Shown: positions 1 to 64,000 of the stretch, piece by piece | Layout of the letters: every line of letters begins with the position of its first letter | How positions within the stretch are numbered: the first letter of the stretch is position 1 | Origin: Psococerastis gibbosa | Taxonomy: Eukaryota; Arthropoda; Insecta; Psocodea; Psocidae | Reading direction: 5' to 3' | NCBI GenBank assembly: GCA_963971405.1 | Contig: OZ020487.1 | Location: 25,963,371-26,027,370 of the forward strand | Length of the DNA: 64,000 nucleotides | Program-made: the position numbers and the translations under genes | The notes under the pieces: generated by a model | Databases searched by the model: none | What the model was told of the DNA's origin: nothing | The model's input: the letters and a program-made list of their open reading frames with translations, nothing else

Positions 1-2073
1 TAGGTTTACTCCTTGAAAATCTTCTTCAATATCTAATTAGTAATGACCTCAAGCTAGACCCAAGCAAGGTGTCATCAAAGGGAAATTAATCGGTTGTTTT
101 ACATAACTGTTAAAAAATTGGGATTTGGTATACATACGTCATCTGTTTGGCTAGGTCTTATGAGAGATTCCCGATTGAGATTATTAAGAAAAAAAGAAAA
201 TCGAAGAATTCTTGTATCTTAGGTAGGCTGTATAGGCTATATATTTGTTATATTTATTTTTCCAATATAGATGGAGATTATTTTATAGAGTTCAGGTACT
301 GTGGCTAGGCTATTGCTGTAGGACAAGTTAGAATAAATACCGCAACAATTAACTTTATACGGTAATAACATTTGGTATATTATACTCTTAAATACCTATT
401 ACCTGGAAGGTTCATTATCTTACATACAGTAGATAGGCCTACAATGCTCAATTGAGTTTTTAAAGATAAATCATTCAGCTATTCTGAAGGAAGTAAGAAA
501 ATTTGACTTGGGGTACACGTATACGTAGCTCTACACTTACGCCTTAATTTTCTGCTAATCAAAGATTTGCGGTGCTTATGCTATCCATTCTCTAAAAAAT
601 TATATTCCCTTGCAAGTCACAAGTACCACAATACAACCATGAGGCACTTGGAGAGTGTGGCGACGTAGATAACAATGACACACCAAAATCGATTTCCGGA
701 TTACCCTTTCAGTTCGGCTATTTTATTTGAGCCGCCACAAAAAATCCACTGAACCTTGAAGCCTTTATCACTAGTATCGCAAAACCACGTTCTCCAGCTA
801 GAGCATATGATTTTCTTCGAATTCGCTGTAATTGGTTTTCAATAATATAGACTACATAGGAAATAGGATCAACAGACCGAATTTTTGTATTTGAACGTAT
901 TTCGTTTGTTGAATATGTTTACTGCACTATTGTATCTACTGCATGTCTTGCATGTTGTGTTATTACAGTTATTAGTATCCAGTAGTATGCTAAAACTGTT
1001 GATAAATGATACATTTATACTGTTCCTTTTTTTACCTACCTACCAAATTAATTTGGTGGACGAAGGAATTTGGTGTCAAACTGAAAACCACCTTAAAATG
1101 GGTGTTCCAGACCACCCAGACACACCCTCTATCTGGAATTTGGAAATGCGGTAAAAATTTAATAACAAAGTTGGGCCTATACCATCTTTTGGTAGCATTA
1201 TATTTTTTGTTTCGGATGGCGGGAAAGGATGGTTTCAGAGGTGGCATAGTATAGGTATCTCGGAATTTTTAAATGCAAAGATATATCATCATACACATCA
1301 AATTATCAAATATGGGGTAAAAAGTTGTTTCCTAGTCAAAGCCGTAAGCCCCATACTATCAAAATCAACCTGTTAAGATGCCTAGGGACCCAAGGTCAAG
1401 TGCGCAGAACTTACTGCGCCTTTATTCTGTTGTCAGCCCTTCCTGTTGGATTAATCTTTTGTTTTTCATTTTGCCGCTGCTTTCAATCTGGAAACGTTTC
1501 CTTTGCCATTTCCTTTGACATTTTCCTCTACATTTGCCGCTATCGGCACACTTAGCTGAGATACTTAGACACCAATCTATTTTATTATCGTTGCTCCATA
1601 CACATAATTTATTGTGTGATGTCGCTGGTTTGGTGTTACACACGTACATTTCAAGCGGAATCGATACATGTATTGAGGATACATTAAATGACATGTTGTA
1701 AGACAGAGAGGAATCCAAATTATGGGAAGCATGGGGTTGGGAAGGCGGGGGGAGGGGCTTACACAGGTATGATATTTTAGTAGCTCTTCTTCGTTTGAGC
1801 GGCAAATCCCCCGTTTGATTAATTTTAATACCAGGCTATTTTCTCGCTTGGCTAGATTTTTGATGTATGGAAGGAGCTTTATTTCTTCCTTGTGTATTAG
1901 TCTATCAAAAATTGAGATAATTCCCAGAATATTGTACTGACTTAATGCAGCCTATCTCTGTAGTTCATAGCTTAATCGTCTGATCACTCGTCTGACAATA
2001 ATATTTAGAGCGTTTTTTATTATAAGGGTATAAAAATATGTATTTATCAATATATTTATATACACAATATATT
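1..2073. other. Non-coding, no gene recognised
   Basis: The frames here are short, AT-rich and lack any family motif or convincing splice-site pair. Because the first recognisable RIM exon starts at 8853 without a start codon, this is probably RIM upstream intron (inference). Confidence 0.5.
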
Positions 2074-2234
2074 AAAGATTATTCGCATACAAACAATTCA
2101 ATGAATGTATCCGAATAACCTCTTCAGTCGCCTCTGTAGGTAATACCTGTGTTGAGTTACGACAGGACACCGATCGCATGATGTGTACAGACTCGCACAA
2201 GTACGAGCAAGCTACCATTATGCCATCGAAGGCC
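2074..2234 (-). repeat. SINE-like repeat, family 2, copy 1
   Basis: Read on the minus strand it matches copies at 11876-12033 (-), 33087-33256 (+) and 52022-52192 (+). Shared features are a head resembling a tRNA A box (TGGCCAGGTGGTAGCG in the 33 kb copy), a stretch with ACTCGACACAAGTACC, and an end reading GCGATTAACCTTT. A clear B box is not visible, so tRNA origin is only suggested. Four copies in 64 kb in both orientations support a dispersed short element. Confidence 0.65.
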
Positions 2235-2507
2235 GTATTTTATATCTTAGTTAAATGCATTAAATGCATTTTGTCCCTGGCTGACAGCTACGTAAATGTT
2301 TTTAACGAGACCGGATATTACGCAGCTATTGTTTTTAATCACAAAATTCACAAAAGACTTACCAGTACATTAAATAACTAATATCATTATTGCAAGAATT
2401 GGTTAAACTTTTGTTGAAATGGTTATGATAATTGCGACACAGCAAATGGCATCTGGAAAGTACCTGCCAAGGATCTTTTTGGGCGGTTAAATATCAATAT
2501 TATTATT

Positions 2508-3432
2508 GCTTTCCAATGTATACCTGTACGTAGTATAAGGAAAGCTTTGTGATGGTCGAAATTTTCGATTCCGAGATTACAACGGATTTACACGTTTTGA
2601 GGTCCTAGGAACCCAAAAAAGAGGTTTTTACGAAATGCCTCTCTGTCGCTCTGCCTGTATGTCTGTCTGTATGTCTGTCTGTCGGTCTGTCTGTCTGTCT
2701 GTTCATCCATTTCTGGGCAAACTACTAGGCCGATTTTGATGAAATTTTGCATATAGGTTCACAAAAATCATACCTCTGGACCACTTTTTTATATTTTGGA
2801 CTAACTCTATTTGGGGGGGGGGGGGTTTATTCTAAAAAAACTCCAAAAAACGTCTAAAATAATTATTTCTCAAAAACGGCTCCTACGATTTCTTTTAAAT
2901 TCACATATATTGTAGTCGTTATTAATGTTGACAAAATGCGGGGGGTCGCTTGCCCCTTGATAGTTTGCTTCTGTGGGTAAAAAAATAAAAATAACTCAAT
3001 TTTCATGAAAAATGACTAAAAAATCATTTTTCTGCGAAACCTTTCTATCGATGATTTCTACCTGCATGTTTTACGTGTTAAATTGAGTAACGAAACCGGG
3101 CAGGTTGCTTTCCCAAAAACCTATTTGGTTTTGCACAAAAATATTTTTTGAAAAAATGATAGAAAATTCGCACTCAAATAAATGCATTGCGTGCCCTGCC
3201 ATTATTGCTGTCTGGTAATTAATGGGGTTGGTCTGACCTATCTAGAATTTATCTCACTTCCAGCGACGTCAGGTGGACAAACCCCCCCCCCCCCCCCCCC
3301 GAGATATCCGAAAATTAACCTTTGGAAAATTATTTACCATGAAATTACTCATATTCTCCATCTACAAATGTGGATAAATTGGAAAGCATGTTCGAGTAAA
3401 CTCGGACCGGTTCTTATATTAATATTGCTTTA
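2508..3432 (+). repeat. Dispersed ~0.9 kb repeat with internal (TCTG)n, copy 1
   Basis: Begins near GTATAAGGAAAGCTTTGTG, runs through a TCTG-type microsatellite (about 2650-2703), a G tract and a C tract (about 3282-3300), and ends near a GGAAAGCATG motif. The same order of blocks recurs at 25800-25990 (truncated), 31440-32045 (partial) and 53318-53990. No coding capacity is recognisable and its class is unknown. Confidence 0.7.
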
Positions 3433-3457
3433 AAAATTATATCTAAGCATTAAATGC

Positions 3458-4062
3458 TCGTGTACTAGTTTAAATTTCTATTTCCCACCTACATTTTCAA
3501 AAACAATTCCCTTCGTCTGGCTGTGGGTTTGTCTGAAACCTTTTATCTTTCTTGTTAATGCAAAATATAGTATGTTTTCAATAAACTTCTCCGGAAACTT
3601 CCCCCATGTCCCGCTCGCTGACGAAAATCTGCCCCTGTCAATTAAAAACTTTGTTTCAAAAATAATTTTTTATTGCGTACAATAAACATTTTCCTTGTGT
3701 TTTCTGCTGTTACACCTGCAGCCCGATACCAAATTAACTTATTCCTGTGGTTTATAATGTAAACCAAATAATAGCACCTTGCATTCTAGAATTATTTTGC
3801 TTACATTTTTAACCTGGTACCTAATAAGTTAACTTGGTGTCATATGTTCGGGCTGCAAGCTTAACAGCAGAAAACACCAGATTTTTGTCAGGGAGCGAGA
3901 CATGCAGGGGCCATTGAGCTTCTTCCGGGGTAGTTTATTGAAAATATAGTATATTCTACTCTAGAAAGAAAGATGAAAGGTTTCAGACAAAACCACAGCC
4001 AGACGAAGAGAATTATTTTTGAAAATGTAGGTGGGAAATAGAAATCTAAACTAATATACGAG
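3458..4062. repeat. Long nested foldback (inverted repeat)
   Basis: The left arm (about 3458-3625) reappears as its reverse complement at about 3885-4062. An inner inverted pair (about 3694-3740 and 3818-3880) includes the octamer TTTTCTGC and its complement. The innermost part resembles the GTAAAC...GTTTAC core seen at 8300-8400, 26580-26716 and 37664-37813. The structure reads as one palindromic element inserted in the loop of another. The frame of 84 codons on the minus strand here is just an arm and is not a gene. Confidence 0.7.
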
Positions 4063-5321
4063 CATTTTAACAAAGAAAGGTAGAGAGGAACTCTTCCGGC
4101 GAAATATATTTTAGTTTCTCCTATCTCCAGATTAAAGCACAATTTAATAATGCCCTTTTTTTCTGGGCCTATGCCTACTTACTATAGTGGCCCCTTGTTG
4201 AATGCCAACGATTCCTTATTTCTTAGGAAATTTATGTATTTCTTCCAGATAGCTGCTTTGATGCACTTTTAAGGAAACAAAAGATGGCAACCCTATTCGG
4301 TAAAATAAATTCTAAACCTCTCTGTCCAAGTCCTGGAGCACATACATATTATGTAAATGGCGGCAACTTCCCCTGGTCCTGCAACCTGCTAATTAGCTCT
4401 GTTCTTCTTCTTCTTTAGTTTCAATCTAGCGATTGGTTTGCAGCAAATCTTTCCACCTCTTTCTCCACTCCTACATGTCTCGGGCCGTTCTCTTGAGTTC
4501 CAAGAAGGTTCCGCATCTCATATCTTTCTTGAGGTCTTCTGCGTACGCCTTCCTTGGTCGCCCTCTTGCATTGGTGCTCTGTTCTAATATATAATAAATA
4601 ACCAATTATTCACGACCGGTTACACCATTTTTAGGGTTGAATGCATAGGTATAGCGACGATGAGGATGGTTGCCTGGGACGGAGCTGAAAATCGATGGGA
4701 TTACCTCCCCCCCCCCCTTTGCCAGCCCCTGCCCCTCTCCCAGAACTCCACTCAACGAAAACTTGCTCGGTTTCACCATTCACGGATTTCTCTTCATTTG
4801 ATCTAATTATTTCGCCTTTTGATTCACTTCGAGGACTTACAATCACGACTTTTAAGCGCAAATTGGGCTGTGGCTGTCACTTTCGAGATAAAACGGCGAA
4901 AAAGTTTTACGATTTGGCCGTAATAGACTTTGATCGACAACTATCTGTTGCTTCTGTCAGTAGAAGAAGCCGTACTCGCTGTTTTACGCCTCCACTTGTT
5001 GGATCGCCTTATCGTATCGCCCTATTCATCAATCATTAAATTTCCTTACTGTTATACTGTTCATTCATATTTGCATCTTCTCGTTAGTTCTGTTATTTTC
5101 CCAATATTGAATATTACCTTCAGGAACAGTTATGTAACTGAAAGGGATCATTTTTTTATGTTGCTCATTATTTTTATAACTGAAATCAATATCACTCTTG
5201 ATAACGCTGTTAGCCCTGCATATTTTCTTCACTTTTTCGGAGAAATTCTGTTTGTTTTAAAATTATGTGATACTTTGTACTCTGTTGTACTTTAGATGTA
5301 GAAGTTGTGGAGAGTTTCACA

Positions 5322-5781
5322 CAGGGTTGCCAAACGTCCCGTAATTCAAGGGACAGTCCCGTATTTGATGGGTTTGTCCCGTGTCCCTTACGCTTCTCGT
5401 ACGGAAAATGTCCCGTATTTAAAATGACATGAATTACAAATGGTCTGACACACGAAATAGATTTTCGTCAAATTTACTTCAAGCGGCGTTGATTGTGTCA
5501 ATTCTGATAATTTCAATACTCTGAATTCATTGATTATATGTAAAGTAAACTTAACAATTCGAAAAAAAATAATTGATTTGGTAAAATCCAGTCAAAAATA
5601 TGATTTTGTTAAAATAAAAATTAAAAAAACAGTATTTTAAACAGTGTGATGGAGAATAACCAACCTTTTCACATAGGTAGGTGCCTACCTTCATAGATGT
5701 CCACTTACTCTTTGGTTTTGAAGAAAAGTGTGTATGCAACGGAGCGTCCCGTAAATGTGAAAAATTTATTTGGCAACCCTG
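5322..5781. mobile_element. hAT-type non-autonomous element (MITE)
   Basis: The ends are CAGGGTTGCCAAA and its complement TTTGGCAACCCTG, a terminus typical of hAT elements. GTCCCGTA blocks lie inside both ends. No transposase frame is present. Both flanks contain TTTCACA, but not at the exact spacing of a clean 8-base duplication, so the target duplication is uncertain. Confidence 0.6.
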
Positions 5782-6026
5782 GACTTTCACACTGAATTGG
5801 GGCTTGGTTTTCAGTACTGTAAAACAGTAAATATATTTTATACCTTTAGTATTTCCTATTATCCAATATTTACTCTTATGTATATAGTAATGAAAAGCCA
5901 AGTCCCAATTTAGAGTGAAACTTTCTGGAACTTGCGTCGGCTGTACTGTGGGCTCTGATAAGGTTGGGGAAAATAGAAATCCATATAAAAATGTTAATAA
6001 ATATGTATGCATGAAACGCATTGAAA

Positions 6027-6404
6027 GGCTTGTTCCTTTATTTCCTTTTTCAGTTTGATTTCCACCCCTTATATTTTCATACCCAATAAATATATCAAAA
6101 TGTTATTCTTTTCACATGTTTTCTGTTCGATATGTTTTATTTTTATTTTTACTGTATATGCTGCAATTCAAATGCAGTAGGCTAGACACACAAACAGTGA
6201 CTTTGCTGAAGCTTCGGTTTGTTTCTTTATTTCCTTTTTCAGTTTGATTTCCACCCCTTTTACTCCTATACCCAATAAATATATCTAGGTATATCGACAT
6301 TTAATTAATTTCACATGTTTTGTCTTATTTTCATTTTTTACTGTATGCTTTAATTACAATTCAGTAGACCAGGCACCCGAAAAGTTAATTTGTCGAAGCT
6401 ATGG
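6027..6404. repeat. Tandem duplication, unit ~190 bp
   Basis: Two adjacent diverged copies (about 6027-6213 and 6214-6404) share TTTCAGTTTGATTTCCACCC, CCCAATAAATATATC and TTCACATGTTTT in the same order. The minus-strand frames across this area (5551-6021, 6112-6300) show no protein family and are treated as chance. Confidence 0.6.
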
Positions 6405-7252
6405 GAAAATTGGTATATTTCTGGTGGAATGGGTTTAGCCTCCTAGTCTAATTTAGGTTCGCCTCTTTTCACAATAGTTCTTATATAATATATAGGAACG
6501 CGTACATTATATTATTATATATATTATTTATATTATTATATACATATTATTATTATATGTAGGCCCACTGGTGTGTCAGAAATAAACACAAAATTTGGGT
6601 TTTGCTCATCTTTGAAAAGTGTTGTTCCTAGAATCCTATAACAAGGAAAATGTGAAGCGCAGTTGACACAGTTGCGTTGTATAGGATAGTAATTAATTCA
6701 ATTTTGCATGCCGTCTTCACGTGAATGTACTGTAGGCCTACTGTTTAAAGCATGCATGTTTCTAGTTTGCGAATAATTAATGGACCTACACTACCGTCTA
6801 TTTTGGAGTTATTCCCGTTTAGTGGAATTCAACCTTAACGTAAAACATTTGTTCTAGGATAGATTTCTCCATTCAGCGCGAAAGGTAATTTACATTCTTA
6901 GTGAACTAATGAACCAAACACACACGTAGAACTCTTCTAACCGCACTTTAGGTAGAAGATTTTTGTTTCATTAGCCTACTGTAGTATTGTAGCTCACTGC
7001 AGATAAACTGCTGGCTGCATCCATATATATAACAATTTTTCAGTTTCTCCCGAAGTCGATTGAAAATAATGACTGCAGATGTTACGTGGCAATCAGAGCT
7101 ATCGCCGTATTGCAAGCAATCCATAATTGGATGAGGAAGGAAGACATAAATCTCGTAGACTTACTTTACGTCCAATACTGTATAATACTAGTAGTACCCA
7201 AAAATAAGTAGTCGCAAGTCGAAAGCAACCGTGATAGTCAATTTATACTGTT

Positions 7253-7565
7253 TTTAAATAGGGGGGTTTGGGGTCTCCCTGTGGAAACTTTTTAATAAAT
7301 ACATAGGGAAATTGTGGGGTTTTTCGCATTTTCCGTTTGATAGCAGTAAGGTTTAGATTTTACTGAAGAAGAATCACATAACTACAAGGTAGGGGGGAGG
7401 GTCTCCCCCGGGGAAAGTTTATGATAAAATGAAATAATAGCGTTAACGGGTTTGGAATTATTAAAAATGTAGGTTCGAAATTGTGGGAGGGTCTCACGCA
7501 AATATATTTTTTCGAGAGGGGGAGGGGGGTTAAAACCGGGTGACCCCTTCTGGATACGGCCTTGG
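7253..7565. repeat. G-rich hAT-like fragment
   Basis: The right end reads TCTGGATACGGCCTTG. Its complement, CAAGGCCGTATCCAG, matches the terminus at 49695 (CAAGGCCGTAGCCAG). Internal GGGTCTCCC and G tracts are shared with other short hAT-like elements. The left end is not defined. Confidence 0.4.
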
Positions 7566-8299
7566 GCTAATACTGTTGGTGATCCAAAATGTCGACAAAA
7601 CAATAAGATGAAAATTGTGATGAAAGTGGTGGGATAAACATTTTAACATACACCATCTTCAAATTTCGTATGTTTTGCACTATTTAACAGATTATACTAA
7701 GACCACAACCAGTTTAACATACTCATAAAAATACGAACCCGTATTATAAGATCAAACAAAAATATCCGAGCTCCCTCAAACTATATTTTCCAAAAAGTCC
7801 AAAGTACTGTGTGTCATTCTCTGGTATACGGTAGGTAGTGTAAATTGGAAAAGCTGCTTCGGTTGTTGCTCATATTATAGGCTTGAGCTAAACAGCTATA
7901 TCATATTAATGCTTACGAGCAATAAATTTAACATGAAAACGGTTGCATGCTGAGTTGGTAATGGGAATGGGCCGTTGCATGGCACATGAGAAACGCTTTT
8001 GCACTGTTTCAAATTAAAATTGAATGTTTACATAGTCTACTACGCTTTTTAAGTGCAATAAACCATAAAAATTACAGCTTTCTACACTCAAGATTTATGC
8101 AAGTTATTCTTTCCTCAATGAAAGAGAGAAAGAAAACAATTTCTGTTTGACCATATACTAATATATTTCATCAGAGTACTAAATACGAAAATTTTAGTGT
8201 AAAAAAGAAGCAAACTATAGACCTTAAACTCTTTATTGGGTGTCCTGTGTCCTCAGTAGCCTCAATAACATTTATTAGGTTCACGTTTGGAGGCACCTG
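7566..8299. other. Non-coding, nothing recognised
   Basis: Short AT-rich frames only. No splice-bounded frame with RIM-like or other family sequence was found. Confidence 0.5.
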
Positions 8300-8400
8300 C
8301 GGGCCGTTCAGTATTAACTTACTCTTGGGGCTAAAAATGTAAACAAAACAATTTTGAATTGTTCACTAGCCTATAACATTTTTGAAATCAACTGTCTAAT
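8300..8400. repeat. Partial copy of the TATTAACTT...GTAAAC foldback repeat
   Basis: Contains GCCGTTCAGTATTAACTTA followed by AAAATGTAAACAAAACAATT, the same block order as at 26580-26660 and 37690-37740. Only one arm is evident. Confidence 0.5.
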
Positions 8401-8852
8401 TATTGCCTAATTTATTATACAGTATCAGATAATTATAATTGAGCGCTTATTTCGGCTGGTACAATTTGAACACAGGAAAACTGTAATTTTTGTTGTTGAG
8501 CTTCTTTAAAGAACCATATTGTTTCTAAATATTTCTGTCTAACAGTGCAGGAATGCAAACAATTTCTTCAAGCAACAACTTACTAATAGATGTGGTTCAA
8601 GGTACGTCCACTATAGTCTATTGTACATTATTGTAGCGCTGTCTAGCACTCGCTATGTATTATACTTCGCAGCTTATATACAATGACTTCAGAGACTGTC
8701 TTATCCCAAGGCAATGCTATAAATATGTTCTGCTCTATGTCAGCTTCTATATGTATTAGGAGGATGACTGTGAGTATTGGCCACTGTGCTGTCTTTTGCT
8801 TTTGCTGTGACTCGTGTCTTATATTCTGGATTCCCACCAACATGTGTTGAAG

Positions 8853-8988
8853 GTCGCTGGCGACAGGCGCGAGGAGCTGCGGTGGGAGCGGGAACTAGTT
8901 TGGCGAGGCAAGAAGGGCACCTCGCCCTCCTCCAGCCGCACGGGCAGTCCGACCGCGGAACGCCGACCCTTTCCAGACCAACCACAAG
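8853..8988 (+). CDS. Rim: RIM exon 1 of window (charged linker)
   Basis: Encodes a charged stretch (VAGDRREELRWEREL...) followed by an S/P/R-rich tail ending DQPQ. Donor AAG|gtaggt leaves phase 1, which fits the next exon. The acceptor after TTGAAG is the best available but has a weak pyrimidine tract, so the start could shift by a few bases. GC content is much higher than the flanks, as for other coding exons here. Confidence 0.65.
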
Positions 8989-10157
8989 GTAGGTTTCTGC
9001 AAAAGCAATAAACAATTACCGATAAATATTTCAAAATTGAATTAACACAAGTATTGAGTATTTTGAGTATTTATTTATTTATTAGGTAATAAAAAAATAC
9101 AATACAATTAACAAATATCAAAGGGCCACACTACGAGTAAGTGCACCCTGTGAAGGGCCCTCATAAGTATAGCTAAAGTTCTATATGGGAGGGATGGGTC
9201 ATTCGCTCGCGCATAGGATAATGTTTTGAATTTCTGCTGCCATCTACCACGCATTCTTTGACCAAACAGAGCAAATCTTGACTACTTCCAAACAATAACA
9301 AATTCCATCGAGGCTGCATGTGGCGTGCTCTAATTGGTTGACCCCAGAAATTCAAAAAATATTGTAGGTGAATGAACGAATGTCCCATCTCTATTACCCA
9401 TATAGAACTCTAACAGTAGCTAGGTACATAAAATAATAAATAAATAAATACAGTAATGTGTCCACATTAGGAGCCGTTTAATTTTGGTCAATTCATTCAA
9501 CTACAATATAACCTACAGTAGGTCTATTAACTTAATTTTGATTGTACAGTAGTACCCGGTGAAATAATCCTATTTTATGAATGATTTGTATGATATGGAG
9601 ACTAACGCTCGCGATGTATATATAAATAAATAACGACTTTTTGCTCTATTATTCTAAGCCAACCTATAGTAGTTGCTATAAAGCCCTCTCTAAGTCTCAA
9701 TTAGGAAGGCCCGGGACCGCCTACTTTACATGCGCTCCATGGTCAGAAAATGTAGCAAGTGTCTCGAAGTCGAACTAACAACCTTTCGGGTGAAAGTTGG
9801 AGTCCGCGCCACTACTCAACTGTTCATCAAGTAATTCGACGCCCCTTGACACTCTAATATCTGATGAAACTTTTTTTCACGCCCCATATCAATTTTTATA
9901 GAATACTTGTCTTCTCCCGTCTTCTCCCACTGTGTGGCGGATTTTAAATTAGTTGGCCAGAGTTTCGCACAACTTCACGGTGAAAGGAATACCGGTAAGC
10001 AGACAGCTTATTGGCTTAAAATTTTCCGACGAACCAAGCTTCCACATAATTAATCGATAGACCTGCTGTTTCACTTGGGAACAAAACTTTGTCCAAGTAT
10101 TATCTAACTTCATTCAAGTTTGTGTTCGCGGTTTCATGCATAAAAGACTTGCCTTCT

Positions 10158-10193
<36 letters not shown>

Positions 10194-13100
10194 GATACAT
10201 TTCACACAACTTAGTCTAAATAATAATTTAGCTAGAAAATGATCCCCATACTATCCGTTTGAGACGTATAATGCACTTTTTTTGCGATAGCTTAAGGCGG
10301 GGTTTCCACATACGACAATGATCAATGAGAAATATGAAATTGATGTGGTAGCAGACACTTTTAGTATGTCTTTAATGTCTGCTAAAACGTTAATTTCATA
10401 TTTCTCATTGACCATTGACGTATGTGGAAACCCCGCCTTGAATAAAACATATATACTATACAGCATCTTTACCTATATATCATAGTAGATTGTCAGGACA
10501 TGTAGCGTAGTGGTACGGACTCTGGCTTTCATCCGAAAGGTTGTTGGTTCGAGTCCCACACTGGCTACATTTTCTGGCCATGCTTCGGAGAGCATGTAAA
10601 GCAGGCGGTCCCGGGCCTTCCTAGTTGAATGTAAGAGAGGGCTTTATAGCCCTAACTCCGCTAGGTTGGCTTAGTAATAGAAACAATAAAAAGTCCTTAT
10701 TTATTTATTTAGATTGTTTTAAAGGGAAGCTTTGTTCAATTACCTCTCTAATTCCTAACTTCAATTTATATCAGAAGTTAGAGGATATGGAAAAAACTGG
10801 GCTTGGCTGGATTCGAACCCACGATCTACGCCTAACCGGAGCGTTATTTTAACCACTGGACCACAAGCGCCGATAAGACCAGTAATCTCCAAATCCTCTA
10901 CTTATGCTCTAATTGACATGATTCGTGTCGCTACACAGGTTAGCACAACTATCTAACCGAACAGGTCTGTGAGCTTACTTAATTGCATACAGGCAATGCT
11001 TTATTCAAGACACTGGGATATTACATGGTATATACTGTATAACACTGACATCAAATTAACTTTGGTTAATTTCGTTATAACCGAAGTTAGAGGATATGGA
11101 AGAATGGTTAAGACGACGCCCCGGTTAGGCGTAGATGGTGGGTTCGAATCCTGCCAAGCCAATGTTTTTTTCATATCCTCTAATATCGGTTATAACGAGG
11201 AGGTTACCTCTTCAACCAAAGTTAATTTGATGTCAGTGTTATTTATACCATATAATATTACAATTTATTCAATTTATATTTTCAGTGGAAGAGGTTGCGG
11301 TATTAGAGGAAGATGAAGAGTCAATCCGTCAGAAAAATGCACGGACTCGTCGAAAATCTAGGATAGGGCGACAGCATAGTTATGATGAAGAAGTTAAGGT
11401 AACTAAAATTTGACAGTTTTTCTTCGAATAAATTTCTTTCCTATTGAAAAACATGGAGAAATGACGTCAAATCCCAATGTTTTGATTATTTAGGTGCAAA
11501 CATTTTTAAATTGTAGCCAACGGCCATACCAAGTTAAATCCAAACTGCGGCAAACTTGGTAGTGTGCACAGCGTTTACGTGCTGAGGCTATACTAGTCAG
11601 TCTGAGTGCGTGTGGAGTCTTGGTCACCTCCGAATTAATCGTGTGACTTTAATAAGGTGGTCCACCCTGTCAGTCAACTCCCCCTCTCCCCTAGGTGAGG
11701 GTGCCTCAAAATAATAGAATGACTCACTCCCCCCGCCAGGCTGACTAGGTTGCTTAAAGCAGAAATGCTGAAACTATTGCATAGTTAATGTTTATTCTAT
11801 GCATTGCGATGGTTACATGAGCAGTAGGTAAGAATAAAAAAATGCTTTTTTCTCTTCTTTTTTTTCATAAAAAAAAGATTAATCGCATACAAAAATTTAA
11901 TGAATGTATCCGATTGACCTCTTCAGTCGCCTCTGTAGGTTAGTACCCGTGTTGAGTTACGACACTTCTCCGATCGCATGGCTTGTACCGACTCGCACAA
12001 GTGCAAGAACGTTACCACCTGGCCATTGAAGTCGACTGTAGGAATACTACTATACTATACGTACCACATGTATGTAAATTAAATTGGTTTAAAATTGTAA
12101 GCAAAAGAAGGAATTCTCAAATCCTCCGTGTATTATAATGTGCATAAGCATAATGAATGGGCTTGAGATGCAAACCCTCACTACGTAACCCCCTTTTTGC
12201 GTCCTTTATCCTCCTTCCACTCCCGGATCACTACTTTGAGAGAAAACAAATTATCCCTTCCAATTCACACATCCCTGGCCTAACCTTCTTCCTTTTCGGT
12301 AGAGGCGGTGAGGCTTTGGAACTGTGGCGGATCAGAAATGAAAAAGTTTTTATAGAAATGTAAGGTGCTTGTCACGACTTTTTATGCGTATGTATGGGGA
12401 GTGAATGGTGTGTAAATGGCCTTTTACTTTTTTAGTTAGATACTGTATGGTGTATATTAATCTTTTATTTTCTTTTTCAATTTAATTTGTAATAGCTTAT
12501 TTTACTTTGTACTTAGTGCTGGGGATTTATGCTTTGATTTTTATTGATTGTTCATTTCATTGTATTTTTTGTTATGGGTTAATTGTAAGAGTGAGCCAAG
12601 AGGCCCAAAATTCGCCCAAAAGGGAAATAAAGACAATTGTCTTTCATTCTTTCTTTCATAATGTTGCAGGCTGGTGGAAGTGGAGGTGCAACACTGGATG
12701 CGGGGTTGGGTGTTCCCGCATCCCTACCCAGGAGAGCCTCCGCTTATGATGTTTTCGCAGCACAACCTGGCAATGCTCCTACATTAGGGGCAGCTCCCGG
12801 AGGTCGAAGGGCTTCTTTTAGGATCGCCCCCAAACAGGAAGACTCTCCCGGTAAGTATCCCTTTTGGGGCCACTCCTACCACCATTGTTAATATTACCGA
12901 TTACGTGAGAAACCAGCGGCAGTTCAGTTCTTTTTCAGTGGTATTCCCTACCCCTCAAACTATTGGAAAATATTTGTTAGAAAGTTTACGATCGACGCCA
13001 GGAACTGGCCTTAGGATCCGATTTACTATCTTTCCAGCGGCAGGCCACATAAAGGGGATTACTGCTATATTATAGTGACACTATCTCACGAATCCCCCTA

Positions 13101-16100
13101 GCAGGCGGCTGGCTATTTAAACAGACTCTGTACATACTATACAACAGTGTTTCGAACTCCGTTGTACTATACAATACTACAATAGATCGTATTAACAAGT
13201 AAGGTACATCATTCTGTAGACTGTTATAAGAATATGCACACCTAGGAACGCTTATTTCATCTCTCGATGTTTTAGTTAGTCTGCTATATGTAGGGAAAAC
13301 AACGAACACAATTGTGAGTCTCATAGGTGTAGTGGGCTCAAGCCTTTCAAATTTTCCAGTAAGTACATCAAAAATCATGGCAAGGGAACTGAATTGTCGT
13401 CAGATAAGCATAATTTGAGTTTTAGGCATTTGCGGAGATTCTAATATTCCTGACAATCTGACTTCTTCTTAGTGTCTACCGCACGTTCTTGCTATTTATT
13501 TTATTTTATTCTAATAGAAAGCCCAATGCTCATGGGGTGGTACTGCGATGGAGTCGACCCATTGCCCGCAATGTATCTGGAGGTGACCCTCGGGGCGGAA
13601 CCGCCCCATGTGCACCAGTCCTAAGACCACCAGCCAGCTTGGGTTTGCGTTTATTTTTTAAGCGTTTGCTTGATGGGAACTTTCTTGTTAATACTTGTGG
13701 TTGTTGCAGCGTATGATACCACCGTGGTGCCTTCTCCAGAGATTGCAGCCGTGCCTGGTCTTGCTGTGGAGGAGGACAGACGAACACGACGCCGTGGCTC
13801 ACAGTTGTAAGTCCCAAATATTCCTTACTTATTCCCCTCTATAGACTATATTATATAAACTATGTGTTTAAGTATCTCGCCTATGCAGAGTCTAAGGGAA
13901 GTAACGCAATAAAAAAACTATATACGAATGAGTATTTGGTACCGGTATTAAAAAAAATCAGAATAAAAATCACCGTCGAAAGAATCAGAAGAAACTCACA
14001 GCAAAAGTACCGTAATGAATTTTAATTCAATGAGTTAATTCTCATTCTGAACAACAATTTCCCCATATATTGTGCTGTTTAGATGTAACTTTACTTCTCT
14101 ATGGCCCGATAATTATATGGCTATAGCAGCCTGCTCCAAACTGTTGTAATTAGAGTTCCGCATCAAGAAACCTGATACGGCTATTGGCATTTACTCGAAA
14201 CTACAAATTAAGACTCAGTTCCCTTTGACTCAGCAAAGGCGATTATAATATACACTGTATATACTGTATACATACATAGAATTGTGTTGAGTATTCGTGT
14301 ATTCGGCTGGAACACATGAATGATGGAAGAGGCCCTACCAGTTAGTGGGATTTTTAAATGTTTAACTTAAATATGCTGTCTAAGCTTTTTGTCTCTTTTT
14401 CCCTTGCTAGTCTACATTTTTGTTTAAATTGGGACGTTTTTCCATACCTATAACCTATATAAGCCCAAAAAATGAAGATTATTATGGTTTATTTTACCAT
14501 ATAGGAGGCTGTACCCAATAAATGAACTTGATGATTAATATATACAATATAATATAGTACAATATCAACACACTTATCCTAATTACATCCTGCAGCCGCT
14601 CTTCTCCATCTACTTCTTCTTCTTCTTCGTTTCAACCTTCTCCTTGGGAGTTCCCTCGGAATTGCCCCCTAGATGGCCATTACAAGTATTTTTTTACTTC
14701 ATGGAGCCTACCCATCATTAGTCTAAAAGACATGTAACTAGCGCTCTGATTGGCTAATAATGACGCAAAATTGATGACAGCAGGCTATAGGTATATATTA
14801 CACGTGTGTACCAGTTACCGTTAGACCTAGCTGTCCAGAGTGAATCATTGAGGACATTTGTCAGCACAACAAGATCCAGCTGGAACATTTTAATAATTTC
14901 AATAGCAATGGAGAGGTGATTTTCAATACAAGAATTCGACTGCGATATATTACAGTAAACTATAGTATATTGAAATAGATTTTATCGCTTAGAACGTAAG
15001 AGGATATAGTTGAATAGAAGATAGGTAATAAAATAAAAAGGGGTAACTGAGCGAATAAAGATTGATAGTGTAGAAGGAAATGTGAAATAGGTGTGGTTCC
15101 AAAGCGGTCATCTCCCAAACTAATGTTATCATAGTCTGAGGGAAAAATAAATACGTTTTATTTTTCTTCCGTGTTTCTATCCGTGAATTCATTGATTTCT
15201 CTGCGTCATTCTTCCTATAGTAGGAATGGTTTCTAATTTTCTTTGGGACACACATACCGAATAAGAAGACTTTTTCTTGGTTTTCTCTCCTCCGGATTTA
15301 ATGTAAGTAGCCATGTTACTGTTATACTGTAATAAACCAATGGTTGAACAGTATCTATTGTTGGACCAGGGATTGAATATGTACTCGAGACACTGAGCTT
15401 ATTCGATTTTAAAAATTTATGTTTATGATTAGCATCCCGTTAATTCTGCGCTATATTAATTAAATTCCAAGAGATGATACGAAATTAATTTAAATACCAG
15501 CGACGTTTTAATCGTATATATAGGCTACTACCCGACCACGATAGGATAACATTTGGAACACTTATATTTAAAAATATTGAATAAACAAAGTGTTCCAAAT
15601 GTCATCTTATCGTGGTCCGGTAGTACATGTACTTCATTATTAAAATGAGTCAGGCTGCCCATGTGGCCAATAAGCTTGCTAGTCACGTCTGAATGAAATT
15701 ACAATTTTCTCTCGGGCCTAGGGTGGAAAGAAAGAAAATGACGACATAATTAGTCGCATTTTGGCTATTAGCGGGTGCCCCCTTATAGACTCAGCAAGTA
15801 ATTTTATGTTTTGATTGCTCATAAAAGTTGGACCATGACTTTAATGGGGCCATCTCTTCTTTCCAATCTTTCTCTGTGCTATTTTATTTTCGTGTTTCGG
15901 CATAAAATACAGACCTATAATATTGTAATACGACTCAGTTAACAGTGCACTTTGGAAGCTATCTAAGCAGGGTTTCCACATACTTCAATCGTCAATGAGA
16001 AATATGAAATTGAAGGACATTTCAATATTTCATTGGTGGCGGTGTTTCCACATGTTTTTTCAACTATTGACACTTTTCTTCTATTGAAACGAATGCGCCA

Positions 16101-19100
16101 AATTTTTGAAATTTGTTTGCATTTGTTTTTTGAAATTTTGTTTGTATTTGTTTTCTTCGTACACTTATTATTTTTGAGAAATCCTAATAATAGTAAGAGA
16201 TCCGAAGTAAGATCGACCTTCACCGATCTGTTTAATGGATGAAAACTGTTTTATAGACAATATATCAAAATGTTTGTACCGTACTTAACATATTCCATGA
16301 CGCCATTTTAGTTTGTTATTGTTTGCAGCGCGTGATTTTACTCTATGATCATTGATCAATTTTAACTATAGCATGGAGTAAAATTGAAATGTCCTTCAAT
16401 TTCATATTTCTCATTGACGATTGACGTATGTGGAAACCCCGCCTAAGATCATCTCCTAGTAGTAGTATGGTTGGATACAGTCCCAGGCCACGGTGTGGGC
16501 CCATAGGACAGAAGATCATCTCCTAAACTTATATGTATTTCGAATTTTGTTTAAACAATGATGTCTTATTTTATTGTATCTACAGTAGACCTATCTACCT
16601 ACTGTATGTATGAAGCCCATATAGGTTAGTAATTTTTGACTCAATTCGTCACTGAGCATCTATACTTGCCCATATGGCCCATTCTTGTCAGTTTCCCAAG
16701 AATCATGGAGTTACTGAGCTCCGGATGCCCATTCAGCCCACCTGTTTCCAATATTGTACTTTCATCAATCAATCAACCAATCAATCAAATATATTTCCAA
16801 ACATACCGTTACAGTTGTTTTTTCATTTCCCTATGGGCTAGGCCCATTTAAGGGTGGCATTTTCTTTTTTCTTTTTAACTATATATACGAAAACAATACA
16901 GTTTAAAATGCATTATAAATAACTTAACTTGATAAATACTCATTATGCATAGCATTTCGTCAACTATAAATAATATAAATTAGTACCGTAAATATAATTC
17001 AATATTGCAATGCATTTATAAATTATTTTTAATTAATTAATTAATTCATTTATAAAGTCAATGAAACTCGGTGTTTCGTTATCTTCAATTCCGGGTCGCA
17101 CTATCGCAGGTATCAGTTTTCAAATTAAAAAATAACCTTCCGTCTAATATCGGCTAATATATATAGCAATGGAAATTTAATATGAACGGCTATTACTAAA
17201 TTAAGGGTAATCCGTTATAAAGTTGGGTGAATAAATTATTTTCTTTAATATTCATGATGTACTAGTTTAAGTAGGTTGGTAGTGGTTTCTACAAGATAAT
17301 TTGATGAAAAGTTATATATAAAACACTCTCGAGTGAAATAACCTTGAGGGGTTTGCTCGTAATTTATGATAAAGGATCCTTTAAAAACAACCTGGGAATT
17401 TCCCTAAACGATAATTACGGGAAAAATACAGACAGCTATACTACTAGTATATTCAGTGAAGCATAATAATGCAGAACTTTCCTTCAGTCTAATTTCAAAA
17501 TAGGTACCGTTAAGTAGGTAGTCTAACTTGAGGTACTTTTAAACTTTAAAGTTTATCTATTGTTCGTTCTCTCAGATATGCGTGATTAAGAAATATATAA
17601 AGAATTCCGGTAATTTGTGAGTTATGTGACCATTTCTTTATCGTTCTCAATGTCTCGACTTCAAAGAAAAAAACAGCATAATAATAGTAATTTTTCTTCT
17701 TCTGCTTCTTCGGCCCGTATTCCCTAGCGCCGAATGAATATATTTAAGAAATACGTTATTAACTATAGCCTACTATAGTAATACAAAATCCAAGTTAATA
17801 AACTCGTCGTGAGCTCTCAGAGTAAACGCTATAGATGATGCAACATGTTGTCTATTTCACGTCTGTGCAAAGAATCCAGTAATTTCATATCAATTCCATA
17901 CTACATTCACATTTTAAATAATAATAATAATAATAATAATAATAACTATGCCCTCCAATGGGTGTAATTCTTATCAAAACTCATGCGAGAGCAAATATAA
18001 CAATCTTTCTTATTATTAAAGAACCAGTAGAATCCGGGCTGATGGGCCGTGGTCGAAATGAAAGTGAACTTCCAAACGTTTCGTCAACATCTGCGGTCGA
18101 CATCTTCAGTGGAACTGCGTAGACTTCTAAGATTTTATCTTGGAGGCTCAGCAGCAACTGTGTGGACAGGGGGATGTGCTCTGATATTTATACTAAGTTG
18201 CAGGGTGGTGGGGGGTGGCTCCCTACTACCTTAACCTGGTTTCCGGATGATGACACCAGTTTCTTTGTTGTGGTTTTGTCTAAGGCCGGATACCAAATTC
18301 TGTTGACTTTCAGTCCTTCCTCTTTTCTATTGAAGTTGTGAGGGTGCTTGTAGATCTCTATAGCCTCTCTGCGTAACCGGGGGTGGTATGAAGAAGTTGT
18401 AGATAGTACTGTAGCATCCTGAAAGCGTATTATGTGACCGGTTTGTGTTAAAACATTCTCAGCAATTGCAGACTTTTCCGGCTGTAGAAGACAGCAGCTT
18501 CGTTTATGCTCATCATCTTTATGCTACGTTTTGTCGTACCTATGTACATATACTTCTCCACACGAACACGGAATACTGTAAACACCTGCTGACGTCAATG
18601 GGTCCCGGCTGTCCTTGGCTGATCTGTACAAACCAGACCCGTACCCAGGATTTAATTTTTTTTTTTTTGGGGGGGGGGGGCAAGAACAATTTTTTTTATA
18701 AATGATAGGTAGATCCGTAGGGATTTTATTAGTTTAAGCTTAAACTCTTACATTATTTATTTTTTATTATTTATTATTTTTATTATTTTTTTATGAAATT
18801 TAGGGGGGAATATGGCCCCCTTGGCCCTCCTTGGGTACGGGCCTGGTACAAACTATTTAATTGTCTCGTAGGCTTATAAATAGTCTTCACATTGTGCCGT
18901 AAGATGCCCATTCCACAGACCGGCTAGGGCTATTTACAAAAACGGTGACGTGGTAGCAGACATTAAAGACTTAGGCGAGGTTTCCACCGACCTCGCATTG
19001 CAGAATGCAAATGACATTGACAGAAATTAGAATTTTTCTTTTTATAGAAATCTATTAAAATGTTTGTACTTAACATATCCCATGACGCCATTTTTTAATT

Positions 19101-22100
19101 TTAGTTTGTTTGTGATTTTACTGTTTGATCATTGATCAATTTTAACTATGGCATAGAGGAAAATAAACATTTCCGTCAATTCTGCAATGCGAGGTCGATG
19201 GAAACCCAACCTAAGTCTTGAATATCTGCTACCACGTCACCGGTTTTGTAAATAGCCCTAGCCGGTCGGTGGAATGGGCGCCTTAGAAGAATTTACCTAT
19301 GCAATCTAAGACTCCTTTGATGAACGGAAGGCAAAGTAGGCCAGTAGTGTTCGGGGGTGCGTCTTGCCGAGCGGACCTATTCATGCGGGGTCGAATGGTG
19401 CGGGCTATTTCTCGTGTGCTGTATCCATTCGATTGCAGTGCCGTGTCTAAGTGCTTGAGTTCCCGTTGTAGAAATGTAGGTTCGCAGATCTTATTGGCAT
19501 GGTGGATGAGTGTTTTTATCATGGCTCGTTTTTGGCTCGGATGATGGTTAGAGTTCTTGTTCAAGTATCTATCCATGTGGGTTGGTTTTCGGTATACTGT
19601 ATGGCCTAGAGTTCCGTCTTCTTTCTTCGTTACCAGCACATCAAGAAAAGCTAACCGGCCATTGTTCTCCTGTTCCATGGTGAATTGGATGTTTGCATGA
19701 ACCGAGTTTTTATGATTCAGGAACTTCTCCAGGTTCTTTTTGCCGTGACTCCATACCACAAAGGTGTAATCAACATACCGGAACCAACATGCTGAGTTCA
19801 AAGCTGTATTTTCAAAGAACTCCATGTAGAAGTTGGTGACTACTGGACTGATTGAGCTACCCATCGCGACTCCATCCAATTGTTCATAGAAAGTCGAATT
19901 CCATTGATAATACGTCGTTGTGAGTACGTGGTGGAACAAAGCCGCGATGCCATCTGTGAATTTTTCTTTTATCAATTCTACAGTCTCATTGATTCGCACC
20001 ATAGTGAAGAGTAACACGACATCAAAGCTTACCAGTATATCATCAGGTTCCAGGCGAATAGTTTTCAGTTTTTTGACGAAGTGCGCAGAATCATTGATGA
20101 ACGACTCATTATCCCCTATATGCACCTGATGTCGACCGCAGATGTTGAGGAAACGTTTGGATGTTCGCTTTCATTTCGACCACGGCCCATCAGCCCGGAT
20201 TCCACTGGTTCTTCTATCGACTCGGGCCGTGAAAGCCTTTGCTGTTACATTTTTATTATTCTTTCTTATTCGATTTAGTAAACGGTAAATAATAGTGATA
20301 ATTATAGTGTATGATGATTCTTCAAACTTTAAAACATGAGCTCACTGGCAATAAAGTGTTAATGGCAGTCTTTTGTTGACTTTTCGGTTGCTAACTTGTG
20401 ATTTATTTATACATTGGACAATAATTATTTTTTTCCGGTCGCGGATATGTGACTGATGTGCAAAAATTAGATAAAAACAATCCTTGATGCGGATTATATA
20501 TCATGCTAAAATTTCAGCTCGATCGGTGCAAAATCTTTTGAGTTTTTGAAGCGTACACAAACGGAAAGAACATTTTTATATATAGCCTATATAGATAAAT
20601 GAATACATATAGGTATATCAAGTCGACTGGGAAAAATTAAATTTTAAAAATTTCGTACAAGCAGCCCAAGTTGGACAGGTACTTTACGCCTTATCACTAT
20701 TTGCTTTAAAGTTTTACGAATGGTAATTAATAATAAGCTATTATGTAAGTCTTAAATTGCCTGACTTGTGCATTGTCGCATTACATTTCGACCAGGCCGC
20801 AATTAGTTTTCTTTTAAGCTATGTCCACATTGTCCACAACTTGTCGACATGCCTGATGCCAATATGGCGGTTTAAAAAATAATTCAATTATTTTTTAAAG
20901 TTTTCATTAATATCTCGTCGGTGTTAAATTTCTATAATTTAAAAATTTAAACTGTTATTAGTGAAGTTGTGATTGTGACAGTTTGTGTCGAGGTTAATAA
21001 TGGGGAAAGGTGTAAAAGAGAAAGATGTGTGTGGCGCATGCAGAGATAGTGGATCAATGGTTGGCGTGTGATTCATGTCTTGTATGGTTTCATGTTAAAT
21101 GCATTGGGATCTCAACGGAAGCATACGGTATCATTTTGAACTTTGAAGCAATTAAAAGCAAAGATAAAACGAATGTTAAGGGGATAGCAGTGAATTGGTT
21201 CTGTGACTCGTGCCAGGGAAAAACAGAAAAGCAAGTTCAACTTGAGAAAAAAATGGATGTTATATCCAAAAAGTTAGACGATCTACCTAACTTGTTAATC
21301 GATTATTCTTCGAACGCTAAAAGTTACGCAAGTGTGGCGGCTGGAGATACTCACAAAAGATCTGCTTATTCACCAAGAGTAATTTTAAAGCCTAAAAAAC
21401 AACAAAATAAGGAGACTTCTATAAAAATGTTGAAAAATGTATTGTCAGCAAACAAAATACCTCTAAATAAAATACACTTTTCAGATGATGGGATAAAATT
21501 AGAATGCAATAGTGAAGCGTCATGTAGAATGATAAATAGCGTAATAGACAAAAATGAATATGAGGTCAAGTTACCGAAAGTTTTGCTTCCTAAAGTAAAA
21601 ATTGTTAATATTGAAGAATACGACTTGAGAGATACAAACGAGGAGGATTTGATAGAGGAGATAAAGCACCTCAATGACCTGGAAGATGCTAAAATTTTTA
21701 AGATTATAAAAAGGTACCAAAACAAATACAAAAAATGGACAGTGATTATTGAAGTAGACCCAGTTACCGCAAGGAAAATTATGAATAGAAAAAAATTGTT
21801 TGTAGGGCTACAATCTTACACTGTCTTTGAACACATATCTGTTAAACAATGCGGGAAATGTCTGATGTTCTCTCACTCAACAAGTGAATGTAATAAAGAA
21901 GAGAAGTCATGCGGAAAATGTGGCGATAATAGTCATATCTTTAAAAACTGTGATGCTGTTGAAGAATGCTGTGTTAATTGTTTGTACAAAAACCAGAAGT
22001 TCAAACTTGATCTCGATACCAACCATTCATCAATGTCATGGAGTTGTGCAGTCAGAAATGATATAGTAAATAGTATTAAAAAACGTATATCATCTATTCA

Positions 22101-25100
22101 AGAGTTCACAAATGCATAAAATTATTTATTGCAATATTGGCGGTCTAAGAAATAAGGATATTAGAGATTGTTATCAGCAACTTCAAACTCTAAACCCAGC
22201 TATTATTGCACTAAGTGAAACAAGAATTACAAGTATTAATGATAAATCAGAATATGCCCTAAATGGGTATTTGCCGGTTGTTGTGGAGTCGAACTCAAGT
22301 CGTACGGGAGGTGTGATTTGCTATGTAAAAAATGAGTTCCCAGTAAAAAATATTAGAATGCTTGCTGTTGACTGGTGTTTCTGGGCTGTCAGTTTTGAAG
22401 TGAAGGGAATAAGAATTGGGGTATACTACAGATCTCCGTCGTTGTCAATATTAGCATCACTTGAGCATATGAGAACCTGGTTGGTAGATTTATACTGCGG
22501 CGATTTAACTGTTCTTATTATGGGCGACATGAATATTAATTGGCTTAAACCAAACAATTGGGACACCAAAAAAGTTAAGTGCCTGATGGACAGTATGAAC
22601 TTGACACAAATTATGCCGGACTCCACTCGAGTAACAGATGTCTCCGAGACGTTAATTGACCTAATATTTACAAACAATGTGAACATAAAGTGTAAATCGG
22701 ACTATAGATTCAAATTGTCAGATCATGAAACACTGTTAGTTCATGTCCCGGATATATTTGTTTGCAAGAATGAAGAGAAGTACCTGTGTTTTAAAGGAGC
22801 CATTGATTTTGAAGTATTTGTCCAGAATCTGAGAAATTCTATACATAACCTGCACTTAACTAATGATCCTGAAGAAGATTGTGTAAACTATATGAAATTC
22901 ATGAACAAGCATGTTGAAGAAGCACGTAAACCTGACGTAAAGATTGCAAAGAATTTATATTCACCTTTTTTCACGCAGGAAGTAGTCTTTGCTCGATTGG
23001 AAAAAAATAGAGCGTATATTAGATTTAAATGGTCAAAAACTCATCAAGCTGCTGATCTGAACGAGAGGTGGGCTGAATATAAGGCACGTAGAAACAAATT
23101 TGTATCAGTGTTGCGAAAAAATAAAAGACTATATTATTAAAAAAAAATAGAAGAGTTTCAAGACGACAGTTTTCGTCTGTGGCAGGTAATCAGAGAAGCC
23201 ATGAATGTCAAGAAATCCTGTGTGGAGAAAATTGAAGTGAATGGAGAACTCTGTGAGGATAAGATAATAGTGGGGAATGAGTTAAATAAATATTTCATAA
23301 AGAGCATTGCTGATCTTAAGGAGGATATTGTTAAACAATCACCAAAAGAGGTGGACCTCAATGTAATTCCGATGACTGAAGAGTGTATATCAGAGTTTAT
23401 GTTACCAAATGACGAAGAAATTTTAAAACTAGTTAAAAAGAGTAAGACAAAAAAAGGGTCACAACCCAATTTGGATACGTTACTGAAATGCTGGGATGTT
23501 GTCGGTCCAACATTTTGCTTAATTATGCGGAGTAGTCTTGAAAAAGGAGTTGTTCCCAGCTGCTTAAAAGTGTCTACTGTCACTGCTTTACCAAAGATAC
23601 GAAATACTTGTAAGAAAAAAGAAATGAGGCCTATAAATGTTCTACCTGGTCCGGAGAAAGTGCTGGAAAGCATTGTTTATGAACAGATATTGCAATTTTG
23701 TGCAAACAAAAATATTTTATCGAAATTTCAATCAGGCTTTCGCTCTAAGCACTCAACAGAAACGGCGATCAACTATGTTATTGAGGATTGGCTGCAGGCC
23801 ATGGATCGTGGTGAAATAGTAGCAGCGGTCTTCTTAGATTTTAAACGTGCGTTTGAAACGATTGATAGGCAGATTTTACTTAAGAAATTGTGGAGAATGG
23901 GTTTCCGAGGAACAGTGTATAAATGGCTCAAAAGTTACCTGACAAAAAGAAGACAGAAAGTAAACTTCGGTGGTGTCCAATCTCAAGAAGAAGACAATGA
24001 TCTTGGTGTTCCACAGGGTTCCAAACTTGGACCCTTGCTCTTTATTTTGTATATTAATGAAATGCCAGACCTTCTCAGACACTGCCTTATCCATCTGTTT
24101 GCGGATGATACAATGATTTACAAATATCTGAAGACAGAGCATGATCAGGCAGCTATCGATGAACTTATAAGTGATTTGAATGTTATTCGGGAATGGCTCA
24201 CGTCTAATTTCCTATCACTGAATGCCTCGAAGACCAAAGTTTTGTTTATTGGTGGGAGTGGATCACGTGATGAATATTTACCTATTAAGATTGGAAACGA
24301 AGTGATAACACCTGTACAGTCTATCAAATATCTAGGGATCACTATTGATAACCGTCTCAATCTAATGGACCACTATGCTGAAGTTCTTTCAAGTGTAAAG
24401 ACAAAAATTGGAGTTGTGAAGAGGCTATGGTTCCTACCTCGAAGTTGTAGAATAACTCTTTTCAAAACATTGATTAAACCACATGTGAATTATTGTCAAT
24501 CACTGTTTGTACATGCGCCCGTCCACATTACAAACCAAGTTCAAATACTCCTAAACGATGGAATGAGAGCGGCCCTAAATATTCGAGTGGCGAGGGAGGT
24601 TCCACGAAAAGTGTTATATGAGCAAATTGGAGTCATTCCACTGCTTGATGAAATGTACGTTCATGTAATGATTCTGTTGCACAAGGTAAAACTGCAAGAA
24701 TGCCCAAGTTATATGGTTGACAAGACTAGGAGAGTAAATAAAGTCCACTCATACAGTACACGCCGAGCTAGAAATTTTTATTATGAATTGTCAAATTCTG
24801 GAAGAGGAAGAAAATCTATCTTTAAGGAATGGGTATCAAAATACAATCAACTAAGTTACGAACTAAAGAACATAACTGAGATTTCGAAATTTAAAGTTGC
24901 CCTGACGAAGAAGATCCAAGAAAGTTAAGAAGATGAGAAGTTGATGATGTTGCGGTCAACAAATTAGCAGCTGCTGCTACCATGTTCAACAACAACAACA
25001 ACAACAACAACATTACGTTTTTTTGGCGCCCAACCAACCAACCAACCAAAAAATGCAATGCTTATAGAATAAGTGGTTAGTGCTGTATTAGTGGATTATA

Positions 25101-28100
25101 TAGTTATTCTTTTTCTGTGAAAGTTTAGTGCAATTGTGGCAGTATGGGGAGTAAAGGTGGATTCGTTTGTATTGATTTCAGACCTGATTTGGCCAATTTC
25201 CGCGGACTTCATCAGCCGGTGGTTGCCAAAACTGGTGCACCGCCAGTAACAACCACTTCAGTTCTCCGACAGCCTTCCTGTGACGGGGAAGCTATTAAAA
25301 TTGTCATCGACGACGTGGACAGTGATGCTGCTTTTGGTGAGTTTCATTACTTCCATTAGAAACTTAGAAGCTTCGAATTCTAATCTAGCTAACTTAACTT
25401 AATCTTTAACAAACCTTCAATTAGCCAATCACTTCAACATTCACGGGTTTAGACAGTAGTAGCATATTACTTACAAATTACCATTGGAGTAAAAAACAAT
25501 AAATAATATACAGTATAAAGCTTTTTAAGAAAAAGTATAAAGCTTTTTAAGAAAAAGCTAGTCAACAAAGGGGCCTCAACAGAAATACTTTTTAGTGTAG
25601 TTTAATACTTCATTAATATTTTATCGGACTCCCCTCCCCATCAGTTTTAAGTTCTTATGTAAGATTTTATTTCTCATTTCTTTTAGTGCCCACATGGCGA
25701 TTTCATATTATATAAACTGTTTTTAACTTTGTAATTTTTAATAACGTTAAACCATACCCACGGGCCATCACCAAATTGCGGTAGATCATATAAATTAGTA
25801 CAACGTAGTGTAAGGAAAGCTTTGTGATGGTCGAAATTTTCGATTTGGAGATTTTAGTGGATTTACACGTTTTGAGGTACCAGGAACCAAAAAAATGTTT
25901 TTTTTTGCGAAATGTCTGCCTGCCTGTTCGTCGATTTGTAGGCAAACTACTCGGTGAATATACCGGTAGATGAAATTTGGCAAAAGTCAAGTTTAAGTTT
26001 TACTTATGTAACCTAATTACACGTCCAATGCATTAAATAGTCTAAGTAATACATTTTGATGGATGCTGTGACATCCGTTAATCTTTGTTGGATCATGGTT
26101 GCCGTCCGTACAGTTCAAATTAATTTATTCTTATGCAGGTAAATCCTAAAGAACTGTAAAAATGAACTATTTTGACTTTTTTTTTTTTTTTTTTGAAAAT
26201 TGACCTACAAATATTAATTGCATGCATACTCCAGTTAAAAAGTTAATTAATACTTCGAGAATACAACTCCATCTATAACTAAATGGGGTGAAGGCTGATG
26301 ATAAATCATTCTGATTGGGAAAGTTGCGAGTAATTTTCGAGTTCCCCATCTCAATTAAGAGCTTCATTAAAACTATGCTATGTATTGTAATATCAGCCCG
26401 CTATGGCGAAGGGAACGACTTCAATATGTTTTCGGCCAGTGGGCCTATACTATGCCGTTTAGTATTAACTTAATCCGGGGGTATGTATTGTAATAACTGA
26501 CCGCTATGGCGAAGGGAACGATTTGAATATGAAGGCAGAGAAAAACAATGTTTTAGGCCAGTGGGTCTACTATGCCGTTTAGTATTAACATAATCCGGGG
26601 GTTAAAAATGTAACAAAACAATTTTGAATAGCCCTTTCCATTCTAAAATTATCTTGTTTACATCCTTATTCCTTGGTTAAGTTAATACCAAACGACATGT
26701 CGGCATAGTAGGCCCGCAGCGACTGCTTTTGCTTTGCAGGGGATCTGTAGTACTTTTAAAAATGAGCCACAAAGAAACTACCGCACTTCATCGCGTTGCA
26801 GCTTCCTTATATGTGGGGAAATTATGTATATACCTAGGTATATATATATATTTTTTTTTAATTTATAGGCGCTGGACTCTTTCGAGTATTTGCGCCGGTC
26901 AGTGTTTGTGTGTGTGGAGGTGTCGAATTATTTGGTTACTGTTGGTAGTTCTGATAGTATCAGGATAGAATAATAATCAGGCAGAACCTAAAAACAGAAC
27001 CAAGCTACTTCGATTGAGCGAACAAATTTGAGCAATTTACTTTTGAGAAAGCTATAGGCAGGTACTATAAAATGTAATATCCCCGTATGTGTCGTTTTAT
27101 CATCCATATATTCTTCTCGTGATATGAAGGTATGTAAATGTACCGTAGCAAAATTATATAAGGTGGTTTCCATGAAAAGAAAAAGGCTATAACGTCGGAA
27201 GAGCAACATGTGTAATAATAGGGCAAGTTTTATGGCCCAGTTTATGAGACCGGGCTCGCCGAACGAGCCACTTCCTTTGCGAGTTGCCATCCTGTCGGAC
27301 TCGATCGCTCCTAATTTACTCGTAATGGGTGCCACAAACATTCGAGAGCTTAGCAGCAAGCACGTATGTTTTTATAAGGGGGGGGGGGGGCAATGAACCC
27401 AGAAACATTCAGCCTGACTTCCTGACTTTGTTTCTGAAGATTTTAAAACAATGTACAGCAGTTGAAATATACCTATATATAGATATTTAAACTTTTTTTG
27501 CTGACGGAGGCATATTTTTTTAGAAAAAAAAAAACCTGGCTAGCTTATCTTCTGGAGCTATAATGGAGCAGTTCTGTATGGATGTCCATAGAGTAATTTA
27601 CATAATTAATAGAGTTGATTAGTTGAGGTTGGGTTCAACCATTTTGCTAAACGATAGTTGTCCGCAATGACTTATTGTTATAAATTATTTGGCAGTGGTT
27701 ATTTTCATTAAAAATGTCCAAATGCCGATATGTACCTACTATGTGTCCTGTGGTATAGTGTAATGTAATGTACAGTATATAGGGGAATTATACTGTATGT
27801 TGTAGCCTGTATAATGTTTTAAGCAGTATGTGGTCCCACATCCGTTTTCTACTTGGAAGGTAGTCTAGTAGTCTAGCAATATACTGTAAATAAAGTCGAG
27901 CAATATACTGTAAATTTGTTAATGTACTATTGCACTTTACTTTTACTTGTACGCCGCGTTCCTCAAGGAGGGTTTCCAGATTTCAAGGCGTTTCCAGATA
28001 ACCATAAATCACCTCACTCATTTGCCAATTTATGAAGGCTGTGCTTAATCCAAGATAGGGGTTCTCTCGTGACTTCGTGGAAACAAAACATAATGTGTAA

Positions 28101-31100
28101 AGTATTAAAATCAAACAAATTTGCACAATTTCCACATAAACATATATATTGTTAAAAGTTAAAAAATTAAAAATCATTTACAGCTGTTTCGATGTTACAC
28201 CATCATCAGACTAACAAGTTTCTACCTGACATTGAGAACTCCAGAAGGTCAGGTGTTTACCAACTGTGCTGCAATAACTGTAATGTTACTTATATTGGCC
28301 AAACAGGCCGCAACTTCAAAAATCGGATCAACGAGCACCGCAGGGCAGTTGGTAAACAAGATTGCGACTCAGCTTTCGCGGAACACTTAACTACCTCTGG
28401 ACATACTTCGGAATTCTCAACTTTTAAAGTTTTACATGACTGCCGGAAGGGATCTTAGACAGATTAGAGTGTATTGAAATAAAAAAACATTGTTTAATGG
28501 TTGTAATCTGGTAAATGACATAACTTTCATACATCTTTCCCCACTCCTCGACCTGGCTGCAACTATTCTCCTCCCCCCTCCCATCATGGTTTAGAGCTTA
28601 ATGTCAGGTAGAAACTTGTTAGTCTGATGATGGTGTAACACCGAAACAGCTGTAACTGATTTTTAATTTTTTAACTTTTAACTTACATTTGAGGTGTCAC
28701 TTGCCATGCTTTAGGTGACCCATTCCCACGCTTCGCCACCCTTCCCGTTCAGGCGCAGGTTCAGGTACGATTTGTATAGTTAACTTGACAACTCTTGTAA
28801 TAAGCTTTTATTTAAGGTGCAACATGCCACATGATGTCATTTGATATTTTAAAGAAATTTAATCTCAAACTTTAGCTGTTTACTGTACCTGAACTAAAAA
28901 ACTCAGGTACACCAAGGTAAGATCATCAAGTACTCCTATTTTTTCTCTATCAGAAAATCTGGTTTTGACTTTTAGCGTTCAGGACACTAACAGCCCACAG
29001 GTACCCAAACTTTGACTTATAAAGACTCCCTGTACCTGAACCTGTAGGGATACAATCAAAATTTTTGCAAATTATGAATGAACGCTTTATAAGCTTTCAA
29101 ATGATGTGCAATTTGACATACCTTTACATTTGATTATTCCGAGAAACAGCATACGGACCCCCCCCCCCCCAAAACCCCCCTTCCTGGTCCCCAAAAAATT
29201 CCAAACTAATTTCCAGAAATGCATCAACCCCCACTGTGTTTTCGAGGAAAAGTAGGTGGACGGATGATCTGGAGCACCCTGTATATGTTTATGTGGAAAT
29301 TGTGCAAATTTGTTTGATTTTAATATTTTACACATTAGGCTGTGGAAGGCAATAATGTAATGGTTTTTTATAAATTTTAAGCTATTGTATTACCCACTCC
29401 TTCACTTTTACTACTTTTTATATTGTAGTTGTATATAATTATTATTTTTTGTTTTCCACGATTTATACTAGTATTATAGGCCTAGCCTACTTAACTGTTC
29501 GATTAGAATTTTTGGTACAATGTAATTGGTGTAAAACTGTATTGTACAAATAAAACAAAATGTTCCTAAACAGCCACGGTACAAGCACATACCAGTGGTT
29601 TATTAAATGCAGAGCTTTCAGAGAAATCCCCATGGGACATTCACTGAAGATATTAATAATAAACGAAATAATGTTTATTCAAAAAGCATCTTCTCCCGCA
29701 TTGCAAGCAGCACAGCGTTTAATTCTTCACCGTCATGTTCCACTTATATTAAATCAAAATACGTATTCTGCAAGCTAGCTTGAATATCTCTACACAAAAT
29801 TTTCTCGCAGAACATGGGATAAAAGGGGAGATGGGAAGTTTCATAAAATATTGTGATTGTGAGTTTATATAGAGTCTCTTATTTATTCATGAATATTGTA
29901 CTTACTGTACATGAGATGGGATCTATCGTATATCTATAATCATAAGCACAGAATTTGGGGTGAGAAGCGGCTCTCGGGCCCACAAGACCTGGTCTAGACG
30001 ATATTGTTGGTATTGTAAAAATGGACCTCTTTCAAACAGGAATCCATTGAAATCCAATGTTTGGTTGGGCATATAATTGGAATGATCTCATTGGTTGGGT
30101 GCTAGCATTTCCCTATAAGAAAGAGGTCAGTGGTTATTAGATCTATAGTACTCTGAATGGGAATTTTTATTTATCTTTCAGTTGCCCGTCCTGGTTCTAA
30201 GCGAAGGGTAATTTTACGTAGAGATTCTGCAGATATTGCACCGAGGAGTAAGTACTCAAATACTACTATAATCAGCAATCCCTTAATAGCTTACCATACA
30301 TTACTACAATAATATTTATATCTTTCTTGCTATCAGATTTGAAAATTTTCCCACTTGTGTAAAATGGATACAACAATATAATATATAATATATAATATAT
30401 ACAATGCATAATATATATAATATAATAATGACTACAGTATTGTCATCAATCAGTAACATGATAGGCTACACAGGTCTATACTATTGTAAGTTTAGCTATT
30501 CTTGACAGAATTAAAAATTCCTGAATTACAACAGGTCTTGCAGTTATAATTTAAAAGGAGTCTCACTCTAATTTGGGACTTGGGGGGTTTCACTCGTTTC
30601 AGTACTATGTGACAATAAATTGAATAATCGTGTTTTGCCTTTCCCAATACTAATTCCCTTCCTCTTAATTAAATATGAAAGCAATAAAAGATTTATTTTT
30701 AGTACCTATTTAGTAAACAAAATCTCAAAGCATTTTGATGGTTTGGTTGGTGCAGCCAGAGGCTTTGGAATGAGGGTGGTGGGGGGCAAAGCCTCCATTG
30801 ATGGCCGATTGTTTGCGTACATTGTGTGGACGGTACCTGGTGGGCCGGCGGAAAAAGCAGGACTTCAGCAAGGCGACAAGGTAAGCAACCACTAATTATC
30901 TTCTGAGCTCAGGTATCAAAGCTTTCAACACATTCAGTATCTTCTTTAACGGTATTACCGAGGTGATTTCCAGAAGACCTTGTCTCTCTCAATTGCTCAT
31001 TGCAGTGGGCGCAAGCCCGGCCAATTTTTTTTAATATTCAAATATGAGTAATTAATTTAGTGTAATAACTTCCAAGAAGGTCCGCATTTTCTATATTAGA

Positions 31101-34100
31101 TTTATTATACGCCTTAAGAGAAAGACAAATTTATAGAAGGAAAAAGGGGAAAAGTAAGAAATATTCTTTTATAAGATTGTTACAAGTCGTTCTACTTATT
31201 ATAAATATTACATAGCTCCTACCGTATGAAATTGTTATACCGTCTTTTATGAAGGCCTACTTACTGTATTTGAAATTTAATTTAGGTTTTAGAATGGTGT
31301 GGAGTGCCTCTGATGGATCGAAGTTTTGAGGAAGTGAGTGCCGTTATGGACCGATCAGGGGATGTTGTGGAACTTTTTGTTGAGCATGCCAACGACTTGT
31401 AAGTAACTATGATCTTTATTAGTTATATATTGTATGTTATTTTACAATAGATGCCATTGCTCCAATTGTTTTGCTTTCCTATTGATATGCTTTTTGGTGG
31501 TTGAAATGTTTTACACCAAAAAATGACTAAAACTGTTTTTTTTCAAAAACGGCTTCGACAGTTTCTTTTAAACTCATATATACTATATTATATATACTGT
31601 ATTATTAAACCACCCCCACTATGTCATCCCCCTGATCATTTTGTTGAGGCTATAAAAAAAAACTTTTGAATGAAAAATGACCGAAAAATTATTTTCTTGG
31701 GGAACCACTCTATCAATGCTTTCTAATTTCAGGTATATATATGTTTTAGGTGCTAAAATTGTAACAAAACCGAATAGATTGCTTTCCTAAACAAGCTTTT
31801 GGATTCGAAGAAACTTCAGACATTATCGATAATGCATTGCTTACCTTACTATTTTTATTGTGCAGTAATATATTATTGGCCTGTCCATTGTAGACTATGA
31901 AATTGTCCTATCGATCAATATTGTGCTTTCTGATAAGGAAAAGCAATTCACAGCCGATATTTAACATGGAACAATTACAGTATCTATACTAACTGATAAA
32001 TAGGAAAGCATACACGGGTTGACTCCTACCGGTTCTTTCAATTTGAAATTTGCCAATTTGCCAGCAATTTGCCAATTTGCCTTCCTAGTCGAATACAATA
32101 GAGGCAGAGCATATTTTAAGAAATTTTCACTGCGTGGCACAAATTGAAATCCTATTATTCTATATTACACAGTCTATATAACAGTGTAAATTTCGATTGT
32201 ACTTATCTACCCCCCCCCCCCATCCCCTCCGTAAATAAGTTCAGATTAGGTCTACTATTTTTAATAATGGGCTATATATACCTAGTTCTAAAAAAGTCAC
32301 TCTTTTTCTAGATTATTACCAAAACCATTCATATTTCAAAAAGGAAAATAATTATTTAAATTGTCCAAATACGTAACTTTTGACTACTTTTTCTTATTTT
32401 TCTAATTTTGTTAGTCATGGAATTTGAAATTTGTGGCCAATTTGTGTGGGGCAATATCACCTTACTGGAGGGCTTCCTTAAAATATGCTCTGAAGAGAGG
32501 GCTTTGTAGCCCTAGAGGTTTGCTTAGTAATGTAATAAAAATGAATTATCAATTTATTCATAATAACCGATTTCTCGTCGGCTAACATGTCTACTTGTTA
32601 TTTTTTTTAGAAGAATGTGTGATCTGTTGGATGATCCGGCTACTATTACTGCGCCATCTTCCAGAAAGAACTCAGGTGCGGAAGCCCTTGGCCTGGCTCT
32701 AGGTATGCTTGTTTCATGTTTCACCTTCTCTAGAATGAAATATCCGCCTACAGGTACTAAAAGGTTAAGGGCCAAAACTACCAACTTCTCATAATAGGCA
32801 TCCTTGCACGAGTATATAATGTCAATTTAACACAGTAAATGCCGGTTAGTTTCAGAGTTAAATTTTGTTACTTTTCAATTGCTTTACAAGCTGAATTTTT
32901 TTTGACGCAATAAAAAAAAATTCCATTTACTTTCTTTATTTACCGCCTCCTATGCTCATCAAACAGTGGTGACATGTACGAAGAAGTTAGTAGTTTGGCC
33001 ACATAATTCATTTCTGTTTTTAAACTGAAAGTGCCTATACTGTACTTACTAATCCATTAGGCTTAGGCTATTTTTACCATTTTATCGACTTCGATGGCCA
33101 GGTGGTAGCGTGCTTGTACTTGTACGAGTCTCTACACGCCATGCGATCGGAGACGTGTCGTAACTCGACACAAGTACCTATTAGGTAACTTAGTGAGGCG
33201 ACTGAAGAGGTCAATCGGATACATTCATTGAATTGTTTGTATGCGATTAACCTTTACGTAAGAAAAACAAAAACAAACAAAACCATCAAACCATTAAAGC
33301 AACGGTTCGGAGTGTCAATTCAATGCACCTCATTAAATACAATGACGCGCGAGTTCGTGTTATTTCAAAATAATATTGTAATACCGTATACCTACTGTAT
33401 AGATTAAATTCATGACATGCATTGAAATGTCGCCCTGAATCGTAACTTACTTGGTTTATTGATACTGTTTAGTTTTCTTTCAACTCACTTTCAGACAACA
33501 GTACCTTTTTGTGATCCTGTCTTAACATTTCAGTATGGCCTAATTTCTTGAATCGTCTCTTATTATATCGTAAAACCTTCAAATGATCTTTGTGCCTGTG
33601 AACTATCGACTGCTCAATGTGTATCACCAGATAATTTGTGGCAACCTTAATAATTTGTTTTGATTGCTCGCTTTTGCTCTTGTCTTTTAAGAGTTCTCAC
33701 ATGGACTACACGTTATAAAGCTGGGGGCACTAGGAATCGAAATACAAATACACATTTTGTATACATTGTTAGTTAGATTTCTATTTTTCTTAACTTAATA
33801 ATACAGTTATGTGAGTACCCTTTTCATCGATGTGCTGTTTTTGTCTAGCTTTCGATGTTTTTTTTTCAATTCAGTCAAGAAATGAAACATGAGACCTAGA
33901 GATAGGCTTTTGGCCTATTTGGTTTAATCATATAACCCACTTGTTGTCAGTTATTAATATTGCAGCTTTGTGTGCTAACAAGCTAGGCTACATTGAGATA
34001 GGCTATATTGAGTCCTTGATGGCTTCATAACATAAGCCTAGAATTCACTTCCACTTGTTCGGAAGAAATTGGACCGCCTACTATACGGTACCTATCTGTT

Positions 34101-37100
34101 TATTTGCACAATGCCATATACAACAGGATGTCTATGTAGATCGTATATAGCCATCAATGGGGATTCATAACTTATAGAAGAAAAAAAAAAATTCTCTACA
34201 TTTTGGTGTATAGACGTATAGTATGCAGGGACGAATCCGGCCCACTTGCGGGGGTGGGGGGTAGTGGCGGGTCAAAAGAATAAACTTATTTAGTATCGAT
34301 TTGGAGGGGGGGTAGCAGCTCCCCCTGCCTCCTGTGTCCGTCCTTGATAGTATGTGACCTCCACTAACACACTCTGTAAAGTGGTAGTCAGAATTTGGCT
34401 GGGGCGACAGTGATCTTATCTTGTGTAGAAATTTTCCTTGAGAACTCATTTGCATCTGGTGTATTCTTTAGAAGTTAAGGTGTTACTGATCGTAATTGAG
34501 AGCGTAGGCACATCAAAAGTCAATTATAGGTAATGTATTTAGTGGTGGACTTAGCGTTGGTGCGGTCATAGGCCGATAACATTTTGCAGATATGCGGACT
34601 CAATAATATTACAATTACGACGGTATAGGTTTCTTGCCACTACACCATTAAGTGGGGTCCGGGTAACGTTTAGAATTTACAGACGATGACATATTTCCGG
34701 TACCTACTACATTAATTTAATTCTCAATTTTTCATTTGGGGAGGGGGTGGCCGCAGCCCCATATAATGGTAATGGGTTACACAACTGTTCCAGAAAATTT
34801 TGTTCTTGTGTGCATTAATCGAGTTTTAGTTTAATTTATTGCTTAACTCACTATACCTATAATGATGTGCGTTTCCCCTGTTAACAAGCACTGCTATTTT
34901 GCAGATGTGGACATTGACAAGTCTCCTTCTTCTCCTACGAGGCGAAAACTTCCCAGGACACCGGTATAGACTACTTTCCATAATGGCCTTCACTCTGTCT
35001 CTTTTTAAATGTTGCAATGTCGTGTAACCGAGCGATAAGGGAGCATAACAGCAAGTTTAAAAAACAGTGATCAGACAACACCCGTCATAATTATTTGTTA
35101 TAACACTTAAACAGTATAAATGTATTTTTATGTACAGTTTCTGAGCCAATAGTTTGCATTGTGCTACGTGCTTCTCTGCTATTTCGTTCTTTGGACACGA
35201 CAAACCTAATAATTATGCCCGTAAACTGTGAATGCACAGGTACCTACTTGGTCCGTACCACATGCTTTATTTAAACCAGCATAAACATGTTAGTTATGGA
35301 GCTAGACTACCTGTTGAAAAAACACAATACAAAAATTTGCTCTAATATCGTAATAATTAAATAATAGGTTATCACTGTTTTTTAAACATGTAAATTAGCC
35401 TATAAATCAAAGAAAAACTATATCATGTACTATTTGTACCATATCCCTGCAAAGATTTTATAAGTTAGCTATACAAATTTTAATATTGTTACGTCCCTGA
35501 TTCGCCGGATTTTAGAAGACATCTTGATCGGTGCTATTCCCTGCAATTCAAACAATAAACTTACCGCTGAAATGATTTAAAAATATCTTAATGGCCAACA
35601 GATGTACGGTAAATCTTGTTAGTTAACAAATAAATTGCCATTTTTAATCTATCCATTGAGAGACTGGGAAGTTATGAACCCAATTTGCACAAATAAGTAA
35701 ACAAAAAAATTAAATCAACATATTTGTAAAATGTAATACCGTACTTTATATTCGTATGAAATTATCCTACCTTACCTTAGCCATAGATAACTTACTTTGC
35801 CTTCCGGACCAATATTTTCCACTTTGGAAGCTATACTATGTGTTCTAGTAATATCCAGGGTGAGTGAGAGCCTTCTCGTCCAGGCACAAAAAGTGGGACA
35901 CAAATGTTTATGACTTACCCTCATGACGTCCCACCAACTTTTGGAAAGTATTCATAAGGAATACTGGACGACACTGCTTTCTACCAATGCATAGCAGTGC
36001 CGCACAGTGTTCCTTGCCGGGACTTTCCAAAGGATGAAGGGAGTCCGCTTTTTTATTGGGGCCAAATTTTATTTTATATTATGTTTCATTAGAGCATAGA
36101 CGGAGCTTCAGTTTCAGGATAGGCGGTTTCGCAAAATTTTCAAATGGGTCATGATACACGCGAAGATATAATGTAGAATCGATGGCGTCCGACCACAAGC
36201 TGAGTAATGCTGATAACGGTGCAACGTAAGGCGCTTGTTCCACCGACGTCAATAGTCAAAATATTGCTGATATTGACGTGGTAGCAGACATTTTTACACT
36301 GTCCTTAATGTCTGCTACCACGTCAATATCAGAATTATTTTGACTATTGCTGTCGGTGGAATAAGCGCCTAAGGAGAAATGTCAAATAAAGTCAAAAGAA
36401 ATACGACTTAGTTTGTAGGGTTCCAACATTTCAAAAAATGCGACAAATGACGAGCAAATGTACAATTCAATAGGCAGGACTGACAACAGTACTGACCCAG
36501 TACGTTCTGCGCACTTGACCCGGCAGTCTTAATAGTTTTATTATGACTGTAATTACCTTATGGCGAGAACTTCCAAGCTTAATAATGTCAGTCACAACCT
36601 TTTGCCTCTTCATTGTTTTCGCTACGGATGCTCATCATACCCACCTTGTACCCACGACAGTCCTTTGACGTAATAATTTTGAGTTTGCGCCCTCAGGTAT
36701 TTACTTAATCTTAACGAAGACAGTCGCTAAAAAATCTACTGTTACAATCAAAATGTTTATGTTGTGCAGCATTGGAGAGCTTTTATAAATACGTACCTTT
36801 AATTTTATGTACGGTATTTATTTTGAGTCTGCACCTTATCGTATCCTTGAAATCTACCCAAAACGTCTTAACTAAGGAATGTTGTTGTTTTTCACAATGG
36901 AATGTGGAATGTTGCATAGTACATAATTGAGATGCTTTTATAGGTAATCACAATTTTTGGTACGAATGGTCTGACTCACCCTGTATTTTCCCAATTCATA
37001 TCATATATTTTTAGGTGCCTAGCCTATAAAAAGCCTTAAGCGCGAGAAAAAAATCAATGGTCATTTCTGCTGCAACAATTATTAATGTAAACAATTAACG

Positions 37101-40100
37101 TATTTGATAGAGATGTATAGCCTAAATAGTCAACATCAGATGTCTTCTGTCTAAACTCTCTAACTCTCATTTCTCTCATTAATAGTCTACTTTATATATA
37201 TTTTAATACAAACTGTTGAATGTTTGTTTTATTTTTATATGTTTATATTTGTTTATAGTACCGTATATATTTAATTTACCAAATAAGGGGAAATCAAAAT
37301 CATAATCGAGTATACTTTCAACCTACCGGTATGTGAATTATTTAATTATGAAATTGAATAAGTTAATATTTATAAGGTTAATTATCTTTTTGGCATGTAC
37401 TGAGTACTAATTACCCATATTGAAAGTATATTTTTTTCCCATAGATTTCTATTTTGACTGAACTGCCTCAACTATATTGTACTTCATTTTACTATCTGAT
37501 AATTCGTATTGTTGATCCCAAGTACAATACAATAATGTATTGTATATTTAACTGAGTGATATTCTAGCATAATATATATGTATCATTTATGTCTTAACTA
37601 TTAACCTTCTATCTACGAAACCGACAGCTGATAATGTATGGTTTCTTTCTGTACCGTGGTTCTGCAGGCCTACTATGGCGATTATTTTAATCTTAACCTG
37701 GGATTAAAAATGTAAACAATATAATTTTACAATGGAAAGTGCTATTCAAAATTGGTTTTTTTACCTTTTTAACACCAGGATTAAGCTAATACTAAACGGC
37801 ATAATGGGCCTGCTGGAGGGGGCACTATTTATTTTTTGCCTTGGCGCGGTAACTAAAAATTGACAATTCCCATTCGCAATTTTTCACTTTGCGGTGTCTG
37901 CCCCCCTCCCTTTTTCACCACCAATGATTATCAGTTTTATTTTACGATTACATTTACAAGAAATATGTTCTTGCACATTATGCCAATCCCGTACACTGAA
38001 GACTCAGCCGATTGAATATTTATCACTATAATTAGAGACAATATTGAGACAGTTCAGATTAAGTTTTTAGTTGAGTTTAATGAAACATTTTGGCTACCTA
38101 CACAAACAATACCATATATACCATATGTACATTACAACCTGGTAAAATAATATCATTTTGGTTTGTTTTTTTGTTTCTTTTTTTACCACACGCAGCTACT
38201 AATTTGCACTTGCTGCTTAATTAATGTAGGCCTCAGTGCCGGGTTTGGCTATGGGGCACTGTGGGCCCGGGCCCCAGGGCCCCCACAAAAATGGGGCCCC
38301 CACAAAACGAAAAAATACAAATAAAAAATTGAAAAAATTAAAAAAAATCAAAACAGATAACTTTTTAAATTTTCGCGGGAAATTCGAACGCATCGTGGCA
38401 TTAATGACTCATTTTTGATAAAAATTTAACAAAAAATGAAGTATGTCCACTCCTGCTCTGAAACCACGATTGTTTTGCTTCATTAAATACAAATTGAAAA
38501 TTTGAAATCAAATTTCTAAATTGAAACTACTTTTATCAGCACTTTCTGGTTGGTATATTGTTAAGGTAAGTAGCATAAGTTAATTCTTATATTAGAGGCG
38601 GAAGTACCTAATAGTTGTTCTTTATAAGATAAGGTCCTTATTTTTCGTATTCTGCGCCCATTTACCACAATTCACAGAACGCATCAAAACTTTGTAAGCC
38701 TATTAATTTTAATACGAAATGTGCCCAGCCACGTGGTCGCCACAAAATCGAGCACGTTATAAATATAAAATTCATTGGTCTAAAATGTTATATGTCATAA
38801 AATGTTATATTATAAGACGCATGATTCGGAATTTTGAGATGTTTTATACAAAAGGGGATAAAAAATAAAATGTATTCGATTTTGTGGTGACCACGTGGCT
38901 GCACATTTCATCTTAAGTAGGGCAATAGGAACAAGTGGACTAGATAATTAGGCTCTGGCTAGTGAGTTCTGAAAAAACTAATTTATTACAATTTTTATTT
39001 TTGATTCCGTAGTGAAATAATGGATCGTCACAAGGGAAAACGCGAATATGCAAGCGGCAGTGAAAAGCGGAAAATCGCAGCAGATAAAGAAAACAAAATT
39101 CAAGATGTTTTATCTAAAACGCGCCGTATAACGGATTTTGTAACAAAAATAGAGACGGGTCCATCTACTCCTAGTTCTACTTCTAATTTTGTTGAAATGA
39201 TGAGTGGTGATTCTGATTTTCCTGCATCTTCTCAAGTTATTGCTAGCCCTACCCAAGAGGTAAGAGTTTGACTTTAATTACTTAATTAAGGTGACCGCAA
39301 TCAAAAATTACCGACCCCACTCACCCCAGTAATTCTTATGGAATTAAAAATGGGGGACTCCTGTTAATTTACTGTATGAATTAAACCTACCTAAACTTGA
39401 GTCGGCCATGCCGAAAGGATTGTTTACAAAATTAATTACAACTGTAATTGTTTTACTTGTAGGCAGTAATTGATAACAATGACGAATCCGAAAATACTGC
39501 TGATGATGGATTTTGCAAAGAAAATGACGTGGGATTGTGGCCAGCAGTTCTTAGTCAACAACACATCGACTATTGGATCAAGAAAGGAAATTTGGAAACT
39601 CAGCATTGTAATGAAGATATTTTGAAAGAAAAAAGCTTGGGACAAGTAGATGCAGTGAAAAGAAGAAAATGCCATGCAAGTTTATTCCTTCGTCAAACTC
39701 AGGCAGGCAAGTCTATAAGCCGCTCTTGGTTATGTTTTTCACCTAGTACGGGGAAGCTATACTGCTTTTATTGTAAATTGCTCTGCAAATCAGCAAATCA
39801 GTTTTCAACTGAAGGGTTTGCTGACTGGAAGCATGCGTCTGAGCGTTTGAAAAGACATGAAACTACCGTAACGCATTTGCAAATAGTTTGCCAATTTAAG
39901 CATCTCTCAAACGAGGCAATGCGTATTGATCGTGAGTTGGCCACACAAGTGAAGGAGAGCATTGCTTATTGGCGAAACGTTCTAAACAGATTGATTTCCG
40001 TCATAATATTTCTTTCTGGACGAGGACTTGCCTTTCGAGGGGACAACGAAATTTTGGGATCAACCAAAAATGGCAATTATTTGGGAGTCCTTGAGCTAAT

Positions 40101-43100
40101 TGCACAATATGATCCGTTTTTAGTAGGCCACTTAGAGAAGCATGGAAATCGTGGCAGTGGTAGTGGCGGCGTTAACTACCTATCTGCCCACATTTGCGAA
40201 GAATTAATTGCGCTGATGTCCACCAAAGTTAGCGATGAAATAATTAAACGCTTAAAAGCCTGCAAATATTATTCGGTTTCGGTAGATTCAACAACTGACG
40301 AAGGCCATATAGATCAAATGACTGTGATTGTCAGGTATCTAGAAGAAAGCACACCAAAGGAAAGATTTCTTAGTTTTATGCCAAACCAAGGCCATAAAGC
40401 TAAAGAATTATTTGATGGCCTCAACAAAGTTTTAAAAAAGTTCGGCCTGGATTTGAAAGATATTCGTGGGCAGTCGTATGACAATGCTTCCGCTATGAGT
40501 GGAGAATATAGTGGTCTACGCACTTTGGTGCTAAATGAGAATCCTTTGGCTTTATGGGTTCCATGTTTCAATCATTCCCTCAACTTAGTGGGCACAAAAG
40601 CGATGGACTCCTGCTCCCAATCGAAATTATTTTTTAGCTTTCTTGAGCAAATTTATGTATTTTTTACAAGTTCCACAGCTCGGTTCAACGTCCTTTCAAA
40701 TGTTCTAAAAAGTGCTGCGAAGAAGTATGGCCACAACATACCAGTGCCCAAAAGAATCAGTTTAACCCGGTGGTCCTCAAGAGCGGAAGCTACTAATAGC
40801 CTAGTTTTGGGCTATAACGAAATACGAGAAGTCCTTAAAGATCTCTCCGAAGAAGATGTCCAAGCAAGTGGACTCTATTTGCAAATTACCACGTTGGAGA
40901 TAGCAATTTACGCTGTTCTTTGGAACGATATACTGGCAAGGGTGAATGCAGTAAACATCAATCTCCAGAATCCAAGAATCGACATTAATACTTCGATCAG
41001 TGTGATGGAGTCCCTTAAGATCTTCATTGGGGAATTTAGGGATTCTTTCCAAGAATATGAGAAAAAGGGTGTTGAATTGTGTGGGCACAATTCTTATAAA
41101 TCGGAAACTTTGCGGAAGCGGATCCGAAATGTGAGGCTAAATCCTTTGGATTATGGGAAAACTGAGGAAGCTGAATTCAGTCATAGCGAGAAATTCCGAA
41201 TCGAAAGTTTCATTCCCATAATTGACCAGTTTATGCAATCATTGGATCGGAGAATTTCAGCATATGAAGACATAAATAGGAAATTTGGATTTTTACAATA
41301 TTTAGAAAAAATAAGCCCTGATGATTTGAAAACTAGGGCAGAGAACCTGGTGAGTTGTTACACAGGTGACTTGGACGGTAACTTGTACTTCGAGCTAGTA
41401 CAGTTTCGTGAGTTTGTGAAATTATTTGTGATAGATGATGCACAAAAAAACAATATAATCGAAGAAAAACGTATCAGTTTTGAACGGTTCATGTACAATT
41501 TGATTTTAGAAAGAGGAGTAGCTGATAGCTTTCCCAATGTAGAAGTACTTTTGAAGATGTACTTAGTTATAATGAGTGGCAACATAAGCAGCGAGCGATC
41601 TTTTTCCGTACTAAAACACATAAAAAATCCTCGTCGCACCAGTTCTTCTGAAGCTCGGCTTAGCCATCTTTCAATGCTGAATATAAATCACGACATAGTG
41701 GCAGCGTTAAATTATGACGATATAATTGACAGTTTTGCTGTAATAAAGAGTCGAAGAGTGCATCTTTAAATAAATTAAAATTTTGTGTTTATAATTAGGT
41801 ACCTATTAATTTATTCCTTTTAAAAATACACCGCAGTGTCTACAGCTTTAGTTGAGTAGCCCTTAGGCTTGTATTGTACTATTGACTTGACTTTATATTA
41901 CTAAGAATCGCTTTTCTTTTTTATAATGATTTTGCAACCTGTGTCACCATTTTATAATTTATTGTGGGATATTCGTCTAAGGGGATTAGAAATTTCTCCC
42001 CGAGAAAGGGCCCCCACATAATTCGGGCCCACGGGCCCCCACAAGCCCAAACCCGGCACTGGTAGGCCTAACCCAGCTGTTTCTTCATTCTATTCGTTTG
42101 CGGAAGCAATTATAATTATTTTCTTTTCAGCTTTCTTGACTTAGCCTAAGATAATATTAATAGTAATCATTAGTGACTAAGATCTTGTCGTACCCTTGTT
42201 TAAATCCTACATCTAATGACATACTTATACCATTTATACGTTACCGTATATTATAAAATTAATATTGAATTTAAGGGGAAAAGGCGGCAACACTTCTAAT
42301 TAGGTACTGCATTATTTTTAACTTAAAAGAGCTGTGATATTTTCATCTGATGACAAACTTTTTATACCTTGCGCAAACTGTTTCTGTTTGGCTCACCTTT
42401 TTGTGGGGATTTTATTTAATGTTATTGAAACTAAGTACAGTATACACACCTACTGTACACCAACTTACGTCCTGATATTTAATGCTTAACTGGAATCAAA
42501 TTACACAATATTCAAGGTACCTCGTATTTTGGCGGCCGTTAATGATATATAGCCTAATGTTAATCAATATGGTGCAATATCAAACCATGACAAAGCTTTC
42601 GTTTGAAAATTAATACATCTGTTTTAGGCTACCTTTCGATTACGGTATAAACCATCATTAAATTTGTAGCCAGCCAATGTAGGCACTATTCCGGAACCTA
42701 CAATAACAATAGCATTGAGTAATTTTTCCAAAGTTGTATTGTGGTGTAATTTGATTCCAATATAAGTCTTACGGCACCTACCTATAGTGTTTTCTGGCAG
42801 TAAGCCTTCATTCTATGGTTTTACCAAGCTTTATGTCATATAGTTATGTTAATTGTACTAGAACTGTCTGCATATATTATATGATGTGTAGGTAACGTAA
42901 TTAAGCTGAAGACAGCATATTTCGATTCTTAAAAAAAAAAAAAACTAAATACCAGTAGTAGTCCGATAAATTGCCTGAAATAATCTACTGTATCCCACAG
43001 TCACCCAATGAAATCATTAACATAAACACGTGTCTGTAGATTCCGACAATAAGTTATAAGTAGGTAGTTAAATGTTGTGTAAATTATAATTAGCCCCTTC

Positions 43101-46100
43101 TTTCGCAGATAGCACTCAGCAAGGTTAAAGTGAGGTATAATACAATATTAAGAATTAGAAGAATATATAGTAATTAATTAAACCAATGATGGTACTGTAT
43201 GTGGTTAGCCTATACTTACATAAAAATTATTGTGTCTTATTGGGGAACGCGCCTCCAAGTCCTATATTAAATATATTTAATATAGCAGGTATAATTCACT
43301 CAAATAGATAACTATAGTATGTTACGATACTTCTATGTGAAAATTCACCTAACCTAGGAATAAAATTGGTGTAAATAAGTTACTTCTCAATAAATTCATA
43401 GTTTAAAAAATTGATATTTGAAAAGACACTTTTGGCGGCAACAATTATTACTGTGACTCTTACTCCAAAGGCATGGCATAGCCGGCTCCATTATTAAATG
43501 CATAATACTACAGCCTATATTTGGATTTTTGTCCACTCCAAAATATTTTTATTAATGCTGTGGCTGGAAGGCTGTTTTCTGTTGTGACTTGTGATTGGTT
43601 TAATTGCCCATCAAAAGAAATTACAGTAAGTAGGTAGTCTGGCCACGAATTGAAAGAAATGGAGCACTGTGTTTTTGCATTAATGAAATTGAAAGAAACA
43701 GTCGGCCAAATTCATAAAAAGACGCAGAAGCATACTCTTAACTGAATTGGAGCATATGCTTCTGCTTCTATTCATAACAATGAGCGAGCATTTTGAGTAG
43801 AATTTTTAGGAGTAAAACGTTTTTCTCCGTGAGTATTCATAAGGCTGTATTCATCATTATAAGCATTTCCTTGCGTCACTTTATGTTATTCGAGCTCTTG
43901 CTCATAGTCCAAGAGCTAATGATAATAAGTTAAAGTAAGATTGGTTATGAAAAAACGAACATGTTTGTTACCTCTTACTTCTACCTTTTGCTACACTCCT
44001 TATGTAAATACTTGTTACAAATTCGGCTGAATGTTTCACTCTTTTCCATTACTATTATTACACTATTGGCTTGTTAAAAATCTTGCTGAATGCAATCTCT
44101 TAGATAACCGGGACGTCGTCTAATATGGTTCTAGGCTAAAACATATAGTAATATGTATGTTAAATACGCCGCCACACAAAAATTCCCGCTTTAATGTGTT
44201 AAAACCGCTGTGAGCTGTTTACTGTGAACTTTGTTCTGCCAACGTAACGGTACATAAAGCTTGTTTTAATTTTTTACCAAAACTACCTATTTCTCGCCAT
44301 TAATGGTACCTATTTTTTATTCTTTACCAATGTTTCTAAACACATCATATTACACATGAAATTAGCATTGAACCATTTTTATTTAATTATTTTCTATCCG
44401 AAAAGGCGCTATGTTAAAGGTTAGTTTAATTGTTACATTTATGTTTGGAAACTTTCCCGGCCAATGATAGCTTCAAGTGTAAAAATTAATCAGCATCATT
44501 TATGATCAAGTTCATTTTATTCATCTGCACCCAGAGCACGAGGTATCAAGTTAAGGTTCAAAATTTAAGCAAAACAATTTTAGAACAGATGGCTACTTTG
44601 CATTCTAAAAATATTTTGTTTACATTTTTTACCCCGTTGACACGTGCTCAGGCAGCTGCTGCTGTATACCTACATGTTTTATCAACACAATTTATCACTG
44701 CGCATACCTACCTATGAATATTTACTGTAACCAATGCCAATGTAGTAGGCTAGTTTTTAATCATTTTTTAAGCTACTCCTTTACTTTTACTATTGTTTAT
44801 ATATTGTAGTTGTATATTATTATTATTTTTTGGAATTTTTATTTTATGTAATTGGTGTAAACCTGTATTGTACAATACAATTAAAATAAAATAAAAAAAT
44901 ACAGTAGGCCTCTTGCATAAACTAGTTAAGAGGATGTTGCCCTAGCTCTACAAAGTAAATACAATTAAATAACATGGAAAAGAATGCTTTAATTCATACG
45001 GAATTATTCCGCCAACCCAAATTTAGTGTAAAATTTTGAAGCGGTTTCGCCGTTGCGAAAGGTTCCTTTCTCTTTCTGTGCCATGCAAATTACAAATAAA
45101 ACATGTTCCTTTCTCCAATTAATATTTACGAAGATATCTGTACAATGAGGAGGTACTTGCATTAAATAACTTACTGTGTAGTGTCAACTGTATTGACTCT
45201 TTCATTTATTGACTCCCATTTGCAGAACTAATCCACAAAAATTAAGTTTCACACAGCGTTATAAATAAAGTCAATTCATTTCCTCCAAATTCTTCGAATA
45301 AAATCATGATACAACAACATACAAATCATGGGTACAGGCCTGTAGCCATGATTGTACCATTTCCATTTGAATGTTAAGCTATGACCACTTATTACTAGTT
45401 AGGGTAGGCACAAATTTAGTGGAATTCAGAATTTCGAAAAATTTCTAAGGCATGAAATTATTAGTAGTCACTGAAGAAACTTTCCATAAATGATGCGCAA
45501 TTGTAATAACTTGAAGCCTTTCTTTATGGCCCTATCTTTGAAAGAAATTTAAGTCTATGCATTAAGTTCCAGTGTAAGAACGCTTCTTTGCCTGTTTTGT
45601 CCTTTCAGTCAACACCTGCTTGATTACTTCCCTTAGAGGGTGTAGATGAGCACCACCATCACTCTTGTATATATCCATCATCACCTGTGTGCGACTGTCT
45701 TCTGTGTTGCGACTCCACCTCGACTGCATCTTCTAACCTGGATTGTATTTTTGCTTTGTCTGATCTGGACTCGTATCGATACAGAATATGGACTGTCTTG
45801 ACAATTTTGTAGTTGCCTGGTGCCAATTTGGCTTTTGCTCCTTATAAGAGACAGTTTATTATATTTTTGCCAACAACTGGCCCTAACTCATTACTATAAC
45901 CGAGTGGTTGGCGATTTAGGACAGAAATAATGAATTAACCGAGTTGTTTTGTTTATATCTATAGACCGAGATGTAAATATATTAGTGCTGGCATTTAATC
46001 CTAGGTGCTTGTAAAGGTCTAATTCATTAAAAATACGCTAGGTATACACAGCCTACTGTTGCTACCTCCATCAGCAACCACTTGTGCCACTTCTATCATT

Positions 46101-49100
46101 AACAATAAATTATATAGTACCGTGTTTTAATTTTGAAAATGCATTAGATGCTATAATTGTTCGATTGGCTTCACATAGATTTAACCAATCTGAAGAATTG
46201 GATAAAGGTTAGAAAGTGGTGACCGGCATTTTTACTGTCTTAAGTTTAGCAGCGGCCTTCAAGCAGCTAACCTGCGCGTAAATTGAATGAAAAAAATGAA
46301 AATTGGTTAGGAATTTATTTCAAATGATATATTATGTAGCATACTAAAATACCTACAGTACCAAATTAGGTACAGGGTACAGTAGACTATAACGCTAGTA
46401 ACCTGGGTTAGCAGATATAGTCTGTAACTGACATTTTATATGAGTTGCCTGAAATCAAAAGCAAAATTCTCAATTTTTAGATTTTGGCGCCATTTCATTG
46501 ATTGGCTGGTTGCGCATCTATCTGAATTTTGGTTGGAATTAAAACCAGCCTATTAAATTTGGTTTCAATATTGTCCATGGTAATCTAAAAAAGTTCTGTC
46601 GGACTATGTTTCCGCCCTTCCGCCATAATCAAAGTTTTGTCATTTTAGGAACAAAACCAGTTCTCTCCATTTTTTTCCCTCAAAATCTGGAAAACTATCC
46701 ATAGTTAGCACTATTTCTTTGGTAGGTTAATAAAACACTTCAAAGTGAAAGTGTTAATGATCAACTGATAACGCTGTAGACATCCACGTGTGAGAACAAC
46801 AGTTTTTCGCGGTTCATGAAAATGACTCATGGTGGAGAGTACGGCTTTTGATTTCAGGCAACTGATATAGCCTCAACTATCACCATTGGCCTCACTAATC
46901 ACTAACCATTCTTAGATTATGCCAATTGCCAGGTGTATTGCCCAGTATACCTTAAATGCCTTTCCACTTTTTGAACTCTTATCTACGCATCCACTTTAGC
47001 ATACTCACGCTGTATATTGCTTTCATTGCCTACTTGCATTTGTTTTTATGGTAACCTAACTTAAGACTGATGATATATCGCAATTAATTAACTTTCAATT
47101 AATTACTTCTATGCTTTATCGTTCTCGCTTATTTACAACTCGTATACTAATTAAGTAGCAGTTTTAGATCTAAAATGTAGACTAAAATTTCAGCTAAATA
47201 CTACTTCATTAGGTGCGTGGCATTATGTTCAGCCCTTTTATGAAGGGCCGTAAGCCACAGTTGCTTGTTCGACGTTTATTGGTTCTTATTTAAAAAAAAA
47301 TAAAGGGCACTGTATGGCGCAACCGCGGCAAAAGGAGTGGTATTTAGCTTCGAGAGTTAAATTAATTTGAAAGAACAAGAAAGACAAATACGCTTAGTTC
47401 AAGCATTTCAGCCAATTTTCTATACATTTTCACGACATCAATGCAGACCTAATTGTACATAAAACGAATGAAAATGTCAGTGCCACATTTTGTGACACTC
47501 GATGTGATTTTGATTTTATTTTTGTTTTAATTTGAATTTGCATGCCCTCACAACCAAACGGACTCTCCCGACGTTGCGTTGTTTGCATTAGTTGTATTGC
47601 TTTTCTCGTCCTGTGTTGTTTGTACGCGTAATGCAGCCCATTGCAATTATTTAAGAAAATGTCATTGGGTGTACCTATACCCACCAAATTATCAATTAAA
47701 TTACATTTCGACTGTCTATAAAATAAGCTCGCAGCTTAAATTTCCAAACGATTTTTTAAAAAAGTTACATTAAAAACGCCCGTAGCCCGTAGCGTATAGG
47801 CTGACAATACATATAGGCCTAATGCGATAAACAACAAACTTAATTAAAATGTACATATTAGGCTATGTACTCACTCTATTCTTTTGTAGATATTCATACT
47901 ATACATATAGCCTAAATCTTGCTCTTGCAAATTTGACTTAAGCCTTACATGTACTGTACATAATGTTACATATAAAAGTTGGTTGCGATGGACTTCCATT
48001 ATGCTCATAAATAGTTGCAATATTAAATATTAACGTTCGTGCATGTGTACAGTAGGTACATTCAAAAATGCGTGATTTGTTTAGGAAATGTTGGCCAGAG
48101 AAAAGGCTAAAGTGAGCGGCCGTGTGCAGATTCAAGTGTCATACTCAGATGACCGCAATGAGCTTTCGGTTGCCGTCTTGGCGGCAGATGATCTGGCTCT
48201 GCGTGAAGAAGGAACTCCACCAGAAGCCTTCGTTCAGTTGCGTCTCCTTCCATCTAGGTAAGCTTATTCCCTTCTGCTTCTGCAGCAATTGCATAAGAAG
48301 ATGTGACTACCCGGCATTCATTTTTTTTTTTTTTTTTTTTGCTAAGCTAACCAAAACAGCTTTAATATTCCTACAACTGACTAAACAAACACCTATCATT
48401 TGCAGCATTTACCGTGTCTTACAGTGGCGTATAATAGTATAATAGGGCGGCTGGGACGGATCCAGCCAGGGGGGGGGGGGTTGGTAGCGATGGGTCGAAA
48501 TAGAATAACCGATTTAGTGTCGATTAAATTATAACGTAATAAATTGAATTACAACAGACTTACTAAATTTTGGTTGGATAAGGGGGTAGCTACCCCCCCT
48601 GTACCATCCTTGAGCCCCCCCCTCATGAAATAGGAAAATGCAAGAAGTAATGCATAATTTTCCACATCTAATAGATTAATAGATGTTCGAGGAAACAGTG
48701 AACAGTAATCGGTTAGGAAGAAGTTGATAGCTAGATATGAACCTAATATTTTATATATACGCCACTGGTATCTTACCAAAATGGTTGCATGTGTAGTAGA
48801 CATATTGGGTTATGATTAGGTCCGTATGGATTTTTATAGGCCGGACCAAAAGTCAGTGAAGACCGACGTTGCTGAACCGACGCAGAATCCCATGTGGAAC
48901 GCGACTTTGGAGTTCAACAACGTCCCGGAAGATGACCTTATGGAACTAACTATAGAAGTTACATTATGGGACAATCAAATCAATAAAGAAGATGTCTTCC
49001 TAGGCAAGTGACCTCATAAAATTGCTAATATTTGACACAAAGCCGTGACCATATACAGATATGCAGGAGCACAACAGGATTGGTACTGCGATTATCACGT

Positions 49101-52100
49101 TACATGTTACTAATGCCCATTAGCCTTCGAATGTGCAACTGGTACCGTATAGTCAAGCCAAGAAATAATTACGATAGGTTGAGACACGCTGAAGATTTAG
49201 AGAATGCAAGATAACATGTTGTACGGGAGTACAACTACCCCTACCCCTAGTTTAAATTTACCAAACGGTAAAAAGTTCATGTTCATATAGATGAAAATAA
49301 ATATAAGATAGGCAGACATGATAGTTATAAGTGCGTTAGGCTATAATAATGGAGAATGCAGGCTAGGTACTACTAGTTCTGTTTGTCAATTGAACTGAAC
49401 TTATTGGTACCGTATACATTGTCAAACCAGAATATTGATTTTTCACAATTTACCGAGTCAGTTGCAATGGCCGTAATTTCTAAATTTTTGTCACAGGAGA
49501 AAGCTCAGTGGACCTTCAAAAAGCATTTTGTGACGACAGACCAGTTTGGTATAGGTTAGAAGACCCACGGGCAATGAGAGGGGGGAAATCTCCTTACGTA
49601 TCTCCGAGGGGGTCTCTTGCTACGGAGATAGCTAATAGACTCCTCAGAAGGGGAGAATTTGGAAGCCACAGGTCATTCTCAGGTGAGTACTACTCAAGGC
49701 CGTAGCCAGAAATTTTTTCGGGTCTATCTGACGTCACCGGAGGTGAGGTACCTCAATATACTTAAAACTCCACTCTATCGAGAGGGGGGTCCAGACCCAA
49801 ATAGATGCAGCGGATTTTTTTTTTTTGTAAAGATGAATTATGTCAGGATGTGTAAACTATTGGTACAGATTCTGACTTTCGCTCGAAAGGTTGTTGGTTC
49901 CCAGCACACTCACTACCTTTTTTTTCCGGTAGGCCTATGTAACTACCTACCCATCATATTGCAGGTACCTACTACTCATCATAGCAAATGTTTTCTTTGC
50001 AGACGACCAGGAAAGTGAGGGCACCCCCGAGTTCAACCTACTTCACCCTGACCATGCTTGGCCAAACGGGTCGCGCAGGGGTTCTTCCCAGTCGGAGGGG
50101 CATCTGGAGCCCGAGGCTGTGTACCAATTAGGGCAAGATATGTCTAGGTCTCTACCCGGCTCAAGAAGAAGTTCTTTTCAGTCTCAACAAGGTGAACAAC
50201 AAAGAGGTTCGTGCTAATTTTTTTTCGCATTCTAGCATAAGCCTTAACAGGTTTATACCATTACCGGACTTGCAGTTAAAGTGTGCATCCGGGAAACAGA
50301 TTCAAAGTAGCTTTGGTATTAATAATACATATTGGGGCACCGATTGTAGATTTCATGGCTTTGTATAGTAATACCGCTAATTGTTTTCATGCAGATGAAA
50401 CTCCTGTGCAAGTCTATGTGAACAGAGGCAGAAGACGAAGTTCGGTAGTTCGAACAGATCCCGAGGAACTCCTCAAGAGTTTGAAAGCATGCCGAGGGGA
50501 GCTCAGCCGGCAAATGAGTTTGACCAATTCAGAAAAGAGACAGCAGCAGGCCGCATTGTCTCATAGGCGTAAGTATACCTATACTATACCTTTTCTTACT
50601 AGGTATAGTTTGCTGGAGTTCTTGCTTTAGTTGACCACTACTTTACTATAATGCTCGTATTTCCTTAACAAAAACTAAAAAATTATCTCATAGACATTTT
50701 CCTAATTGATTCAGCACATTGTTGTGACTACTAAGTGTAATGTTGCAGATAAAAGCTATTGTGATGAGGTACCGTCCCTTAACTTATAAAAAAAATCAAT
50801 GAAGTTCTTTTTCCAGCCCCAGATCTATTATAAAATGCACTTCACCTTTGATCAGGAACGTGTGTAGGATGTTGTTAAAGGGGAGGCTGTTGATCAAAGC
50901 TGTAATTTTCAGTATTTTTGACGTTATTCCACCGTATTGAACACATTTCGGAGTAAACGCCTTTATAGCTCTTGAAATTCATTATTTAAACTTCAGAGAT
51001 AGGGATAGATCCGGGATGTTAGACCCTGGTCGATCTCAAATAGTACTTCCAAACGTTTCGTCAGCATCTGCGGTCGACATCTTCAGTGGCAATGCGTATA
51101 GACTTCTGAGATAGTATCTCGCAGACTCCGCAGCTGCGTTTGGAAGTGCGCTTTCAGATCGACCATCGCTTGAAAAGTCTCGGTACGGAATGATGCACGG
51201 CACGGCATTTATGAACTTGTAGATGGTGGTGCTGTCAAATATTCTTTACCGATATTTTTCAAGCGATGGTGGGATTAATTGATAAGCCGTTGTTTCTCTA
51301 TGTAGGTGAAAGTTGCGAGGATAATCTGTACACTTCTATGATGAAAAACCGTCTACTGACAATTAAGCAAAAAAGGCGGAGTAACAGTAAGTGGGTACCT
51401 CAGCACCGATGCTTATGTAAACCCACACACTGTAGTTTACCCCACCAAATAAAATCCTCAGTATCAAAGCACGATCATGTAGAGACACTAGAAAGTGCAT
51501 TCGACACCTTTAATTAGAAACAGCCCATAGTAGGCTTTAAAAATAGCCTAGCCTAGGAATGTGAGTTATCACTGCTTCTCTATCAAACTGTGAGAAAAGA
51601 ACCGAAGGGTTCAGTATAGCAGTATGAGTACCCGCAGAAGAAGTCCAAATTTACACTAAGCTAAACTCATGAGTCGAAATTTAGGGCACGAATTGTCTGA
51701 CAATGAAAGAAATGCATGTACCAAATAGCAAATTTTTAACAAAATAGTCTGAGGAGTTTAATAAGACATGTACAGATAGCCTAAAAAAGTCGTGAAAATA
51801 ATTTCTATAAATGTAGCTGAGTGCTTGACATTTTCCACCGATTAAAAAATTAACCGCGTTTACATTTACCGTTACTTCTTAGGTGCAAGCTGCATGCCAA
51901 TAAGTCGGAAAGACTCAGTACCAGAGCAGCAAGCCCTCGCGTTCAGTAGCCCGGAAGAAGAAGATTCAATACTGTGAGTACTTTTATCAACATGATCATC
52001 GAACATGCCATAGACAATTAAGTGACTTCGGTGGCAAAGTAACTAAGTGCTTGTACTTGTGCGAGTCTTGCGATCGGAGACGTGTAGTAACTCGACACAA

Positions 52101-54459
52101 GTACCTAATAGGTTACTTAGTGAGGCGATTGAACAGGTTAATCGGATACATTAATTAAATTGTTTGTACGCGATTAACCTTTTTTTTTTTTTTAAAAAAA
52201 AAAGTCCGTAGCGGCCGAAAAGTCTGACATCTAACGGCCAACTAAACCTATCAACGCCTTTAACATTTAAATACAGTCATATACATTTGTGCTCGTGTTT
52301 CAGAGGAGCGGTAGGAGTGAAATTGGGGCCTGGGCAAATTCGACCGAAGGGGCACAGAGGTATTTTACCACATGGAGAAGTGAAGCTAGGACTACTAATG
52401 ACGAAAGGACAGCTGGAAGTGGAAGTTGTTTCAGCAAGAAACATTATTGGAATAGCCAAAGACTCTCTACCTGGTGCGTAAAGCGAAAGGACCGAAAGGC
52501 TCCAAATCTTGAAAATGGCAAATAAAGACAATTTTCTTTCTTTATATAACTACGATTATACTATTCAAAAACTAGACGTGGAACTTTATTTATGCTACTG
52601 TTTCCACCTACGAGTAATTTGCATAAAGTCGATTCGAATTAAATAAATTAACCTGATTAGTTTATAACAATTAATTCCTCTTCTGCAATAAGTAACAGCG
52701 CAAGAAGTTAATGGTTAACAAGGAATAGGGTAGGTTTCACAGGTAAGCTAAGGTAGGCAGCCTTGCTTGGTTTTTGATATTATTTACCTTTTTCATTTCA
52801 GATACGTACATTAAAACATACCTCAGGGACGGTGAGCGATGGCTACAAAAGAGAAAGACAAGGGTAGTTGCACATTCGGCAGAACCAATGTTCCGGCAAA
52901 CACTCAAGTATTCCGCATGTGATATTTCGGACAGGTAAGGAAAATTATACGAAAAATATGATAAGTAAAAAGTATTACAACTACTACTAATTTTTTTTTT
53001 CTTCTTCTCCGGCCGGTACTCCCCTGCGCCGAAGGAATATATTTATAAATTAACAATTATACCCTTATAATACAAATAACCTGTGGGCCCCCAAGTTAAT
53101 CAACTTGTCGGGGGCTCGCACAGTAAACGCTGTAGATGATGCAACATGTTTTCTATTTCACGTCTGTGTTAGCAAAAAAAACTTAGTTTTAATTTCAAAT
53201 CATAATAATAATAATAATAATAATAATGTCCAGAAGGACTTTTTCTGGACCTGCACAACTTATAGGCCCATAGGTCCCTTATCCAATGCCAACGACCCCA
53301 TGGATTTCGGACATTATTGCTTTCCAATTTACACGTAGTATAAGGAAAGCTTTGTGTCGGTAAAAATTTTCGACTCCGACATTTCAACAGATTTACACGT
53401 TTTGAGGTCCCAGGAACCCCAAAAAAGTGTTTTTTACGAAATGTCTGTCTGTCGCTTTGTCTGCTCATCGATTTCCCCGCAAACTACTCGGTCGATTTTG
53501 ATGACATTCGGTATGTAGGTTCGCAAAAATCATACCTCGGGACCGTTTATTTTATTTTGGGCTAACTCAATTTGGGGGGGTTTGTTATCAAAAAACTCCA
53601 AAGAAAAACGTATAAAAAAATTATTTCTCAAAAACGGCTCCAACGATTTCTTTTAAATTCACATATATTGTAGTCGATAATAATTTTAACAAAATGTGGT
53701 GGGTCGCTTGCCCCTTGATAGTGCTTCTGGGGTAAAAAAATAAAAATAAGTCAATTTTCATGAAAAATGACTAAAAATAAATTTTTCTGCGGAACCTTTC
53801 AATCGATGATTTCTACCTTCAGGTATGTTTTAGGTGTTTAATAGAGTAACAAAACCAAACAGGTTGCTTTCCCAAAAAAATATTTTGTTGTGTGTAAAAA
53901 ATTATTTTTGAAGAAATTATGGAAAATTATACATTGCGTGCCCTGTTATTGTTACTAGTGTTACAATGTGTTGGTCTGTTCGTTCCAGAATACGCAATTG
54001 AGTTTTCAGGGGGTTTTTAATATATTGAAATCTGGGTTAAATTTATCCTGTCAATGCGGGAAAGTTTAGTTTTCTATTAAGTTCATAAATAATTACAACA
54101 CCAAAAATAAAAAAAATATCTTATAATATTATTGTGTACATGCAGTAGTCCTCTAAAACTTCCATTAACAAAAGCATTTTAACTTACGTGGTAAATTAAA
54201 TAAGAAATAATACACGAGTGGCCAATATCCTCTTAATTAAGGTGGTTTTAACCTCAAAACTGAGGCTAATAATTTACGGCGTTGGTTTAGATCGCTCCTC
54301 GTGATGCTCTGGGAACGTCAGAAAGGTTTCGAGCACAACCAAGGCCTTGGGGGCGCAGAGGTGGCAATCAGCAGAATGTCGCTGACGCAGCTCAAAGTGG
54401 GTTGGTATCCGCTGTTTCCCATCACAACCCTCGGCTCTGACTCCAACGACTCGCCCTGA
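8853..54459 (+). CDS. Rim: RIM active-zone scaffold protein, 3' part of gene (20 exons)
   Basis: RIM proteins organise the presynaptic active zone: they tether calcium channels and prime vesicles through Rab3, Munc13, ELKS and RIM-BP (family knowledge). The 20 exons listed separately join in one phase into 888 residues plus a TGA. In this partial protein, residues about 250-329 are the PDZ domain (RGFGMRVVGG loop, then WTVPGGPAEKAGLQQGDK). Residues about 391-505 are C2A and about 740-880 are C2B. The C2 calcium loops lack the full set of aspartates (WDNQINKED; WERQKGFEHNQ), as expected for RIM C2 domains. Linkers are rich in R/S/P. The Rab-binding and zinc-finger N terminus is outside the window. 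Introns reach 13.1 kb and hold most of the transposons described here. Exon order, phase and domain order all agree, so I am confident of the family. Extra alternative exons cannot be excluded. Confidence 0.9.
9613..9816 (-). repeat. tRNA-derived SINE, family 1, copy 1
   Basis: The reverse complement of the element at 10501-10711: tRNA-like head, the blocks GGCGGTCCCGGGCCTTCCTA and AGAGAGGGCTTTATAGC, then GGTTGGCTTAG and an AT-rich tail. Fragments of the same family occur at 32468-32565 (tail) and 49849-49915 (head). Confidence 0.75.
10160..10191 (+). repeat. Poly-A tract, 32 bases
   Basis: An uninterrupted run of A. It may mark the 3' end of a retroposed sequence, but the upstream sequence was not recognised. 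Confidence 0.6.
10293..10440. mobile_element. Hairpin element, type A, copy 1
   Basis: Outer arms GGCGGGGTTTCCACATACG and complement enclose arms rich in AATATGAAATTGA. The centre is GTGGTAGCAGACA...TGTCTGCTA. The element is nearly fully self-complementary, about 148 bases. It shares its outer arms with 15964-16446 and 62553-63050, and its centre with 36227-36372. Confidence 0.75.
10501..10711 (+). repeat. tRNA-derived SINE, family 1, copy 2
   Basis: The first 69 bases fold like a tRNA. TGTAGC (10501-10506) pairs perfectly with GCTACA (10564-10569), with an A-box-like GTAGCGTAGTGG and a B box GGTTCGAGTCC. A TTTT follows at once. The tail carries the family block AGAGAGGGCTTTATAGCCCT and ends in TTATTTATTTA. 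It is a retroposon, not a functional tRNA gene, because the anticodon arm is irregular. Confidence 0.8.
10799..10871 (-). repeat. tRNA-like sequence
   Basis: On the minus strand it has A-box GTGGTCCAGTGGTTA, a possible anticodon arm ACGCT/GGCGT around CCGGTTA, and B box GGGTTCGAATCC. The acceptor ends (GGCGCTT and AAGCCC) pair imperfectly. It shares CGGTTAGGCGTAGAT with the tRNA-like core at 11094-11161. The flanks (GAAGTTAGAGGATATGG and a downstream CCAAATCCTCTA) show it sits in a related inverted-repeat element. Probably a tRNA relic or element, not an active gene. Confidence 0.55.
11039..11242. mobile_element. Palindromic element enclosing a tRNA-like core
   Basis: The termini AACACTGACATCAAATTAAC and their exact complement bound the element (left 11041-11060; right 11221-11240). 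Inner arms GTTATAACCGAAGTTAGAGG and complement continue inward. Between them, at 11094-11161 on the plus strand, are an A-box-like AATGGTTAAG, an anticodon-like stem ACGCC/GGCGT and the B box GGGTTCGAATCC. No other coding content is present. Confidence 0.7.
11286..11398 (+). CDS. Rim: RIM exon 2 of window (acidic-to-basic linker)
   Basis: Acceptor TTTTCAG, donor AAG|gtaact, phase 1 in and 0 out. Encodes VEEVAVLEEDEESIRQ followed by a basic RTRRKSR stretch and HSYDEEVK. Assigned by phase continuity and composition rather than by a named domain. Confidence 0.75.
11399..12669 (+). other. RIM intron
   Basis: Holds one SINE-like copy at 11876-12033. Otherwise nothing recognisable; short frames at 12157-12363 have no family signal. 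Confidence 0.55.
11876..12033 (-). repeat. SINE-like repeat, family 2, copy 2
   Basis: Near-identical in order to the copy at 2074-2234, including CGATTGACCTCTTCAGTCGC and TTGAGTTACGACA. Preceded on the plus strand by an A-rich stretch, which would be its tail. Confidence 0.7.
12670..12850 (+). CDS. Rim: RIM exon 3 of window (Gly/Ala/Pro linker)
   Basis: Acceptor TTGCAG, donor CCCG|gtaagt, phase 0 in and 1 out. Encodes a low-complexity linker (AGGSGGATLDAGLG...) with two RRAS motifs, RRASAYDVF and RRASFRIAP, which look like basophilic kinase sites (inference). Confidence 0.8.
12851..13709 (+). other. RIM intron
   Basis: The sequence contains no recognised element. Frames on both strands overlap the next exon or are short. 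Confidence 0.5.
13710..13806 (+). CDS. Rim: RIM exon 4 of window
   Basis: Acceptor TTGTTGCAG, donor TT|gtaagt, phase 1 in and 2 out. Encodes AYDTTVVPSPEIAAVPGLAV and EEDRRTRRRGSQ. Linker sequence; identification rests on splice phase and position. Confidence 0.75.
15526..15625. repeat. Short strong hairpin
   Basis: The left arm CCACGATAGGATAACATTTG pairs with CAAATGTCATCTTATCGTGG on the right, with one or two mismatches. The pairing extends to about 35 bases per arm around an AT-rich loop of about 20 bases. About 100 bases long and without relatives in the window. Could be a foldback element or a small-RNA precursor. Confidence 0.6.
15964..16446. mobile_element. Hairpin element, type A, copy 2 (483 bp)
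   Basis: Outer arms read GGTTTCCACATAC and TTCAATCGTCAATGAGAAAT with complements at the right end (to about 16446). The interior includes GATCGACCTTCACCGATC and TGGATGAAAACT, shared with 62553-63050. Ends show TAAG/CTTA next to the arms. The internal frames are not genes. Confidence 0.75.
17690..17945 (+). repeat. Dispersed repeat with (AAT)n tail, copy 1
   Basis: Shares with 52988-53227 the blocks TTCTTCTTC...CGGCC, GCGCCGAA.GAATATATTTA, AGATGATGCAACATGTT and TCTATTTCACGTCTGTG, and both end in an ATA/AAT microsatellite. This pattern suits the 3' end of a non-LTR element or SINE. Confidence 0.65.
18070..18114 (-). ncRNA. Hammerhead-ribozyme-like fold of Penelope element 1
   Basis: On the minus strand: stem I TTCCA/TGGAA (5 pairs), core CTGAAGA, stem II GTCGAC/GTTGAC (one wobble) after one extra base, then GAAA, a 4-base self-complementary stem III (ACGT), and a cleavage triplet GTT. 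Penelope-like elements are known to carry minimal hammerheads with tiny stem III that may act as dimers. Recognised from core and pairing only. Antisense to RIM transcription. Confidence 0.7.
18286..18900 (-). pseudogene. Penelope GIY-YIG endonuclease remnant
   Basis: Minus-strand pieces in different frames resemble the Penelope C terminus: KTIYKPTRQLNSL, then after the MITE DPLTSAGVYSIPCSCGEVYV, then a shift and EHKR, then FQDATVLSTTSSYHPRLRRE and EIYKHPHNFNRKEEGLK. The GVYSIP...EVYV block is the GIY-YIG start. Frameshifts and an insertion leave it non-functional. Confidence 0.75.
18634..18845. mobile_element. hAT-type MITE, 212 bp, with perfect target duplication
   Basis: Termini CAGACCCGTACCCAGG and CCTTGGGTACGGGCCTG are inverted copies. 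The 8 bases GTACAAAC occur directly on both sides (18626-18633 and 18846-18853). Eight-base duplication and a CAG-type terminus indicate hAT. The interior is a T tract, a G tract and AT-rich DNA. Confidence 0.85.
18900..19283. mobile_element. Hairpin element, type B, copy 3, inserted in Penelope element
   Basis: Arms CCCATTCCAC.GACCGGCTAG, GGCTATTTACAAAA and GTGACGTGGTAGCAGA recur as complements at the right end. A second arm pair inside, GAGGT.TCCA.CGACCTCGC, suggests an element within an element. The centre resembles the interior of the type A elements (CATGACGCCATTTT). It separates the reverse transcriptase from the GIY-YIG part. Confidence 0.75.
19283..20125 (-). pseudogene. Penelope-like reverse transcriptase, truncated and mutated
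   Basis: An open frame of 280 residues. It contains DDILVSFDVVLLFTMV (motif A; the family usually has SFDVVSLFTNVP), DGVAMGSSISPVVTNFYME (motif B) and CWFRYVDYTFVVW (motif C). The second catalytic aspartate of YxDD is tyrosine here, so the enzyme should be dead. The C-terminal part [30 protein letters not shown] is typical of the family. The frame ends at the inserted hairpin element. Confidence 0.85.
21000..22119 (+). pseudogene. LINE ORF1, frameshifted near its start
   Basis: The frame open from 21025 gives 364 residues: a PHD-like finger (WLACDSCLVWFHVKC), a charged middle, then zinc knuckles CGKCLMFSHSTSEC and CGKCGDNSHIFKNC (CX2CX4HX4C). The first PHD cysteine pair, CGAC, lies in the other frame that starts at ATG 21000 (MGKGVKEKDVCGACRD). 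I infer a one-base shift at about 21045-21055 in an ORF that began at 21000. ORF1 proteins of this kind bind the element RNA. Confidence 0.75.
22112..24928 (+). pseudogene. LINE ORF2 (endonuclease + reverse transcriptase) with one in-frame stop
   Basis: 938 codons in one frame, broken only by TAA at 23138-23140 (codon 343), next to an A-run. The endonuclease motifs look intact: YCNIGGLRN, LSETRI, YYRSPS, MGDMNINWL, SDHETLLVHV. Reverse transcriptase motifs are also intact: FLDFKRAFETID, GVPQGSKLGPLLFILYINEM and FADD. The start codon lies inside ORF1's end (AATGCATAA), which suggests translation by termination and restart. The stop separates endonuclease from polymerase, so this copy should not move by itself. 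Confidence 0.85.
24980..25047 (+). repeat. (AAC)n and (AACC)n microsatellites at LINE 3' end
   Basis: Simple repeats directly after the ORF2 3' region, as often found at the 3' ends of CR1/I/Jockey-type elements. Confidence 0.65.
25182..25336 (+). CDS. Rim: RIM exon 5 of window
   Basis: Acceptor ATTTCAG, donor TTTG|gtgagt, phase 2 in and 1 out. Encodes LPDLANFRGLHQPVVAKTG, a T/S/P stretch, then EAIKIVIDDVDSDAAFG. The IKIVIDDVDSD end is probably a conserved short motif ahead of the PDZ domain (inference). Confidence 0.8.
25800..25990 (+). repeat. Dispersed ~0.9 kb repeat, truncated copy 2
   Basis: GTAAGGAAAGCTTTGTGATG, GATTTACACGTTTTGAGGT and CGAAATGTCTG occur in the order of the 2508-3432 copy; the (TCTG)n tract and everything after the first 190 bases are missing. 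Confidence 0.65.
26383..26716. repeat. Foldback repeat with duplicated left arm
   Basis: The block CGCTATGGCGAAGGGAACGA through GCCGTTTAGTATTAACTTAA occurs twice in tandem (about 26383-26483 and 26484-26600). The right arm (about 26670-26716) is its complement, including GGCATAGTAGGCC. The centre AACAAAACAATTTTGAATAG is shared with 8300-8400 and 37664-37813. Confidence 0.65.
28174..28215 (-). ncRNA. Hammerhead-like fold, left repeat of Penelope element 2
   Basis: On the minus strand: core CTGATGA, stem II GGTG/CATC with a wobble pair, GAAA, and the self-complementary ACAGCTGT. Stem I (TTAGT against AATGA) has one mismatch, so it is weaker than the copy at 28619-28659. Confidence 0.55.
28243..28500 (+). 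pseudogene. Penelope GIY-YIG endonuclease remnant
   Basis: Encodes SGVYQLCCNNCNVTYIGQTG then RNFKNRINEHRRAVG, a GIY-YIG nuclease fold with a zinc-binding CxxC insert typical of Penelope. It continues to FAEHLTTSGH and stops at about 28458. After a shift the frame resumes as ILDRLECIEIKKHCLM, so one base was lost or gained near 28447. Non-functional fragment. Confidence 0.8.
28619..28659 (+). ncRNA. Hammerhead-ribozyme-like fold, sense to RIM
   Basis: Stem I TTAGT/ACTGA (5 pairs, one wobble), core CTGATGA (28624-28630), one extra T, stem II GGTG/CACC with loop TAA, then GAAA, the self-complementary stem III ACAGCTGT, and triplet GTA with predicted cleavage after 28654. All conserved core positions I can check are present. 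The extra base before stem II is also seen in the hammerhead of Penelope element 1. Confidence 0.7.
30182..30247 (+). CDS. Rim: RIM exon 6 of window (basic microexon)
   Basis: Acceptor TTTCAG, donor AGGA|gtaagt, phase 1 in and 1 out; 66 bases, so it could be skipped in frame. Encodes VARPGSKRRVILRRDSADIA plus PR. The VILRRD stretch leads directly into the PDZ domain. Confidence 0.8.
30756..30880 (+). CDS. Rim: RIM exon 7 of window (PDZ, first part)
   Basis: Acceptor GTGCAG, donor AAG|gtaagc, phase 1 in and 0 out. Encodes T/RGFGMRVVGGKASIDGRLFA then YIVWTVPGGPAEKAGLQQGDK. GFGM is the ligand-carboxylate loop; GGPAEKAGLQQGDK is a hallmark PDZ turn. In RIM this domain binds ELKS/CAST and calcium-channel tails. 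Confidence 0.93.
31286..31398 (+). CDS. Rim: RIM exon 8 of window (PDZ, second part)
   Basis: Acceptor AATTTAG, donor TT|gtaagt, phase 0 in and 2 out. Encodes VLEWCGVPLMDRSFEEVSAV then MDRSGDVVELFVEHANDL, completing the PDZ domain (second helix and last strand). Confidence 0.93.
31440..32045 (+). repeat. Dispersed ~0.9 kb repeat, partial copy 3
   Basis: Shows AAAACGGCTTC, TTTCTTTTAAACTCATATAT and a terminal block GGAAAGCAT...CCGGTTCTT, in the order of the 2508-3432 copy, lacking the (TCTG)n part. It begins just after RIM exon 8. Confidence 0.55.
32468..32565 (+). repeat. SINE family 1, tail fragment
   Basis: Carries AGGGCTTCCTTA, AGAGAGGGCTTTGTAGCCCT and TTGCTTAGTAATG, matching the 3' half of the element at 10501-10711. 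It ends about 45 bases before RIM exon 9. Confidence 0.65.
32611..32702 (+). CDS. Rim: RIM exon 9 of window
   Basis: Acceptor TTTTTTTTAG, donor CTAG|gtatgc, phase 2 in and 1 out. Encodes LRMCDLLDDPATITAPSSRK then NSGAEALGLAL. Linker immediately after the PDZ domain. Confidence 0.82.
33087..33256 (+). repeat. SINE-like repeat, family 2, copy 3
   Basis: The best-preserved plus-strand copy: TGGCCAGGTGGTAGCGTGC head, GCGATCGGAGACGTGTCG middle, GCGATTAACC end. Confidence 0.7.
34226..34346. mobile_element. hAT-type MITE, 121 bp, perfect target duplication
   Basis: Ends CAGGGACGAATCC and complement-like GTCCGTCCTTG. The 8 bases ATAGTATG flank it directly on both sides (34218-34225 and 34347-34354). 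The G-rich interior with GGGGGGTAG is shared with the element at 48451-48612. Confidence 0.85.
34905..34963 (+). CDS. Rim: RIM exon 10 of window
   Basis: Acceptor TTTTGCAG, donor CCG|gtatag, phase 1 in and 0 out, 59 bases. Encodes DVDIDKSPSSPTRRKLPRTP. The RKLPRTP motif is proline-rich and could be the RIM-BP SH3-binding site that RIM proteins have between PDZ and C2A (inference). Confidence 0.8.
36227..36372. mobile_element. Hairpin element, type B, copy 1 (near-perfect palindrome)
   Basis: Outer arms GGCGCTTGTTCCACCGACG and complement; inner arms GATATTGACGTGGTAGCAGA with an exactly complementary partner, around a loop of about 14 bases. The whole 146 bases is self-complementary apart from a few mismatches. 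TAAG/CTTA occur at the ends. Confidence 0.8.
37664..37813. mobile_element. Foldback element with GTAAAC core
   Basis: GCAGGCC...GGGCCTGC ends, inner arms around TTAATCTTAACC and GGATTAAGCTAATACTAAAC, and the core AAAATGTAAACAATATAATTT. Same block order as 26580-26716 and the centre of 3458-4062. Confidence 0.6.
38234..42061 (+). mobile_element. Autonomous hAT transposon, apparently intact (3.83 kb)
   Basis: Terminal inverted repeats CAGTGCCGGGTTTGG and complement CCAAACCCGGCACTG-type end (one insertion difference near the inner border). The 8 bases GTAGGCCT are perfectly duplicated outside both ends (38226-38233 and 42062-42069). Subterminal GGGCCCCCACA blocks are repeated at both ends, possibly transposase binding sites (inference). 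It carries one gene, 39020-41769, with no stop or frameshift, in the same orientation as RIM. Together these indicate a young copy. Confidence 0.93.
39020..41769 (+). CDS. hAT transposase, two exons, 848 residues
   Basis: Exon 1 is 39020-39259 (80 codons, donor GAG|gtaaga); exon 2 is 39463-41769 (acceptor TTGTAG), phase 0 junction. Exon 1 encodes a basic/acidic leader. Exon 2 starts AVIDNNDESE. About 65-100 residues later comes a TTF/ZMYM-type zinc-finger region (WLCFSPSTGKLYCFYCKLLC, then GFADWKHASERLKRHE...H). Next is a DUF4371-like region and the catalytic RNase H-like fold: SVDSTTDE (first D), GQSYDNASAMSG (second D), CFNHSLNLV, and SSERSFSVLKHIKN (E) in the C-terminal dimerisation part, which ends RLSHLSMLNIN. 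It resembles the ZMYM1-like hAT proteins common in arthropods. Full length and no lesions, so potentially active. Confidence 0.92.
44505..44660. repeat. Fragment of the GTAAAC-core foldback repeat
   Basis: AGCAAAACAATTTTAGAACAG then GCATTCTAAAAATATTTTGT and TTTACATTTTT resemble the core of 26580-26716. The outer arms are not evident. Confidence 0.4.
48085..48257 (+). CDS. Rim: RIM exon 11 of window (C2A, first part)
   Basis: Acceptor TTGTTTAG, donor CTAG|gtaagc, phase 0 in and 2 out. Encodes EMLAREKAKVSGRVQIQVSY then SDDRNELSVAVLAADDLA and EAFVQLRLLPS. These are the first strands of a C2 domain; the loop-1 acidic pattern is incomplete for calcium binding. Confidence 0.92.
48422..48767. mobile_element. 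hAT-type MITE containing a second hAT-like MITE
   Basis: Ends CAGTGGCGTATA and TATACGCCACTG. The flanking 8-mers GTGTCTTA and GTATCTTA differ at one base, which fits an aged duplication. Inside lies a G-rich element (48451-48612) related to that at 34226-34346, with GGGACGGATCCAG and a CATCCTTG end. Confidence 0.75.
48840..49003 (+). CDS. Rim: RIM exon 12 of window (C2A, middle), GC donor
   Basis: Acceptor TTTTTATAG, phase 2 in. Encodes RPDQKSVKTDVAEPTQNPMW then NATLEFNNVPEDDLMELTIE and VTLWDNQINKEDVFLG. Phase and protein continuity (FLG/ESSVDL) force the junction at CTAG|gcaagt, a GC donor with otherwise consensus bases. No GT donor nearby gives the right frame. Confidence 0.92.
49004..49496 (+). 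other. GC-AG intron of RIM
   Basis: Begins GCAAGT and ends TTGTCACAG. Nothing else recognised inside. Confidence 0.8.
49497..49682 (+). CDS. Rim: RIM exon 13 of window (C2A end and linker)
   Basis: Acceptor GTCACAG, donor TCAG|gtgagt, phase 1 in and 1 out. Encodes GESSVDLQKAFCDDRPVWYR then LEDP, closing the C2A domain, followed by a basic R/S/G linker. Confidence 0.92.
49695..49830 (+). repeat. hAT-like MITE, 5' end only
   Basis: Starts CAAGGCCGTAGCCAG, the same terminus as the complement of 7551-7565. A T tract follows at about 49815. No right terminus was found. Confidence 0.4.
49849..49915 (+). repeat. SINE family 1, head fragment
   Basis: Resembles the tRNA-like head of 10501-10569: TGGTACAGATTCTGACTTTC then CGAAAGGTTGTTGGTTCC. 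The B box is partly lost and the body is absent. Confidence 0.6.
50003..50191 (+). CDS. Rim: RIM exon 14 of window (inter-C2 linker)
   Basis: Acceptor TTTGCAG, phase 1 in. Encodes DDQESEGTPEFNLLHPDHA-type linker (exact order DDQESEGTPEF), RRGSSQSEG and SRRSSFQSQQ, with RRxS kinase-like motifs. Donor AAG|gtgaac is preferred. A second donor, GAG|gttcgt, lies 15 bases downstream and keeps the same phase. Confidence 0.88.
50395..50568 (+). CDS. Rim: RIM exon 15 of window (inter-C2 linker)
   Basis: Acceptor CATGCAG, donor AGGC|gtaagt, phase 1 in and 1 out. Encodes DETPVQVYVNRGRRRSSVVR then TDPEELLKSLKACRGELSRQ and a Q-rich SEKRQQQAALSHR. The 174 bases are a multiple of three. Confidence 0.85.
51029..51145 (-). 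repeat. Solo Penelope terminal repeat (family of element 1)
   Basis: Shares ACTTCCAAACGTTTCGTCA, CATCTGCGGTCGACATCTTC and AGACTTCT with 18060-18130. No Penelope coding remains near it. It includes a degenerate hammerhead-like fold at 51047-51091 on the minus strand (core CTGAAGA and GAAACGTTTGG kept, stem I and II each with a mismatch). Confidence 0.7.
51306..51386 (+). CDS. Rim: Predicted 81-base RIM exon, possibly alternative
   Basis: Bounded by TCTCTATGTAG and AACA|gtaagt, phase 1 in and 1 out, 27 codons. Encodes RESCEDNLYTSMMKNRLLTI then KQKRRSNS at the junction. It resembles no known domain, but the flanking splice sites are strong and its phase fits both neighbours. Skipping it also leaves the frame intact, so it may be a cassette exon. 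Confidence 0.6.
51883..51973 (+). CDS. Rim: RIM exon 17 of window
   Basis: Acceptor ACTTCTTAG, donor CT|gtgagt, phase 1 in and 2 out. Encodes ASCMPISRKDSVPEQQALAF then SSPEEEDSIL, an acidic end just before the C2B leader. Confidence 0.85.
52022..52192 (+). repeat. SINE-like repeat, family 2, copy 4
   Basis: GTGCTTGTACTTGTGCGAGT, ACTCGACACAAGTACCTA and CGCGATTAACC followed by a T run match the copy at 33087-33256; about ten bases of the middle are missing. Confidence 0.7.
52304..52473 (+). CDS. Rim: RIM exon 18 of window (C2B, first part)
   Basis: Acceptor TGTTTCAG, donor CCTG|gtgcgt, phase 2 in and 1 out. Encodes LGAVGVKLGPGQIRPKGHRG then ILPHGEVKLGLLMTKGQLEV and EVVSARNIIGIAKDSLPG. This is the conserved lead-in and first strands of RIM C2B. 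Confidence 0.94.
52802..52934 (+). CDS. Rim: RIM exon 19 of window (C2B, middle)
   Basis: Acceptor CATTTCAG, donor ACAG|gtaagg, phase 1 in and 2 out. Encodes DTYIKTYLRDGERWLQKRKT then RVVAHSAEPMFRQTLKYSA. It includes the KRKT polybasic strand of C2B. Confidence 0.94.
52988..53227 (+). repeat. Dispersed repeat with (AAT)n tail, copy 2
   Basis: Same block order as 17690-17945, ending in an (ATA/AAT)n run at about 53203-53227. Lies in the last RIM intron. Confidence 0.65.
53318..53990 (+). repeat. Dispersed ~0.9 kb repeat, copy 4
   Basis: TAAGGAAAGCTTTGTGTCGG, GATTTACACGTTTTGAGGTC, ACTACTCGGTCGATTTTGAT and GGGTCGCTTGCCCCTTGATA match the 2508-3432 copy closely; the microsatellite is short here. 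Confidence 0.7.
54291..54459 (+). CDS. Rim: RIM last exon (C2B end, stop)
   Basis: Acceptor GGTTTAG, phase 2 in, TGA at 54457-54459. Encodes RSLLVMLWERQKGFEHNQGL then GGAEVAISRMSLTQLKVGWY and PLFPITTLGSDSNDSP. SLLVMLWERQ...LGGAEVAI is the last C2 loop and strand; WYPLFP is the usual C2B end. There is no upstream ATG, so simple frame scans miss it and show an antisense frame instead. Phase, domain continuity and the stop all agree. Confidence 0.93.
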
Positions 54460-54748
54460 CTGCCTGCCAACACGGAATATCACCGCAACGCTCGCCATAT
54501 CTTTTAAATCATATCTCATTTTTAAGTTTGTATTTTCTGACTGTTTATGATCATACACTCTAGGTGGTGGTTGAAACGCCAAGAAACATGTTAAAAAAAA
54601 ACTGAGGACCGCAGGATTGCTTGATCACCTTTTACCAAGTGCTGCGCAATAATGATTAGGCCTCTTGAGGTCAATAATTGGAAGCGCATCATAATGTGCT
54701 TAATCATATTTAATGATACACCATACTGTATGTACGTGTTGTGTCATC

Positions 54749-54754
54749 AATAAA
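54749..54754 (+). promoter_or_regulatory. Possible RIM poly(A) signal
   Basis: AATAAA about 290 bases after the RIM stop codon, just before the hairpin element at 54773. It is one candidate among few; no transcript evidence is available. Confidence 0.35.
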
Positions 54755-54772
54755 TGATGCTATAAGAAGAAT

Positions 54773-55135
54773 TTAAGAGTGTACAGCCCGTAGGAAAGTG
54801 GCAGACCGAAATTTAATACTTTTTATTTTTTATTTAATTAACTAAGCATGTTATTAAAGATTTGGCTCATCAAAGCTGTAGAAGACTACTTCATGCATCA
54901 TGTAATAAGGTATTTTTAGTTTTCGAAATTGTAGTTGTTTTTTTTATAAAATATTTGCATGTTTCTGAAAAAACTACAATTTCGAAAATTAAAAATATCT
55001 TATAATATGATGCATAAAGTAGTCTTCTACAACTTTTATGAGCCAAATCTTTAATAACATGCTTAGTTAATTAAATAAAAAATAAAAAGTATTAAATTTC
55101 GGGCTGACAATTTCCTACGGGCTGTACACTCTTAA
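54773..55135. mobile_element. Hairpin element, type D, copy 1 (363 bp)
   Basis: Ends TTAAGAGTGTACAGCCCGTA and complement. The arms extend through GAAATTTAATAC, AACTAAGCATGTTATTAAAG and TTTCGAAATTGTAG, so nearly the whole element folds back. TTAA at each border could be its target duplication. Confidence 0.8.
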
Positions 55136-55802
55136 GAAAATAAATGCAGTGCGAGTAACAGATTACCTACGGTACCTAGCGCGCTAATCTTTGATCACTA
55201 ATTTCTTTGGAACAGTTTGTTTGAACCTAAACACAATAACAATAGGTAAATTATACCTGTCCTACAAGTTTCTGATAAACCAGTAGAAATTAAAATTACT
55301 TCCTATAAGGGCACTCACATCCCTGCGGTAAAATGAGAAAAAGAAATATTAAGGGAAAATGGAAAAGTAGAACTATCATGTTGAAAAAAAAAATAAAGAC
55401 AATAAAAACTTGATTTCCACTTTTCAATTTTACTAAAATTGTGGGAAACTCGTAGAAATCGCGTTCTGGTAATGTTCATCGAGTACTGGACATGTTTTAT
55501 GCTTATATTATTTTGCCTGTGGTTCCATAACGACCTAAGTGGTAATCACGGAGGCACAATGCGCCTATTTTCATTTTTGTCTTCTGTATTTTCTTATTAT
55601 AATACCATACTAATAATAATTTGAATTTGTATAATTTAATATTCACAGTATTTTAACTTTGGTACAGGCGGTTTGCAAGACGCTCTCACGATGGTGTCCT
55701 GTTCTATTTTTCCATTATACCTTTTTCCTACTTTGCTACAGGTATGATGTAGAGTAGATAAAATGCCAAAGAGAAGGAAAAAGATGAAAGTTTCGACGAT
55801 CA

Positions 55803-56068
55803 CTTATGGCGACAATTCCACCGGCGAATTTACTTCATTTGTGATTTGAGATTTTTTTGTTCTGTTTTAAGGAGACTATTATGTAGATACTTAACTTATC
55901 TATTATAAATTAAGTTATAATATGGTAGTGACTTATTAATGATGTCTGCTACCATATTATAACATAATTTATAGTAGATAAGTTAAGTGCCTACATAATA
56001 GTCTCCTAAAAACAAAACAAACAAAAAATCTCAAAGCACAAATGAAGTAAATTCGCCGGTGGAATAGC
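55803..56068. mobile_element. Hairpin element, type C, copy 1
   Basis: Arms AATTCCACCGGCGAATTTAC, ACTATTATGTAGATACTTAA and ATATGGTAG with complements on the right. The centre is GGTAGTGACTTATTAATGAT then GTCTGCTACCATATTAT. The arms around AGTCTCCT are shared with 63560-63746, the centre with types A and B. Confidence 0.75.
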
Positions 56069-57861
56069 CGGCTTTGGGGGACGTCAAACAGTAGGCTACT
56101 TACGGCCTACTTGTACAGTATCTTCCACATCTTTAACTTTTTAGCACTTCTATTCTATTGTGACCTAGGCCTACCTCCCGCCCATTTTCGAACTTAAAAG
56201 TTGCAAAATATTAGCCTATATCGACTGACAAAAACACCAATGTGTAGCTAACAAAGCAGCACGGAACCAACGTTTCTCTTTTCGTGTGAACACAACAGCA
56301 TTTATTTGTGTTCGTTTTAGGCGCCCCTCTTCATTTCACATTGACTTGTAAAGCTACGACAATCTATTTCTGTATCAATCGTTTGTTGTTAAATTGTCTA
56401 GCTATAAAGTTATACAATAGTTATGTTTAAAGACAATGTGTAGACTTTAAAAATATGTTCCCCTGGTTGGGAATTTTCGTAGAGTTAATACTATGACGTG
56501 TTGACTAGATAGAACCAAATTTTATGGAGTAGGTATGGAAACAAAAAAATAGGCTGATGTACTATTGACTTCCCCTCACAGCACGAAGCCCTCTTTGCTG
56601 CAATGCAATATAATACACAATATGACATGTAATATGACTAGTCTATGATAGTCTAATGTCAGATTAATTGTCTTGACTATAATGTGAAATGTTAGGGCTA
56701 TTTTTATCCATCATGTAAGGTACAGGTACTTCGTGCTGCGTACTCCCCTGTCACTCTCCTCTACAAGATGTACCTACCATAGCATGCCAAAGCTTATGAG
56801 GATGGTAGCCACACAGGAAAGATTTGAAAAATATTCAATATATTTTATATTATTAAACTTAATAATAAAAATTGTGTTGCTTACCGATTTGCATCTTTGG
56901 CACAGCCCATTATTTCTGTAGGTGCTTTTGTGCGTAAAATCAGTGAGATACATAATTTTCTATTATACATTTTCCATTTCCTTTGTACCTATCATCCTTA
57001 TTCATCTCAAAAGCTGGGGGTTAAAAACTTTAAATAATTCTGAAAACTTGTAAATCGAGTGGTTTAATAATACGATGAGTTTGTGCATGATAGCCAGTTA
57101 AGTGCAGAAAGAAATGTAATGTTCTGACGTAGGTTTTAAGAAGCCTACGAAACAAACAATTACATAGCAGGGGCTGAATAACATTCAATTGCATATTATG
57201 GAATATCTTGTTCAATAAGACACTGTTTAATGTAAATTGCATGTATCACGATGATCTGAGGTGGCAGTTTATTTTAATTTATGGCATTATGGTCGCAGCC
57301 ATGCGGCTGACGGATGGACAGACATTTTTGAAATTAGTTTGAGAATTTTATGCTCTGAACAATAATTTAAATCGATATTGTATTCAAGCTCCTTGACGTG
57401 AGCAAGGAAGTTCACATGAGCGGTTAAATGGGATCCCCATTTAAGGAGAAATATTATAAACTTCAAAGTCACCTCAAATCATTGCGTATATTAACCATAC
57501 TATTTTTAAACGGTTTCCTCCAGTTAATACCTCTGATCCTATTCAGTTACGGCATATTAAAAACTACAACGTGATTTTAACTTATTTCTATATATATATA
57601 TCACCCACATGTGAGATGTGAAATGATAATATTTGAGAGAAATTAGGCTAATTTTAACTAAACACATTGAATAAATTTATTCTTTAAAAGAACAAAACAA
57701 CAAAATTAGGTATTCAACATTGGCCATTGACTAGATAAAATACTGAAGGAAATTAAAGAAATAATAAACTTAGGTATATAAAAAACATTAACACTGCGGT
57801 AACAAGATTTGACAACAATTTTCAGCTACCGACAAAGTAAAAAGTTAGCCTATAATTCCTA
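56069..57861. other. Intergenic, nothing recognised
   Basis: Between the RIM 3' end and the KIF3B 3' end. Frames such as 56733-56921 (+), 57030-57242 (-) and 57287-57472 (-) show no family signal. A missing final KIF3B exon, if one exists, could lie in this stretch or in 58350-59160, but I could not identify it. Confidence 0.5.
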
Positions 57862-58348
57862 AAAAATTGTATAAAATAAAAACACATTTAAAATATGATG
57901 CTGAGTAAAGGGCGTATGTCTAAAACTATATTCTATTTTTGTGACAGCTATTATTTGAAGCCAAAAACATTTTATTTAAGCACATTAGTATCGTCTATGA
58001 TTATGATGGTGTCTACGAAATTTCTAATGGACCAAGCAGACGACATTTGCCAGCATTTATAACAGTTTGGTTATAAAAATAAAAAATTGTATAAAATAAA
58101 AACACATTAAAAATATGTGAGTAATGGGCGTATGTCTAAAACTAGCTAATTTTTGTGACAGCTACTATTTGAAGCCAAAACATTAAGAACCATTTTATTT
58201 ATGCACATTAGTATCATCTATCATTATAATGGGACCAACGAAAATCTAAGCCTTGCAGATTGTAGAAAATGATTAACGACAATTATATTTTTAATGGACC
58301 AAGCAGACGACATTTGCCAGCATTTACTTATAACATTTTGGTTATAGG
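57862..58348. repeat. Tandem duplication, unit ~220-270 bp
   Basis: AAATTGTATAAAATAAAAAC, GGGCGTATGTCTAAAACTA, TTTGTGACAGCTA and GACCAAGCAGACGACATTTG occur twice in the same order (about 57862-58078 and 58080-58348). The second copy carries about 45 extra bases. Confidence 0.75.
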
Positions 58349-59165
58349 CTGGATTATGGAATTTAGATTCACCGGTAGTTAATTGAAATTGACCTAGTCC
58401 AGCAGTGCTAGGTATTAATCCAAGTAAAATCCAATATTAGAACGATAAATTATGCAACAAATTTACATTGTTTGATTCCCTGCACGTGCCATATAGCATA
58501 ACCGCGGAAGTAGGTAGCATAGATATTGATTTTTTATAAATTAGGGTTCTGATTGGTACGAAAAATTTCCTAAACAAACAGCAGCGGATCTCCAGTTAAT
58601 CGAAAGCGTTGCAGCGACTTTTTATTTTACAGTAGTGTGAAATATATTTCCTGGTTGATGAAGTTGTGATAAGAGAACAGTAGTGTCAGAGTGAGTGTGT
58701 TCAATGTTTCTATTAATCATATATAGATATTAGACATTTGTCGGTAAGACTACTGCAATAATCTAGCGTAAGTTAGTCTATATTAGGAAATTAATTTAAA
58801 TGAACGGGAAGTTCATTAATGGAATAGAAGGATGGAAAGTATCTTACCTACTAGACTATTTAGGAACGAGGCCTCGAGGCTTGGGAAAAACAGGATTACT
58901 TGTCGATGCGGGTCTTTTTATCTTAACTGCAGAGGCTGAAGCAGACCTGAAATACAAGAATTCAATAAAAAATCCCCCAGTCCGCAAGAAATAAAAATTA
59001 TTTACTCTAGGCCCTGAGTCATTCTACCGTATTCATATTTAGACTCTTCAAAAACTGTCCAGAGCAACCATGGGCATCAGAAATCAGAGACTAAATATTT
59101 AGACTTAAAAATGTAATTTATGTGGAAATGTGGTAGTGCAGTTTTATGCGGTTATGACCGAACTA

Positions 59166-59871
59166 TTAGGCCAGGTACATACGGAAGATTCTCGCAGTTG
59201 GGACGTCTTTTCCCCTGTAGGAATAGGCCTTGTGGAATGGTTGGTGCAAACGAAGAGTCTACTGCAGAGGATTTCTATGATTTGACGTTGTTACGCCCTA
59301 AGCTTAACACAAGAGCATTTGCTCTTCTTGGCCTAGGCTCATGGCTGAGGGCATATGACAAACCTGTTTTTGGTAAATATTATATCGTTCGTCACGGATG
59401 GATGTCCTTAGCCATGATACATAAAACACGAACCTTGGGTTCGGAAAGAACTAATTCACCATGTGAGCTGATAGACTGTCCTATGGATGTAGGAGTAAGT
59501 ACGAATTATCATGTAGCCCTTATGTTACTAAGTCCCCCCCCCCCCCCGAACTCATTATGTTGTCCCTTAAGTGTTTCAAGTTGTCCCTAAGTTATTATGT
59601 GGTTATGCTAATTTATTTTGTGCCATCTAATATACTCATATACAATTCCCCTCTCATAAGTCCACTCTGAATACTCTAATCTATAGAAGGTCCCAATTAG
59701 TGGTATTGGGAGTGTGACAGACGTATATACGGGAAACCCGTTCACTTTTGTGCGGTCGGCTTCTGAATTCGTCAAGAAACCTTCTGCTAACCCTATGGCT
59801 ACTATGGAAAACACGTCGGCAAGTCGCGACTGCGAGAATCGTCCGTGTGTACCGGACCTTAGTACCTACCT
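59166..59871. mobile_element. PIF/Harbinger-like non-autonomous element
   Basis: Inverted ends of 29 bases (59169-59197 and 59840-59868) with about four mismatches, both containing GATTCTCGCAG or its complement. TTA flanks both sides (59166-59168 and 59869-59871), the 3-base duplication typical of PIF/Harbinger. The open frame 59120-59590 crosses the left end and shows no known family, so it is not called a gene. Confidence 0.65.
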
Positions 59872-59888
59872 CTGATTAGTTACTGCAC

Positions 59889-60275
59889 TTAAGAGTGTAC
59901 AGCCCGTAGAAAAGTGGCAGCCCGAAATTTAAAACTTTTTATTTTTTATTTAATTAACTAAGCATGTTATTAAAGATTTGGCTCTTCAAAGTTGTAAAAT
60001 ACTGCTTCATGCATAATATAATATAGTATTTTCAGTTTTCGAAATTGTAGTTTTTTTATAAAATCGATTATACGTGAAAAGTTATTGTTCATAAAATATT
60101 TGCATGTTTCTGAATAAACTACAATTTCGAAAATTAAAAATATCTTATAATATGACGCATGAAGTAGTCTTGTACAACTTTGTTGAGCCAAATCTTTAAT
60201 AACATGATTAGTTAATTAAATAAGAAATAAAATGTATTAAATTTCGGGATGGCAATTTCCTAAGGGCTGTACACT
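59889..60275. mobile_element. Hairpin element, type D, copy 2
   Basis: Close relative of 54773-55135, with the same AGAGTGTACAGCCCGTAG end and foldback arms. The right end stops at GTACACT, lacking the last bases. It abuts the KIF3B C-terminal frame: the in-frame TAG at 60274-60276 falls on its border. Confidence 0.8.
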
Positions 60276-60487
60276 AAATAAATGGTTTAATTACTAACCT
60301 CAATTTGGCTGGAGCTCTAGACGTATTTCCTCTCATTTTGCTTGCGTCGATATCAATATTGTCCTCCACCTGCAGCGCCTCATCTAATATTGCGAGTATT
60401 TTTGGGGCTACAACAGGCCCTTCGTAGTCCATTGTATTCCGTAGAGGTAAATCCAGATCCAAGTAAAGCACATTTTCCCCACGATAC
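60274..60487 (-). CDS. KIF3B: KIF3B C-terminal exon (3' end uncertain)
   Basis: Acceptor ATTCGTAG, phase 2 in. Encodes [20 protein letters not shown] then [20 protein letters not shown] and [14 protein letters not shown], all characteristic of the KIF3B tail. It either ends at TAG 60274-60276, at the border of a hairpin element, or splices at TTGAG|gttagt (exon end 60299) to an exon I could not find. The second is plausible because the vertebrate tail is longer. Confidence 0.8.
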
Positions 60488-63400
60488 CTACGAATAAAAT
60501 ATGCCATTGTCACTCTATGGGCAACCTACAGTTACGGCTATTTCAGAGTTAAAATGGCTGTGCCGACTGAAACCATGGCTATGATTGACAGTCACACCTC
60601 AGAAATTGCTAGTTAGCTAAGTTTTATCGCACCTTATTTGTATACACACAAAATAAATTACACTCGTATATTATAAAGAAAATAAAAATTAAACAAATAA
60701 CGGGATTCGAACCTGCACCCCAGACGCTTGTTGATCAGTCACACAACTACAATATGCAATGAATCGAAAAACGTTTCCTTACCTCGTAGTTGCACTGTTG
60801 TTGGCTCGTAGACGCGCCACTTCTGAAGTAGGTCTGCGTTCTCCTTGTGACGCTAGCGGTCGGTGAGAAAGGATGGGGCAACTTTCAACGTGGCCGGCCT
60901 TCCAACAGTCCTCTGCCTCATCATATCGCATGCTAGCTAGTACTTTATTAAAATGTTCTGGGGGCAAGAAATTGTCAATGATAAGCCTCTTCAATTTTAA
61001 GTCTTTTATAAGTGCGCTTTGTGTGTCTTCCAAATCCCTTCTCTCCTTGTTAAAAACTTCCGTACTGTCCTCAATTTCTTGTTTTACGGATTGCAGTTTA
61101 GCATACATTCGTCTCAGCTTCTTTGTTTTCGAATCGACTTCCTGCTGCAAATTTTGATAATTCCCTCGGACTATTTCAAACGATTCGTCTTCCATTTCCA
61201 ACTTTCGCCTCATTTCCGCTTCCTTCCGCTTTCTTTCCGCGATTTCCGCCAAGCTCCTCTCTAACTCCCGCTGCTGCTCATTAGTGTGGTCTACTATGTT
61301 CTTGCCGCCAAGAACCAATTTACCCTCCAGAGATTGAATTTTTTTCATTAACTCCTCAGCCTCAGCATTTTGCTGTTTTACTTCTTCATCATTTAACACT
61401 ACTTCAGAGTCAATCTCTTCAATTTCTTCGTTATCTTCTTTATTCGTTTCATCTATTTTATCAGTCTTTTTCTTTTTCTCGGTTTTCTTCCGCTTCCGCC
61501 CTTCTTGATTTGCTTTCTTAAGCAATGCTTCCTGGAGGAATGTAATTTCGTCTTTCAATTTTCTCATCAAGGTGTCTTTTGGATCCTCATTGATACGAGG
61601 TTTGTTCTGTATGCTCTTAGCTCGGTGAGCATATCGTAAGGTAGTCATAGTTTCCTCCAGGTTATAATTAGCAGGACCTATATTAGCAATCATGAGAGTC
61701 CGAGAGTTTCCTCCTAGTGAATCTTGTAAAAGTCTCGTAAGTTTTGAATCTCTATACGGAATGTGACCACTGGAGCCGTTAACAAGAGCTGAAATTACGT
61801 TTCCCAGCGCAGACAGAGACAAATTGATTTGGCTAGCTTCTTTAAGCCGCTCTCCAGTGGTTCCAGTTTTTGCTTGTCGTTCACTTCCAGCCAAATCAAC
61901 CAAATTTAACATGCCTGAAATTGTCAAAGAGGTTACATTAAAATTATTAAAAATTATACAGCGGAACATCCCATCTATTTTAGAAAAAAAAATCAAATAA
62001 TCAGTAATAATATTACCTCAAAGTTGTATTATTCTTCAAACTTACCTAGTTTAATATTGTTGTACTTGGTGTCAGGCCCGGCGTCGCTCATTTCGACCCT
62101 TATTTGAAAAATAGCATGAGACCGGGAACTATGTTCATTCATGTCAGTAGCTCCAATGGTTCTATTCATATTGCCCATGTACATTACTTTCTCAATCTGC
62201 GCCACATCTTTACAATTGATAAGCATCAAGTCCTAAAATTTAAAATATTAAGCTGCCATTATTTCCCATTTCAGAAAGTCTATTCATCATTTAAGGAGTT
62301 CGAGAACTATTCTCTCATAGATGCAGTGTATGGAAATACACCTTTTTAATCGTAAGACTCATAGCAGTTGAAGACCACAATCGATTATAAATTTAAAATA
62401 TTCATAGTTCTTGCTCTGAGCGCTGTGTTTTAAAAGCCGTATATCATCGGACCCTCATTGATTTTGCGAATTCTGATTGCACCAATGGATTCCTTGTGAT
62501 AAATTGCTATAGAACAGTTGGCAAAAGTGTAAATTTTGGACCCTCATCGTTTTTAGTCGGGGTTTCCACTTACGTCAATCGTCAATGAAAATTATGAAAT
62601 TGAAGGACATTTCAATTTTTTATTGATGGCGGCGTTTCCACATGTTTTTTTTTTCAAAAATTGACAATTTTCTATTGAAACGTATGCGCCAAATTTTTGA
62701 AATTTGTTTGCATTTGTTTTTTGTAAATTTTGTTTGTATTTGTTTTCTTCGTACACTTATTATTTTTAATAAAACCTAATAATAGTAGGAGATCCGAAGT
62801 AAGATCGACCTTCACCGCTCTGTTTAATGGATGAAAACTTTTTTTTAAAAAAATCAATTAAAATAGTTGTACTTGACACACTTGACATATCCCATGACGC
62901 CATTTTTTAATTTTAGTTTGTTTGTTTGTGATTTTACTCTATGATCAATTGATCATTGATCAATTTTAACAATGGTATAGAGTAAAATCGAAATGTCCTT
63001 CAATTTCATAATTTTCATTGACGATTGACGTATGTGGAAACCCCGCCTTAGCCTGTGGTCTTCAGTTGCTTCTTACCTCAACATAGATATTCCCCTCTGG
63101 CGATTGTCGAATTTCATGCCTCCTCGGATGTTTCGGGTCCTCCAATAAGTCTCGAATTTTTTCCTGATAAATTTCCATATACGAAACCCTCACAAGGTAT
63201 TGCATATTTTCCGTATTTTCGATGTGACTGAATATTTGCTCAAATGATCGCGGAATGATACCTACGGAATAAAATACGAAGAAATAATGACAATAAAAAA
63301 TAGCCATGACTTTTACCAGCTATCTCTCGGGCGCATCGTCGCACTACTTTGCGCAACCTACCCACTTCCATTTGGTGACAATTTAAGTTAATTATTTAAT

Positions 63401-64000
63401 TAAAGTTAATTATAGCAATCATTCACATTCATGTATTGCGATTACACAATATAAAACCTTAAAGACATACAGGGCCAAATTCAGGGGTACAAGCTTTTCT
63501 TTGGTTCGGGAATGAAACATGTAAGGTAATGTAGTAAATATTTATTTTATTGGTAGGCCTAAGCCGTGTATTCCACTTGTCAATATTTCGTCATTTGTGA
63601 TTAAAAAAGTTTTTTGATTTAAATTATAAATTAAGATAAAATAGATAAGTTAAGTATCTACATAATAGTCTCCTTAAAACAAAAATCTAAACCTTTTTTA
63701 GTCACAAATGACAGAATATTGACAAGTATACACGCCTAACGACGAGATACAAAAAATCATTACGATGTTGCCTTAAGCTTAGGCGGTTATTCCACTGACG
63801 TCAATAATCACTTTTGACGTCAGTGGAAGCGCCTTATCGAAGTTAATATATGTATATAAAAAAAATCAAACTACTTAATGCTAGTGTACCTTTAAGTGCG
63901 TTATCATCCCTAATGCCTTCCATGGTATACGTTTTTCCGGTTCCGGTCTGGCCATAAGCAAATATGGTAGCGTTGAATCCCTGTAGAACTGAGGAAACAA
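60274..64000 (-). CDS. KIF3B: Kinesin-2 motor subunit KIF3B (Klp68D-like), 3' part of gene
   Basis: Kinesin-2 (KIF3A/KIF3B/KAP) drives intraflagellar and axonal anterograde transport (family knowledge). Five exons, in minus-strand order 63890-64000, 63077-63261, 62046-62232, 60783-61914 and about 60299-60487, join in phase into one protein. It has P-loop GQTGTGKT, switch [12 protein letters not shown], switch [10 protein letters not shown] and motor end [20 protein letters not shown] lysine-rich then glutamate-rich stretch and coiled coil follow, with [12 protein letters not shown] and the C-terminal [16 protein letters not shown]...MDYEGP. The HTNEQQ and YR-EN...DYEGP motifs distinguish KIF3B/C from KIF3A. 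The N-terminal motor exons are beyond 64000. Confidence 0.93.
60690..60760 (-). repeat. Possible tRNA-derived sequence in KIF3B intron
   Basis: On the minus strand TAGTTGTGTGACTGATC precedes the B-box-like GGTTCGAATCCCG at normal spacing. The clover-leaf stems are not convincing. Confidence 0.3.
60783..61914 (-). CDS. KIF3B: KIF3B exon (motor end, neck, coiled coil)
   Basis: Acceptor AATTTCAG, donor CGAG|gtaagg, phase 1 in and 2 out; 1132 bases. Encodes [20 protein letters not shown] (switch II), [32 protein letters not shown], then [14 protein letters not shown] followed by [13 protein letters not shown]. The opposite-charge runs are thought to steer pairing with KIF3A. After that come heptad-rich coiled coil, [16 protein letters not shown], and [16 protein letters not shown], a conserved end-of-stalk motif. 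Confidence 0.95.
62046..62232 (-). CDS. KIF3B: KIF3B exon (motor, switch I)
   Basis: Acceptor AAATTTTAG, donor CTAG|gtaagt, phase 0 in and 1 out. Encodes [20 protein letters not shown] then [20 protein letters not shown] and [22 protein letters not shown] is switch I. Confidence 0.95.
62553..63050. mobile_element. Hairpin element, type A, copy 3
   Basis: In the KIF3B intron between the switch I exon and the preceding one. GGGGTTTCCAC.TACGTCAAT ends and complement, interior GATCGACCTTCACCG and CATGACGCCATTTTTTAATT shared with 15964-16446 and 18900-19283. Confidence 0.75.
63077..63261 (-). CDS. KIF3B: KIF3B exon (motor, mid part)
   Basis: Acceptor TTCCGTAG, donor GAG|gtaaga, phase 1 in and 0 out. 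Encodes [20 protein letters not shown] then [20 protein letters not shown] and [34 protein letters not shown] is a conserved kinesin-motor helix/strand. Confidence 0.95.
63560..63746. mobile_element. Hairpin element, type C, copy 2
   Basis: Arms CACTTGTCAATATT and complement, ATTTGTGA/TCACAAAT, and ATAGATAAGTTAAGTATCTA. The latter block and AATAGTCTCCTTAAAAC are shared with 55803-56068. Ends GGCCTAAGCCG and CGCCTAAC. Confidence 0.65.
63779..63837. mobile_element. Hairpin element, type B, minimal copy (about 59 bp)
   Basis: TTCCACTGACGTCA and TGACGTCAGTGGAA face each other around a short AT-rich loop, with GGCG and CGCC at the borders. It looks like a type B element reduced to its arms. Confidence 0.65.
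63890..64000 (-). CDS. KIF3B: KIF3B exon (P-loop), cut by window end
   Basis: Donor AAAG|gtacac, phase 1 out. Encodes [20 protein letters not shown] then [24 protein letters not shown] is the nucleotide-binding P-loop; the exon runs on beyond the window. Confidence 0.95.

Follow-up and report, generated by a model that had tools for sequence, protein, structure and literature searches.

A predicted minimal hammerhead motif in the repeat of a Penelope-like element within an intron of a putative RIM gene of Psococerastis gibbosa

We analysed a stretch of 64,000 nucleotides from the psocid Psococerastis gibbosa (GCA_963971405.1, contig OZ020487.1, positions 25,963,371 to 26,027,370), hereafter called the window, whose positions are counted from its first letter. 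On its plus strand, positions 28619-28659 fit the minimal type I hammerhead. We consider that this is probably the pLTR hammerhead of a Penelope-like element (PLE), carried by a dead copy and silenced by a hairpin in the intron in which it lies. The motif, a predicted ribozyme, adds to a known kind, the minimal hammerhead of Penelope-like elements. Its parts are as follows.

28619-28623 (+): 5' strand of stem I, TTAGT, pairing with 28655-28659
28624-28630 (+): conserved core C3-A9, CTGATGA
28631 (+): extra U between A9 and stem II
28632-28642 (+): stem II, with GGTG (28632-28635), loop TAA and CACC (28639-28642)
28643-28645 (+): core GAA (G12 A13 A14)
28646-28653 (+): palindromic stem III, ACAGCTGT
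28654-28659 (+): H17 (A28654), predicted cut at 28654/28655, then the 3' strand of stem I, ACTGA

The features by which a hammerhead is recognized, namely a CUGANGA and GAA core, an A15.1-U16.1 pair and a base other than G at position 17, are all present at 28619-28659. Three helices close the core and the fold is open at stem I, with a stem III that is short in the monomer and with one extra base. Stem I comprises five pairs, one of them G-U, and a sixth pair, G28618-U28660, also G-U, is possible. The 8-nt palindrome of stem III allows two pairs around a four-base loop in a monomer, and eight pairs would be possible between two molecules. No contact between stem I and loop II was seen in this motif. 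The folding energy of the 50-nt stretch was unexceptional (z = -0.53), and its minimum free energy (MFE) structure pairs the CUG of the core with a CAG; for the isolated motif, a non-hammerhead fold was computed at -7.4 kcal/mol against -3.4 kcal/mol for the hammerhead, in a calculation that leaves out tertiary contacts. A preliminary description of this DNA had proposed CTGATGA, a stem II, GAAA, a self-complementary stem III and a five-pair stem I, all of which our reading of the letters recovers at exact coordinates, and its cut after 28654 agrees with the one predicted here. The extra U at 28631 was absent from that description, and its fold stands with this one addition.

The same description had placed the motif in the right repeat of a Penelope element, an assignment that is supported by an endonuclease remnant, by the repeats and by the reverse transcriptase of relatives. 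The features of the window copy are the following.

28597-28682 (+): right repeat, holding the motif and part of the tail
28151-28236 (-): left repeat, inverted
28171-28455 (+): stop-free frame with a remnant of a GIY-YIG endonuclease (PF01541, E = 3.4e-08)

Across 86 nt, the left and right repeats show 97% complementarity, and 360 nt separate the two. The motif of the left repeat (28187-28209, minus strand) keeps the core, contains one G-U pair in stem II and a G-A mismatch in stem I, and was rejected by the descriptor that is given below. The tail of the element continues leftwards, at least to about 28091 as judged by likeness to relatives. The window copy ends at 28682 and is without a reverse transcriptase, and in relatives (for example, loci L054 and L009) a Penelope-type reverse transcriptase lies upstream of the motif on the same strand. 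The traits of a Penelope-like element were therefore all found, that is, the GIY-YIG domain, the reverse transcriptase (in relatives) and direct or inverted pLTRs with an optional tail. A partner repeat on the opposite strand was present within 3.1 kb at 17 of 30 loci from the search with the right repeat, which correspond to 10 of 23 distinct places after overlaps were merged by hand. The window copy itself is a dead, 5'-truncated insertion, with an endonuclease remnant between one inverted and one direct repeat.

From 119 loci fetched from the genome, 116 distinct matches to the core pattern were obtained, and these belong mainly to two subfamilies, one of which has a stem I of three pairs. 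Four representative strings were identical from AGT to H17 apart from three columns (N7, one base of loop II and H17), each of which is a tolerant position in a hammerhead. The base after A9, which was left free in the pattern, was T in 113 of the 116 copies, C in two and A in one. At position 17, A, C and T occurred 50, 28 and 23 times, respectively, and G not at all in the 101 of 116 copies that carry AGCTGT, and a stricter pattern applied genome-wide gave A, C or T in 154 cases and G in one; because the copies share recent ancestry, these counts over copies are not independent. Position 17 obeys the hammerhead rule that H17 is not G. For stem II in further relatives, 42 distinct strings occurred among the 100 of 357 matches listed, of which 26 keep four standard pairs and 16 have at least one broken pair. 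Two of the 42 carry a two-sided change in which A-U replaces G-C at the first pair, and we regard such apparent covariation among close relatives as weak. At least 43 pieces of the genome, including the two of the window itself, matched the 101-bp right repeat when 40 of 305 candidates were scored. Further relatives in the genome share GAAACAGCTGT and have other stem II loops (e.g. TCCAC and TTAT); the 3' strand of their stem II reads CACC or CACT.

We scanned both strands of the 64-kb window using a descriptor with zero or one inserted base, a stem I of at least four pairs (G-U allowed), a stem II of at least four pairs, GAAA, a palindromic stem III and an H17 other than G, and obtained two matches, at 28624 (+) and 18109 (-). 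The looser string CTGANGA-gap-GAAA was found 13 times in the window, compared with 2.2 expected. Four of these 13 strings (28624, 28187, 18079 and 51056) belong to the motif's own family and to a second one, and the descriptor accepted only 28624 and the 18079-18109 site. The other nine strings (22869, 24902, 25197, 26295, 29644, 39500, 41318, 46190 and 61343) failed the descriptor, and 25197 and 29644 were additionally inspected with their flanks. The second match belongs to a different Penelope-like family, which is represented in the window by the following features.

18069-18115 (-): second hammerhead fit, found by the descriptor
19283-20170 (-): reverse transcriptase frame beside this hammerhead
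20119-20163 (+): third copy of the second family, inverted, found by a covariance model of that family
51046-51092 (-): further copy of the second family, with stem I down to three pairs

In this second family, stem I is TTCCA/TGGAA, stem II is GTCGA/TTGAC, stem III is ACGT (ACGCGT in the copy at locus L120) and H17 is U. The core is identical to that of the first family and the extra U is in the same place (18109, minus strand), and stems I, II and III differ with their pairing kept. As a comparison between predicted structures, the second family is the strongest comparative point for the fold. The reverse transcriptase frame at 19283-20170 is related to the reverse transcriptase adjoining the motif at loci L054, L009, L013 and L014. 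When 40 of 2087 candidates were scored, a 121-bp piece of the second family had at least 49 matching pieces in the genome. The stretch 18069-20170 on the minus strand can itself be described as a second Penelope-like element, with a hammerhead, a reverse transcriptase frame and an inverted hammerhead copy.

The covariance models spoke against a straightforward assignment to a family. The preliminary description had proposed a scan with the Rfam hammerhead families and had taken a missing match as evidence against the fold, and no hammerhead was in fact reported by Rfam cmscan in the whole window at gathering thresholds, or at E ≤ 10 in a permissive scan of 28100-28760. A search with RF00008 gave no match in this genome and none in any of its 14 control genomes, and it therefore carries no weight. 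A covariance model built on three second-family copies had 25 matches at E ≤ 10, from which 28624 was missing. We do not give the missing Rfam match decisive weight. The literature describes PLE hammerheads as rare and atypical minimal variants (PMC7229834; PMC6155905), which would make a failure of curated models to report them unsurprising, although the scans included no established PLE hammerhead as a positive control. Moreover, a match to a curated model is a criterion of the tool and not a defining trait of a hammerhead. The sole Rfam match in the window was a tRNA at 10798-10870 on the minus strand (34.6 bits, threshold 29), which contains several non-standard pairs and is perhaps a tRNA-derived repeat.

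Minimal hammerheads of Penelope-like elements were reportedly described by Cervera and De la Pena in 2014, and small hammerhead variants are said to cleave as dimers, as Lunse, Weinberg and Breaker are reported to have found in 2017. The window motif resembles the published PLE hammerheads in element class, in type I order and in its minimal stem III, and also in the lack of an evident contact between stem I and loop II and in a palindromic stem III suited to dimers. A possible difference from them is the extra U after A9 that is present in both window families.

One relative, PAc, a Poseidon element of Anolis carolinensis, has been assayed with purified protein; it resembles the window element in having a repeat plus an optional tail. 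The hammerhead of PAc cut RNA only when this protein was present, mutants incapable of cutting were still inserted in vitro, and no RNA-seq read had its start or end at the cut (PMC11167929). If the anole element is taken as a guide, the extra U might be part of a start codon of the element; this was rejected, because the ATG that overlaps the extra U in the window family, in contrast to PAc, opens a frame that runs into a stop before its eleventh codon in the copies listed for both subfamilies. Such elements are known to carry pLTRs in inverted and direct orientation, with a tail as an option (PMC11167929; PMC3846280). In particular, the Penelope families of Adineta vaga are like those described here in their direct and inverted pLTRs, optional tail and head-to-head inverted junctions (PMC3846280), whereas the word hammerhead is absent from the main text of that paper. 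Judging from these relatives, the RNA of a living element would cut itself once per repeat, and this cleavage would probably require either pairing of two motifs by way of the palindromic stem III or the assistance of a protein of the element.

The copies in the genome also suggest where the template RNA may begin. Homology upstream of the core was judged against two short upstream references in a sample from which copies starting inside the core are necessarily absent, and 53 of the 116 distinct copies had at most nine bases of such homology. In 35 of these 53, homology ended at AGT, the three bases directly ahead of the core. The preceding 12 bases were different in each of the 35 copies, and an inverted piece of the same motif was found within 60 nt before AGT in 15 of the 35. 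A straightforward interpretation would have the template RNA begin at AGT (28621 in the window), perhaps as a transcription start, and this clustering of copy starts is possibly new. None of 156 distinct matches in a left-repeat BLAST over the fetched loci started at the ribozyme cut (query position 62), in a sample in which downstream starts are under-represented, since most of these loci had been selected because their core was intact. Many BLAST starts fell at position 28, which is where the similarity of the other subfamily stops, and are not junctions. Hammerhead cleavage as the source of the 5' end of the template is thus unsupported by these 156 matches, with the under-sampling of downstream starts taken into account. 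We tentatively extend the AGT reading to a single module of transcription start and ribozyme with self-cleavage that is one-sided along the RNA, a proposal we consider rather doubtful. Under it, the motif at the 5' end of the transcript would have a stem I of three pairs and be weak, and the motif of the downstream repeat would, in the window's subfamily, have five or six stem I pairs and could cut; self-cleavage would therefore be one-sided.

A related possibility is that the motif is degenerate and non-catalytic, that its fold is kept merely through descent from a few source elements, and that it serves in another role such as a promoter or a reverse-transcription signal. The extra U in the core, the three-pair stem I of one subfamily, the missing Rfam match and the clustering of genomic starts at AGT just before the core would all fit this reading, as would the insertion of anole hammerhead mutants in vitro (PMC11167929). 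However, the differences between the subfamilies are confined to tolerant positions, H17 is G in only one of 155 cases, the second family retains the fold in a different sequence, and an extra nucleotide has reportedly been described in the core of a viroid hammerhead (reference 28 of PMC6155905). We therefore consider a degenerate motif unlikely and favor a predicted ribozyme of the PLE type.

We further considered what the motif might do where it has landed. The exons that define the surrounding gene are listed below.

30695-30886 (+): first PDZ exon detected after the insertion (PF00595, 22.6 bits, slightly below the Pfam cut-off of 23.2)
about 31286-31400 (+): next PDZ exon
48820-49008 (+): C2-domain exon (6.5e-09)

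The first of these PDZ exons begins about 2 kb downstream of the insertion. The joined PDZ peptide matches the PDZ chains of RIM1 and RIM2, but the chains of DLG4 and KIAA0559 score higher; neither 52212-52478 nor 54241-54456, the candidate frames for a further C2 region, matched a C2 domain. A PDZ domain followed by a C2 domain on one strand is consistent with RIM, the presumed identity of this gene. The motif is on the same strand as these exons, in agreement with its earlier placement on the sense strand of the RIM gene. The length of 4.8 kb previously given to the intron could not be confirmed, and with a GT donor at 25337 the intron would measure about 5.4 kb; the possible upstream exon, which ends at 25336 before GTGAGT, is only a guess and has no Pfam match. 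Elsewhere in the window, a LINE-like element at 21016-24928 (+) contains successive frames for a PHD-like finger (below the Pfam cut-off), an endonuclease/exonuclease and a reverse transcriptase, and a 768-codon open frame with DUF4371 (39463-41766, plus strand) probably encodes a DNA-transposon protein inside the same gene. A kinesin motor exon on the opposite strand (60779-62017, minus) probably belongs to a neighboring gene.

Within the pre-mRNA of this gene, the motif is predicted to be trapped by its inverted sister repeat. The two arms formed 80 pairs in the MFE fold of 28140-28700 (-215.9 kcal/mol), and 41 of the 43 motif nucleotides paired with the left arm in this predicted fold, with a mean probability of 0.95. 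When stems I and II were enforced, the energy was -150.4 kcal/mol, that is, a cost of 65.5 kcal/mol, so that by this prediction, which concerns equilibrium only, the motif would not be free to fold in the pre-mRNA. In the cell, RNA folds co-transcriptionally with proteins bound, and the equilibrium energy of a hairpin is no proof of silencing. The left arm is transcribed before the motif, and the 86-bp hairpin should therefore trap the motif, which would seldom or never cut; RIM would then be spliced as with any intronic insertion.

The preliminary description had suggested that the ribozyme, if active, would cut the RIM pre-mRNA inside the intron. Cleavage at 28654 that lowers or tunes splicing would be compatible with the correct strand, the intact core and an H17 that the hammerhead rule allows, and the natural intronic ribozyme Cpeb3 has been reported to tune splicing (PMC10919898). 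Nevertheless, the inverted 86-nt copy is within the same transcript, the anole relative was uncut without protein (PMC11167929), and the same repeat is present on many contigs. Moreover, splicing was reportedly impaired by intronic ribozymes that cut fast and unaffected by those that cut slowly (Fong 2009, as cited in PMC10919898). The motif shares with Cpeb3 and with the human intronic hammerheads a self-cleaving motif, an intronic position and the sense strand, whereas Cpeb3 is described as a functionally conserved ribozyme of a single gene (PMC10919898), and the motif described here is one of hundreds of repeat copies and has an inverted copy opposite. Because of the predicted folds and the behavior of relatives, cleavage of the RIM pre-mRNA at this copy appears unlikely, and an active role in tuning RIM splicing is highly improbable; the suggestion is left unsupported by the inverted copy, by the energetic cost of freeing the motif and by the protein dependence of the anole relative.

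Finally, the motif is short and its local fold reaches a z-score of only -0.53, but a chance resemblance has a negligible probability and was rejected, given that the descriptor had no match in 200 dinucleotide-preserving shuffles of the window and that the core with this stem II had 271 matches in the 409-Mb genome, compared with none for a reversed control pattern.

These results provide a well-supported further example of Penelope-like hammerheads, with two families in one animal genome, and they present a case of a hammerhead that is unreported by Rfam models. They also call for caution, because a ribozyme motif on the sense strand of an intron may face an inverted sister repeat, and its cutting should not be assumed. 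If the clustering of copy starts at AGT is confirmed, it would tie the ribozyme to the transcription start of the element and would make the unsettled role of these hammerheads testable.
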